Below are positions 1 through 64,000 of a stretch of DNA of 64,000 nucleotides, piece by piece (the stretch's first letter is position 1; the number at the start of each line of letters is the position of its first letter). The notes beneath the pieces were generated by a model that saw only the letters and a program-made list of their open reading frames with translations, searched no databases and was not told the DNA's origin. The position numbers and the translations under genes are program-made. This DNA is from Sipunculus nudus (Eukaryota > Annelida > Sipuncula > Golfingiida > Sipunculidae): assembly GCA_026874595.1 (NCBI GenBank), contig CM049307.1, positions 97,068,330 to 97,132,329 of the forward strand. Direction: 5' to 3'.

Positions 1-85
1 GGTAACCGCGGTTTTCTTTGTGTACGCCGCCTTGGTTTACCTGAGGATTAGACTTGGTGTCTCTTAGGATTTAAGGAGCTACACC

Positions 86-140
86 ATGAAGCTGACAGTG
101 CTGCTGGCTGTCCTTGTCAGCTATACGGCTGCTTCTACAG
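86..140 (+). CDS. Exon 1: start codon and signal peptide
   Basis: Encodes MKLTVLLAVLVSYTAAST plus the first base of residue 19. A lysine is followed by a hydrophobic run and small residues (AAST), a classic cleavable signal peptide. The ATG has an A at -3 (a favourable context). The donor is ACAG|gtgaga, phase 1. Bases 1-85 are probably 5' UTR or promoter-proximal sequence, but no promoter motif is evident. Confidence 0.8.
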
Positions 141-166
141 GTGAGACAAAGTAAACAAAACAGTTA

Positions 167-209
<43 letters not shown>

Positions 210-3200
210 ATTCTTTCCTTTTCTCTGTCGGGCTGCCTGTCTCCCTCATGACCCCTCTCTTTCTCGGCCTCTGCTTGGGAATCATCTAGTAACATCACAC
301 CGTAACACTATATATGTACTTCAAATATGGATGCGCAGACACATTAATGCAATGTATGTGTATACAGATATAACTTGTTGGATCATTTTTTTTTAAACCG
401 TTTAAATGGAATTTTTAGGTAACTCCTTGCTTTTCCTGTTTACCACCCGACGTGCTTTAATTCAAATACAAAACCTTCAATGGTTTAACAGCCTCATCAA
501 CCATCTACCGAGTCTTGGTTCTCAAAACTTTGTATATTAAAATTGCATGTTCCGAGGCTTTAAGTAAATTGACTCAGAAATACCACAAAACAAGCAACAT
601 CAAAAATACACTCCAACAACAACCGACAACTTATGAGGTCATATCAGAGTCGTAAAATGACTACCATTCCGATGTCCATAATACTTACAGCTTAAATTTA
701 ACCGTTGGTCGTTTCAATTTCTGTTCACAGATGACCTTAAAATATGTTGTTCGGTCATTGACAGGAAGTGATTTCCATTATTCTCTAATGATGGTTCAAC
801 CCGGATACTCTCGGCCACCTCAGCGGACACCACACCCACTTCAAAACTTAATAAATTGGTTATACCAGGTACAGTGATTTTGAACGGTTAACTGTTCAAT
901 CAATAACTCATTTCACTGTCTTTTTAATTTATTCATTGTGAATATAGGCCTATATACTTTCTCCATACAATGAAAAGATCTTAAAACAATGCTTGGTCAT
1001 ACAAAAATGCACTGAGTGATAGGTATGCGCGAGAAATTAAGTTTGAAAAGGTTTATTTGGGTAACTATCGCAAGGGGTAATATCATGATAATATTTTGAG
1101 GAAGTATGGAAGCATATAAAAATTGGAAGAACTAAATGAAAAAAAAAATAAATAATGGGAAAACAAAACGTGACAATTACGAATTCAACAGTAGATAAAA
1201 ATTAAATATAGGCTGCCGACAGTGGATTAAATTCAGACTTCAGTTCTGTATATAGGTCGGTATTCATAGCAATGGATTTCTTTCATAGTAGCAATTTTCG
1301 CAGTTCGCAGAACCAAAAGTCATTAAGCACCAGTTGATCATGGTCAGAGTACGACCCTATCCCGGATACGTTGTTATTTTATACTAAACTCTATGATGAA
1401 AAACGAACGAGCAATAGAAGACCTCGAGCGAGTCTTATACCATAAACTTCTCAATCTCAAACAGGTGTGATCGGGTGTGTCTCCGTGTTTTCTCATGTGT
1501 GGCTGGTATATCGTTATTAAACGCGGTGCAAATACGCGGGGGCCAGGCATAACATCCGGGTGTTATTTCGCATATGCAAAGAAGCGTAACAACAAGCGAT
1601 TACTCCACAACTTTTTCAAAGTAACGATCGACCCCACCCTTGACATCCCCTTTGTCGTTTTAATGTATTTTAACTGGACCATATCCTTAAATGGTAGATT
1701 CTACGGTGTCATCAGTAGCAAAACCTGGGGGGGGGGGGGGATTTAAACAAACTATTCTAAAAGGTTCAAACCAATCTAGTTTTTCCTGAACGCTCCCCTC
1801 TTCCTTTACCTGAGGGCTTTTCCAAGGTTTTATCCTAAGTCTTCCTTAGATGGACCCCCCCCCCCCCCCTCGTATTTCCAAAATTCGGGATCCGCTCACA
1901 GAAGTAGTCAACGGTCTTCATGTTTAACTGTTGCACTTAGTTCCTATTTTAAACATCAGCTCTAAGCTACTTGATCGGAATTATTTTATTTTTTGTGACC
2001 TTTTGTTATTTTGGTTAAGCAAATCATTTTTTATAACATTAAAGTTCACCTGAATAGGTTTTGATTGCACTGTATAAAGCGAACATCAAAATGTATAGAA
2101 TCATATGAATGAAAAAAATATATAAGGATACAAGAGTTAACCCGAATGTCGTGAATGTTTGCATACAGAACAAACAGCTACACGCGGGATTCCGGGTTCT
2201 TCATGGGGGATTCAATATTCAAGTGATCTCGGGCCCCGTGAATATCAAGTGACATTGGTGTTTGATGGAAAACACATGAATGTTCTGAAAGATCTCACTG
2301 TTGCCACTTTCGAAAACCTTACAAGAAAAAGTATCAGATTTCTAAAAAAAAAACGGAGTAAGAAGCTTTAGTATATGTATATTTATATATCTTACTGGTT
2401 AGTCACATCACTTACTGGTTAGTGAACATTCTTCAAATAAAAAGAATATGTCAGTGGTGTGGACACTTTTAGCTCACGTCCTCTATGTGACATATGTCCT
2501 ACATGTACATGTATATTGTTTTGTCAAGACAAAATATCGCCAAACAAAATAAATGCCCTGGAAAAAAATCTTATGTGGTCTTACAAAGTTTCCGAGGGTG
2601 TATGAAGTGTAGGAAATCTCCTAAAAAGTTGATAAAACAATTAAAAAAGCCTAAAACCTTTATGTAAACCCAAAGGGTGGGTTTGGGGTTAGGGCGATTT
2701 TTCCTGTAGATTTCTGGTATTTAGAAGATATAAATATTTGTAATTTTATGTGGAATTCCTTGTGCTCTCCTGGGTCCTATAATTTTGACAAAACGTTTTT
2801 GTATTTTAGAACGGAGAAGATATTTATTTTACTTACAGTAACTATAAAAGACTATTTTCACGTCTCTTGTCTGAAGCGAAAAGTTTCTCATTACAAGACG
2901 CTGCTATATACTCTACAGGAACGTTCATATTACAAAATGACCAATACTTCATATCTTTATCACATTAATTTATAAATCCATTACATGGAATGCATATACT
3001 ACTTTGTTGAAAAAAACTCTATAGAAACCCGTTTATGGTTTCAAGCAATCTGAGTTCAAGTTTCTATTTTGATAGGTAGGACCGTATATATAGGAATGTG
3101 CACTATTGCCTGTAGCTCCTGATGTTGTAAGTTTGGCCAGTGAAATTGCTTTCGATGTAATAATTTAAAAGGTTCATACACTTAAAGACGATTATAATAT

Positions 3201-5794
3201 TTATAAAATTGATTCCTCTGCCTTAGAATTTATATAACATCTGTAATATAAGTTGTGTCATAGGAAATCGAAGGCCACCAATGAAATAAATAATTTGCTT
3301 TTTGGGGGTTTATTCTTCAGCCGATCATCTTTTTCTTCACATATATTTTCGCATTATGGTCCTAGCGGGGAGTCCTTGGTGGGCATGCATGGTCTGGGCT
3401 GTTTTGCATGTAACAGATATACCGGCTTCTGTGTTGTATCTGTGGGTGCTGCTGTTCTCCGGTCTCGTCACATTTCTTCTCTTGCTTGCCCCCTGGACAT
3501 GCTGATGGCTAAAACGACTCTCTGCTTGTCTTGGTGGCATCTGCGTCTTCAAGTCCAATCAAAATTTGCGTCTAGGGATCGCCCAGGGAACGGGTCTAAG
3601 ACCCTTCTAACTGGAGCGCTCGGAGGGTTTAATACATCTTCTGTTCAGTTCAGGTTTACTTTCCTGTATATGGTAACTTTGCCTAACATCTTACTATTTA
3701 TAGGACAAGTCAAGGGACTATAAGCTCTCGCATAAAGAAATACCCATTTCATAAAAAAATCAGTCTCATGTTAAACTTAATTGGTAGGAAATACTCTCAT
3801 TTTTATATTGGTATTTATATCGATATGGTTGGATATTTTATAACCCCAGTTTCTAGTCAATTGCTCTGCTTAGTTCTTCTTTTTCTTCTTCTTCTTCTTG
3901 CTATTACTATTATTATTATTATTTAAATTTAATATTTTTATAATTATAATTATTATTATTATTCCATATATTACTGATAAATTATAATAAATAACTGTTG
4001 GCACTTAACATGGTAAAAAGCATAAACTTTATAATTGTCTTTTATAGTCATTGATATTATTTTCATTATTATTTTCTGGTCGCGGTGCTTCTGTTATAAT
4101 TGTAACTGTATTTTTATAAATATACCCTATAATCATGATTACCGTTATTTTCATTTCTTCTTCTTTTGTCATTATCATTATTATTATTATTAATTTATTT
4201 AATTTTTTATTCAGGGACCCGGTTCCCGTCGGGGGAGTACTTGGAGCCCGTGGATCCGACCACCATCGGAGGTGAAGCGACGAACGTCGAGGACCCCAAA
4301 CAGACAGGTCAGTGACGTCACTTCCTCTGACAGAACAGTATATAATGTCAAATGATAACCGGATTTCATATATTGAGACGACTCGCACATATAAATCAGA
4401 CATTCATTGGAGGAACCCTAAAAGGAACTGAACGTTTCCTCCATGTTAGAAGAAATAATTTTATTTCTACAGAAAATTCTAAATCATCATAAAAAATAAT
4501 AAGTAAAGCTTATGAACCTAAAAGTTAAAAGTTCGTATAGTATTTTATAATTGTATACACTTACACTTACATTTATAGGTTTTGTACTATCCAGGGCAGC
4601 GATGTAACAGTGAACCACTCAGTTCTACATTATAATATACAATACCGATATACCCGAAGACAGTCTCCTGTCACTAAAATATATATAGATGCCATGAGAA
4701 ACTTCTTTGACAATACTTTGATTTTAGAAGAAACTGAAATGAACAAAAACTTCTGAAGTTTATCAACAATACGTAAGAGCTTTAACTCTTTATAAATCAA
4801 GCATTAAACGTACATTCATAACTCATGAGAGCGTGTGTTATTATATTCCGGTTCCTATGGGACACGCGTGGGTTACTTGTCGCTTGAATAACAAACAACG
4901 AGTTCAAATTTGCAATATAAAAAGGTATGATTTTTTATTGAACTAATGAAAGCGGGGACTCATATATTTGCTTTTGCATGGTATGCATCCTGTGAACTGC
5001 ATTTGAAAGTTGATATCGTATTAAGGATTTTAAAATCTTTTTAGATATACAGTACTCCGTATGCATTATGCTTATTTTCTCAAGTGCAAACGTCTTAGTT
5101 ATAATATGAAAGCACCACAGCGGCTTTTCCAATACTTCACGCAAAGCCTAAACAAACAATATATAACGGGTATGCCTGATGAGTAGCACGACCTATTGAT
5201 TAAATGTTCAAGGTCCTAATTCTATAAAACACGTAATATAAATATCTTGACTAATTTATAATCGACGGTACGTGGGCCAATATCGTAATGCCGCGTGTAT
5301 AGGGTCACTTTTTCTTTAACATGGAGACAGTCAGCACTTCTACCTGTCAATCAAGCGACAAATCGCAAGATGTCGATCCAGTCTGAAGCAACTATGTTTT
5401 GTAAGAATTGCACGTTTAGGAGCTGCGTTTGGTCCCACTTGGTGAGTTAGTCACAACTGCAAAACTCGACGTCAATCTGACTTCGTGTGTTTTTTGGGGC
5501 CACCCCGCCTGCTGATCCTACAAAAAACCAAAGCAACCTTGGATGTTTATCGTTTTCCTATTCAAGAGTCTGTTAATAAAGTATGACTCTCGTTTGTATA
5601 GATGAACTTTTATATTTGTTATAATATTTCATGGCTATGTCTATCATGCAGTATTTAAGAAGAATGATACTTCCCCTAGGGGCGTCTTATTTTAATTACA
5701 GTACTCAGAGAAAATACACAAAACATACACATAAAGTAAGTTGAAAAAATGTATATGTATAAACGACAATTCCAGTTACTCATTATTGGTCCCG

Positions 5795-5862
<68 letters not shown>

Positions 5863-6532
5863 TGTGTGTGTGTGTGTGTGTGTGTGTCTGTTTACGTTGT
5901 CTCGCAGTGATTAACAATAAAATTGAACATCTTATGTACAATCCACGCCCCCTCAGTTCTCCCGACATTGCCTGAGTAACTTGACTGACAGGCATACATT
6001 AAAGCGCATTATGCATCAGGTAATCTGGATATTTCTAGGTCCCATCAGCTGTACACAGTAACACCGGCAAGACGTTATTATGTTTTCAAATTCCTAATTT
6101 ATATATAATGTATGAATTATATTGATTGTATAAATAATTGTATAATTATGTAATATTTAAATATTCATATAAACCATCGAATCAAAACTAACAATATACA
6201 TTGACATTATAATATTAACTATTTGATATACTTGGTATTTATGACAAATACATGCACAAAAATGATTTATTACATCGAAACACACTAGAATAAAGGACTG
6301 TGGGGATTCAACTTGATAGTCAGGGCGTAATACCGTCATGTCAAAACTTTATCTTGTAGACAAGCACCTGGTGTTGGTCAATGGGTGCATTAAAGCATTA
6401 ATCAAACATGATAAATAATGTAATATTCCAGGTAGTAACTGATTACATTGTCTGCCATAAGATAAATGTGCAAATGTGATTAAATTGTGATTAAGATTAT
6501 CTTGGACAGAAAGGTAAAAAAGGTCATTGTGT

Positions 6533-6584
<52 letters not shown>

Positions 6585-7801
6585 ACTGAGTTATGAGGTT
6601 GATTTATTTTTCGTCTCTCTGTGCTCTCTCATTGTCAGAAGCTATGATGTGGCGATGTGCGTCCTGTATAATTAAAGGGTTTTAAAATGCCACTTTATAG
6701 GTCCAGGTCAACCATATGATACACTGGCTTAGTTTCCGATAGATAGCGGCACCAAATTTCCAAATTAATGTCACATTTCTCAGAATATTTAGGGAAATTT
6801 GGAGACTTATCCCCCTTAGGACATACTTAGCATCGTTCCCGATCGAGAAACGGGCACGGTGGCCATGGAGGAGTTGCGAGACAAAGATATAAATCCACCG
6901 CCATTAATGATAAATATAACTCTAAATACAACACAGGCTTATACTTAGTAAAACCTTGTCCGACCAAGCCGCCTTGAGCTAGTTTGAGATACTTTGCTTT
7001 CTGTATTATAAATTTACTTTTTTCATCCCATGATATATTTGATCCTTTGGTTGCATAACACAAAGGTCACAGACACGCTCCACCTAATGCAAAGACTACG
7101 TCAATGTATAGGCATATAGGCCTACGCATCCTGTATATTACATGTACGCATCACCCATACAATAAATATATTAAATATAAAAACCTCCAAGTTAAAAAGG
7201 ACTTCGAAATTCAAAGACTCATGTACAACCAATCTTTAACAGAAATTGTTTTCATTATAATTATTCTATATTGATTGGCAACAGTTGATACAAGAGTTCT
7301 GATGTATGAAGCTGGAGCGAACCCATTATATTAATTATATTGATTCACTAATTATATGATGTATATTAATTATATATGAGCAACATTCCTTGATAACATC
7401 ACCTTGGCATAAAATATTAAATATTTGGTGTGCTTGGTAATTATGACAAATGCATACACAAGAATGTTTTATCATATTGAAACACACTCATGTAAGGACT
7501 GTTGGGTTTGAACGTGATATGCAAGACGTGACATAGTCAAAAGCTTTATCGTGTAGACACGCACCTGGTTTTGGTCAATGGGTGCTGTGCAGCATTAATC
7601 AAACATGATCAATAAAGACAAATTCAGGAAGTAGACCGACGTAAAACTGATGACATTGTAAGCCCCAAGATAACAGACACGTGATTAAATTCTTGTCATA
7701 ATCATATTAAACAGGCCAACGGTGTCATTAGACTTATATGTATAACATTGGATATTCGTCGAAAATTAAGAGAGAGTTTCTCTTGTTCTGAAATGTTCTA
7801 G

Positions 7802-7837
<36 letters not shown>

Positions 7838-10800
7838 ACGGGGTGACACAAAATCGGACCGAACTTTCTTCGCCGGACTTGTGCGCCACCGACCTGGGTT
7901 CGACTCCCGGATCAGCCTAGGATTTTTCCCCTCAACAATTTGCCTTCGTAACAAAATGGGAGCTAGTCCGACGTGACGGTAAAACTTCGTGGCCCAGGGA
8001 ATAAGCTCACCAAAGTGTGACTCCTGGGATAATTAGTCTTGGTCTGATAGCAGAACACTCTTAAGAGGGGGTGTGTTACGGGGTGACATAAAAGCGGACC
8101 GAACTGGCAAAGCGGTTGGTTCGCCGGACTTGTGCGCCACCGACCTGGGATCGACTCCCGGATCGGTCCAGGAGTTTCCCCTCATTTATTTGTCTTCGTA
8201 ACAAATTATATATATATACAGTAACTTGGTTGATCAGGTTGATCTTTATTTCGTGTCTCTGTATCTGCTGATGCTGCTCTCTCTGGTTCAAGCTCTTAGT
8301 GTACCCATATCAGGCCACCTCCCGCCAACCTGAAATTTGAATGCAGATTACTAGCCAGGGGCCGATCCAGGGTTTAGGAAGGGGGGGGGGGGGTCCAATC
8401 CAGGAGGCGTAATGAAAAACCCAGGTCTGGAGAAAAGGGGGGGGGGGGGGCAGCAAAAAAATTAGTCTGAAACCCTTACAACAAGGTTGCGACGGCTGGA
8501 AAAAGGGGGAGGGGGGTCTTGACCAAGTGCCCCCCCCCCCCCCGATCCGCTTCTGCTACCGGGGTTAACTGTAAATCAATTTCAGATTACCCCATACGAT
8601 TTCAGATGAACCCTTCAAAATCTTTATGTTTATTTACTGTATATGTTATCATATATATTATCTGTCATGCGCTTTGGGGAAGTCGATAGAAATATAACTA
8701 ACTATACAATTAATATTTTTCCACAATCTTATATTTCATAGATTGATTCCTACTTTTTAACCTCGTATCTTCATCTTGATTATTTGAAATAATAAAGTAT
8801 AAGTTGAAAACATAAGAATGTGTCATTTAGTTGAATCAGGGAGCGGGTAATCTGACCGGTGCACGGGAGACCAGAAATTTAGTTCAGGACACCCCGAGGG
8901 AAATCTGAAATCGATTCCAAATCTCCCGGGGGGTAACCTGCAGTATTTCTCAGTGTATGGCTCGATTAAAGAACAGTTTGGGTATGGCGCCTTCCCAAAA
9001 ATATAAAGTCAAGACTGTCTTAATTGAATTTAATGCAAAACTCTCGACGTTCTTATTCAATATAAATTATATTAATAAAACACACAAAATTTCTGTACGG
9101 GTACTATATGGTAGTTATGTTAGATATTTGCTTCCACCTGCAACACAGGTGTAGGAAAGACCCATTCGAAAACCGTTACCCGCCTCATGATGTTATGATA
9201 AAAGTGATATGTGAATGCTGAGCGACCTGTAGATAGTCGTATACATGTAGTTACTAATACTGTGTCGTGACAAAGAGAAGGCAGGTGTACATGCCAGTAA
9301 CAAATATAGCGAACTAGTGTTATGATTTGTAATTTGATACAAATGAACGAAGTGCAGTATTCTTCATCAATATATTTCATATCGTAATAAAAGAAACCGC
9401 TTCCTATAACTTTTCACTTGAAAGAAAAGCTACAGGTGAAGTGTTAAGACATGTATTGTGCTGCAGAATTTCGGAACCTCTATTAGCAATGATGACATTT
9501 CTTCAGGTCAGTGCCGGATTTACTCAATAGCGGGAGTGACATACCCTTTTTTACATCACATTTGTATATGTAGAAAATGCTCTGAGAATCCATTTCTCAC
9601 TCATGATCACCTACTACAGTATGCAAGGCTAATTTTTTGAAAATAACAAATAAATTACTTTGCTTGCTGGAGATCATCTTCTTCATTACCTGAAACCCCT
9701 TTCACTGATATTAACCCATTTATTTGTTGTATTTTCGTTACTTGCTTGGATATAGTGATTCCTTCTAGGTATTCTTGAATCAATAAAACAATTACCCTAA
9801 ACACAAACAGGCACACTAAGTTTAACCAGTCAGCCTTGCAATGAGTTATATGATACTTTTGCTTTCTTAGTTATGAATATTCTTTTCCCATGTCCTGCTA
9901 TATTCGGTCTTTTTGTTTCCTAACATCAAGGCCACGGAGAGACTCCACTAGATTAAGACCTTGGAAATCTGTATAAACACAGGCTTACTGTTTGCTCTAC
10001 CTGTGCAATAAAAAATATTTTATATAAACATCTCCGAATTAAAACAACGGACGAATTCGAACACTCCTCTTGTGATCCATGTTTTAAGGGAACAGTTCGC
10101 ATTCTACTTAAATGATTTACTATACTTATACATTAGCTGTGTATATCTTAATGGAAGAAAGACTTTACTCAGTTTGTAAAAATAATTAGCTATCTTTGGA
10201 ACACGGCTTTTCCAATGCTGCTGATTCAGAAGTTATTGTTGGAGTTTCAGTGTTGTGAAATACAATCGACTTCCACAAATATAAGAATACATCAACCTGT
10301 TTACAACAAATAAAGATTTCAGCGTCTGCTCCCGGTCTGTTATAACAACGCACCCGTTTTCTGTACCGGGATATATTCTTGGAGTGTTATTGAAGACTTC
10401 TGTGTTGTCTTGATATATATATAGGCTATTTTTACTGATTGTTTTTATTTTGCCCATGCTTGTGGGTGTCCTGAATGCTATGTAAACCGGCGGAATCATT
10501 GTTCAAATGAAATTTCTTTTATATACATATACAGCTGTGTTTCAGTTTTAAGGGTAGCCGTCCAAAATGGGCTTCCTTCAACGCTTGTAGCTGTACCAAA
10601 GCTCATTGTCATGTGTGGCATTAACGTTTTCAGAGTCATTTAAAGATTTTTTTTTTATTATTTTCAGGTACTCTCCTATACAACGCTGAGGCCTATCATG
10701 AGCGCCACCTGACGACTAACATCGTTACTAAAGACTTTCGGTCGTCCTCATCCAGCTACTTTCGGGCACATCCTGTCTTCCTCTCCTGTCTCCAGAAAAT

Positions 10801-13800
10801 CAAAAATAGACTCAACGCTGACGGAAAATCGGTGAGTGTGTTTGTTAGAAATTAAGATGACTCCAGAAATCTGCTTTCTTATGAATGCAAGATTCCATCA
10901 TTCACTTACTCGGTCCATAAGACTAGGTTCATTCTTGTAGAAGTTACTCTACATTTGTGAATATTCTTTGATGACATTCCTAAATCCAAACTATGTGCTT
11001 GATCCACATTAAATTGTAATCGATTCTTCATTTGCCTACACCCAAAATGCCCTGAAAATTTTATATTATACAAAAATATATATATAATTGCGAAATAAAA
11101 TGTATAGATAATTGATAACGTCATTTGTCAATACAGGTGAGTATCGTCAGCGGGTTTAAGACAGCAGCCGAGAGCAGTACACCTGCTTCCGTTCAGGACC
11201 AGTACGCGCGCTCAGGATGTGGCGCCACCTTGCGGCTAGCAGACGGCTCACCCGGAGAAGTCCGGGACATCGCCGAGGCAGCCATCAGCCAGTGTTCTCT
11301 CTTGTTCTCGGTGAGTGTATAAAACAATTTAAAATAAAGTGGAAAGATGATAAACTATTTATTTAATTAAATGTACACTGGATTTATTTTAATCATGATG
11401 AGATTGTTTAACAGCATGCCTAGTATTGCCTACGGAGTCCACTTGTCCCCGTCCCGTTGGCTCGTAGATCAAAAGGCAGCTACCATTTATGTTAAAAAAA
11501 TATATTCCTCAGATGTATTGTTTAAAACACCCACTATGATGCTTAAACATCTGACGTAGGTTCGTTTTCAGCTAGGAAATAAAATCCAATGCCATGCGAA
11601 ATTATGACAGTTGGTGAACCAGTCTGAGAATATACAAGTCCACTCCCCCTCCCCTCCCCCAGTGCTGTACGGAATTTCCACTCCTTTTTTCGAGGTTTTT
11701 TTTTTGTTTGTTTAAACGAGCACAAAGTCATCAGCAAAGGTGTTTAGCCTCGATTCGTTAACAAAATTCTTGATATTATAACACATACTAGACCATATTT
11801 TGTGTTGGTTATATCAACTATTACAATAACTGAAGCACATTTTTGTTTCTTTCTTGAAGTTTCAGCTTTCTGTCTGGACCTCCACATTTTCGGACTAACT
11901 CCTAAATCATGTAAAACATTTGATTGTTTGTTTTACTGAGGCCAAGCCAAAGTTTATAAACAAGATCCCCGAACCCGTAGTTAACTGATCATATATCTCA
12001 ATAAAATAAATTCTGTCTACGGATAGTAATGTTGGTTTACAGATGGAGATGCGAGACATTGGAATAGTGATACAGCAGAATTCAGTACATGTACACATGA
12101 CAGGACAGACGGACACGCGGCCTCTGTTCCAGTCAGACGGCTACACCGCCATGAACACGGCTCAGTTCCAGGCCTGGTGTCTGGATACTATCGACAGCTC
12201 TATTGGTGGGTGGAAGAGCATTACTAGAGAGTTAAGATTTTCATTGCGTAACTGATGTTTGAAAATTATTTTAAAGGCGAACATGAAGAAATAAAAATGT
12301 AAATAAATGCCATTTTCAATTAACATGTAAGAGAGTACATATAGTTTTACGTCATCAAATGGACAACAATGACGCCAGTGACATAATAGCTCACGTTCCT
12401 TGTACATACACGTGGCGTGCGTTATCGGTTCAAAGAGTTAGAAATAAAAAAGTCCTGATATTATTTCAAATGATGAGAGCTATATCTCCCATATCTTTCA
12501 ACTGATAAGTATCTGGTGTTCTTGCCCACTGTGTATTTTCAATCCGACACAGTATAGTCTTCTATCTCAAATTAAATACATGGATTTATATAACAATTAA
12601 CTACATTATTGACAGTAACATATCATGTAAATGCGTGTACGGTTTCATTTCTATCTGATGAATGAATTTGCAGACCCGGTCAGGACGATGGATTGTGACA
12701 GTTTTCCAGCTTTATCACCAGATGGCGACACTATTTATCCGGAGGGTGCGACCAATCCTGAATCTGTTGTCAGTTCACTTGACGAAAAAATCCAAAGAAA
12801 CCAGAATGACTTTAAAAGGTGCATATATTGTGTCGCTTAAAATCAATATTGATGTTATATGTGCTACACTGGATTATATATTAATAAAAATAAAAATACC
12901 AAGGAAATTCAAAATGAATAAATTTAGGTAATTAGACAAAATTTTGATAAAACTCTTGAATTATTGTGACTTAAAATAATAAACCTTTTTTTGTTATTTA
13001 ATTTTATAAATATGTTTTGCACCAGGCTGATTCAGTACATGGGGCGACAAATTGATTTTGACGACAGCGAATCTAGCTCCACCTGGTGTGGAAGCCAAGG
13101 CAATCCGTGCGTGGACTGTAAGGCTGGATACGTCGGCAGTGCTGCCTCAACCAGGTGAGTGTGTCAGTAATCATTCATCGACAGATGTCGCTCCACTCAG
13201 TTAATAACAGTATTCTTTTTGTTTAAATGCTAGATTGGTGCTTTCTCATAATACACTCCTAACATATTGCTAATAAATGCAAGGACATGGAAACTAGTCT
13301 ATTAGAAATGTTGAACCTATTTAATTTTTATCGACACCTGATTCAGCCACGCCCCTTTTTTATGTTGCTACGCAACAAATATTAAGTGATTTGGATGTGC
13401 TTCAAGTTTACAATAAATATTTTAATGTAAAGCAAAGTGAATACTTCCTAAACACAATTTTGGGCGCATGGGCAAGGACAGATAGAGAGGTTATTGTAGC
13501 TCATCAGATTAATTTTTAAATTCCTTTGATTACATTCAAAACTCTGCACGGTGTGTCTCCCGGTTACATTGGTGACCTCATTCATCAATACCAGCGAGCT
13601 CGTGCTTTACGCTCGGCTGACGCCTCCTCACTCCGGGTGTCTTCAAGTCGACTGATAACATGTGGCGACCGTGCCTTTTCATTAGCTGCGCCAACATTAT
13701 GGAACAATCTTCCTAGAGGTCTTAGTTACAGTTATAATCTCTCTACTTTAAAACTAAACAGAGAGAAAAATGTCTACTCACAATGACCGCTTTTTTAGAT

Positions 13801-14479
13801 TCTTATTTTAGTTTTTTGGTAAAATTCATATCTTGTGTACTTCTGTGAAGTTATTGTTACATGTCTTTATTATGTATCTATTAATATGTTATACTATGTA
13901 ATGCGCATCTGAGCAGTATCACACTGTAAAGTGCGCAATATAAATGTACATTAATAATAATAATAATACGTTGTTTCTCGCAAACGGATTTATTACAAAT
14001 TGCCTAATGAGCCATTTCAGTAAAAGTTAAATGCATTAAAGTTAAAATTAATAACGTGTTTAAAATATGGCATAATGAAAATGTTTGCGTGATTTAGATG
14101 CGCTGACCGTCAGATGGCGCCACGGCTGTACAACAATATTGTCATGCTGCAGAAACTGGTGACGGAGCACATCACAGGTGGTAAGTGCTGCCCTCTTATG
14201 GGAGGTTCTTTTTAAAGTATATTTTTCCTGATATAGTTAAATAAGGCCAATTACAAAGACTGAAAAAAAAAACAATTATATGAACAAAATCAATATTTTA
14301 TAGAGGGTGCGTTTTTGTCATTTTGTCTTTTTTATTCTTCCTCTCCTTCCGGTTCCGGTCTTTGGAACCTGTGTCGTGATCCATCAAGAGCGTTTTGAAG
14401 CAAGAATAATGAGTCTAAGAATCATCTAATGTTTAAATGAAGAAATACCCTTGTCTGATACGTATTTTGTTTTAACATT

Positions 14480-14551
<72 letters not shown>

Positions 14552-16389
14552 TTGTATTTAAATATGTATGGATATTCTCCAAAACAACAAAATACACTTA
14601 CTAATAATTAATGGGAAAGCCTGAAAATTAAGAAATGACATAAAATTTAAAAGGATTCAGAACTAAAGATTGCTCTTTCTTTGTTTCTAGTTTTCTGGTA
14701 CTTTAAACCATAGAGCTTTTATGTTAAATGTAACATATGTAAATCAGTGTCACTCAGTTTTGCTTCAATGACACGAATTATCTCTGGACGCTGGAAATGA
14801 ATGAGTAATCTCGGAACTAGATAAGCAGATGAAAAGGTAGATTTTAAGATTTATGGGTCCTCTTGAAGTGCAAACTGTTTAGAATGGCTAAAAAAAAAAA
14901 GGAAATACAAAAAATGAACGGCAGGTGACGTTGATGATCATCATAGGCGATATGTTTTACATTTCCTCTTCATTAGATTGGAACTGATCATCCAGTCTCA
15001 ACTGCTTCCTATTTTGACAAAATCAATGGTGGTATTAACAATTTTATTTAATTATCATGATAAAAAAAGTGGTACCGGGTACCAGTCTATCACATTAACG
15101 GATATGACGTTTACAGGGAAGCTTCACGTGAGAGAGGCGTGGGATGAAGGTCACTCTGCCGCCCCTGACGGTGACAGCCCGTCAGCTACGTCACTGCACT
15201 TCGAGGGTCGGGCGGCCGTGTTGAACGTCACCAAGCCAGGGGGTGCCACCGCTGACGACCTCGTGACACTCAGCTGGCTCTCAGCTTGCTCCGGAATGGA
15301 CTATGTCCAGCACAAAAGTTAGCATTATTTACCTGTAGAAAATTAATACAAATATTATTTTATGTCTAAACAAAGTAACTGAATATGTATGTAATTCTTG
15401 ACTTTGAACTAAGTTTTTTTGACTTTCTGATGAAAATATGGGTTATTTTTTTTCATATGATCGTGCAAACATATACATAACTTTACAACTGCATATAACA
15501 AAATAAACTTTCGCAAGAAAATAATCTAGAAGATAAGAGTGAATTCATGGCCAAGTATATATTAGATAGTATCTTGACCTTCGTTAGAGATTTTTTTGGG
15601 AAAACATTTCCATTTACAAATCTCCATTTTTTCTCGACTTTAACTTGCAATAGACAAAATGATCGCAGAAAAATATATGCTTTGTAATATTCATAAATAT
15701 GTTTATATATTATTTTATTTGTCATTTCTGCAGCTGATCATATATACGTAGCCGTCAAGAAGCAAGCCGAGTTGATTCCAAGAGCGACCCAGTTTGAGGG
15801 GGCGGAGCTTCTAGAGGTGGAACCGCCCACTTCCAAGCAAGAGACGTACCGATTGGTCGGAGCGACTCCGGAGGACCACCCACTGCATGACAGCGCTAAT
15901 ATGGTATTTATTCACACTTGAGTGGCACTCATGTGTAAATAGTACATTCTCCTGCACGTATATAACTCTATTGAATCATGCTGAGTCACATGCCTGAGGT
16001 TTTAGTTATAATATAGTATTATTTTTTTTTGGTTAATATCATACTCCATTTTATGCATACTAGAAACAAATATTCGTCACCATTTTTACAATTAATGTAA
16101 GAAATAAAAGCGAAGTGAAACACTTTCTGTAAAAAATCTTCATAAAGTTAATATCGATCTGTAATAGCGCTGACGTTAAAAGTTCTGCATGATATGTTTT
16201 AACACTTACGTGTACGTGTATACATTAATCTTAAAAAAGTATACTTTCGTCTTTTCTGAAAAAAAACTTTATAATTTCTACAAAAAAAACTCCAAATTAA
16301 CACAGACCGATTTCTTCAAAGTTTCGTTTCCACCTTTCGTTTCGCCATTGTGAAATATATGGCCCTATCTATCTATCTATCTATCTATC

Positions 16390-16458
<69 letters not shown>

Positions 16459-19011
16459 ATATATATTCTATTTAAAACGAGATTGTTTAATACAATAAAA
16501 AGTAGATTTATAATTTCATAATTTCACCATTTAAAGTGTATATGTATAAATGAAATCTTTCCAGGATGGTTTGAAACTTGGCGAGCATGCCACGGTAGGC
16601 ATGTTCCGATCACGTGACCAAAATGTCCGGTACCTCAGGGTTGATCCAAAACTCACCAAATGTTTCGACGATGTCTACGCCCAGCAGAGAAGAGACAGTA
16701 AGCTTTAGTTAACCCGAATCGAATAACGTATATGCACTGACAATGTCTTTACATTACATTACAAATACAGGCAATATTTCACACAATTTCATCATAAAAT
16801 GTCGGTGTTTAAATGTTTATATTTAACTATAAATTTTTGGTTTGATTTTCTGTATATTATCGCTAATTTAACAGACATGTACCAGCGGACTAGATTGGTA
16901 CCCTACATTTAAAAGTTACTGTGCCGAATGTACACATGGACTGAACCCAGCCCATGCAGCATGGGGGCTGCAAGAGGGTGCCGCAGAGTTCTACGGGACA
17001 CAATCTGACTTTGCATGCATGCTTGATAACAGGGGCGGATATAGAACATGTATTTGGGAATCGGGGGTTGCACATGTGGTGGTGGGGTTTAGAGGAGGGT
17101 AACACCCACACATAGTGCAGAAACATTTTGAATATGCGGATCCTGAAAGGGAATGGGGGCGTCGAAACCCTCTCCTTGCTCAAACAACGACCTTTTGTTA
17201 GACAAATCTTATGCATGACTGGGGGTTTTGGGGGTCGAGACCCCCTCCCTGCTCTCAACAAACGACCTCTTTTTAGACAACTTTTATGCATGACACCCGT
17301 TGACCCTCCCTGCAAAAAAATCCTGGATCCGCGTCTGCACCATGACGTAAATCATGCACACAATCCCTAAAACCGCCCCTGTATAAGTTTGCTCTTATTC
17401 CAGAATCCAGAAATTAAATATCTGCTCGTGAAAATCATAGCATACATGTATACTTTTCCTAACATGAAAAAAATTGCAATGTTTACAATAAGTTTCATTT
17501 TTATATACTTCCATTTGCAGGAACTTGTATTTGGAAAGAGGTCTATATTCAAAGGATATTGTTTCTGAATTTTACATGAGACTGCTAGGAAACTTGAGTT
17601 ACATGTTTCTATACAAAATGTCATTGCGTTAAATTGTTTGCAATAAATGTCACTTTTTTCACCTATTCGGAATTTTCATTTTTGCGGTGGCAGCTATTCA
17701 TAAATGAATAGAGTTCATAGAACTCATAAATGTCACACAAAGGGGCACTTCCCCTTCTCGTTATCTTGGCTTCGCACCTGCCTAGGGTTCCCTCATCATA
17801 GAAAACTGTTCTCCTACCTAAAATTCCATATATAATTCCTTTATAACTATAAAAAACCAAGTCGTAAGTCGTATCAAAGTATATATACGTCTAAGCATAA
17901 ATCCAAAATTATGGAGCATAATGATGAGAATATTGAACTCATTCGCCCTCGAGTTTAACTTTAGATACCTCGAGTTGCCAACTTACAGCGGGTCCTGTAT
18001 ACAGCATATACTCCCGTCAGATCATAGAAAGGAGCACGGCCACTTTAAGTATCAAACCATTGCCTGCATGAAACATTGTCTATAGGCTGTCTACAAAGTA
18101 AAATTCATAAAAATGATTTTGGGAAAAGAAATATTGTAGTAGCCGCCGCATACATTTACAGTATTAACCTGCATGTCACCTAGTTGCCAAGCATAGCTGG
18201 CCGATACATTCACTCTGCATGATCGCCTTAACAACCGAAAACCTCATGAATATTAATAGGAAATGGTGACCTCAGGCCATACTCATATTTGTCTTTTCAG
18301 CTCAGAAAAACGTGCGGGTAGTACGAGGTTACATGACACACTCAGAACAATCAAATCTGATCGACGCACGCGCAGGTAAACACAGCCTAGGCTTCGCCAT
18401 GCACATGAACTATCACCCAGCGCCAACGAACTCCAGCAAACTGCTCCCTCTTGCGGTGTCGGCCATCGACAAATGCGGACCAGCGTTCATGGACGAACGT
18501 CGTGGTATGGGGCTTGGTTTCTATGGCGACGGCGTTTATGTTGACATCCGAGAATCGTTTAACGTTTGGAAGGACGACACTTTCGACCTTGACCCCGACA
18601 CTGACCCAGAAGAGATGGAAGCAGAACTTAGGAACAGATACGACCTTGCCGTCCGTGAGGATCATATTTTTAATTTTCGGAAATGTAAAAATATAAAAGA
18701 TAAAATTAATTAGACTTTTGCGATTTCAAATAAACAGCATACAAATCCAAAAATATTTATTATATTCATGGGACTTCAACGCAAAATCTTATTGAGCACG
18801 GTTCCAGAAATTAGGCAAGAGGCAATATGTAAAGGATCAAATGAAAAATATGACATTTATGTGGCTTATTTTTGTTTTGAAAATATTTTGCGTACAAAAA
18901 TAATTATTAAGATTAACAATTAAGACATTGAAGGGCCATTGTCCTCTGAGCTATGACCCAAACCATAGTCAGCCTCTCTCTTATTTTGATATATCAATAT
19001 TGTTAATAATA

Positions 19012-19048
<37 letters not shown>

Positions 19049-22000
19049 TATAAATAAATAAGGAAACTACCAAATTAATAGCAGGTGTGTTTAATTTTTT
19101 TTTCTGCTAAGAAAATCGTGTGATTGACCCTGATGACCTTGATGAGGTATGTCGTCGGTCAGTTCCTCCACAGAGACAGTCCGTCCACTACCAGTACCAG
19201 CACACGCCGACCATACAGGCCCGGAGGAAGAGGAGGGCGGCCGGTCAAAACACGGACGAACAGTGTCAGCCTCAGAGCGATACCAAGTTCTGTAGAGAGA
19301 CCAAGAAACACAGGGACGCTGAGGTAGACACACACAAACACAAACACACGGGTACCGGAGAAAATATTAAGGAACTAGAAGTCACAAAAAAGTGTTTGCA
19401 TTCATTTATTCGGCCCATTCTTCCAGGTTCATTCGTGCCCTAGTTCCCAGCCCGTGACATAAGAGCTATCAACCCTCTTATCCTTACGTAGACTGAACAT
19501 TAAAGGCTTCCCCATGTTCTTTGAAAGGGTCAAAAATCTCACTTCTAACGCCTGAATGATACAGTAAATATGACATCACCATGACGTCACTCTGACGTGG
19601 TAAGTGACACAAGGGGAAATCTTTTGTTGTATCAGTTGTGACTGTATAGATCTCTAACATTCGCGTGTAATCCTCGGACTGGCAGTATGTTTCGGCTTAA
19701 CAATAACAACCATTCCTGATTCGGACAGATCTTTCGGTCATTTGATGATTAAACAGTTAATTGGTTATGTTGTTTTATTTTATCAATGTGAAAAACCCCA
19801 CAAGATTTATGCATGAGTGATTCTGATTTGATATACTTCACGTTTTCAGGTGTCGGTTATCTGGAATGAGCAGTTGAAGAGAAAGTTCCTGAACCGGGTG
19901 AAAGACAACGAGAACCAGATCAGGAGTGCCCTGGAGGGATGTTTCGGCGTCTGCGGGACTTGTCTTACAGGTAAACAGCATTATCTAAACATACCATATA
20001 TATATAGTATTGTACGGTAACGTGCATTTCTGTGATCTGATGCAGCGCCATCTGCATTCGACAAAGTTGACAAGTTTCGGGTATATTTTCATTTTTTTCT
20101 ATTAGAATATATAGCTTTGCAGGCGTTACGTGCCATGATAAGATCATAAGCTTCCAAGATCTCATTCCTCTATTTAATGAAACAATTTTGGGGGTTTTGG
20201 GGCTGGCAGTGGAACTATCTAACAAATTGTCTCAAAAATAACCTCTCCATTGCAGCAATTGTTTAGGCACTGAATGGATTTTAGACTTAACTTCAAACTT
20301 TCGTTAAATGTAAATTTTTATTGATGCATAACACAATAATATTTAACAAGTGACTCTTTACAAACATGCGTGAACTATTGCCTGACGTTTTTGAGGATAA
20401 CACATATTACTACATCTGTGTCCAATGTCGACAATGAAAAAATACCAAATGTCACTTGTACCGCTTTACAGTCTGGTCATGGCGCTGTTGTGGTTTCCCG
20501 TCACGTGACTGTCATGTGGTGTTTTAGGTTATTCATTAAATACTGAACAGACCTTCCACGCCCAACTAGTGACATCTATTGACGACGACTGATACTAAGT
20601 ATCTGAGTCAAATGAGATCGACAGTTGAGAAATGAGATCGTTTGTTTTCATATTGACAGCTTTAACAGATTCAACAGTATAACCTTACCATGTTACTATC
20701 CTATTTTCATTGATGGTGGCGCTGTAAAGATTGCGTCTTAGAACAAATATATTTGTACTTTTACAGACGATAAACGCTGATGGTCAGATACACAGAGTCA
20801 CAGACGCCTTTTGTAAAAAGGGCAGTCATATGGTAGACTACCAGGCCACCTTAGAAATATGAAACTGCTTTCATATTGATAAGAAGATACTAACTTTTGA
20901 TACTAACTTTTGACAGAACAAGAAAAACTGCATTACGTAAAATATTGTTATAGACTGGGAAGACCTCGATTGTGTGTATAGTCACAAGGTACTGAGGAAG
21001 TTTAAATTCATGATTAAAAGTGAACATCCGTTGTGTGGGAGAAGCGGATCCAAGGGGGAAGGTGTCCTCCTGCCTTTTTCATCCGCAGTAACCTTTTTTT
21101 CATGGACTTCGGGCAAATTTTTGCCGTCTAACCCCCCCCCCCCCTTTTCTAGACATGGGTACTCTTTTTTTCAGGCTTTGCAATTAGTCTGGGTTGGACC
21201 CCCCCCCCCCTCCCCTTTCCGAAATCCTGGATCGGCCCCTGAGTGGAGAAATCAGATGGCTATAACCTGAAAGATGGATACAGTCTATGAGCAAACCATG
21301 TAACTCCAGGGACTCTTTCATGCCCAGTGCAATGTGTCAATACTCAGGTTTCAGTCGTTAATCATTTGATTATATATATATTTTTTTAAATTGTGACATA
21401 TATCAGTTGTTTGACATCCAAATTTATCGTTGGTATCTTATCTTATCTATCTATCTTTAACGAAAACTGTTTCTCTTTTCCATTGAAAATATAAAATGAC
21501 TCGGTAGATATCGATCAAGCATGTGCAGTGGGCATGCTTGGATATAAGTCATGACAGTTCTCAAGAGCAAGTGCCTCGTTTACGGACGTCTGTCATAGTT
21601 GTGTAATGTTTTGTTTTGCATAATTAAGGAACATTAAAACAAAACAACCAGAGACTTTCAACCCGCTAATATCGCGGCAGTAATGGAGGAACCACAGTTT
21701 AACATTTTTTAAACAATTTTTTATTCAGGAATATGAATTCAGTAACCGGAGCATCTGCGAAGAGCACCAAGATTAAAATCCTACATATTTGTAAGCTTGT
21801 CCATTAGAATTATCCTGTAGTGTTTAGTACGGACCGACCGACCGACAGACAGACAGACAGACATGCGGCAAGATATAGAGAGCTAAATAATCGGAGAGAC
21901 AGCCAGACAGACAAACAGACACACAGGCAGCCGGACAGACAGACGGCTAGACAGAGAGCTACAAACCCTGAAAAGACGGCCAGACAGGCACACAGGCAGC

Positions 22001-22504
22001 CAGACAGATAGACAGCTTGTCAAAGATCTAAAACCCGACGAGACGGCCAGACAGACAAATAAACAGACTGACAAAAAGAATAACCAGCCTGACAAAACTA
22101 GTGTATTGAAACCCTATCTGATTTGTAATTTAAAGGTCATATCTACGAGGATAAACTGGAGAACTGTGACAACCTGCTGCACTGGGTGCCCTGGGACCTG
22201 ATGAATGACACGCCCAACATCACCAACCTGTACCCGCGGAGTAATATAGAACTCAAACGTCACGCCTGCTACGCCGGACAACATTGTGTTGACCTTTCAC
22301 CTCTTTATTCTCTCATTGGTAGGTGATGCGTGTATAACCACAGACCTTTGATGTTATCACAAAAGGTTCCGTGTATATAACTCTCTATTGTAATAGCTCT
22401 TAACAAATAAAACTGTATATTATGTGTTGCTATAAGGGCTAATACATACATTTCATTGTCAAGTTATTTCAAAGTCCTTTGATTTTACACCCTGGTCACA
22501 TTAG

Positions 22505-22583
<79 letters not shown>

Positions 22584-25500
22584 TCAGTATTTTGAATTTG
22601 ATAATTATATTACAAATCGGGTTCATTTTTCAAAAAATATTATACATTTATGGATAATCTTTAGTTGTATCCTTTGGAAGTTTTTTTAATGGCCAGGTTT
22701 TGAAAATAGGTTGAGACAAGTCTGGGAAGGTGGGCCCGATGAACGTATGGCGAAAGGCCATATGTACGAAATACTAAATTTTCCAAATGAAGGAACATTT
22801 CTGGTGGACCCAAAAAGTTGATATTCCAACTCAACTATAATATAGGGATTTTTCAAGCGTCGGACGATTAGTATAAGCCCTCAGACACATCGCAAATGAA
22901 AGATAAAAGGGAGAAACCACTCTTGACCCAAATATTCATATAAAAATAACTAAACAAGCCCTATAAAGCTCTCCTTACGTGGAGGGTTGAATACGGATCC
23001 ATAAAAATTTATCGGTCATCTTGTTTACACAGAGAACTTCTAGAATAAACAACAGCGCTTCAAATGCACGTCTGTTCATTCTGTTTGCAGTTTTTGCGAT
23101 TACCATAGATAATCATGATAAAACCATATAGGACTCGATGGTATCTGTGTTTGTTTATTGTCCTGTCCATACAGATATGACGAATATACATAGGTTGTGT
23201 TGTCCGAATGGCCGCATATTAATGAATGGCTGAAAACACCTGAACTGCTTATTTCATAGCGAATAAAAAACTTGCTCCTACTTGTCAAGATTTTAAATGG
23301 CTTTATATATACTTTAATATTTGTTTTACCAGATTCTACCGAAGTCTAAATAAAAGTGTATTCTATAAGTCTTTGTTTCATCCAAGATTTTATATTCTGT
23401 GGTCTTTCCAGGCAGTTCAATATTGTAACTTTTCTTATGAATATTTAAAATGTATATTAAAAGCTGTCACAATGTGCGCTATACAGGTTTCGGTAACATG
23501 ATCTTATAAGATATCCAAAGTTTTAAATTTTTTAGTTCATCTTCAAAATTTTATATTTTATTTTATTTTTTCCCCAGGTTATGCATATTTAACCTTACAA
23601 GGATCTTTCTGAAAATGATTTGTTGTTAGTGGTCTTTATTTAATGAGGTACCTAAATACATGTCTTCATTAGGCTATTAATAACAATAAAACACTATTGC
23701 ATCTCAGTGCCGTCTTGTGTTCATTTAGTGAAACATAACGTTTGAGTAAGGCATTAAAACTAGATATTTCTTTTGTTCATTCTAATACATTTGAGTGGAT
23801 TGCCAACGAGAATACTTAACGTTTCACTGCGTTTAGCTTAAATTCAAAATTTTAAATCGATTGACGTTTTAATACTAGCAAAAATGGTAGTTACCGTAAA
23901 TAAAAATAATCTTGTTCAAAGGTACCCCTTTAAGTAAATAAATGATGTATAATTTTCTTTCCCACAGCTCCGTCCTTTAACAAACGTTACCGTCCTGACC
24001 CCAATAAAAGCCCCGAGGAGGAACTGTACTCTCTGAACGACAACCCGTCCCCCGTGTACGAACTCCTCAACCGGCTGTACGCCATGCACGCCAGAGGAGA
24101 GGTTAAGGTCTGGGTCAAGGACGAGGCAGAATTGAGCGTTCTGCGCTCTGCCCTGCAGGTGAGGTATTCAACACAGGCTGATCCCCGTTTAAAATCATTA
24201 CTTTTTTTTCTCGTTGTAATACCTCCAGTGGTGTGTTTATGTAGACATCTTTCATACTCAAACATTTTCTAGACCATGGATATCTTGAATATACTTTCTC
24301 AACAATTAGGAACTACTTCTTTCGATATATTTCACAAATATTGAAATAAAAGTTTATATTTACAGTATTGTTAAGTAACTTGGATATGTTTTCAAGAAAT
24401 TTTCCACTCTCTTCCTCGATTGTGACAAAAATTTAAAACTAAAACATTTCATTTGTATATCTGTTATAGAAAAGTTTTTAAAAGCCAATATCTTGATCCA
24501 TGTTTCTACTTTTATCTCTAAAAGCACAGGGTGAAGCATTTTACACGACTGCGTAGTTTTATATGGAGTTCTTTTAATTTCAGATTTGTTTTGGAAATAT
24601 TTCCTTCCTAGTTTTGTGGAGTTTAAAACATACATACCTTTCGTGACGACAGAGTAGGATATAAAATTCATAAATCTGAGTCAGCTGACAAATTTGCCTT
24701 TCCTCCTTCCCCTGTATATAGATGACATAAGCTTTTGTAACCGATTTTTCACTTTTGAAAAGAGAATGATATAAGTGGCACTGGTCAAATTTCCCGATAT
24801 ACGGTGAAACTTTATTTTCGATTTCATCATTTCATACATTTACATTATGGAATGAGTCATGAGGGCATGAGTCATCTGTTTAAAAAAATAGAAAATTAAC
24901 GTTTTATGTTGAATATCTTTGTTTTTTTTACATAAAAGTGGGGAGGGGGGGGGGGGGGGGAGGGGGAGAGACAGGGAGTGAGTGAGAATGTTTATGATTA
25001 ATAAACTATCTTAGTTTTAAAAAATAATAAGAAGAAATAAAAAAAACACAATACATTTTCCTATATTAACCATTTTCCTTTTAAATTGTTTAACAATTTT
25101 TCCTTCGTGTGGCAGGTGATCTTCGCGTACAACAAAGACGTGACCCACGTGACCATTCACGTAACCGACGAGAGTAAGCTGGATGCGGTGAATGACGGCT
25201 TGGAGAGTATGATCGCTGTGTGGACAAAAAACACGTGTACACGTCACAGTCGTGAGACCATCACTCCCTTCACCATAGACAAAATGCCTCCGGGTACGTA
25301 CCAGTATTATAAAAATATATCTTAGGATTCAGGACTTTTGCAGATTCAAGAGGCCAAATATGCAGGAATACGTTGCCGAACCAGTGGCGCCATATTTTAC
25401 TTGCAACGCCGATTTCTTGAAATACGACCCCAAAGCCGTCCACACAATAGACACTTTGTTGGTTTGAAAATGTTGGGCCATCTATTTCTTGAAACATGTT

Positions 25501-25795
25501 ACTTCACAATTTTCTTGAAGCATGACTATTACACACATATGATACATGTGCCCAAAGCCACTAAGTTTTTGCTTTTACTTTTTCCTGAAGCCAGATATTT
25601 TTTACGCAAGCGTCCGCGATGTAGTGACCTTCAATGTTACAGTTTTATTGGCATAAACTTTCCACCTATTACGTACAAATAATATTTCTTTCAGGTATCT
25701 CGAAGCGTTCGGCTGACGCTTGGGCCGCAAGGGAGGAATTCATTTTGAAGGAACACAACTGGGAGCAAAACTGGTTAAAGAACAGCTACAACTGA
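86..25795 (+). CDS. Secreted protein with three tandem Hedgehog/M15-peptidase-like (LAS-fold) domains, 18 exons, 949 aa
   Basis: Join 86-140, 4215-4307, 10668-10831, 11137-11310, 12043-12205, 12674-12818, 13026-13154, 14098-14180, 15117-15317, 15734-15903, 16565-16697, 18301-18654, 19112-19323, 19850-19970, 22136-22318, 23968-24158, 25116-25293, 25695-25795. Every junction is GT-AG, phases agree throughout, and the sum is 2850 nt. Residues 1-18 form a signal peptide. Domain 1 (about 70-185) has an SGF motif at 109-111 and VHVHM at 177-181. Domain 2 (308-412) has KLHVREAWDE at 337-346, SLHFEGRA at 361-368 and DHIYVAVKK at 404-412, closely resembling the Hedgehog signal domain. Domain 3 (about 480-595) has RGY at 512-514, KHSLGFAMHM at 530-539 and GLGFYGDGVYVDI at 574-586, resembling M15A peptidases. 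Zinc ligands are incomplete in all three, so binding or signalling is likelier than catalysis. R659-R663 is a furin-like site. The C-terminal part (664-949) is unrecognised. No Hint domain is present. The function and orthologue are unknown to me. Confidence 0.85.
141..4214 (+). other. Intron 1 (4.07 kb)
   Basis: AT-rich. It holds a (CT)n run at 173-206, a decayed MITE at about 1713-1901, and poly-TTA/TTC tracts at 3880-3965 and 4165-4200. A 156-codon open frame at 3253-3723 shows no recognisable protein and is treated as chance. Confidence 0.7.
1713..1901. mobile_element. Decayed MITE copy A
   Basis: The left end (cagtagc...cctgggggg) and right end (cgggatccgctcacag) are degenerate forms of the CAGGGGCGGATCC termini seen in better copies. 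The poly-G near the left end and poly-C toward the right end match the family layout. No clear target duplication remains. Confidence 0.5.
4215..4307 (+). CDS. Exon 2: N-terminal linker (residues 19-49)
   Basis: The acceptor follows a T-rich tract ending ttattcag, and the donor is ACAG|gtcagt. Phase 1 at both ends matches exons 1 and 3. It encodes a low-complexity acidic linker (TRFPSGEYLEPVDPTTIGGE...) with no recognised domain. The local GC is much higher than the flanking intron, which supports an exon. Confidence 0.75.
5797..5888. repeat. Compound microsatellite (TC)n(TA)n(TG)n
   Basis: Three dinucleotide runs follow one another without interruption. The apparent minus-strand ORF of TH and IY residues over it is an artefact. 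Confidence 0.95.
6165..6665. repeat. Duplicated segment in intron 2, copy 1
   Basis: It shares long diverged similarity with 7400-8300. Common anchors are ggtcaatgggtgc, gcattaatcaaacatgat, the aacacact stretch, the (TA)n run, and the closing ttgatttatttttcgt / ttgatctttatttcgt block. The offset is about 1.2 kb, rising after the TRIM element in copy 2. Confidence 0.65.
6535..6582. repeat. (TA)n microsatellite
   Basis: About 24 uninterrupted TA units lie within duplicated segment copy 1. Confidence 0.95.
7834..8203. mobile_element. TRIM-like element with tRNA-bearing terminal repeats
   Basis: Two direct repeats, 7834-7953 (120 bp) and 8074-8203 (130 bp), each begin TGTTACG and end CGTAACA, a perfect 7-bp inverted pair in the TG...CA form of LTRs. 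The 120-bp interior starts aaatgggagctagtcc, with TGG placed like a primer-binding site, and ends ttaagagggggtg, like a polypurine tract. Copy 1 lacks about 10 bases inside its tRNA-like part. Surrounding (TA)n prevents a clean target duplication. A dimer of some other tRNA-derived repeat is the alternative. Confidence 0.6.
8096..8169 (+). other. tRNA-like sequence inside the right terminal repeat
   Basis: The 74-nt segment begins GGACCGA and ends TCGGTCC, a perfect 7-bp acceptor-type stem. It contains an A-box-like TGGCAAAGCGGTTGG and a B-box-like GGATCGACTCC with a 5-bp T stem (CTGGG/CCCGG, one G-T). The anticodon stem does not pair properly, so it is a tRNA-derived relic rather than a working tRNA. 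The matching part of the left repeat (about 7856-7917) is more decayed. Confidence 0.6.
8356..8555. mobile_element. MITE copy B
   Basis: It begins CAGGGGCCGATCCAGG and ends GATCCGCTTCTG, imperfect inverted ends, with poly-G and poly-C runs between. It is flanked by CTAGC and CTACC, a 4-of-5 match for a 5-bp target duplication. It is non-coding. Confidence 0.7.
8560..8950. mobile_element. Fold-back (inverted-repeat) element, copy 1
   Basis: It is bounded by opposed motifs of the type ATTTCAGATTACCCC (left, near 8578-8594) and GGGTAATCTGA / GGGGGTAACCTG (right, near 8846 and 8930). The AT-rich interior includes a ctttggggaagt-like stretch and is shared with the copy at about 39125-39590. Confidence 0.65.
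10668..10831 (+). CDS. Exon 3: start of LAS-like domain 1
   Basis: Acceptor attttcag, donor TCG|gtgagt, phase 1 in and 0 out. It encodes residues 50-104. The segment YFRAHPVFLSCLQKIKNRL (80-98) is the amphipathic helix that precedes the SGY/SGF strand in M15-type domains. It lines up with YLRVDPKLTKCFDDVY of domain 3. Confidence 0.8.
11137..11310 (+). CDS. Exon 4: LAS-like domain 1, SGF strand and degenerate zinc motif
   Basis: Acceptor aatacag, donor TCG|gtgagt, phase 0/0. Residues 105-162. VSIVSGFKT (105-113) matches the VxVxSGYRS strand of M15A peptidases. The region that should hold HxxGxAxD reads YARSGCGATLRL (127-138), so the first His and the Asp ligand are missing. IAEAAISQCSLLF matches the helix LAVSAIDKCGPAF of domain 3. 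Confidence 0.8.
11311..12042 (+). other. Introns 4 and 5 (11311-12042, 12206-12673): nothing recognised
   Basis: These are AT-rich introns without a clear repeat or RNA gene. Intron 3 (10832-11136, 305 bp) is likewise plain. The coordinates given here cover intron 4; intron 5 is 12206-12673. Confidence 0.6.
12043..12205 (+). CDS. Exon 5: end of LAS-like domain 1 (VHVHM)
   Basis: Acceptor tttacag, donor ATTG|gtgggt, phase 0 in and 1 out. Residues 163-217. MRDIGIVIQQNSVHVHM matches the closing GxGxY...VHVDV strands of M15A peptidases, and the HVH pair (178, 180) that would supply the last zinc ligand is retained. After it comes a linker with one Trp-Cys. Confidence 0.8.
12674..12818 (+). CDS. 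Exon 6: inter-domain linker (residues 217-265)
   Basis: Acceptor tttgcag, donor AAAAG|gtgcat, phase 1 in and 2 out. The donor is weaker than its neighbours, but it is the only one that keeps phase with exon 7. It encodes an acidic, Ser/Asp-rich linker (DPVRTMDCDSFPALSPDGD...) and then a charged probable helix (SSLDEKIQRNQNDFKR). No domain is recognised. Confidence 0.75.
13026..13154 (+). CDS. Exon 7: cysteine-rich lead-in to the Hedgehog-like domain
   Basis: Acceptor gcaccag, donor CCAG|gtgagt, phase 2/2. Residues 265-308. It contains WCGSQGNPCVDCKAGYVG (285-302), a compact C-x6-C-x2-C cluster with an acidic DDSESS stretch before it. No counterpart in canonical Hedgehog proteins is obvious to me. 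Confidence 0.78.
13520..13970 (+). mobile_element. LINE (CR1/L2-like) 3' end: ORF2 C-terminus plus tail, in intron 7
   Basis: The frame at 13526-13786 reads TFKTLHGVSPGYIGDL, then RALRSAD, then GDRAFSLAAPTLWNNLPRG. This is the well-known C-terminal tail of ORF2 in CR1/L2-type non-LTR retrotransposons. It is followed by a 3' tail with gcgcaatataaatg and a short TAA repeat (about 13945-13968), the usual terminus for this group. It is truncated at its 5' end and lies in the host gene's sense orientation. Confidence 0.8.
14098..14180 (+). CDS. Exon 8: first helix of Hedgehog-like domain 2
   Basis: Acceptor gatttag, donor GGTG|gtaagt, phase 2 in and 1 out. Residues 308-336. RCADRQMAPRLYNNIVMLQ (308-326) corresponds to the RCKDKLNALAISVMN helix of Hedgehog signal domains, including the RC start and the spacing to the next strand. 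Confidence 0.82.
14181..15116 (+). other. Intron 8 with a (TAA)n microsatellite
   Basis: A clean (TAA)n run covers about 14481-14550. The rest is AT-rich with nothing recognised. Such a run often marks the tail of an old LINE or SINE, but no element body is visible upstream. Confidence 0.6.
15117..15317 (+). CDS. Exon 9: core of Hedgehog-like domain 2
   Basis: Acceptor tttacag, donor AAAA|gttagc (weak), phase 1/1. Residues 336-403. KLHVREAWDE (337-346) matches KLxVTEGWDE, and SLHFEGRA (361-368) matches the signature SLHYEGRA. The first zinc His is kept (H363). The Asp ligand (D148 in mouse SHH) is V370. Two of the acidic calcium ligands of this loop remain as E342 and D345; the third aligns with G347. 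Confidence 0.85.
15318..15733 (+). other. Introns 9 and 10: AT-rich, microsatellite at 16365-16465
   Basis: Intron 9 (15318-15733) shows nothing. Intron 10 (15904-16564) contains a (TATC)n run passing into (TA)n at about 16365-16465. No genes or elements are seen. Confidence 0.6.
15734..15903 (+). CDS. Exon 10: last strand of Hedgehog-like domain 2 and linker
   Basis: Acceptor ttctgcag, donor ATG|gtattt, phase 1 in and 0 out. Residues 403-459. DHIYVAVKK (404-412) matches AHIHCSVKA of Hedgehog, with the zinc ligand His183 replaced by Tyr407. No Cys-Phe autoprocessing site and no Hint domain follow; the chain continues as an acidic Pro-rich linker. Confidence 0.82.
16365..16465. repeat. (TATC)n/(TA)n microsatellite
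   Basis: A tetranucleotide run passes into a dinucleotide run with one ttta interruption, in intron 10. Confidence 0.95.
16565..16697 (+). CDS. Exon 11: start of LAS-like domain 3
   Basis: Acceptor tttccag, donor GACA|gtaagc, phase 0 in and 1 out. Residues 460-504. VRYLRVDPKLTKCFDDVYA (480-498) is the pre-strand helix of an M15A-type domain and resembles the equivalent part of domain 1, including one Cys at the same place. Confidence 0.8.
16698..18300 (+). other. Intron 11 with a long MITE relative
   Basis: The intron contains the MITE-like element at 17030-17381, described separately. The remainder (17400-18300) is AT-rich with no recognised element. Confidence 0.6.
17030..17381. mobile_element. 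Long member of the MITE family (copy C), possibly nested
   Basis: It starts CAGGGGCGGATATAG and ends CCGCCCCTG, flanked by GATAA and TATAA (4 of 5). Inside, a second terminus-like ctggatccgcgtctg at about 17322-17337 and a repeated block ending cttatgcatgac (near 17219 and 17294) suggest a longer variant or two nested copies. The open frames over it on both strands have no recognisable homology. Confidence 0.6.
18301..18654 (+). CDS. Exon 12: main body of M15A-like domain 3
   Basis: Acceptor cttttcag, donor GTCC|gtgagg, phase 1/1. Residues 504-622, the largest exon. VRVVRGYMTHSEQ (508-520) corresponds to VRVTSGYRSPEHN, KHSLGFAMHM (530-539) to the HxxGxAxD zinc motif with Asp replaced by H538, and GLGFYGDGVYVDI (574-586) to GxGYYxxxxVHVDV with the final His replaced by Y583. 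It ends in a very acidic stretch (DLDPDTDPEEME). The frame stays open past the donor to 18713, but only splicing joins it to exon 13. Confidence 0.82.
18655..19111 (+). other. Introns 12 and 13
   Basis: Intron 12 (18655-19111) has a (TA)n run at about 19013-19050. Intron 13 (19324-19849) shows nothing recognisable. Confidence 0.55.
19112..19323 (+). CDS. Exon 13: linker with furin-like site
   Basis: Acceptor tgctaag, donor GAG|gtagac, phase 1 in and 0 out. Residues 622-692. It contains ARRKRRAAG with R659-R663, a consensus proprotein-convertase site, and C673 and C682. An internal donor-like gtatgt about 35 bases into the exon also follows a GAG in phase 0. Use of it would remove the furin site in frame, so alternative splicing is possible. 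Confidence 0.72.
19850..19970 (+). CDS. Exon 14: charged helix and CxxxCxxC
   Basis: Acceptor gttttcag, donor ACAG|gtaaac, phase 0 in and 1 out. Residues 693-733. A charged amphipathic segment (NEQLKRKFLNRVKDNENQIR) is followed by CFGVCGTC (723-730), a probable disulphide knot or metal-binding turn. No family is recognised. Confidence 0.78.
21039..21241. mobile_element. MITE copy D
   Basis: It starts gagaagcggatcc and ends atcctggatcggcccctg. The interior has two poly-C runs and a cattagtc-like motif shared with copies E and F. It is flanked by TGTGG and AGTGG (4 of 5). Confidence 0.75.
21826..22080. repeat. Degenerate GACA/CAGA tract
   Basis: Irregular GACA, GACAGACA and AGACGGCC units occur over about 255 bp, in roughly 70-bp blocks (agagagctacaaaccctgaa and caaagatctaaaacccgacg open similar blocks). 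The tract is non-coding. Confidence 0.8.
22136..22318 (+). CDS. Exon 15: C-terminal cysteine region
   Basis: Acceptor atttaaag, donor ATTG|gtaggt, phase 1/1. Residues 733-794. It is rich in Trp and Cys (C743, W749, W752, C777, C783) and has an NIT glycosylation sequon at 760-762, consistent with a secreted protein. No family is recognised. Confidence 0.8.
22319..23967 (+). other. Intron 15 with a (TA)n run
   Basis: A (TA)n microsatellite lies at about 22507-22577. No other element, exon or RNA gene is recognised in this AT-rich intron. Confidence 0.55.
23968..24158 (+). CDS. Exon 16: C-terminal alpha/beta segment
   Basis: Acceptor cccacag, donor CAG|gtgagg, phase 1 in and 0 out. Residues 794-857. 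The predicted order is helix (SPVYELLNRLYAMHARG), strand (VKVWV), helix (DEAELSVLRSALQ). With exon 17 this resembles a shrunken alpha/beta domain. Confidence 0.8.
24159..25115 (+). other. Introns 16 and 17
   Basis: Intron 16 (24159-25115) has a G-rich tract around 24940-24970. Intron 17 (25294-25694) shows nothing recognised. Confidence 0.55.
25116..25293 (+). CDS. Exon 17: C-terminal alpha/beta segment, continued
   Basis: Acceptor gtggcag, donor CCGG|gtacgt, phase 0 in and 1 out. Residues 858-917. It contains the strand THVTIHVTDE and then a helix (KLDAVNDGLESMIAVW). The strand recalls the closing strand of LAS domains but lacks any paired zinc motif upstream, so I do not assign it. Confidence 0.8.
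25695..25795 (+). CDS. Exon 18: C-terminus and stop
   Basis: Acceptor ctttcag, phase 1 in. Residues 917-949, ending in KNSYN and TGA at 25793-25795. It contains SKRSADAW (a possible dibasic cut) and a hydrophilic Trp-containing tail with no membrane anchor, so the product is likely released rather than tethered. Confidence 0.82.
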
Positions 25796-26450
25796 TGTGA
25801 CCTACTCCAAACAGAGAACCTGACGATATATTTACACATTTGTTGTGAAATATGGATCATATATGTAGCATTATATATGAGAATGAACATATGAATATGT
25901 GATCGTTAAATAATTATCCACCTCACCGTCAGGAAGCCTGCAAGGCCCTTTCAATGAAAAAGAGAGACAATGTGATCTCTTTAAATTAAATGAAGTATGT
26001 GAGGAAGAGAACCATGTAGAACCAGCTAATCTCCCCTCCTGTGCTCGGTGGATATATTTAATATTGGGAAAAGACATCGGGAATGTCTTTGAGTTTGCAC
26101 ATATCACAAACAAAGCTAAACTCCATGTTTTTATGTATTTTTTATATATTTCAACCATTTATTCTTCGTACACACATATATTAAGCTTCATATTCTAAAA
26201 TATTCCCGGTACATATTATACATCCATATTTTGTAGTTGTATATTCTTCGGACCATTTGCTAAGACATGCATCACGTTTTCATGAGTGGAAACGACCCAA
26301 TTAATATTTTTCTGAAGACCAAAATTTGCTGACCATGCACTTATGGAACCATCTTTACGTGCGAGTCGCTGTGTCAAAGCAGTAAAATTAAAAAAAAAGT
26401 GTATCTGAAATGCAGATCATTGTATCAATAAAATGCTCGCAAAGGTGCTA
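25796..26450 (+). other. Probable 3' UTR with polyadenylation signal
   Basis: The AT-rich tract after the stop has a canonical AATAAA at 26427-26432, followed by T/G-rich sequence around 26455-26480 that could be the downstream element. The exact end is not determined. Confidence 0.5.
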
Positions 26451-28409
26451 GGCAGTATATTTTATCTGTTTAGTGTATTTTTATATAAAATGGAAGGTAA
26501 CATATTGGTTTTTGTGTAGGAAAACTGCGTTGGCATCTCCTGCAGATAAAATGTTAGTTGTATGTCATATTAGTTCTATATGCACATATATAAATGTTAA
26601 AAGCATGCTGCTTATCATTAAATGGTAAAGCAATATTTGTATACCTGTATAACTTTGGCAATTGCTGTGTGTGTGCGAGTGTGTGTGTGTGTGTTTGAGA
26701 GAGCGAGAGAGAGACAGAGACAGAGAGAAAATTTCAATTTAATTTAACTTTTGAAATGGGTATGGTGATTGCACCATTAAACTGAAATATACTGGAAGAT
26801 GAGTTTTAATGGTTTGCAGCCATAGCTTGGAGTACTTGCGGGACTTCTGAGAGAATATTGCTAAACCGTCAGATAAAAGAAATTCAAACAGATTTCCGCT
26901 AGATGGAGCTCTTTCGCCGGAGTATAGTAAAGTACCCATTAATGATTTGGGACATTCCGGATGATCGTTGCATTGCCGATCAGGCATCGGGTATACGTAC
27001 GGTAAAATGACACACCATAAATATGGATTCAGTATTTTCCGGAAACTGCTAGGTTGTTATGTCTGTCAGGTACTGTATCAACAACGGTAATAACTAGATG
27101 TAATGTCACTTAGAAGAAGTTTCAGGTAGCAACAAGGAATTATTACGTAAATCTTTAAGGTAATCTAGGGCAGCTTATTATGAATTTATATTAAACGATT
27201 CTTTACCATTGGCCAATTTCTTTATCCCAGCCGAAGCCCATGGCTATTCATTGTTATGACGGGCTGCCGTTGTTCAAAAGCTGACCTGTGATTCAACCAT
27301 GGAGTTGGTGAATCGTGAACTTGTGTTGAACACAGGAACGTTTAATGATGACCATGGTTGCGGTATACATGTCAGGTACACATGGGCCCACACGTTATTT
27401 CTAATTTTAGCTTATATATTTTTATATGTTATTCCTTGGCCCCTATTCAATTCAGTCAGTCAAATGACCCAAGCACCAACTTAAGTTCAGAACCTCAGCA
27501 TCATGCCTTCATTTGGCTGAAATAATTATGTTATATCAAAATAAACAGGAAGACGTTTGGGATTGGCCAGTGATACGTCACAACGTAGGGTGAAACATAC
27601 CGGAGCCGGGAAACGGACACGTGTTCATTTCATCGTCTGTAACTGGATGAAATAGTCAAACACACAGGAATACACATGCACAAAGTTAAAAAAAAAAGTA
27701 AAGGAAGAACGATTGGAAATAAGCTTGATAACATTAAAGACCAATGTTAAGAGATGTGGGTCAAACTTACAGAATATTGTCCATAACGTTAATCAAAGCT
27801 ATATTTCACGTTCTCAAAGAACACAAACTGTACACGTGCCAGTGATGTGGTCCAGCGTACACCATCCGTGTCCGAGTGCAAGTCCAAGCCACTCGAGTCC
27901 ATGTGCTAACGTCCTTTATACGCACAAAACATATCGAACATGGATTCTTCAATATTTTAGTTTTTCAAACTGAAAATATGTATAATGAAAAGGCCACTGT
28001 AATCTTAATGGAACCTCATATATATCGACTAGATGGTTACCATTCTGATAAAAAAAAAAAAACACGTAAATTGATAAATAAGGTGGACTACAGATTAAGA
28101 TTTAATAGATGTCTGGAGAGAGTTTAATCCTAATGTTCAAATGAAACATGGTCACGTAATAATCCAGCCTTTAAAGCAGGCAGATTGGATTATTTCTTTA
28201 TGTCGTGGCTCGATTCTGTGACCGTCCACTGTTGGTTTAAAAGTCACGCAAGTTGTGTTGTTTAAACACGTTTATTTTCACATAAATCTTACACCCAACT
28301 CGGCGGACCGGTTCTCTTTCGACTTCCGCCCAGCCTTGTTCTCCGCAAAAATCCCAGAATAAGGCCAAAATAAAAAAAAGGTTTGGTTCTCAGGCACTTT
28401 TTTTTCAGA
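26451..28409. other. Intergenic DNA, nothing recognised
   Basis: It holds GT- and GA-rich runs at about 26665-26725. A short stretch rich in gagtcc/gtccgag around 27850-27905 also occurs near 38890-38985 and 49090-49235. Short frames such as 27713-27973 and 27876-28127 have no recognisable product. Confidence 0.5.
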
Positions 28410-31400
28410 AATCAATGCGGGCTATAGTCATGGTCCATTGTCCGTCGTCCGTCCGTCTGTCTGTCCGTCCGTCCGTCCGTCTGTCTGTCTGTCCGTCTGG
28501 ATGTCCGTCCGTAAGACTGGCACGTTTCGACACCGTTGGACCTACGAATCTGAATTTCGGCATACAGTTAGATGTCCCCATAATCTCCTACCATGCCAAA
28601 AATTGGGTCAATAGGACTTCGTTCCCCTGAGATATTAAGGAAAAACCTCAATTTATTATTAGAAATCTATTTTCACACTTCAGAACTGCCTAATATCAAA
28701 ACCACTCATCTGGTTTTCTTCATATTTACCATAAATATTCCTCTATATAGTTCCTATGTACATGCCAGATATTAAGTCAGTATTATATAATTTAAAAAAG
28801 TTATGGGCCCAAACATAATGGACTTTATAAAAAAATCAGGAAGATATTTGGTCACTTAAGACCAAAAGTGTTAAAGGTAGGGACTTTTTTTTCCAGTAAT
28901 ACAGCTTTAATTAATCAAAATTTAATTGTATACCAAAAATTAGATCAAAATTTGTTAAATTTTTTTAAATATTGGCAAAAATATAAAATTGGTACCTTAA
29001 ATTTTGCCCAACTTTGGCCATGGCACGTTTTTTTCCTGTAAGTACTGTGGATTTAATTTTCACACCATGTATACATAAGGATTTAATCTGTTAAAATCTG
29101 AAATTTGAAAATAAAAGCTGCAAAATTAGGCTAGTTATTGAATTTTTTTGGAGGCTCTTGTTGTTTTCCCTTACATTGTCAAGCAGTCCACTTTGATGAC
29201 TGTAGGTCATTCAGTGCACATCTCTATGCTCCCCAGGCTGTTGACATATTTTTAGATGTCCCAAAAATCTCCTACCATACCAAAAATTGGGTCATTAGGA
29301 CTTTGTTCCTTCGAGATATCATGGAAAAAAAACTCTGTTTTCCATAAAAAAAAAGCCATTGTTACACTTCAAGGCTGCCTAATATCAAAACCACTGATCT
29401 GTTTTTGATCGTATTTAGTATTCACATTCTTTTATACATTTTCTATGAACATACCAAAAATTAGGTCAGTATTGGGTATTATTTTGAAGTTATGGGCCAA
29501 AACAGAATGCAATTTTTTTAAAAATCAGGAAATATATTTACTCACCTAACATGAGAATTGCTGAACCTAGAGACTTTTTTTCAGGAATATAACTTTATTT
29601 AATCAAGATTCAATTGTTTACCCAAAATTAGATCTGAATTTTGCAAATTTTTCAAGTTATTAGCATAAATAAAAAATCAATACCTTAAATTTTGTCCAAC
29701 TTTGGCACTGTTGATTTAATTTTCCCAGCATAAATGCATAAGGATTTAATCTTTTAAAATCTGAACTTTTAAAAGAAATTGATTGGAATGAATAGATTTA
29801 TTCATGTTTTCATACACCATGTCAAGTGTTGTTTACATCTAGCCCACCTAGTAGTACAGCCTTCACTTGCATTATGTAACCCACCCCAGGCAACTTACCT
29901 TGGCCCAGCTTGGCCACTACTAGCAGGCTTCCCCTCTGCCATGCACTCATCCCCCCCCCCCCAGCTGGTGCATAAACTAGATGAATGTTATAATTTTCCT
30001 GTATTTTATTTTATTCTTGGACATGCTACATTTTAGAGTTTGTATTGAACCACCAGGGTTACAATGATTAAAGTGTACATTTAATTGTGTCCACAAAGTG
30101 GTGTATTGCTGTGAAAGTGTGGATGTTCATGAGATAAGTAACTCCTTACTTCAGAAGAGTAAAAACTTCACCAGGTGTGAAATTGACTATTAATTCCAGT
30201 AATTAATTGAAACTGGGATAGTAATTAGCACAATGATATTGTTTGTCCCTCATTCAACCAACAGTGTGTATACTTTATTTGAAAAGATGTTCTATTTTAT
30301 CAAATTTACTTTTATTTTATTTTGGTGAATAAAATTAAGCATGTCCTGAAAACTCCAATGTGCAAAACTTTTAAATAGTGATTCAAGTAATATTCTTGTA
30401 GATGCCATGTTGTGGCATTATTTTTTTTTTTAAATCAGTTTAAACATTTATGATTTAAAAACAATAAAATATATGTGTATGCATAATATGACCCAATGTT
30501 TTTTACTCTGTATATATAATGATTGCAACTTTTGCAACAATTCAAATATTTTAACTTATATTTTCAGGTTTTTAAATTAAAAATTTATAAACCTGTAAAT
30601 AAAAAAATGATTCAGATAAAAACTTCTTAATGGAAAAAAGTGGATCTGCTTAAAAAAATAGGATTATATATAAACTTAAATGCATTATTCTGTTGAAAGT
30701 GAAATAAAGGTATTAGTCCATTCTGTCCACTTGCCTGTCCATCTGTAAATTTTCGTATGCAACACAGTATCTCAAAACTTTTACTGTTTTTCTTCATGAC
30801 AGTCTTGTCAAAGTATTAGTTTGCAATCATATATTTAGAACTTTACTATAACCAAGTAGGAGGGCCCCTTTCCTCTTAGCTTTTCATATTCTTATATAAA
30901 TGAAAAACATTACAATAGAATATTTCTACATCAACCTTCGTGCTGCCCTCACTTTTCCCTTCTCCGAACCTCATCCCAAAGTCAGCCTCAGTAAGCAAGA
31001 ACAAGATGAATCAGATATATTCATACTTTAATATTTTGTATAACTATTCGTCCATAGGTACCTATGTACATGCCAGAAATTATGTCATATTGTGTAATAT
31101 GTAGACATAGTGGGCATCACAATAATGTACCTTGTCAAGACTAAAGAGATATTGTGTCATACAGTCACTTATTCATAAATCACTTCATCAGCATAGTTAA
31201 TCATAACATCATATCTGTCAAATTGAACGCTTGCAGACTACCATACACTTTAGATCCTTCAACAAATAGCCTTATCATCATTCTACTACTGCTTATTACT
31301 GCTGTCATTGCATTCATATTTGCTCAAATATATCACAATTACAACCCCTCCTAAATAAATAAAAAATGAACCACTTTATTTGACTCTATTAATCCATCAG

Positions 31401-31570
31401 TCAGATAATTTCATTTATCATTTACTCACATATTACATTACATTCCTTTATAACAGCCCAACATGTACATGATATACATAAGCTTTATCGACTCGATATA
31501 GTATCACAGTTGAGAAACATTTATAGTCCAATCACGATCAGCTGAGCGCCGTGACCCATGGGTCCCTTGT
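28410..31570. repeat. Large dispersed-repeat block with a ~690-bp internal tandem duplication
   Basis: It opens with a (CCGT)n/(CTGT)n run at about 28442-28510. The segment 28565-29125 is repeated at 29249-29775. Shared anchors are ctaccatgccaaaaattggg / ctaccataccaaaaattggg and ctgcctaatatcaaaaccac. The region after 30700 again has a gtccacttgcctgtccatctg start and ends near 31540-31570 in gctgagcgccgtgacccatg and cccttgttt. No coding capacity is seen. Confidence 0.65.
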
Positions 31571-32340
31571 TTATATTTATTTGTTTGGTATGTTTTGAAA
31601 AAATGTCAAATGATAAGGGAAAAGCATGATAATAACAGATTTATTTTCCTAAACAAGTAAAAGCACTACATAATAAAGGAAATTGTATGATTTTATCTTC
31701 TTGAAAGAAATGTCCGAGCGGCTGCAGCTCATAATTGGTAAGTTTCTATTAAAAATCTAAATAAAAATTTTTGATGCGGGGGTTTAAAATTGATGCGTGC
31801 GGTGCATAAGAACCATATCTTTTATTTTTTTTTGGCCTAATAAAAAGAAAATACAAATCGCTCTTCGTACCCCAGTACCTACAACATACAAAATCATACG
31901 AGGTATACGAAATGAATTAACTACATACAAGGATAGTTACCTGCCACAATAAAAACAAGTGCAGACACAGAGAAATTACATTCAACCCCCGACATTAATA
32001 TCATTAGGACTTGTTGGTTTCATTAATGCATATTTATATATAGTCCCAGGTTATAAACAGACTACAGGGGTATTGATTTAGGTTTTAAGAATCCTCACAG
32101 TGCTAGAGGACCTGTATTTTAGAAATTTAATAATTCACTATTATATTATTATGTTACATAAAATATTTATTTTAAATACAAAAGCAGATAACAAAAAAGC
32201 AAATCCTTCCCTGCTGTGATTACTATAAAAATAGCCATCAGAGGATCAACAATTAATTATACTTCTCAATAAAAAAAAGATTTTGAAAATTACTGATTTA
32301 GAAAATGAAATAAAATAGACTTAAGAATTATCAAACTTAG
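31571..32340. other. AT-rich intergenic DNA, nothing recognised
   Basis: No ORF of note, RNA gene or clear repeat is visible here. Confidence 0.5.
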
Positions 32341-32344
32341 ACGA

Positions 32345-32950
32345 AAAACACTTTGAATCTGTTAAAATTAATTAATAAAGAGAGAAATCAACAAAATATT
32401 TTCTTTAACTTTAGACAGGTATCTATAATAGGTAAGTCATATAAATTAGATGTTAATGGTAAGACAGTCCTTGATCAGAGAGAAATTATGAAAGGAGAGG
32501 AACATTATATCAAAAAGTTATACTCTTCTAATTTTGAATACAATGCAAATGATCTCAATATCTCCTAGACCAGAAGCGAATCCAGGGAGGTCCAGGGGGT
32601 CCGGACCCCCCTTTTTCATCAGAAATAACGTTTTGTAAGGGCTTCAGAATAAATTTTGGGGCCCGGACCCCACTTTTCCAGACCTGGGGACCTTTTTTTA
32701 GGGTTTTCATTAGTCTTCCTGAGTTGGACCCCCCCCCCCCCTTTCCTAAATCCTGGATCCGCCCCTGTAGACAAATATCAGATTAACATGCCCAAGACTG
32801 ACATAACACGGTCTGAAAGAAATAAATGATGTAGAAACACTTTTAAGGTTAAACACGAAGAAAAAATGGAAAATCTGCAGGCAGTGATGGACTTACTACT
32901 GAATTTTATAGATTCTGTTGGAAAGATATCTGAATCTGATTTAATACCTT
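32345..32950 (+). mobile_element. L1/Tx1-like LINE fragment (ORF2 linker and start of reverse transcriptase), disrupted
   Basis: The frame at 32353-32568 reads NIFFNFRQVS...VNGKTVLDQREI...IKKLYSS, the linker between endonuclease and reverse transcriptase in L1-like elements (FFNLE...fYxxLYxS). After the MITE, about 32860-32932 reads NGKSAGSDGLTTEFYRFCWK, the RT entry motif seen as KSPGSDGLTxEFYKxFW in L1-type ORF2. Stops and frame changes show that it is dead. Only about 400 bp of the element remains. Confidence 0.75.
32571..32767. mobile_element. MITE copy E, with exact 5-bp target duplication
   Basis: It starts CAGAAGCGAATCCAGG and ends CCTGGATCCGCCCCTG. It is flanked by TAGAC on both sides (32566-32570 and 32768-32772). 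It splits an L1-like LINE fragment, so it inserted after that LINE. It is the best-defined member of the family. Confidence 0.85.
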
Positions 32951-33024
32951 AATTAATTCTCCATCTAGTGCAATGCAATGCTTGCTTACAGTAATTATTT
33001 CATTATTCCTTCATTAAGTCTTAT

Positions 33025-33105
33025 TAACAAAGTGCTTTTGAACATGTTATATGCATGGAATTAGCGCTATATAAACATAGTATAATAATAATAATAATAA
33101 TAATT
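33025..33105 (+). mobile_element. 3' tail of a LINE or SINE
   Basis: The sequence ggaattagcgctatataaac followed by (TAA)n is the typical 3' terminus of CR1/L2-type elements and matches in layout the tail in intron 7 (gcgcaatataaatg plus TAA repeat). No element body is recognised directly upstream. Confidence 0.6.
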
Positions 33106-33109
33106 AGAA

Positions 33110-36100
33110 TGACTTTGTTTTCGAAGTTGCAAAAACATATGTTTATCCCCGCTCCCTATACCCAAATTTGAGAAAAAATATTGCATCGCCAGAAAACACA
33201 ACTGATGTGTCAAATTTGGGTTGATAATCTTCATTACTGCAAACGTTATGGGATCACAATGATCATAGCTTTCGGCAGATTGACCTTGAAGATAAAAGGT
33301 CATGGTCACCAGTTTTCTTACTCATCCGAGAATGAGGTAGAATGAACGGTAGTGTATAGGTTGGTTTTACAGGTCCCACAGGTATGATCTTATAGATCAA
33401 GGTGAAGGCATCAAATAGTCGGAGAACATGACAGAAACAATTTTGTGTCAAATTTTAGGGATATATGCAATACTTCAAATGTTATCACGTTCACAAGAAA
33501 GTCTATTTACAATAAACTATAAAATAGCTTTTGAAAATGCTAGCCAAGGTCCCTAGAACTAAAAAAAAACAGAGAGAGAAAGAGAGAGAGACAGGCCGAG
33601 AGAGAGCGAGAGTGGGAGAGAAAGAGAGGGAGAAAGACAGAGAGAGAGAGAGAGAGACGTTAACATATAACACATGCAGGTTTTTGTAAACAAGCTAGCA
33701 TTGTCTTTTAAAACAACCGTTGTAGGCACGGTAGTAACGACCCGAGGGTATAAAAAAAGTGTCTAATTACGTAATACTGAGAAACCATACCGGAAATGAT
33801 TAAATTACCGCAATAAAGAACATCAGGTCGGACAGGCGATATCCAATTTTTCTACTATGAAGATTTAAGAATAAAAAAGATAAATATTAGCAAGCAAATG
33901 TTTATTTATGGAAATACAAAGATAGGGGTTTGAGTTTTTAAGTTAGTTGCATCTTGTAGCATTGGGGATACTTTAATCCCTTCCTGGATAAAGTTTTCTA
34001 GAGTTTCACGTTTCCTCGAATGTTAACAGACGGAAGTGTCAATAAATATTACAGTCAATTCTGAAGGAAGTGTAACAGCAGATTTATTCACTTTATACTG
34101 TTTATATTCGCCTGCAAGCTTCAGATGATTTTATCACAAAGTTCCCTCAAATTAGTTTAGTGTTAACGTCTGCCTGTGTTTGTCCGATGTCGTTCTTCTG
34201 TTCATCCTTTACTATAGTGAACACATCGTGAATATAAAAAAAAATTTTTATTAAATACGAGATATTCCGGATGTGAAACAAACATCCAGCACAGGTGACT
34301 TTATAATAGAAAACCCACATTCAGCTCACGTGATTTATTTTCCAAAACACATTCAGCTCACGAGACATTTGATCAGAAACCCTTTCAGTTCATGGGACTC
34401 TTTATCAGAAACACGTGTCGCGTAATCAGAAATACATTCAGTCCAGTGACTTTTTTCAATCTTTTCAGGGACACAGATTCAGCTCACGGTGACTTTATTT
34501 AAAAAAGGAAATGTCACCAAAAGATGGCTTTGAGCACTGTTAGAGCAAGACTCAAGATGCATGAAAAAACAACGAATCTTAAACTTTAAATAATACGCCT
34601 CATACAATCAAAACCGCGAATGGTTTATAATTGTATACAGAACAAAATAAGGGGCTTAATATAGTCTTTGTAAAAATGACAATAATAGTGGTTGAATTTC
34701 TTTATAATGGATGGATAATTGAGTGAACGTTGAAGCATAAGCTCACATTTCCAATTTCTCAGTAGTGGTTGCATATATTATCAAGAAAAAAAAATGATCT
34801 ATTCATCGATTTTAGAAACTGGTTTTGCAATTTGCAACCTACGATTTTTTTATCAGTTGTACGTGGTACACAGTTTAGTACATGCATCTCATATAAATAT
34901 GAATAAATCCGCCATGATGCTAGAATATAATCAACCTTATGTTTGAGTCGCGCAGAATCTCGACTAGAGAATTAAGATTTTTCTTAACAGTCTTTATCAC
35001 ATATATGTATGTGCTATTTTAAAGTCCTCAGTTGAGATAACGTCATTATAATTATTACATGTGCTTTACCTATGTGCTATGCAGCTGATTTTCAAGAAAC
35101 ATGGTTCCTTGGTTGCAACTAAAACAGTACCCGTTCTCTTTTTTGCGGCAGGCGCGCGAGACTAATGGAGACCCTGTTATGTGCTGGACGGATTTCCATG
35201 GGCCAAGTTCCCTGGTGAATTTCAAATAGATGGCCCTGCGATGGACCCTTCATAAAAATTCTTCAGGAAACATGTCCCCCCTTAGGACACATTCGGCGTC
35301 ATTCCGGGCACTTTACACCTAACACGAGCATTTCAGAGGCTATGCCACGCAGGAGTTATTCGACAATGGTCGAGTGCCATCACGGACGGTTATAATATAG
35401 ATCAAAGCTGATTTTATTGATAAATAACAGTTTTATCAGTGAAGTGACTGGCCTGTTGACTACTTCCCAATCGAAAAAAATACAAACAGGTGAGACGCGC
35501 ACAATTCACTTCCTCCCTCAAGTCGGTCAGGTCTATTCCCAGTGTGCCCAGTAAAAGGAAGCCCGCACATTGAAATCAGCAGCACGTCCAGGAAGTTAAG
35601 AGTTAAGGCTGGAGGAAAGATGTCTGTGTTTAACTAGGATGTTCTGTAACAGGTAAGGTAAACATAACAAATAAACAAATAAAAGGTGCGAGTGGTTATA
35701 TATATAGTAGTGAAGACCTTTGAGAAACAGAACCTAACAGCGTCACTTATATATTTAAACTATACGAGTAATGACTGTTAGACTAATTCTGGCCCTGAAC
35801 ATATAACATCTATTTAATATCGATTTAATAATAACAATATAATTCTTGTTATATGGTTCCCTTTATCCTTACCCGATGGACAGTGCCACCTACATATCAT
35901 AAACCCATGGCAAAAACTCAGATAATTTATCAGTTTAAATTTTTGCATAAATTACAGGAGTAGATCCATCAATTCGGATTTTGGTAGGGGGCTGTGGCTG
36001 TGAATACACAACTCGGTAGGAATTTAAAATGGACTTATGCGACCGTACTTGTTTGTAGTCTCTCTGTCAAAACAACCGCTAGGGGGCGTGCACCCTAAAT

Positions 36101-37130
36101 TGCTTCCGGCATGACTATTTCAATCACCTATTCATCAAACGTCGTGCTTGATATTGCCATGAGAAAAGGAGGTCTCTGAAATCACTGTTAGCACGATGGA
36201 TTGAAAAATATATGCAAAAAATATAACACGACTCCAAGTATAGCGATAAAATAATACATATAATTAGATTGAATCAAGGGTTATGTAAATTGGTGTATGC
36301 CGATAAATATGGCAGGGTGTAATGAATTATAGGCTAACCCTCTGCGATAAGGCCATGCAAACAATTATTATAGAGTTCGACGGATTCGCCGGTCCTGTTT
36401 TTTGTGGATAATTTTTTTTACAAATGAAGACCAGGTCCTTGCTTATATTGCTAATTTGTGCTATGGCACAAGCTCCCTTAAAGAATTTTCAAAGGTATGG
36501 AAAATGGACTAATTTCTGTGTAGATCATATAAAGCATTTGAGGAATTGCAGCATATTTTTATACTTTTTAGGCAAACTGGCAAAATTCCATGTGTTGTGT
36601 TTCGACCGGTAAAAAAATATAGCTCGCTCGAAACATATTTTTTGTTCCAAGAATCCATAGAACAAAAATATATTTGTCTGTGGCCCTAGTATTAAACAGG
36701 AAGTATACGCCATGCCCCCCTCCCCGCCCACGGCCACCCACGTTTTCGTAGGGAAGAGCACAAACGGAAATATGATATTTAACGACTCTACTTTTTGTAA
36801 TACACCGGCATTTCTGTAAATCACCGAGGATTTAAATTAAATGTTTAGTTAATACTTGATTAAGAAGCATAGATTGCTAATGTTATTTTCAGAACTCTCC
36901 AAAAATACATGCATGTATATGCGAAAGCATAACATGTGCAGTGTACTCATAATTAGAGCGCATTTAACGGACCGCAAACCATTATAAAGGCTTGGCATAG
37001 AATGATAAGGCTATAAATTTAGTTGTGTCATATATACATATATCATATATGTCATATTTTCAATCAAGTCCTATAGATCACTCATAGCAATCATATTATT
37101 TAATCAAATTTTACTTTGCAAACTGTTGCG
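33110..37130. other. Intergenic DNA with low-complexity tracts
   Basis: It contains an AG-rich tract at about 33571-33658. A degenerate repeat of roughly 45-50 bp lies at about 34280-34510, with recurring cattcagctcac(g) motifs. A fragment near 35260-35400 (cccccttaggacacattcgg) resembles intron-2 sequence near 6811-6900. No gene is supported. Confidence 0.5.
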
Positions 37131-37133
37131 TTC

Positions 37134-38480
37134 AAATGGAACTTTAAAAACTCTATAGACAAAACAAAAGTCTACGAACTTTTCTGACCTATCTAGATTC
37201 CTCTGAGTTCATACGAAACTTTAAAAACTCTATAGACAAAACAAAAAGTCTACAAACTTTTCCGACCTATCTAGATTCCTCTGAGTTCATACGAAACTTT
37301 AAAAATTCTATAGACAAAACAAAAAGTCTACAAACTTTTCCGACCTATCTAGATTCCTCTGAGTTCATACGAAACTTTAAAAATTCTATAGACAAAACAA
37401 AAAGTCTACAAACTTTTCCGACCTATCTAGATTCCTCTGAGTTCATACGAAACTTTAAAAACTCTATAGACAAAACAAAAAGTCTACAAACTTTTCCGAC
37501 CTATCTAGATTCCTCTGAGTTCATACGAAACTTTAAAAATTCTATAGACAAAACAAAAAGTCTACAAACTTTTCCGACCTATCCAGATTCCTCGGAGTTA
37601 AGACGGAACTTTAAAAACTCTATAGACAAAACAAAATGTCTACAAACTTTTATCAGACCTACCTAGATTCCTCTGAGTTCAAACGGAACTTTAAAAACTC
37701 TATAGACAAAACAAAAAGTCTACAAACTTTTCTGACCTATCCAGATTCCTCTGAGTTCATACGGAACTTTAAAACCCCTATAGACAAAACAAAAAGTCTA
37801 CAAAACTTTTCTGACCTATATAGTTTCCTTTGAGTTCTATGGAACTTTAAAAACCCTATAGACAAAACAAAAAGTCTGTAAACGTTTCCGACTTACCTAG
37901 TTTCCTCTGAGCTCATACGGAACTTTAAAAACTCTATAGACAAACAAAAACTCTACAAACTTTTTCGACCTATCTAGTTTCCTCTGAGTTCACACGGAAC
38001 TTTAAAAACTCTATAGACAAAACAAAAAGTCTACAAACTTTTCCGACCTATCCAGATTCCTCTGAGTTCATACGGAACTTTAAAAACCCTATAGACAAAA
38101 CAAAAAGTCTACAAAACTTTTCTGACCTATATAGTTTCCTTTGAGTTCTATGGAACTTTAAAAACCCTATAGACAAAACAAAAAGTCTGTAAACGTTTCC
38201 GACTTACCTAGTTTCCTCTGAGCTCATACGGAACTTTAAAAACTCTATAGACAAACAAAAACTCTACAAACTTTTTCGACCTATCTAGTTTCCTCTGAGT
38301 TCACACGGAACTTTAAAAACTCTATAGACAAAACAAAAAGTCTACCAACTTTTCCGACTTACTTAGTTTCCTCTAAGCGCATCGGAACTTTAAAAACTCT
38401 ATAGACAAAACAAAAAGTTTACCAACTTTTCCGACTTACCTAGTTTCCTCTGAATTCATTCAGAACTTTAAAGACCAGGG
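37134..38480. repeat. 78-bp satellite array with higher-order repeat
   Basis: About 17 units built around ctctatagacaaaacaaaaa occur. Unit starts at 37228, 37306, 37384, 37462 and 37540 are spaced exactly 78 bp, with a 77-bp first step. The block from about 37741 is repeated from about 38052 (offset about 311 bp, four units) with shared private variants, so a four-unit block was duplicated. Because 78 is a multiple of three, one frame (26-residue period) stays open from about 37147 to 37665 before indels break it. I regard this as satellite DNA rather than a gene. Confidence 0.9.
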
Positions 38481-39124
38481 AAACTCAAGTTTCTCGGATA
38501 TCCGCTAAATGGAATGTCATCAAATAAAAAATTCAGGGGCCAGTGTGTCTGATGCTGGAATATTTAGCCTGATATTACGAGGTAAACACGAAACGATGGA
38601 TTTTAAAGAATGGCGTGCGCACGTAGAAAGCAGATAAAGGCTTAAACTAAAGGGCGTGGGGTGCAGCTTTAGATGTCGCATTAGAGTTATGGAATTTTGT
38701 ATAAATATTTTGGGTTCATTATAAAAATATATATTTGTTTCAGTAGTTCAGGAATGTTGAGAAACTTGAGCACGCTTCAGGACAAAGGTTCTGCGTTGTA
38801 AAAGAACACAATGTATATTGATCCAGGAACATAGTTCGCTCAAGCGACACAGCACTAAATTAAAAAAGTAAGGTGTACTGCTGTAGACGGGTCTACAATA
38901 TTGCTGTAGCGGGACTTCACTGTCCAAGTCCGAGTGCAGGAGTCCAGGCCTGTCGAGTCCCAGTCTGAGTCACTGAGCTGTAGAACTTTAGTTGAGAACT
39001 TTAGTAATACATATAAAGTGTATCTTTGATAAGCAGAATATGGCTGACAGAAATAGGTCAACACAGATTGCGCTACCTATAATTTATAAATACAGACCAG
39101 TTATATGTCATACTTCTCTAAATT
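38481..39124. other. Intergenic DNA, nothing firm
   Basis: It contains the second occurrence (about 38885-38985) of a gtccgag/gagtcc-rich stretch also seen near 27850 and 49090. Nothing else is recognised. Confidence 0.45.
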
Positions 39125-39590
39125 TTCGCAGCCGTTAATCTGAAATTAACTTCATCCCCCATTAACTCAAACCAATTTCAGATTAATCCCTACGATTTCA
39201 GATCACTTTTTCAAAATAATTATTTGTTAATATATATTTACTTATAATTCCTATATTTCCTTCTGGATTTATCAAATTAGGTTGATTCTTTTCATACTTT
39301 TGTATGTAATGGGTCATGCACTTTGCTGATGGGTATGAACTAAAATAAATATAATAAAATGTATAATGACAGTTTTGCCAATTTTATATTTTATATAATG
39401 ATTCCAAATTTTGAATATGGTTTGTCTTACATATTTTATTGAAATAACATATCGTGAATTATAAAGCATAAGAACGTATCATTTAGTGAAATAAGCCAGG
39501 GGGGTAATGTGAAATGAGGGGGTAATCTGAAATTTGTTTCAGGCTACCCACTGGGTAATCTTAAATGGGGGGGGGGGGGGGGGGAGTTAC
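39125..39590. mobile_element. Fold-back element, copy 2
   Basis: The left end has ccaatttcagattaatccc and the right end ggggtaatctgaaattt, giving long opposed arms. The interior (ggtcatgcactttg..., then aagaacgtatcatttag) matches copy 1. A poly-G run of about 20 closes it at about 39567-39587. Confidence 0.65.
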
Positions 39591-40184
39591 TTAAGTCTTA
39601 ATACCGGCCCATAACCCGGAGAATATCAGTCCAATTCTGTTGGACCTGTCAGCTGATAATCTATGCACGTTGTCTAGATATTATGAACCAACACAAAATG
39701 TTTGCTCAGCAGCCCGTGTTTTGCCCTATAACACTCAGATTATACATCACCATATCCTTATTTCAGGTTTCCAATTAGATATCCACAAGACTTTCCTCGA
39801 TTTTAAGTCTGGAGTCTCTTGAATTAACGGTTCCAATTTGCCCTATTAACGAACAACAAGACGAACAGACGAAGGACACAGCTACATGTAGCGCAGACAA
39901 TTTTCAATCAGCTAAGCTATCATGACTATCAAATTCAAACTGCTGAAAATGCACAATAAAACCTTATAAAACTGAACAATGTAGATACACAAAAGAATGC
40001 ACAATTTTAAACACTTTTACCAAGATTTGCATATATGCAAAACTGCGTACCAATCAACATAGCTTTTGCTGGAAATTTATTTTCAGGTTTCATTTACAGG
40101 TTTCAGAACAGGTTCAGTCTACCTGACCAATGTGTGCGACATTTCTGAAAAACGTACCTGTTGGACTGATTTCCTTGAAATGTT

Positions 40185-40690
40185 GCTTGAGGTGAGGTAT
40201 ATATGCGGGGATGATGCACATCTGTTGAGGTGAGGTATACATGCGGGGATGATGCACATCTGTTGAGGTGAGGTATACATGCGGGGATGATGCACATCTG
40301 TTGAGGTGAGGTAAATATGCGGGGATGATGCATATCTGTTGAGGTGAGGTATATATGCGGGGAGGATGCACATCTGTTGAGGTAAGGTATACATGCGGGG
40401 ATGGTGCACATCTGTTGAGGTGAGGTATATATGCGGGGATGATGCACATCTGTTGAGGTGAAGTATATATGCGGGGATGATGCACATCTGTTGAGGTGAG
40501 GTATACATGCGGGGATGATGCATATCTGTTGAGTTGAGGTATACATGCGGGGATGATGCACATCTGTTGAGGTGAGGTATACATGCGGGGATGATGCACA
40601 TCTGTTGAGGTGAGGTATACATGCGGGGATGATGCACATCTGTTGAGGTGAGGTATACATGCGGGGATGATGCACATCTGTTTACTTTTG
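40185..40690. repeat. 38-bp tandem array, about 13 units
   Basis: The unit contains gaggtatacatgcggggatg and then atgcacatctgttgaggt, repeated with few changes. Because 38 is not a multiple of three and no unit has a stop on the minus strand, all three minus frames stay open for about 190 codons with the same three peptides in rotation. This points to a non-coding minisatellite. Confidence 0.92.
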
Positions 40691-41319
40691 TATTATTCAC
40701 AATACGACAGCATAATAGGCCAAATTGATTAAAGGGAAAATTTTCAAATGGTCAATACACTCAAAAGCACACAAAAAAATCTTCAATAATGTGTGCAAAA
40801 TTTTGTACGAGTCCACCCAACCATTGCTGAGAAAAGCTCTTAACAGACGGACAACAAGGCGGACGGACGAGGGACTACGGACAGACTCCGCGTGAGTAAA
40901 CGTGGTTAACAGCCGATAATCTAAATATTCGACTACGAGTGATGAATTTACACTAAAGTATATATGTGAACTCACAAACAAAAATCCGTCTCCGGGGGCG
41001 GATTGGGGGAGGGGGAAGGGGGTGGGGATTAACCATAAAGGCTTGGGGAAAAACTCATAATACACCGTCACGTTTCCATTAACAATGTCTGTCTAGCTTA
41101 TAAATCATTTAAGCTTTCCCAGATTGTACGATTACAACCTAAATTTTCAAAAAATTCTACACTGGGGGGGGGGGGGGGGGGTAACCCCTTCCAATCCCTC
41201 CCCCCTCGGCGTTCACTTCTCATTGTTCAACATTCCTTGAATTCAGCTGAGCGTCATGGCCCAGTGGCCATTAGTGTAATTTATCTGCAAAACAAATATT
41301 CTAGTCCACAAAGACAAGG

Positions 41320-42430
41320 CCCTTTTTTTGTTTGGACAGATGATCACTTTATTTGAAGGTCTCATATATATAGAAAATACAAAAAATACATGTAGTGCCA
41401 CCAGTCTGCAGGAAATGATGAAAATTCCATGATTAATATATATCCAAAGAATCATGGCTATCAATGCATTAGGTATTCATATACTGGAGCTTTTGTATCA
41501 CATTTTTTTATTATTCGGGGGGGGGGGGGGGTTATAAGCCGAACAGTTCGGAGGATAAGAGTAACAGAGACCTAATTTCAGATTTCCAAGAAGACTTTTC
41601 ATGGACCTCCCTAGTCAAGTATGAAGATTCTAGGTCAAGGGGTTACGATTTGTGCCCTGTTGACAAATCACAGCTTACTTGAAGGAAAAAAATTGGAAAA
41701 AAATACAGGTGGCGCTACAAGGTTACAATAACTGATTGAACACTCCATGATCAATGTTCATGCAAGGAATCATGGTGAACAATGCAGTAGTTATTCATAT
41801 AATTGACCTTTCGTATCAATTTTTTTTATTAATCTGGGGGGATACTTACTAGACCCATAGCTCAAAGAATATGGGTAACAGAGACCTAATTTCAGGTTTC
41901 CAGAGAGACTTTTCATGGACCTCCCTTGATGTAAAGTTAGAAGATCCCAGGTCCAGTGCTTACAATTTGTGCCCTGTTAACAAAGGACAGCTTCTTTGAA
42001 GGTCTCAAAAATAGAGAAAAATTCGTTAAAATTTGAAAAAAATACAGGTGGCACCATCAGGTTACAGGAACTGATGGAACACTCCATGATCAATAATAAT
42101 GCAAAGAATCATGGTTTTCAATGCAGTAGTTATTCAGATAATTGGGCTTTTGTATCAATTTTTTATTATTCGGGGGGAGGGGGGTACTTAGGAGACCAAT
42201 TGCTTAAAGAATATGGATAACAGAGACTTAATTTAAGGTTTCCACAGAGACTTTTCATGGACCTCACTAGATGTAAAGTTAGAAGATCCGAGGTCTAGCG
42301 GTTACGATTTGTTCCTTGTTAACAGATGACAGCTTCTTTGAAGGTCTCATAAACAGAGAACAAAATTCGTAAAAATTGGAAAAAATACAGGTGGCGCCAC
42401 TAGGTTACAGAAACTGATGGAACATCACCT
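41320..42430. repeat. Tandem repeat of about 330-bp units (dispersed family)
   Basis: Successive units share cagagacctaatttcag, ttttcatggacctccct, gattctaggtc/gatcccaggtc, tttgtgccctgtt, and a poly-G closing run at about 41517, 41837 and 42172. Anchors at about 41504, 41819 and 42158 give spacings near 315-340 bp. Related single units occur at about 44940-45170, 46370-46650 and 58420-59440. No coding potential is seen. Confidence 0.75.
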
Positions 42431-44930
42431 AAAAATTAACAGTGGTTTGGGTGAAATGCGTTTTGTTGACTTTTAGATTTTGCACCATGTAGTGTCATGT
42501 TTCGACTCCACATCCTAACACATTCTCATACTCATCTGAAATATATAAAATTAATGTTTGGGAAAGTTAATCTATACATTTAAAATGTATGATGGGAATA
42601 AAATATATCCCAAATCAGAGAGACTTTTATCATTTTAAAATGCAATTAACACTTTTGAAGGTCAATGAAACCATCTTGGAATTAATGTAGGCAATGTAAT
42701 TTCTTCTGAAAACGTAGCCTAATTAAAATACCATAAACTGATGCATATTGTTTTGATTGTATCACCCTTTGATCTTTACATATCAGCTTAACTACTTGAA
42801 GGACTTGAACTCGTTGATATGACATGATGGCCCCATAATTGGATTTAGTCGATCAATTTGGAAGTATTTGGTGTCATTTGCTGGCAGGTGAAGAGCTGCA
42901 ATCGTGCTTATACTTATTATATATCAACAAAACGTTTTCAGTATCAAATGACTACCCAAATAATATAGACATTTACATGTGCACAACCATATTCAAACCA
43001 TTTTAATGGATTATGATATAATTATAAACCCAGCGTTCTATAGACAAGAAATATGCCTGAATTTACGATTTTATGTACATAACACATATGTTCAACTTAG
43101 ACCGATTTTATAGAAATGCTCATTTCCCAGGTTATTAAATGATCTTGTTAAAGTGGTCTTTTTTTAATATATTTTGCGAACAAATTGAAAAAACATGAGC
43201 ATATAAATTGATAAGCATATATTAAAACATGAGCATATGCAGACTTGAAAACATGTCAACAGAAATATTTATCATCATAACGATAACCTTTTTCCCAATA
43301 TTAAAAAAATAATTGAAAGTAATCTAAAACATGAAATGAACATCTTATAAACAGTCCTCACAGTTCACCTGAGATGGGTAACAGAGTTTTGTTATTGATT
43401 GTGAGGTTATAAGATCTAACACAAACGTGTTACTTTTACCACGATCTGAACTTTAAGGCCATTTTCTTCATTTGTTTCTGGTCTACTTAAAGCCCCAGCG
43501 CCCCCTAGTTGCCGTGAGGATGAGTACCGTCCACCCGGTCTATTATTCAAGAGCAAGAAATTCAAGCAAGTATCAATTCAAACGATTTGAATCATTTAAT
43601 CTTTCCATTTTAGTCATCTGATAGGGTTCAAGCTCATCAAGACCTCAAGACTTCCCTTGATCGTTGTCCACTCGGACTAAAGTTGTCCAATAGAACCTAA
43701 GCTTTAATTTGATATCCAAAAGTACACTTTTGCATCAGTTTGAAATGAAATTAGTTATTTTATTATGTTCGGCACCCACTTCTTGGCTACGATGCACTCA
43801 TACGCCCTCGACTCCAAAGAAACTGTTTTAACCCTTGTGTCTGTGGGGGTGGAGGGCATGTCAACATATATACCGGGTAAGGTCGCTGCTCCACATTATG
43901 ACCCCCAGCTGATACTGGTGTACACCCACCTTGATAAATTCCTTGTGTTCTGAACTTCAGTGTGGTAAACTATGTTGTTACAAAATAGACTGAGTTCTCT
44001 AATATGAAATCAGACGCATTAAATGGAAGATGTAGTGTTTCTTTAAATAATTCCCTCCTTACCCATTTAATTTTTGTTCAAGTGTTATTATTTTCTAAAT
44101 TTACGGAATTTGTGAAAAAAAAGTAAAAAATAGGTGTGCACCCCTCGGTGGATCCGACTATAAACCACTATTAATAACATCAACTAGAATTTATCTGTGT
44201 AGCCTGTGAGCTGTAAAATATGTTTTAAAAACATAAGGCCCTAATGCCCTGGGGCCTCAAATATTTTGTTAAATGATTTTAGTGTTATGATTTATTTGGA
44301 TAGTATTTGTCCAAAACTAAGCCCTGCCAATGTTTGATATTTTGCTACTGAATGTTGAAAATGTGGTCAATGAGGTCTAAATTCTCAACTTTGAGTTGTC
44401 CCTTAAACGATAGCATAAGCGAACCGTAAAATGTTTTAAAACCACAATGTGTTCATATTCAGGAATATTTTATCTGTTATTTTATTTTTAAAATGCCTGA
44501 AGTCTACATGTTCTTGAACCTTTCTTGTGAGTCATCCAAAGACATTCCGTCCAAACACACTGACACAGCCAGATGTTTATGTGCACATGCTATCTTTCTC
44601 TGTAGTTTTTTTTATTGTTTACAAGTCGATTAAAACAATTGTTTCATTCTAAAGTTTGCTCAGGGTGTCTCCAGAAAAGTAAAAACAACTATGTCTTTTT
44701 TTTATATATATAAAACAAGTGACCATTGAGTCATAACGCTCAGCTGACTAGGAAGACATTCAAAAAGGATTTTAATCATCTGAATGCCAAATTATGTAGC
44801 AGGTATTCCCACTCAACTGTAGCAATTGAAGTTCTTAAAATTCAACAAGAAAAAAAAGTTTCATGATAATATGTCCAGCCATTCTCAGGAAATCTAGCCT
44901 TTTTTATATGCAGTCAGCGAGTTAAAAAAT
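42431..44930. other. AT-rich intergenic DNA
   Basis: No gene is supported. A stretch at about 44714-44750 (gaccattgagtcataacgctcagctga) is close to the reverse complement of 41246-41276 (tcagctgagcgtcatggcc, then cagtggccatt), so the two could be opposed ends of one about 3.5-kb element. Confidence 0.5.
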
Positions 44931-45799
44931 GACTATTTTTTAGGACATCCCTGGATGTCAAGACAGAAGAATCAAGGTCCAACAGTAAAGTTTTTTCCCC
45001 TGTCTGTCTGTCTGTCTGGGTGCTTCAAATGTTTTTGGCAAGTAATATAGGTTACCATGACTTAATTTCAGGTTCCCATGGAGATTGCCCAAGATTTTTG
45101 GCCGGTGGCAGGCAAATATATAGGTCACCATGACTTAATTCCAGCCTTACATGGAGACTGCCCGAGACTTCTTTATACATTGGAACATTCTAGGGCTAGG
45201 GCAGACTTGGGTCCAAATTCTTCTAATGTAATCCATTTCAAATACAATTACTTTTAAAAGTAATAGATTACAATTAAAATTACTTTTGTGTTTAGGCCCA
45301 TTTACCTCATGCAAGAACAATAACTGGGCGAGAGTTTGGTTTGAGCCCTTTAATTTTTTTAACAGTCGTAACAATCTATATTATATAATGAATCGCAGTA
45401 GGATATGTACAAAGGGTCACTGTTAAGTGGTAATGTTATATTAAATTAAACATTTCATATCGCTTTAAAAGGGATGCAGATTGTGGTATTCAATGAAGCT
45501 TGTTGTAAAACCGAAGGAAACATATCAACTAAACATTATTATAAAGACACAGACGTGTGTATGTGGCTTTGTGTTACCTCTTAACAAACATAAACCTGGC
45601 AATTTTAATGAAGGTGTGGTTAAAAAGGAAAATAAAACTAGTTAAACATTATTCAAAAGAAAAGCTTGGGTATGTGGCTTTTGGTTACCATAAAACTGAT
45701 AGAACCGTGGCTTTTCAAGACAGCTGTTTCTGTATGTTTATTTACATAAAAATACACTTTATAATATTGTTAACAATATGCGACAACCTTTGTTAGACA

Positions 45800-45995
45800 G
45801 ATTCACCCTTTGAGATATTGTTTCTCTCATGGGGTTTATTAAAATAATATATCATGATTAAAAGCAATTTATCACTGAATTAAATCAGCAAGACTCATCA
45901 GTGTGGGGTTAACCTGAAATTAGGTTCAGGCTACCCCCAGGACTAACTTGAAAGTGATTTCAGATAACCGGGGGTAACCTGAAGTTTTTACATTG
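45800..45995. mobile_element. Fold-back element, partial copy 3
   Basis: Only the right arm is clear: gtggggttaacctgaaatt, ggttcaggctacccccagg and gggggtaacctgaag, preceded by the same ttaaatcag-type lead-in as the other copies. The left part is missing or too diverged to see. Confidence 0.5.
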
Positions 45996-46369
45996 GGATA
46001 TCTTTGATTAGAAACTTTTTTTTATTCAGTCAAAATTAATTAGGAGTCGGAGATAATAAACATATTATTTAAAATGCATATGTGCCTTTGAAGTATATGA
46101 AGAACAACCATGGTAAATAGCCAGGTATGCTTAATAAATTTGACAGTTTGATGGAATTATTCATATGAGACAAATATACCCTAAAGTAATTGTTCCAACA
46201 ATTACTTTTCAAAAGCAATTGATTACAATTGATTACAGGATCCACTGTAGATTTACCCAGGACCTGCCTGAACATCATGTTAGAAGATTCTAGGACTAGC
46301 GGATACAACTTGTGCCCCGTCTTACTGACTTGGTGCTAAAAATCATGTTTTCAGCCTGTAGTTCACAAA

Positions 46370-46650
46370 ATGTCAGGTCACCATGACCTAATTTTTAGTT
46401 TATTAGGAGATTTGCAAATGGACCTCCATGAATGTAGAGTTTGAAGTTTCTAGGTCTAACGGTTACGATTTGTGCCCTGTTAATGTTTCCTCTGAAGGTC
46501 TAAAAATCATAGAAAAAATGCGTAAAATAAGAAATAAAAAGTATGGTCCTACCAGTCTTCAGGACATGATGAAACACTCCATGATCAATATGCATGGAAA
46601 GAATCATGACAATCAATACATTAGTTATTCCGATACTATAGCAAAATGAT
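46370..46650. repeat. Dispersed copy of the ~330-bp repeat
   Basis: Shared anchors are ggtcaccatgacctaattt, ttctaggtctaacggttacg and ttgtgccctgtt, then gaaggtct and catgatcaatatgcatgg. The 73-codon frame over it is incidental. Confidence 0.65.
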
Positions 46651-49600
46651 TATCTTCTGCAGTATACGAATTGCTGATGAAAACATTTAAAAATGTTCAA
46701 AGAAGCTTAAAGTAGGGTATATATTTTGAATTGGTGAACAGATATCCTTTAACATCTTTACGGTGTTACCATGGGAACTATCGTGCACCAAAGTCCAAGA
46801 TTTGGTGCTGCTTTTAAGCGTATTTGAGCCCTGATGCCTGGTAAGAATTATTCCAGTTCTCCTTCCAGGCATAATCTTCACATACAGTAGAACCTCCAAA
46901 TTACGGACACTGTCGGGGCCGGACATTTTGCCCGCAATAGAGAGGTGCCCTTGGTAGGGAGTTTATAGATTTCGGGACCTTCTTTTAAGGGAATGTGTGT
47001 AAGTGGCCGTAAATAGGAGGTGCCCTTAGTAAAGAAGTGACCGTAAGAAGAGGTTTCACTGTGCATTTTTAGCTATAAAATGCTGCACAACAGGCTCGGA
47101 GTGGAAAGCGACGTTGTCAAGTTTTTCCTGTGCAGCTGACTCGGCCTTGACATGACTTTGTTAGAATACATTTCATTTGGCTTCCTGTTTACATCCGGGG
47201 CTTGAAGTCAGCGAATTTGGTCGAGGAGTTCCGAGCACATTGAAAGCATATAACTTCTGGACTTAATACGTATGGACATAACACAGGATTGCCAGTTGTA
47301 AATGTGATAGGGGGACAGCAGTCTGTAAAATTATTGTGGCATGTAATCTGAAGTATATGGAACCCATATATGGAGAAAAAAGATAGAAAATGTGTGGTTT
47401 CTTTGTGCAAAACTGTGCCAGGAACAAACTTCGAATGATATAATTCAAAATTATTCAAATTTTAACAGAGTAGCCTTATGACCTCTGACCTCATTAAGTA
47501 TGCGTGAATTTTGCCTTAAATCTAACTCGGGCGAGATAGTCTATTGGCTAGAAGTAATTGGGAGTTTCATGAAAATCCTTTTAAAAGCCCACGTAAGTTA
47601 TTTCGGCGACACTTAAAGTAAACAGACGGACAACGGACGGACGGACAGATCACGACGGAAGGACGGACGAACGGATGCACCGCGTGTATGCCATATTATG
47701 GATCGTCACAGAACATGTTTAAATACAGGGAGACGACGACTTGACGGATAAAAATAAATAGATCCGTGACTTCTAGATCTAAATATCAACCAAAGGCTAT
47801 TTAAGAGGTGACAATGACAATTAGAGCTCAGATTGTTACAGGTACCTTACACTAGCGAACTGATGAACAAACTTTACTTAAGGAGATAATAATTTATCAT
47901 CAATGACTTTCTTAAATGTCCACATTCTGCGCTACCAGTTTATTCTGGCTCAGCAAAAACTTTCTCCTGTAATCCTCACCCACACACGGACTTCAATTCG
48001 CAAGTTTCATGTGTTATGGTTCTGTGTGTTAGTAAACACAACCCATCTGTGTCTGTTAACCGCTACAAGACTGCGTCAAAAGAGTTCGATCTTGAGCATG
48101 CATGGGAGAAAAAAATCTTGATTTGTGAAGTTGCGTGGTACGACCACCAGATGGCCTACATGCTATGTTTATTTTTAGCGCCTCCGATCGGGCCCGAAGT
48201 GAGTTTTTTTTTATTTATGCACAAGAGTAATCAAACAGTTTTAAAATGGAATACTAGCACATACCATATGTATACATCGTCATATACCTGGCCGGATGAC
48301 GAAGTCACCAATATAACCCAGATATAACTGCAAAACCAGAGATACTATGAAAAAAAAAATTAGGCAAAATGTTTTATATGTAGCTTCTAGAAATGTTCAA
48401 AGTGTAAGGGAGACCACAAATTAATTCGTGTGGGTTAAAAAAAACTTTTCTGGTGAACCTTAGAGACCATGATCCAAGATTTATAATATCTGATTAACCA
48501 ATACCCATTTCTAAACCTTAGAGTCGTAAAACGAAAGCAGTTGTACACACGGATATATCTGGGCATTGTTTCACTGCAATGCAAAAAAGCCTACATTAAA
48601 ATGCAGTCACATCCGAAATCCTTTGATCCGTTTGTTTAACGGATGTATATAAATTGGAACTAAACTTCCGCCGGAAGTTAATTTTATTTAATGTTTATGG
48701 TTTACGCTTATGAGATATTTGGAGCAGAAATATATTACTTTGTTGTGGTGTTTTAACGATCACTGAGAGACACAGAAATATCCCTGACATGATACTACAG
48801 CATTCAAATAAATATAAAATATAAGAAAAAAGAACAATTATTTAAAATTATACAATTATAAAGTTTAAAAACGTATCTGATGATAAAATCAAAAAGTATT
48901 ATTAAAAAATCTATAAGCATAATGAGAGAAAGGTAATCCTAAATCTCGAGAAACCATTTAACTCCAGGTGTCGAGCATTTCATTATTTATAAAAACAAAC
49001 TTCACAAAACAACCTTTCCCTGGATTTCTCTGATGAACTTTCTAAATCCCTCGAATAATATTTCGATATATTTCTACAGTTTGATGCAGTATTGCTGTCG
49101 AGTCCACACTGTATCTTCGTCTAAGTGAGAGTCCAGGTCGGTCGAGTCGAAGTCGGAATCCTTCAGGTTCGTGTCAAAGTCCACCTACTACGTTTCTTTT
49201 GGAAATCTGAGTCGATGACCGAGTCTGAATAAAATAAGCACCTCCGCCATGAGGGTATGCGTTAACCCCTATTGGTGTGTGTTTAAGATTTTGGTGCACA
49301 TGGTCATGATCAAGGAACGTCTTCAAGGATTATTCACATATTTACTGTCATTTATGAACGAATGAACCTGGGAATATGGGCCGAATAAGCAAATACAAAG
49401 ACATGACGGAGGCTTGCATTCCTCGAAATGCTTATTCTAGTTATTTTTTTTTATTAAGAAACCACTTTAAACTAGACTATAAGATAAACTTGTCCGTTGG
49501 TTCACACGTTTTCTCAAACTTGGATGAATAGTTATTTGGAAAACCCGATGATGAGAGAAAACTGTAATGATACAGATATATAAAGTTTCATTCAATTTTC

Positions 49601-50780
49601 ATTTAAATGTCGGCTCTAAAAAAGTTAAAACCCCCATCTGATAGGATTTGTTTTCTATTTAATCATAAAAGAGGACAATATATCGAACTGGAAAGATTCA
49701 TATTGATATTGAGTCTCAAGTATTACTACATTGTAAAGTCCCACTGAAGACCGCATGGGTGTAATTAAATTTGTAACTAGTTTATCTACAGATAAAGTCT
49801 AAAGACATGCAGAAAATTCAGTACATCTTATTTTTACCTGTCATAATGATGTGCCGTTTATAAAGTTACTACACCTCACACAGGACCATTTTAAAATTTG
49901 CCAGTTACAGCTGAGCAAGACAGCATGCACAACAGTGGATACATGGACTATGAAGTCAAAGCTAAAATGGTAGATCTAAAAGTATAAAATAACAGTAGAA
50001 GGTCTGACCTCTTTTTCATGTTCTCTTAATACTAAAAAAAAATACTTAAATACGTGTTGGTGGTGTGGTTTACAATATGTACATGAGAACTTAAGTGACA
50101 GAGTATTTTTATACTGAACTTAAGACACTGGGAACAAGCGCAAGTTATTACTTTGCCTTAAAGATGTACTTAAACAGCATAGGATACTAAAGAAATTCAA
50201 ATAGTGACCTTTACTTGGAGTAGGTAGAAAAATGACGATTGAAAATTAACAAAAAAAAAAGTTTCGTTTTTATGTTAGCACCGCTCTCACAAATTTACCC
50301 TCCCCCTTCAAAAAAAATATTTTTACTTTTTCAGTAGTAATTCACTTATATTGAGCTAAAGCCGCATGGGTATTTCTTTCAAGCGATAAAATAATAAACC
50401 TTCGACAAAATTTCGATTTGTTACGATTGCACCATTTATTCTCTAGCAAAACAATTATGTTATCATGTTGTACCCTATCATATGATTTTATCGAAATCTA
50501 AAATTAAAAATTAATAAATCGGCCTCCTCAACGGATTTGGGGAAAATGCGCCTAAGAAACAAACTGATTTGGGTCTGAATAATTACTCGATTAACAGCTA
50601 GCCCTGTTGCATACCGGTCAATGACATCTTGAAATATTATGTTAAACTGCACTACAATATCTTACTATCATGGTATTTTCAGTCAATGTAGGGTTATCCA
50701 GTCCTGAGGTACTCAACTGCAGCACTGAGCAGCACCAACTGGGACTGAACAGGCCAGTAGGACCTGAAAAAGCCAACTGG
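46651..50780. other. Intergenic DNA, no gene supported
   Basis: At 47625-47690 there is a gacggacaacggacggacgg-type tract, like those near 40850-40880 and 39850, which seem to be ends of dispersed repeats. The third gagtcc-rich stretch lies at 49090-49235. Frames such as 47903-48121 and 48016-48327 have no recognisable product. Confidence 0.45.
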
Positions 50781-50789
50781 ACCCGTGAG

Positions 50790-51290
50790 TCCCATCTGAG
50801 TAGCTACTTCAATTCATCTGTAAGTGTCCTCACATGGAATTCATCTGAGTAGCTGCATCAACTGCTCTGTGTCCTCCAAGGGAGTTCATCTGAGTAGCTG
50901 TGTCAAATGCTCGTTTGCTCCAAATTTTATCTGAAACGTCCCTTGCCTATTTTACCCAAGCAGCTTGGTACAATCTACATAAAAGGCCCTCCTGTCCAGT
51001 TTATCTGAATGGTTTGATATTTTTTTTCTTAAAAGGTTCCTTTGTCCATTTACCTGAGTAGCTAGACAAACTCTACTTAAGATGCCCTCTTATTCAGGAA
51101 TTGCCTGATAAATTCTTCTTAAATTGTCCTCTTTGTCAAGTTTTAACAAGTACCTTAATAAATACTTCTTTCAAGGTCCTCTTGGTTTGTTTATCTTAGT
51201 AGTTTGATAAATTCTTCGTTAAAGATCATTTGGTCCAGTTTATGTGGCTTGATAGTTCTTTTTTAAAAGTCCTTGCCCAGTTCGTCAATT
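50790..51290. repeat. Degenerate tandem repeat, about 55-70 bp units
   Basis: Recurring motifs are catctgagtagctg, tttacctgagtagcta, tttatcttagtagtttgata and ataaattcttc(t/g)taaa, each followed by a gtcct/gccct step. The units are highly diverged. No conserved frame exists. Confidence 0.6.
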
Positions 51291-53189
51291 TGTCTGTATT
51301 GTACGCTGGTTCCAATCTTTCCGCTTGGCTGAGCAGCTACATGTACATGGCTCCTGACATATTTTTTTATCACGGAGTGTAGCTAATACACAATATATGG
51401 TGTCCTATGGAGAGCAACATGGAATGCACATGTCTAGCACAGTGCCAGACCAAACCTTGGATATATACACATATAAAACATCTGATAGTATCTGATCTAA
51501 TTTCACATTCCCAACAAGCCCCGTCTTTTCACATCCGGTATATTGGAATTTCAGGAGTTTCTTCAGTTTTAAATATGTAGCTAGGGAAAGTAAACTTAGC
51601 TGGGTATAGAACATACTCGGTTTACCAATAGTATTTTTCAGCCTTTTATGAGACCATCGGGAATTCCGTAATAAACGCTGTAAATGTGAAATTTTTACCG
51701 ATTTTATTCTTGTGCACAGTCAGAGGATTGCCAGTTCCAATGTAACCAGTCATTAACTGTGAAAAATACTATTCGTTATCGCGTGTAAGCGCATTTTGAT
51801 TTAGGCCCGGGCGACGAAATGTGGAAAAAATGGCAGTCTTTCAAACCATATCTATAATAGTTAAGAACTGCCGTGATTAACCGAATTTAAGTAACCTTTC
51901 TGGTATTGATGGTTAAAGTTTTGTCTATTCTATTACAATTAGTTGGAAAATGTGTAAAATTCGCATAAAACACGTTTGATAAGACTGTTTTCATTGGGCC
52001 CGGTTTTTAGTAGGCCCCAAATTTAGGTAAATTGAGCCTTACAAACATTTAGAATTTAGCACTAAAAAAACGAATTTTCACCCAAATTTTAATTTAATTG
52101 GGATGGATAAGACGCAGTCCTCGGGATTAAATCAAATTCAGGACCATTTCTAATACCCAAGGGTTATTTTCAAGTGTATAATTGGGCCCGGGTTTCTCAG
52201 TTTGGTCTCGTTTCAGTGTGTCTCGCATACCATCTATTGGTGATAACAAACACTGGAGTGTTAAGGGCCGTTTTATTTTTTAAAAGAAAGATCATATTTT
52301 GTTTGATTTTGGAAAAAAAAGTATAATCAAACATCGAAAATTTTGCTGGAACCAATGACTTATTATGAATTAGGAACGGATTCTTGCCACTATCTGTAAG
52401 AAAGCAGTGCCTATATCGAGGGGTTCCTCTGTATATAATTTTCTATTTAATTTGTAACATGGGTGAGATAATTACATCAGATATATTGATCTTTAAGACA
52501 ATAAATTAAACTGTATGGCTCACTTATGTTAGACCTTGTGGTATTCATAGTATCTTAATACACTGATGTCCACAACTGCATCAGTTTCGTTGGACGGAGA
52601 TTTAATAATACACTGTCTGATATTTACGACAAGTCGCGATAACGACAGATCACGCAAATACAATAGGCAGCAGCAATTAAACCTCGGGGGCTGCCTCGCG
52701 TGTTCCTTTGACGCTGCACATCGATCCCAGTGCTTACTCCATCTTATTAAAGCTCCTTGGTTGGACTTACCACTTTCGATTCTTGGTCTTCTCAGTCTGT
52801 TCATTCTTGTGTAATTCTCAACTTTACTGGGAACTGGAATCAGTTCCAGCCATAACAGATATAAGAAGTAGATCCAGTCCTGATTTGCATGGTTCTATCG
52901 ACCACACTCATTATCTCCTGAGTTTAGAGGGTGAGGTTTTGTGGTATAGACCTGTGTCAGGGGTCTTACTGGAGGGAACAGTCCGTCAGCTTCACACAGC
53001 ACTAATAACAAGCCTCGCGACATCAAACATTATTTATAATGGGACATATTGCATAATATCACACAGGGGAATATCAGTTATATTTTCAGTTATATTTTCA
53101 CAATGTGATTTTGTTTTTAAAACCGACGAACAAGGAACTTTGATAGTTCCCTCTTCTGGATTATTAAAATAACCAGGAACAAGGCATGC
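51291..53189. other. Intergenic DNA with an unassigned 154-codon frame
   Basis: A plus-strand frame at 52708-53172 and a minus-strand frame at 52529-52804 overlap in slightly GC-richer DNA. I recognise no domain in either product. They may be a degraded mobile-element remnant, but nothing I can name supports that. Confidence 0.35.
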
Positions 53190-53532
53190 TTGGGTCTTAT
53201 TTTTGAGGAAGTAGACTGTATTTCTCGTGATTTTAAAGCGAAGCTACATGTAGCTCATTATAAGTAGGGATCACTGCCCCTATTTATAGATTAAATTTCC
53301 AAAAATAAACTATTGATTACTACAAATAAAGGATGATAAGGTATTAATGGATCACGATGTAGCGATAATGGCCACATGAAGGGGGTAGGATTATGAGTTT
53401 GTTCTGGTTACAATGACGGGTTCAGTGGAAATTCCCTCCTCCTGGTGGGGAAAGGAGGAACCATTCTCAAGTAGTCAAGTTTTCTGATAACTATAATGAA
53501 AGGGAAACTGTGTGGTCCTTGGTCTCACAAAT

Positions 53533-53535
<3 letters not shown>

Positions 53536-53595
<60 letters not shown>
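53536..53595. repeat. (GA)n microsatellite
   Basis: An uninterrupted GA run of about 30 units lies within duplication unit 1. The counterpart in unit 2 (55091-55165) is GA plus GACA. Confidence 0.95.
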
Positions 53596-53598
<3 letters not shown>

Positions 53599-54524
53599 CA
53601 ACCTGCATGTCCAATACTCAATGAACATATAGTTTTAATAATGTTTAGTATATTTAGTAAAACCTGGTCTAACGGCCCACTAAGTTTAGCGATCACCTCA
53701 AGAAAATGACCACTTTTCACGATCCCCATTATTTTTGCTCTTTATATCATATATTTAAACCTCGGAGCAGCAGGCACTTCGTTTTTTTTTCAATTTTAAG
53801 ACCACTTATTATGGTCCGAGTGAGCTGTATTTCCATTATGTGATCAACAAGTGCTGAGCGAATATGCCCAGCCAGGGATAGGGTTGGACCCGAATCAATG
53901 CATTACTTTACTAATTAATACAGAGCAGCAGATCAAAGACGGTGAGGGGAGGGTCAAACACATGAAGGCTAAAAGCAAACCAAAAAAGGTCCTCTCGTCC
54001 GGACAGAAGGTTGTTTCGGCTAAAAAAAACCACCACAGGGCCAGAGCTGGGATATCCGAGTCAAGGTTTCATGGTTCTCTACCGGACCTGCCCTTAATTA
54101 TATACATAAGGCATAAACCCTCTGCTTTTTTAAATTCACTGGTCATTCAACGTTCATGATTGGTTCATATATTAACTCAGTCGTGGCCTAACTGGTTAGA
54201 AACTACCGAGGAAAGTGACTGAGAAATCCTTGCTTAACTCAGCGATGCAAAATAGGATCACGTGACACTGACAGTCATACAAAATGTACATAATAGTCAC
54301 TCTTATCGTGTATATAGAACTGCAGTCGGACATCTGGGCTGATATATATTTTCATTGGGATTATTTGTATTCATTTCATTGATCCGTGGTTGATAACACT
54401 CCCATGTTAATATAAAACAAGCACTTATTATACGTAATGTACAATGTCTAGTTAATACTTAATGTGATGTTCTATTCACTTTTTTAGTTTGATTTTTACT
54501 GAAATTATTTCTTTTCATCCATTA

Positions 54525-54750
54525 AGAGTTGGTGGACCACAGGCTTCCGTTGGCTAGAGGTAAAGCAAGGAGGTTACCTCCTCGGGTAGTGCACGGGGGT
54601 CAAAACTGGGAGGTCGTGAGTTCGAATCTCGGCCACTTCATGGTCGGCCCCCACAGAGGGCGATCGATTGGTCCTGATTTAATTAATCACGCACCTCCCT
54701 CCTGGTCGACGAACCCTGCTGGGGTCGTGTTTTTTAGGATGTACCCTTAA
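54525..54750 (+). mobile_element. tRNA-derived SINE, copy 1
   Basis: The head has gttggctagaggtaaagc and then the B-box gtgagttcgaatctcggcc. It is followed by a body with cccccacagagggcgatcg also found in the other copies (cccccacccagggtgagcgc). It looks 3'-truncated. Confidence 0.65.
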
Positions 54751-55087
54751 TCGTATTTCTCCAGAATTTAACGTGAAGCTAAATATAGCTCATTCTATGC
54801 ATGGGACGACTCCCCCTATTTATAGATTAAATTTCCAAATATAGAATACTGATTACTACAAATAAAGGATGATAAGGTATTAGTGGATCATGATGCAGCG
54901 ATAAGGGCCACATGTAGGAGCTAGGATTATGATTTTGTTCTGTGTTCTGGTTATAAAGACGGGTTCAGTGGAAATTACCTCCTCCTGGTTGAAAGTTGAG
55001 GAACCATTCTAAAAGCAGACAAGTGATAAAAATAATGAAAGAGAAAATGTGTAGTCCTGGGTCTCACGAATATACCGGTATAAATTA

Positions 55088-55127
<40 letters not shown>

Positions 55128-56175
55128 CAGACAGACAGACAGACAGGGAGAGAGAGAGAGAATATGAGTGTAAAACGGATGAATACTGAGTGAACATGTA
55201 GTTTTAGAATGATTGGTATATTTAGTAAAACCTCGTCGAACGCCTACCTTAGTTCAGCAACAACCTCAAAATAATCGCCGTTATTTTTGCTCTTTATATT
55301 ATACATTTTAACCTTGAAATAGCAGACACCTCGTTTTTTTTTCATTGAGTAAGCAATGCCTAGCCAGGCGTATACTAGCCTAGAGTTGGTCACGCTTCAA
55401 TGCATTACATTACTAATAATTAGTACAGAGCAACATGTACAGGGCTTAGATCAAGGTATGTTCATGGACCAGTACTGGGATGTTTGAGTCAAGGTTTCAT
55501 CTATCGGACCTGTCGTTTATCATATGCATAAGGCATAACCCCTTACAATTAAATATTCATAAAATTCTAGCTGGTTAGAAATTATTAAACGACCGACTAA
55601 TGCGACTGAGTACTCCTTGATTGACTCAGCGATGCAAAGTAGAATCAAGTGGCAGTGACGAGAATATTCACAGAAGGGGCACTATATCGTGTATAGAACT
55701 GCAGTTAGACATCTTGGCTGATATGGTTTTTTTTTCATTAGAATTATTTAATCAGATGTTTGACAGATCCGTGGTTGATGATTACATTCCGCGTAAATAT
55801 CAAACAAGCATTAACACATAAAGTCGTGTGTGATGATTTCAGTTTGATTTTGAAATGAAATTTGAAATGGACAGCCGACTTTCGTTGGCTGGAGGTAGAG
55901 TTTAGGGCTCAAAGCTACGAGATCGCGAGTTCAATCTCGGCAGAGAGGCAAAGTGACTTTTCTAACCCCCCCCCCCCCCCCCCTTATGGTGAACGCTCTG
56001 CAGGCTTAATGGGGAGACTGTACCCCACAGTCGTGCCTCACTCACAAAGAAGTGCGACTTTCGCGGGTTCCTCGACGGTATGCACCCAGTACCCGCAGGT
56101 GCGGTACACAGAGAGCTATTCAGAGAGCTAATCATGTGTTTCCCCCTGTCACGAAGTTCGAGAATGGAAATGAAA
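54751..56175. repeat. Tandem duplication, unit 2 (SINE at its end)
   Basis: This is the diverged second copy of 53190-54750, with its own (GA)n/(GACA)n run at 55091-55165 and its own SINE copy at 55866-56170. The pairwise divergence is obvious by eye, so the duplication is old. Confidence 0.8.
55866..56175 (+). mobile_element. tRNA-derived SINE, copy 2
   Basis: The head is tcgttggctggaggtagag with the B-box-like cgcgagttcaatctcggc. A poly-C run is followed by a body with cttaatggggagactgtacc and ctcactcacaaagaagtgcg, and the tail cctgtcacgaagttcgagaa. Body and tail match copy 3 closely. Confidence 0.7.
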
Positions 56176-57010
56176 TCTGCAGATGTACATAGTATCTAGT
56201 TAAGCCAGCATTTATAAAAATGGTGGCATTACCTCCACACAAAATCAAGAATTAGGAATTTATAGACAGACTGAATGACAGACAGACCGCTGGACAGCTA
56301 GACAGAAGTCAACATGTATCAACCATCATCACTGCAGCAGCAAGGATGATTTAAAGCAACAAATAAGATTCGTAACAAAGTTAGAGATAACGAGATATGA
56401 TGTTTGACTGGAATATGATAAAACATGAAACAGAGGAGAAAGATCAGGTATAATCTTGAAAAAAAAAATACCCCAAAAAACAAAAGAAAAACATTAAAAA
56501 AATTAAAATACAGAAAAAACAAGAATAATTGTGGAATGAAGCAAATATCCTACCTTTGTCTTTTCAAGTTCTTTAATACAGAGGAAACTTTGTAGCCACG
56601 TGCTCGCCGCAGCCTGAACGTAATGACATGTGCATCTCACAGCCCACGGGTTTGATCTGTGCTATTTATAGCCACGCAGGGACACCCACGGAACAATAGT
56701 GAAAGTGAGGTCAACTAGCGCAGAAGCATTTCACAATACTTTACTCCTAATTAATGCGGTATAGATTTGTTTTTCTAGGGACTGATAATTTGTTTACATG
56801 AAACACCTGAACTCCACCCTCAGCATTTTGTTTGTACCTTTCATTAAGCTTTAGTTTCACATTCTTTTCTGATGTAAATATGAGCAAGACAAAGGATACC
56901 TGGGTACAAATAAACGCTTTAATTATGATTTGTGTATAATTCATTATAACACCAACATATCCTAAAGCAGGTAGAGGACAACCTTAGCCACTGGGGAGAT
57001 ATATAGAGTA
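56176..57010. other. Intergenic DNA, nothing recognised
   Basis: A short gaca-rich run lies near 56270-56305 and a homopolymer-rich stretch at 56460-56520. No gene or element is identified. Confidence 0.5.
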
Positions 57011-58410
57011 GTTTCAAGGTAGATGAGGTGAGCAATACAGGTTTAAAAATGGACAGGATGAGCAACATGGGTTTAAGTTTGATGAGGTTAGCAAGACTAG
57101 TTTAAAATGGATTTGAGATTGATGGAGTGAGCTAGATGTGGTAAGACTGAAGAGGTAAGCAAGATGGGCGTGAGACTGATGAGGTCTGCAAGATAGGTTT
57201 AAGACTGAAGAGGTAAGCATGATGGGTTTAAAACTGAACAGGCGAGCAAGACAGGTTTAGCACTGAAGAGATAAGCAAGTTGAGATGTTGTTTGAAGAGG
57301 TAAGCAAGACGATTTAAAACGGAAGAGGTGAGTACGATGGGTTTATGACTGAAGAGGTGAGCAATATAGGTTTAAGACTTAAGAGTTAAGCAAGGTGGGT
57401 TATTGTTTGAAGAGGTAAGAAACATGGGTTTAAGACTTAAGAGGTGTGCAAGATGGGCGTGAGACTGATGAGGTGTGCAAGATGGGTTTAAGACTGAAGA
57501 GGTAGGCAAGATGGGTTTTAGACTGAAGAGGTAAGCAAGATGGGTTTAAGACCAAAGAGGTGAGCAAGATAGGTTTAAGACCAAAGAGGTGAGCAAGATA
57601 GGTTTAAGACTGAAGAGGAAAGCAAGGTGAGTTGTTGTTTGAAGAGTTAAGCAAGATGGGTTTAGGATTGAAGAGGTGGGCAATATAGGTTTAAGACTGA
57701 AGAGGTAAAAAAGATGGGTTTAAGACTGAAGAGGTAAGCAAGATGGGTTTACATTTGAAGAGGTAACCAAGATGGGTTTACGTTTCAAGAGGTAAGCAAC
57801 ATGGGTTTAAGACTGAGGAGGTGTGCAAAGGTAGGTTCAAGACTGAAGAGGTGTGCAAGATAGGTTTAAGACTGAAGAGGTAAGCATGATGGGTTTAAAA
57901 CTGAACAGGTGAGCAAGACAGGTTTAGCACTGAAGAGATAAGCAAGTTGAGATGTTGTTTGAAGAGGAAAGCAAGACGATTTAAAACTGAAGAGGTGAGT
58001 AAGATGGGTTTATGACTGAAGAGGTGAGCAATATAGGTTTAAGACTTAAGAGTCAAGCAAGGTGGGTTATTGTTTGAAGAGGTAAGAAACATGGGTTTAA
58101 GACTTAAGAGGTGTGCAAGATAGGTTTAAGACTGAAGAAGTAAGCAAGATGAGTTTAAGACTGAAGAAGTGAGCAAGATAGGTTTAAGACTTAAGAGGTT
58201 AATAAGATGGGTTTAAGACTGAAAAGGTAAGCAAAATGGGTTTAAGACCTAAGAGGTGTGCAAGATAGGTTTAAGACTGAAGAGGTAAGCAAGATGGGTT
58301 TAAGACTGAAGAGGTGAGCAAGATGGGTTTAAGACTTAAGAGGTAAATAAGATGGGTTTAAGACTGAGGAGGTGAGCAAGATTGGTTTAAAACTAAAGAG
58401 CTAAGGAAGA
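57010..58410. repeat. 29-bp tandem array with a ~660-bp internal duplication
   Basis: About 45 units of the type gggtttaagactgaagaggt followed by aagcaagat occur. Rare variants (tttagcactgaagagataag, ttgagatgttgtttgaagag, ttatgactgaagaggtgagc) occur in the same order from about 57207 and again from about 57868, so a block of about 660 bp was duplicated inside the array. It is non-coding. Confidence 0.9.
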
Positions 58411-59760
58411 TGGGTTTAACTATCTGGGCAGTCATAATCGTATTTTTGGCCAGTTGTTTGCAGAATATAAGTCATGGTGACCTTGTTTCAGGTTTCCAAG
58501 AAAATTTGCCCACAACCACCATGGATGTTGTGTTATTAGATTCTAGGCCTAACAGTTACAATATGTGCCCTGTCATGGCACTCAAAATTATGTTTTTGGT
58601 CAGAGATTTGGAGGATTTAAGTCACCATGACCTTATTTCATGTTTCAAAGGAGATTTGCCCAAGAATTCCCTGGATATTATATAATTGTGCCCTGTCTGA
58701 CTGTCTGGGTGCTCAAAATCATGTTTTTGGCCAGTCACTCAAAGAATATCAGTCATTATGACCCATTTCAAGGTTTCCATTAAGGTTTGTCCTGAACCTC
58801 CCTAGATGTTGCCTCAGAAAATTCTAGGCCTGACAGATACAATCTGAGCACATCTGACCTCCAGGGTAGTCAAACCATGTGTGCTTTTGTTATAGCTCAC
58901 AGAATATAGGTCGGTGTTCTTATTTCATGTTTCCATGGACATTTACTCATGACCTTTCTGACTGTCACATCAGTAGATTCTAGCTGAAATGGAAGTTGTG
59001 CCCCGTCTGACTCTGTGCATGCTCAAAAGCATGTTTCCAGCCAATAGCTTGCAGAATATAGGTAACTGTGACCTAATTTCTGGTTTCCAAGGAGATTTGC
59101 CTAAGACCTCCCAGGACATACAGTTAAAAGGGGGTTAGGGGTTACAGTTTGTGCACTCTTAACGTCCAGACTGCTTCATTTGAAGGTCTCAAAACAGAGA
59201 AAAAAAATGCATAAAAAATAGAAAAAACACAGGTGGCACCACCAGTCTGGTGAAACTCTCCATGATCAATATGCATGGAAAGAATCATGACAATCAATGT
59301 GTCAGTTTTTCAGATACTGACTTAATTTCAGGTGTCCAGGGACATTCTTCACAGACCTCCCTGGATGTTAAGTTAGAAGATTCAAGGTCCAGAGATTAAG
59401 ATTTGTGCCCAGACAGACAGATGGAAGACAGACCTAAAAAGTGATTCCAGTTTTATAAAGTAAACTCATCCTTAAACAGTTTTACAGATGTATAAGGAGG
59501 GTTCAAGCTGTTTACAAGATGAGTTAAGGAAGGTCCAGCTGGGATTTAATGAATTTGTATCAACAAACACACAGAGACAGAAAGAAATAAAATAAAATAT
59601 ACAAAGTACAAGCAGTTGGAATACAATATGTAATTAAAATAAAGAAAGTAAGTCCAGGATTAGTAAGGTGGTTGTAGGAGTAAGATTGGTTCTGAGTGAG
59701 TAAAGTGGATTATCAATGAGTGTTTTCAAGATTAGAAGGGTTATTGCTAGAAGCCTCCTT
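58411..59760. repeat. Degenerate units of the dispersed ~330-bp repeat, then plain DNA
   Basis: Successive blocks share catggtgaccttgtttcagg, tttccaaggagatttgcc, agattctaggcct and tttgtgccc with the array at 41320-42430. The 91-codon frame at 58410-58685 lies within two such blocks and is not taken as a gene. From 59460 to 59760 the DNA leads into the next array. Confidence 0.65.
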
Positions 59761-59769
59761 ATTCATCTT

Positions 59770-61920
59770 GAAAAGAGAAGTTGAACCCACTTTCACTTTA
59801 GTGATCCTGAACTCACTTGACTGATCCTGAACCAACTTTATTCATCTTGGACCCATTTTTTTTATCCTGGACCAATTTTACTCATCCTGTGAGTAAAGTG
59901 GGCTAACGGTGAGTGTTTTCAAGATTAAAAGTGTAAATGCTAAAACCCTTCTTATTCATCTTGAAAAGAGCTTAAACCCACCTTCACTTTAGTGATCCTG
60001 GACCGACTTTATTCATCCTGGACCCATTTTATTAATCTTGGAACCAGTTTACTCATCTTTGACCCACTTTACTGATTCTGAACCGACTTAACTGATCCTG
60101 AACCCACTTTATTCATCCTGGACCCACATTACTGATACTGAACTCACTTTACTCATCCTGAACCCACTTTACTGATACTGAACCCACTTTACTCATACTG
60201 GACCCACTTTACTGATCCTGAACCCACTTTACTGATCCTGAACCGACTTAACTGATCCTGAACCCACTTTATTCATCCTGGACCCACATTACTGATACTG
60301 AACTCACTTTACTCATCCTGAACCCACTTTACTGATACTGAACCCACTTTACTCATCCTGGACCCACTTTACTGATCCTGAACCCACTTTACTGATCCTG
60401 AACCGACTTAACTGATCCTGAACCCACTTTATTCATCCTGGACCCACATTACTGATACTGAACTCACTTTACTCATCCTGAATCCACTTTACTGATACTG
60501 AACCCACTTTACTCATCCTGGACCCACTTTACTGAATCTGAACCAAATTTATTCATCCTGAACCCACTTTACTGATCCTTAACCCACTTTACTGATACTA
60601 AAACCCGCTTTACTGATCCTGAACCTGCTCTTCTTATCCTGAACCCACGTTACTGATACTGAACCCACTTAACTGATCCTGAACTAACTCTTTTGATCCT
60701 GATCCAACTTTACTGCTCCTGAACCAACTTCATTCATCCTGGGCCCACTTTACTGATTCTGAAACCACCTTACTGATCCTGAACCCACTTTATTCATCCT
60801 GGACCCACATTACTGATACTGAACTCACTTTACTCATCCTGAACCCACTTTACTGATACTGAACCCACTTTACTCATCCTGGACCCACTTTACTGATCCT
60901 GAACCCACTTTACTGATCCTGAACCGACTTAACTGATCCTGAACCCACTTTATTCATCCTGGACCCACATTACTGATACTGAACTCACTTTACTCATCCT
61001 GAACCCACTTTACTGATACTGAACCCACTTTACTCATCCTGGACCCACTTTACTGATCCTGAACCCACTTTACTGATCCTGAACCGACTTAACTGATCCT
61101 GAACCCACTTTATTCATCCTGGACCCACATTACTGATACTGAACTCACTTTACTCATCCTGAACCCACTTTACTGATACTGAACCCACTTTACTCATCCT
61201 GGACCCACTTTACTGAATCTGAACCAAATTTATTCATCCTGAACCCACTTTACTGATCCTTAACCCACTTTACTGATACTAAAACCCGCTTTACTGATCC
61301 TGAACCTGCTCTTCTTATCCTGAACCCACGTTACTGATACTGAACCCACTTAACTGATCCTGAACTAACTCTTTTGATCCTGATCCAACTTTACTGCTCC
61401 TGAACCAACTTCATTCATCCTGGGCCCACTTTACTGATTCTGAAACCACCTTACTGATCCTGAACCCACTTTACTGATCCTTAACGAACTTCATTCATCC
61501 TGGACCCATTTTATTCATCCTGGACCTGCTTTACTCATCCTGGACCCACTTTTCTCATCCTGGACCCAATTTACTCATTCTGATCCCTCTTTACTCATCC
61601 TGGACCCACTTTACTAATCCTGGACCCACCTTACTCAGCCTGAACCCACTTTACTCAGCCTGAACCCACTTTTCTAATCCTAGAGGCTGACCTGGGGGGT
61701 CCAGACTACCCCTTTTTTAGCAGGCCCAACATTTTTTAAATGTTGCAGACCAATTTTGCAGCCTGGAACTTCCATTTTCTAGACCTAGGGGGCTTTTTTC
61801 CAGATTTTGTCATTAGTCCTAATGGGTTTGACCCCTCATTTTCCTAAATCTTGGATTGGCTCCTGCATCCTGAACCAACTTTTTTCATCCTGAACGCATT
61901 TTACCCATCTTGAACCATGT
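59770..61920. repeat. 20-bp satellite with 160-bp and ~681-bp higher-order periods, MITE inserted
   Basis: The monomer is close to ACTGATCCTGAACCCACTTT. The variant aaccgacttaactgatcctg recurs at 60081, 60241 and 60401, and again near 60922 and 61082, always 160 bp (eight monomers) apart within a block. A longer block containing actgaatctgaaccaaattt recurs from 60531 to 61212, about 681 bp later. The array is interrupted by MITE copy F at 61681-61865 and resumes briefly. It is non-coding. Confidence 0.92.
61681..61865. mobile_element. MITE copy F, inside the 20-bp satellite
   Basis: It starts TAGAGGCTGACCTGGGG and ends cttggattggctcctg, a diverged member. The flanks are AATCC and CATCC, both also typical of the surrounding array, which resumes after it. 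It therefore inserted into an existing array. Confidence 0.7.
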
Positions 61921-62364
61921 TAAAGATGAGAAAGGAGGGTTCAGGCAGTTATAATAATGAGTAACGACAGTCCAAGCTTGGATTTAATAAGAGTGTATAT
62001 AAAAACACACACACAGCTACACATAGGACCTTCTGCACGCAAGACTCAGTACATGTGTTAAGATGTATCTATTACATGACTCAATGAGAGGTTCTGGTAT
62101 TGAGAGTGAAAGTAGAAGAGGAAGGCTATACATCAGGGTCCACCCACTCCCTCTGTGTAAAGTTTCCACAAAATGAACTAACACCAAATTACCCTGAACA
62201 CCAGGCTATGATGACTGACTGCTGGTCCGTGGGGTGTGGGTGTCCGTGGGTTTAACTGTTCCTTCTCAATGAGGATATTAAATTAATCCATCCTTGATCT
62301 GTCATCTTTGATCTGTTGAAATGATGTTTATGTACTTCTATGAACTGTAAACACACAGCATACA
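61921..62364. other. Spacer between the satellite and the SINE pair
   Basis: The start echoes 59487-59540 (aaggagggttcaggcagtta / aaggagggttcaagctgttt and tccaagcttggatttaat / tccagctgggatttaatgaa). The DNA flanking the satellite on the left and right is therefore related, and the array may have grown inside, or been duplicated with, one segment. Confidence 0.55.
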
Positions 62365-62640
62365 ATGTGACCAGCTTCTGTGGCTCAGGGTGAGCGCGCT
62401 GCAAGTTTAATGGGGAGGCTGTACCCAACCGTTGTGTTTCACTCACAAATGAGTGCGTTTTTTGGGGGTTCCTTGGTGGTTTTACCCAGCAATGGGGATG
62501 AATACACACCCAGGGCCTCGCAGGTGCAGTAGTCACCATGCCTGGTTGACACCAGGATATAAAATGAGAGAAAACATGTGATACTGCCCTGTCACATAGT
62601 CTGAAACCGTAAGTGAAAGCTGTAGATGTATATATCCTCC
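62365..62640 (+). mobile_element. tRNA-derived SINE, copy 3
   Basis: It starts gaccagcttctgtggctcag and runs through gtttaatggggaggctgtac, ttcactcacaaatgagtgcg, caccaggatataaaatgaga and cctgtcacatagtctgaaac. The promoter-box part of the head appears deleted. It ends just before an A-rich tract. Confidence 0.7.
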
Positions 62641-62679
62641 ACGAAAAAAAAAAAATATATATAAAAAAAATTACAATAT

Positions 62680-62985
62680 GACCAGCTCCTATGGCCTTGG
62701 GGGAGAGTAGAGTACTCTGAGCAGGGAGGTCATGAGCTCAAATCTGAGCTGAGGCACCGTGAAATTTTTCAGAGTTGCCCCCACCCAGGGTGAGCGCTCT
62801 GAAGGATCTTAGGGGGTTCCTCTGGGTGTTGATTACATACAAGGACAGACAGGTGTGATAGACACCAGGCATGGGTGACACAAGGATACATAATAACATG
62901 ATAGGAAATATGTGCTACCACCCTGTTAAATGCAATCCCAAACAGAAATGGAACTCTGCTGATGTATAATACATATACTTTACAT
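62680..62985 (+). mobile_element. tRNA-derived SINE, copy 4
   Basis: It starts gaccagctcctatggccttg, with the B-box-like gtcatgagctcaaatctgag, then cccccacccagggtgagcgc, caccaggcatgggtgacaca and a tail with gatgtataatacatat. It retains the head that copy 3 lacks and lacks the tgtacc...cactcac block that copies 2 and 3 have. Confidence 0.7.
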
Positions 62986-63425
62986 ACAGATTAAGAATTA
63001 GAAAATACCTGTATAGCTTCAAGAATAGAGGTACTTACTTCCACAAAAAAAAAAAAAAATATCAGAAAAAAAACAGACTATGTAATGTTTTGTACTATAA
63101 TTCACTCTGGAAACAGCCCCATTTATATAATTTTATCCAATCGTTCAAAATGCCAGATGTCTATAACTTAATGTACTTTAAGCTTATGTTTGTTATTGCC
63201 TATTCTCATAACTCACCTTGATATGAATTCATTCCTTATTAGTGCAATTCCATTACTTTTAATAAAATAAGGAATAGACTGGAATTTTTTATTCAGCAAT
63301 GTAGACAATAGACATGCAAACAGAACAGAATATTGTCTAAAAAGCAGGACGAAAGAACATAGCCGAAAAAAAAGACAACCATGACCTTGGATGAAGTAGA
63401 AAATAGCACAAGTGACTATATCTAA
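62986..63425. other. AT-rich spacer
   Basis: Poly-A stretches at about 63044-63059 are followed by plain AT-rich DNA up to the final array. No gene or element is recognised. Confidence 0.5.
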
Positions 63426-63439
63426 GAATGCTTTGTCTC

Positions 63440-64000
63440 TCTAGATCAGCCTCTAATACCCCCTGCTGTAGCCCCAGTTATAGACAAGCCACTAATATCA
63501 CTTCTCCAGCTCCATTTAAAGACAACCCTGTAAATACCCCTGCTCTAGCTATAGCTACAGACCAGCCTCTAGTACCCCCTGCTCTAGCCCTCGCAATAGA
63601 TAAGCTTCTTATACCTCCTGCTTTTGCTCAAGCTATAGACCAGCTTCTAATATCCCCTGCTGTAGCTATAGAGCAGCCTCTTATTCCCCTTGCTCTAGCC
63701 CTAGCAATAGACCTGTAAGCTTTAATACCCCCTGCTCTAGCTCAAGTTATAGAACAGCTTCCAATATTCCCTTCCCTAGCTATACAGCAGCCTCTGTTAC
63801 CACCTGCTCTAGCCCTAGTTATTGTCCAGCCTCTAATACCCCCTGCTCTAGCTCTAGACCAGCCTCTATTATCCAATGCTCTAGCTCTAGCTGTAGATCA
63901 GCCTCTTGAACCCCTACTCTAGCCCTAGCTATTGTACAGCCTCTAATACCACCTGCTTTAATTAGCCCTAGCTATAGAGGGGCCTCTTTTATCCCAACTC
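63440..64000. repeat. 39-bp tandem array running off the window
   Basis: The units contain gaccagcctctaataccccc and then tgctctagccctagctata, with a 39-bp period (some units shorter). In one plus frame (63428-63718) this reads a 13-residue repeat (DQPLVPPALALAI and variants) until a stop at 63716-63718. Later units shift frame. It is probably a minisatellite, although an exon of a repetitive protein beyond the window cannot be excluded. Confidence 0.85.

What the first reader, a model, noticed from the sequence alone, without database searches (positions are those of the whole stretch)
10668..18654. Three tandem Hedgehog/M15 (LAS-fold) domains in one secreted animal protein
Seen: once the exons are joined, three segments share the same order of elements: a helix, then VxVxSGF/RGY or KLHVREAW, then an HxxG-like motif, then a helix with a Cys, then a closing V(H/Y)V strand. 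The middle one carries unmistakable Hedgehog signatures (KLHVREAWDE, SLHFEGRA). The outer two look like M15A peptidases (GLGFYGDGVYVDI against GxGYYxxxxVHVDV). Known: Hedgehog signal domains and M15 peptidases share a fold. Inference: the gene holds both versions in one chain, which bears on how Hedgehog-type ligands arose or how they are bound or mimicked. I know of no named protein with this layout.
Basis: partly seen in the sequence, partly recalled or inferred. Interest (0 to 1): 0.88.

Follow-up and report, generated by a model that had tools for sequence, protein, structure and literature searches.

The report
Secreted protein with three Hedgehog-fold domains
An animal gene encodes what looks like a secreted protein carrying a divergent Hedgehog signalling domain between two domains related to bacterial cell-wall peptidases, all three apparently without a working metal site; it resembles the little-known 'Hedglet' proteins and may show what else the Hedgehog fold is used for.

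Summary
A copy on C13, 200 of 735 aligned positions identical, keeps the order of parts. The middle domain is an HH_signal homologue (43.8 bits, cut-off 22.1). The outer two match a phage M15_3 profile better than any of 5000 composition shuffles (13.5 and 13.7 bits), but lie below Pfam's cut-offs, and two AlphaFold models were of low confidence and do not decide the fold. The C13 copy's first domain looks Hedgehog-like instead. By alignment no domain keeps more than one of three zinc ligands, and no Hint domain was found, so this is neither a canonical Hedgehog nor a likely peptidase. Best reading: a secreted pseudopeptidase array that works by binding; the function is inferred. Nearest name: 'Hedglet' (PMC8052667), Hh-like domains without catalytic residues in molluscs, echinoderms and cephalochordates. 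Its sequences could not be compared; the passages I read do not mention three domains.

The parts
86..140 (+). exon 1: start codon and signal peptide MKLTVLLAVLVSYTAAST (inferred)
   Evidence: of the 4 hydrophobic candidates printed for 1-10668, the only one followed by a GTRAG donor; phase 1 fits exon 2. No transcript, no counterpart found in the C13 copy
10668..10831 (+). exon 2: N-terminal stretch and first helix of LAS1
   Evidence: GT-AG, in phase
11137..11310 (+). exon 3: LAS1 from VSIVSGF
12043..12205 (+). exon 4: end of LAS1 (SVHVHM) and linker
10757..12117 (+). LAS1 domain, residues 49-156 (over exons 2-4), M15_3-like
   Evidence: M15_3 profile 13.5 bits, 0/5000 shuffles; no M15 or Hedgehog family match in Pfam or PHROGs; coordinates worked out
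12674..12818 (+). exon 5: linker and N-terminal part of the Hedgehog-type domain
13026..13154 (+). exon 6: N-terminal Hedgehog-type part and a cysteine-bearing insert
14098..14180 (+). exon 7: CADRQMAPRL helix
15117..15317 (+). exon 8: KLHVREAWDE and SLHFEGRA
15734..15903 (+). exon 9: closing strand DHIYVAVK and linker
14099..15774 (+). LAS2 core, residues 278-385 (over exons 7-9), HH_signal
   Evidence: Pfam PF01085 E=3e-11, 43.8 bits; hhalign 99
16565..16697 (+). exon 10: first helix of LAS3
18301..18654 (+). exon 11: most of LAS3
16598..18569 (+). LAS3 domain, residues 440-562 (over exons 10-11), M15_3-like
   Evidence: M15_3 profile 13.7 bits, 0/5000; one phage M15 alone 6.2 bits, 3/5000; NCBIfam vanXY E=0.011; no Pfam match. 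C13 copy's LAS3: phrog_894 E=5.1e-5
19112..19323 (+). exon 12: linker with RRKRR
19222..19236 (+). RRKRR, possible furin-type cleavage site (residues 628-632)
   Evidence: motif recalled, cleavage not tested; the C13 copy has RRRKR near its C-terminus instead
19850..19970 (+). exon 13: C-terminal module, cysteine part
23968..24158 (+). exon 14: C-terminal module
   Evidence: 44% identical to the C13 copy over query residues 687-747
25116..25293 (+). exon 15: C-terminal module
25695..25795 (+). exon 16: C-terminus EHNWEQNWLKNSYN and stop
   Evidence: C13 copy ends EEHNWELNWIMRDDI and stop

Best explanation
The gene makes a secreted protein in which three LAS-type domains stand in tandem (M15_3-like, Hedgehog-type, M15_3-like), followed by a separate C-terminal module. 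The three metal sites are degenerate, so I think it works as a non-catalytic binding protein outside the cell: a row of pseudopeptidase clefts that hold a partner, most likely glycan-bearing matrix or a protein that binds Hedgehog-fold domains. Shown here: an open gene structure, homology of the three domains by sequence, loss of zinc ligands by alignment, no Hint domain found, a second copy with the same order. Inferred: secretion, cleavage at RRKRR, and binding as the function.
For: Frame of 857 residues over 16 exons. LAS2: HH_signal 43.8 bits, C13 copy 61 bits, hhalign 99; all 25 PDB sequences matched are hedgehogs (E 0.00088-0.016). Window LAS1 and LAS3: M15_3 profile, 0 of 5000 shuffles each. 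C13 LAS3: phrog_894 E=5.1e-5, M15_3 profile 26.1 bits, 0/5000, one phage M15 alone 22.2 bits, 0/5000; that phage protein is Pfam M15_3 at 8.8e-24 and phrog_894 at 1.6e-41. Window LAS3 against C13 LAS3: 25.0 bits, 0/5000. C13 LAS1: Hh profile 11.7 bits and Hh+LAS2 profile 25.7 bits, 0/3000 each; Pfam HH_signal E=0.017, 15.3 bits, below the cut-off. Zinc ligands read by me off the alignments, where H/D/H is needed: window LAS1 A/T/H, LAS2 H/V/Y, LAS3 H/H/Y; C13 LAS1 Q/K/L, LAS2 H/R/E, LAS3 E/E/Y. No Hint in the 786-residue piece; the genome's one Hint match at E<=0.001 lies near its true Hedgehog on C12. First cysteine of the model is residue 59, so none at the predicted mature N-terminus.
Against: No structure supports the outer domains. 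Model 1 (C13 exon, 251 residues) had mean pLDDT 46.8; Foldseek's first row was Drosophila Hedgehog, at E=0.12, TM 0.21/0.34, rmsd 7.0, nothing at E<=0.001. Model 2 (C13 LAS3 alone) had pLDDT 50.5 and no Hedgehog or M15 chain in the 50 rows shown. Window LAS1 is not found by Pfam (only Glyco_hydro_68 at 0.05), PHROGs, the Hedgehog profiles (575 and 560 of 3000 shuffles as high) or C13 LAS1 (1653 of 5000). LAS3 is at chance or weak with Hedgehog profiles (751, 754, 119 and 26 of 3000; hhalign 0.2), and its PDB sequence hits are not LAS proteins; LAS1's profile has none. The M15_3 profile does not single out LAS2 (75 and 635 of 5000), and one negative control is not far from it (101 of 5000). Shuffles keep composition only. 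No transcript, protein, partner or expression data.
Confidence: 0.5

Rival explanations
1. It is a Hedgehog-pathway modulator: the Hedgehog-type domain mimics or competes with Hedgehog for its surface proteins (Ihog/CDO/HHIP/Patched types), the outer domains serving as spacers.
For: Middle domain is over the HH_signal cut-off. Of the calcium positions in the core alignment, window LAS2 keeps D96, E127 and D130 and has G for D132; E90/E91 (S/E) rest on a stretch scoring -0.1 bits. Drosophila Hedgehog also lacks the zinc motif (H-X6-T, H-X-Y) and binds Patched (PMC6027127, parts 1-2 of 4 read).
Against: No N-terminal cysteine and no Hint domain found; in Shh it is the N-terminal 22 residues, outside the zinc motif, that bind Patched1 (PMC8052667, passage), and here the domain is internal. 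In the C13 copy, of the four core calcium positions only D96 is kept.
Confidence: 0.2
2. It is an innate immune or symbiosis protein whose M15-like domains bind bacterial peptidoglycan stem peptides without cutting them.
For: Outer domains are nearest to M15_3 cell-wall enzymes; the assembly holds contigs with bacterial-looking genes.
Against: No direct evidence; only two copies were found in the genome (best candidates only), unlike the expanded recognition families I recall. I did not search print for this idea.
Confidence: 0.15
3. It is an active metallopeptidase with an unusual metal site.
For: LAS2 and LAS3 keep the first His; LAS1 keeps the last His.
Against: At most one of three zinc ligands per domain, and K at the position of Shh E177 in LAS2.
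Confidence: 0.04
4. Only the middle domain is a LAS fold; the outer matches are coincidences of short motifs.
For: Sub-threshold or absent in Pfam (M15_3 E=0.15, 12.7 bits against 23.2, for C13 LAS3; none for window LAS1 or LAS3), unsupported by the two low-confidence models, and LAS1 was tried on seven profiles before the last two rang.
Against: Long colinear alignments with 0 of 5000 shuffles for window LAS1 and LAS3 and C13 LAS3; phrog_894 E=5.1e-5 for C13 LAS3.
Confidence: 0.08

Closest known systems
Hedglet (Jagers and Roelink 2021, PMC8052667; passages and section 15 read)
   Same: A Hh-related domain that has lost catalytic residues, in animals that also have a true Hedgehog gene.
   Different: The passages read describe only domains of about 105 residues, in molluscs, echinoderms and cephalochordates, with no mention of three domains. 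Sequences are in a supplement I could not read, and the host of this window is not identified.
Hedgehog (HH_signal + Hint)
   Same: Middle domain over the Pfam HH_signal cut-off; ADRxM helix, WDE and SLHxEGR motifs.
   Different: No Hint domain found, zinc site lost, domain internal, cysteine-bearing insert before the ADR helix, two flanking LAS-type domains.
bacHh with a VanY domain (Flavivirga, Algibacter; L037-L039)
   Same: An M15-type domain (VanY, 7.9e-14) and HH_signal (3.7e-53) in one chain (L037).
   Different: Two domains, not three; Hedgehog-domain ligands kept; VanY rather than M15_3; Hedgehog domain last.
Peptidase_M15_3 / phage endolysins (phrog_894)
   Same: Outer domains align over much of the profile.
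   Different: Below Pfam's cut-off or not reported, zinc ligands lost, in an animal gene with introns.
Hedge-domain protein without Hog, Nematostella Nv 200640 (PMC2362128, passages read; that it is called Hedgling is recalled)
   Same: A Hedgehog domain without a Hog domain.
   Different: It continues into VWA and cadherin repeats; Pfam found none here.

Membership tests
Hedgehog ligand family | HH_signal domain over the Pfam cut-off | tested here: met
   43.8 bits against 22.1
Hedgehog ligand family | C-terminal Hint/Hog domain | tested here: not met
   none in the 786-residue piece at E up to 10 nor in the last 33 residues at E up to 1; the genome's one Hint match is on C12
Hedgehog ligand family | zinc motif H-X6-D, H-X-H and E177 | tested here: not met
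   LAS2 has H, V, Y and K; Drosophila Hedgehog also fails this (PMC6027127)
Hedgehog ligand family | N-terminal cysteine for palmitate after the signal peptide | tested here: not met
   first cysteine at residue 59 of the model; signal peptide by a hydropathy scan only
Hedglet | Hh-related domain with catalytic residues lost | tested here: met
Hedglet | the animal also has a true Hedgehog gene | tested here: met
   HH_signal on C12, 155.5 and 100.7 bits, Hint near it
Hedglet | sequence kinship with the published Hedglets | not testable with these tools
   their sequences are in a supplement; supplement look-ups were capped at 0
Hedglet | host is a mollusc, echinoderm or cephalochordate | tested here: inconclusive
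   the molluscan haemocyanin model did not ring, but it rang in no control either
Peptidase M15_3 (outer domains) | score over the Pfam cut-off | tested here: not met
   C13 LAS3 12.7 bits against 23.2; window LAS1 and LAS3 not reported
Peptidase M15_3 (outer domains) | homology detectable by profile | tested here: met
   0 of 5000 shuffles for window LAS1, window LAS3, C13 LAS3; C13 LAS1 not reported; phrog_894 5.1e-5 for C13 LAS3
Peptidase M15_3 (outer domains) | zinc ligands H, D, H | tested here: not met
   window LAS1 A/T/H, LAS3 H/H/Y
LAS fold (outer domains) | predicted structure superposes on SHH-N or an M15 peptidase | tested here: inconclusive
LAS1 was not modelled

The most novel reading that the evidence does not exclude
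Animals keep an old multi-LAS extracellular protein in which M15-type and Hedgehog-type domains already stood side by side, as they do in flavobacterial VanY-Hh proteins; Hedgehog's signal domain would then be one branch taken from such a tandem and joined to Hint, and the Hedglet line would be the branch that kept the tandem and lost catalysis.
Probability: 0.1. Interest if true: 0.85.

Novelty: new variant of a known kind. Interest (0 to 1): 0.55.

Why it matters
Hedgehog is usually thought of as a fold that animals use for a lipid-bearing signal. A secreted animal chain with a Hedgehog-type domain between two M15-like domains, all without their metal site, would show the fold reused as a binding array and would give a concrete object for asking what Hedglets do, what the fold's dead cleft binds, and in what order Hedgehog's parts were put together. 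It also gives a clear test: whether the array binds matrix glycans, peptidoglycan or Hedgehog-binding proteins.

Tried and rejected
Structure: two AlphaFold2 jobs on contiguous translations (the C13 copy's long exon with the window's exon 11; C13 LAS3 with part of exon 11), both of low confidence; the first gave 10 Hedgehog chains among 50 weak Foldseek rows, the second none. I did not submit spliced proteins, since the tool asks for proteins that the DNA gives letter for letter; so LAS1 and LAS2 were not modelled whole.

Comparisons that failed or stayed weak: LAS1 against the Hedgehog/bacHh alignment (probability 2.3), LAS3 against the same (0.2), LAS3 against VanY (4.5, 18 columns), LAS1 against LAS2 (31.6, P=5e-4, suggestive only). 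Window LAS1 was tried on seven profiles: 575/3000, 560/3000, 1653/5000, 46/5000, 471/5000, then 6/5000 with one phage M15 and 0/5000 with the M15_3 profile. PHROGs gave nothing for either LAS1 and only an unknown family at 0.14 for window LAS3; NCBIfam nothing for C13 LAS1 and LAS3.

A tree of 16 rows puts C13 LAS1 and both LAS2 with animal Hedgehog and the flavobacterial proteins rather than with the Kiritimatiellia and Verrucomicrobia ones (97/100), but with long branches that the program warns about; window LAS1 was not in it; I draw no origin from it. Frames upstream of the C13 copy had no convincing counterpart in the window. Naming the host by haemocyanin or COX1 failed.

Papers: searches; 'hedglet' occurs in one paper of the library. 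PMC6027127: parts 1-2 of 4 read. PMC8052667: passages and section 15. PMC9695228, PMC11266112, PMC2362128: passages. I saw no description of three tandem domains there; most subscription papers are not in the library.

Full report
Gene. The window lies in an animal genome of 1.43 Gb held in 153 contigs. Exons joined by GT-AG junctions with consistent phase give an uninterrupted frame of 857 codons plus stop, from 86 to 25795 on the + strand. Exon 1, a signal peptide, is an inference: of the four hydrophobic candidates printed upstream it alone is followed by a GTRAG donor, and its phase fits. There is no transcript. A search of the genome with the protein gives 16 matches, 14 in the window and two on C13; the C13 copy used as query gives eight matches on C13 and one in the window. 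So two members were found; the search scores only its best candidates. Aligned end to end the two are identical at 200 of 735 aligned positions; in that alignment the LAS1 parts are visibly out of register, so the figure for LAS1 (19 of 80) means little. The C13 copy has the same order of domains, the same C-terminal module and a like C-terminus, which speaks for one gene rather than neighbours. In its model an exon between LAS3 and the C-terminal module was not found, and its N-terminus is not known.

Middle domain. Pfam HH_signal matches at E=3e-11, 43.8 bits, cut-off 22.1, and the C13 copy at 61 bits. The profile comparison with the genome's own Hedgehog and seven bacterial Hedgehog-like proteins gives probability 99 over 88 columns; the C-terminal module as control gives 0.3. 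In the PDB all 25 sequences matched are hedgehogs, E 0.00088 to 0.016. The domain holds the ADRxM helix, WDE and SLHxEGR, with a cysteine-bearing insert before the helix.

Outer domains. Pfam gives nothing over its cut-off. The C13 LAS3 matches phrog_894, an endolysin family, at 5.1e-5 over residues 1-122; a phage protein annotated peptidase M15 that matches the same part of phrog_894 is Pfam M15_3 at 8.8e-24. Window LAS3 reaches NCBIfam vanXY at 0.011, far below that model's cut-off. I then built an M15_3 profile from 60 sequences, kept out of 84 (the 80 loci and the four rows of A11) at under 75% identity. Window LAS1 scores 13.5 bits, window LAS3 13.7, C13 LAS3 26.1 and own Hedgehog 14.9, each with 0 of 5000 residue shuffles as high; window LAS2 3.0 (75/5000), C13 LAS2 0.0 (635/5000), C-terminal modules -0.5 (1262/5000) and 2.3 (101/5000); C13 LAS1 was not reported. 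C13 LAS1 instead matches Hedgehog profiles: 11.7 bits without and 25.7 bits with LAS2 in the profile, 0 of 3000 in both, and Pfam HH_signal at 0.017, below the cut-off. So the first domain differs between the copies in which relative it resembles; I read this as one LAS domain drifting, not as proof of two origins, but it is an inference. In the window an intron sits between what I take for the first helix and the first strand in each of the three domains, a small point for repeated units.

Structure. Both predictions were poor (mean pLDDT 46.8 and 50.5). In the first, 10 of the 50 rows shown were Hedgehog chains, led by Drosophila Hedgehog at E=0.12, with TM 0.21-0.34 and rmsd 6.5-7.7; part of that model is the end of LAS2, and the aligned range is not given. 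The second, LAS3 alone, had none in the 50 rows shown. LAS1 was not modelled.

Metal sites. In Sonic Hedgehog the zinc ligands are H141, D148 and H183, with E177 the putative catalytic residue (PMC6027127), and the calcium residues mutated in PMC8052667 are E90, E91, D96, E127, D130 and D132. Read by me off the alignments: window LAS1 A/T/H, LAS2 H/V/Y with K at 177, LAS3 H/H/Y; C13 LAS1 Q/K/L, LAS2 H/R/E, LAS3 E/E/Y. None keeps more than one ligand. Window LAS2 keeps D96, E127 and D130 and has G for D132; E90/E91 (S/E) rest on a stretch scoring -0.1 bits. C13 LAS2 keeps D96 only of the four core positions. Drosophila Hedgehog has a like loss (H-X6-T, H-X-Y, V at 177) and binds Patched (PMC6027127), so loss of zinc does not rule out binding roles.

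What it is not. No Hint domain was found in the chain; the genome's one Hint match lies near its true Hedgehog on C12. There is no cysteine at the predicted mature N-terminus. It is therefore not a canonical Hedgehog. The three Pfam M15_3 matches in the assembly lie on C69, C77 and C84, in the same number range as contigs with bacterial-looking COX1 genes; none is on C2 or C13.

Known kin. 'Hedglet' is the nearest name: one paper in the library uses it, saying that mollusc, echinoderm and cephalochordate Hedglets are less conserved, that catalytic residues are lost, and that all animals with Hedglet also have Hedgehog. I could not read its sequences, so membership is consistent but untested. 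Bacterial proteins with VanY and HH_signal in one chain exist, so a tandem of M15 and Hedgehog domains is not in itself new; three in one animal protein, two of them M15-like, is what I have not seen described in the papers and passages named above.

Verdict. A well-supported gene model with three LAS-type domains by sequence, the outer two still needing a structure; most likely a secreted, metal-free binding array (0.5). Novelty: a new variant of a known kind.

Noticed in passing
L037-L039 (Flavivirga, Algibacter): Bacterial proteins carry a VanY-like domain followed by a nearly complete Hedgehog signalling domain, 57-59% identical to this animal's Hedgehog over the matched part (Pfam on L037).
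   Followed up: partly
G000 contigs C60, C61, C62, C66, C72, C74, C75, C89, C123: Nine COX1 matches of 418.8-420.4 bits with open frames of 577-578 residues lie on eight high-numbered contigs (two on C89), a tenth of 398 bits on C123; the five read look bacterial, as if several strains of a bacterium were assembled with the animal.
   Followed up: partly
window 37130-38476, 40187-40682, 41412-42424, 57142-58419, 59985-61681, 63442-63957: Long tandem arrays with units of 78, 38, 342, 29, 20 and 39 bases downstream of the gene.
   Followed up: no
C13:69615976-69616251 and following: Upstream of the C13 copy are exon-like open frames with an RRKKR site and no Pfam family over its cut-off; whether they belong to the same gene is unknown.
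   Followed up: partly
window 13520-13786: An intron holds a stretch that resembles the end of a LINE-type retrotransposon protein (recalled likeness).
   Followed up: no
window 19850-25795 (residues 645-857): The C-terminal module is nearly as well conserved between the two copies (68 of 208 aligned positions) as the middle domain (37 of 102) and has no Pfam family over its cut-off.
   Followed up: partly
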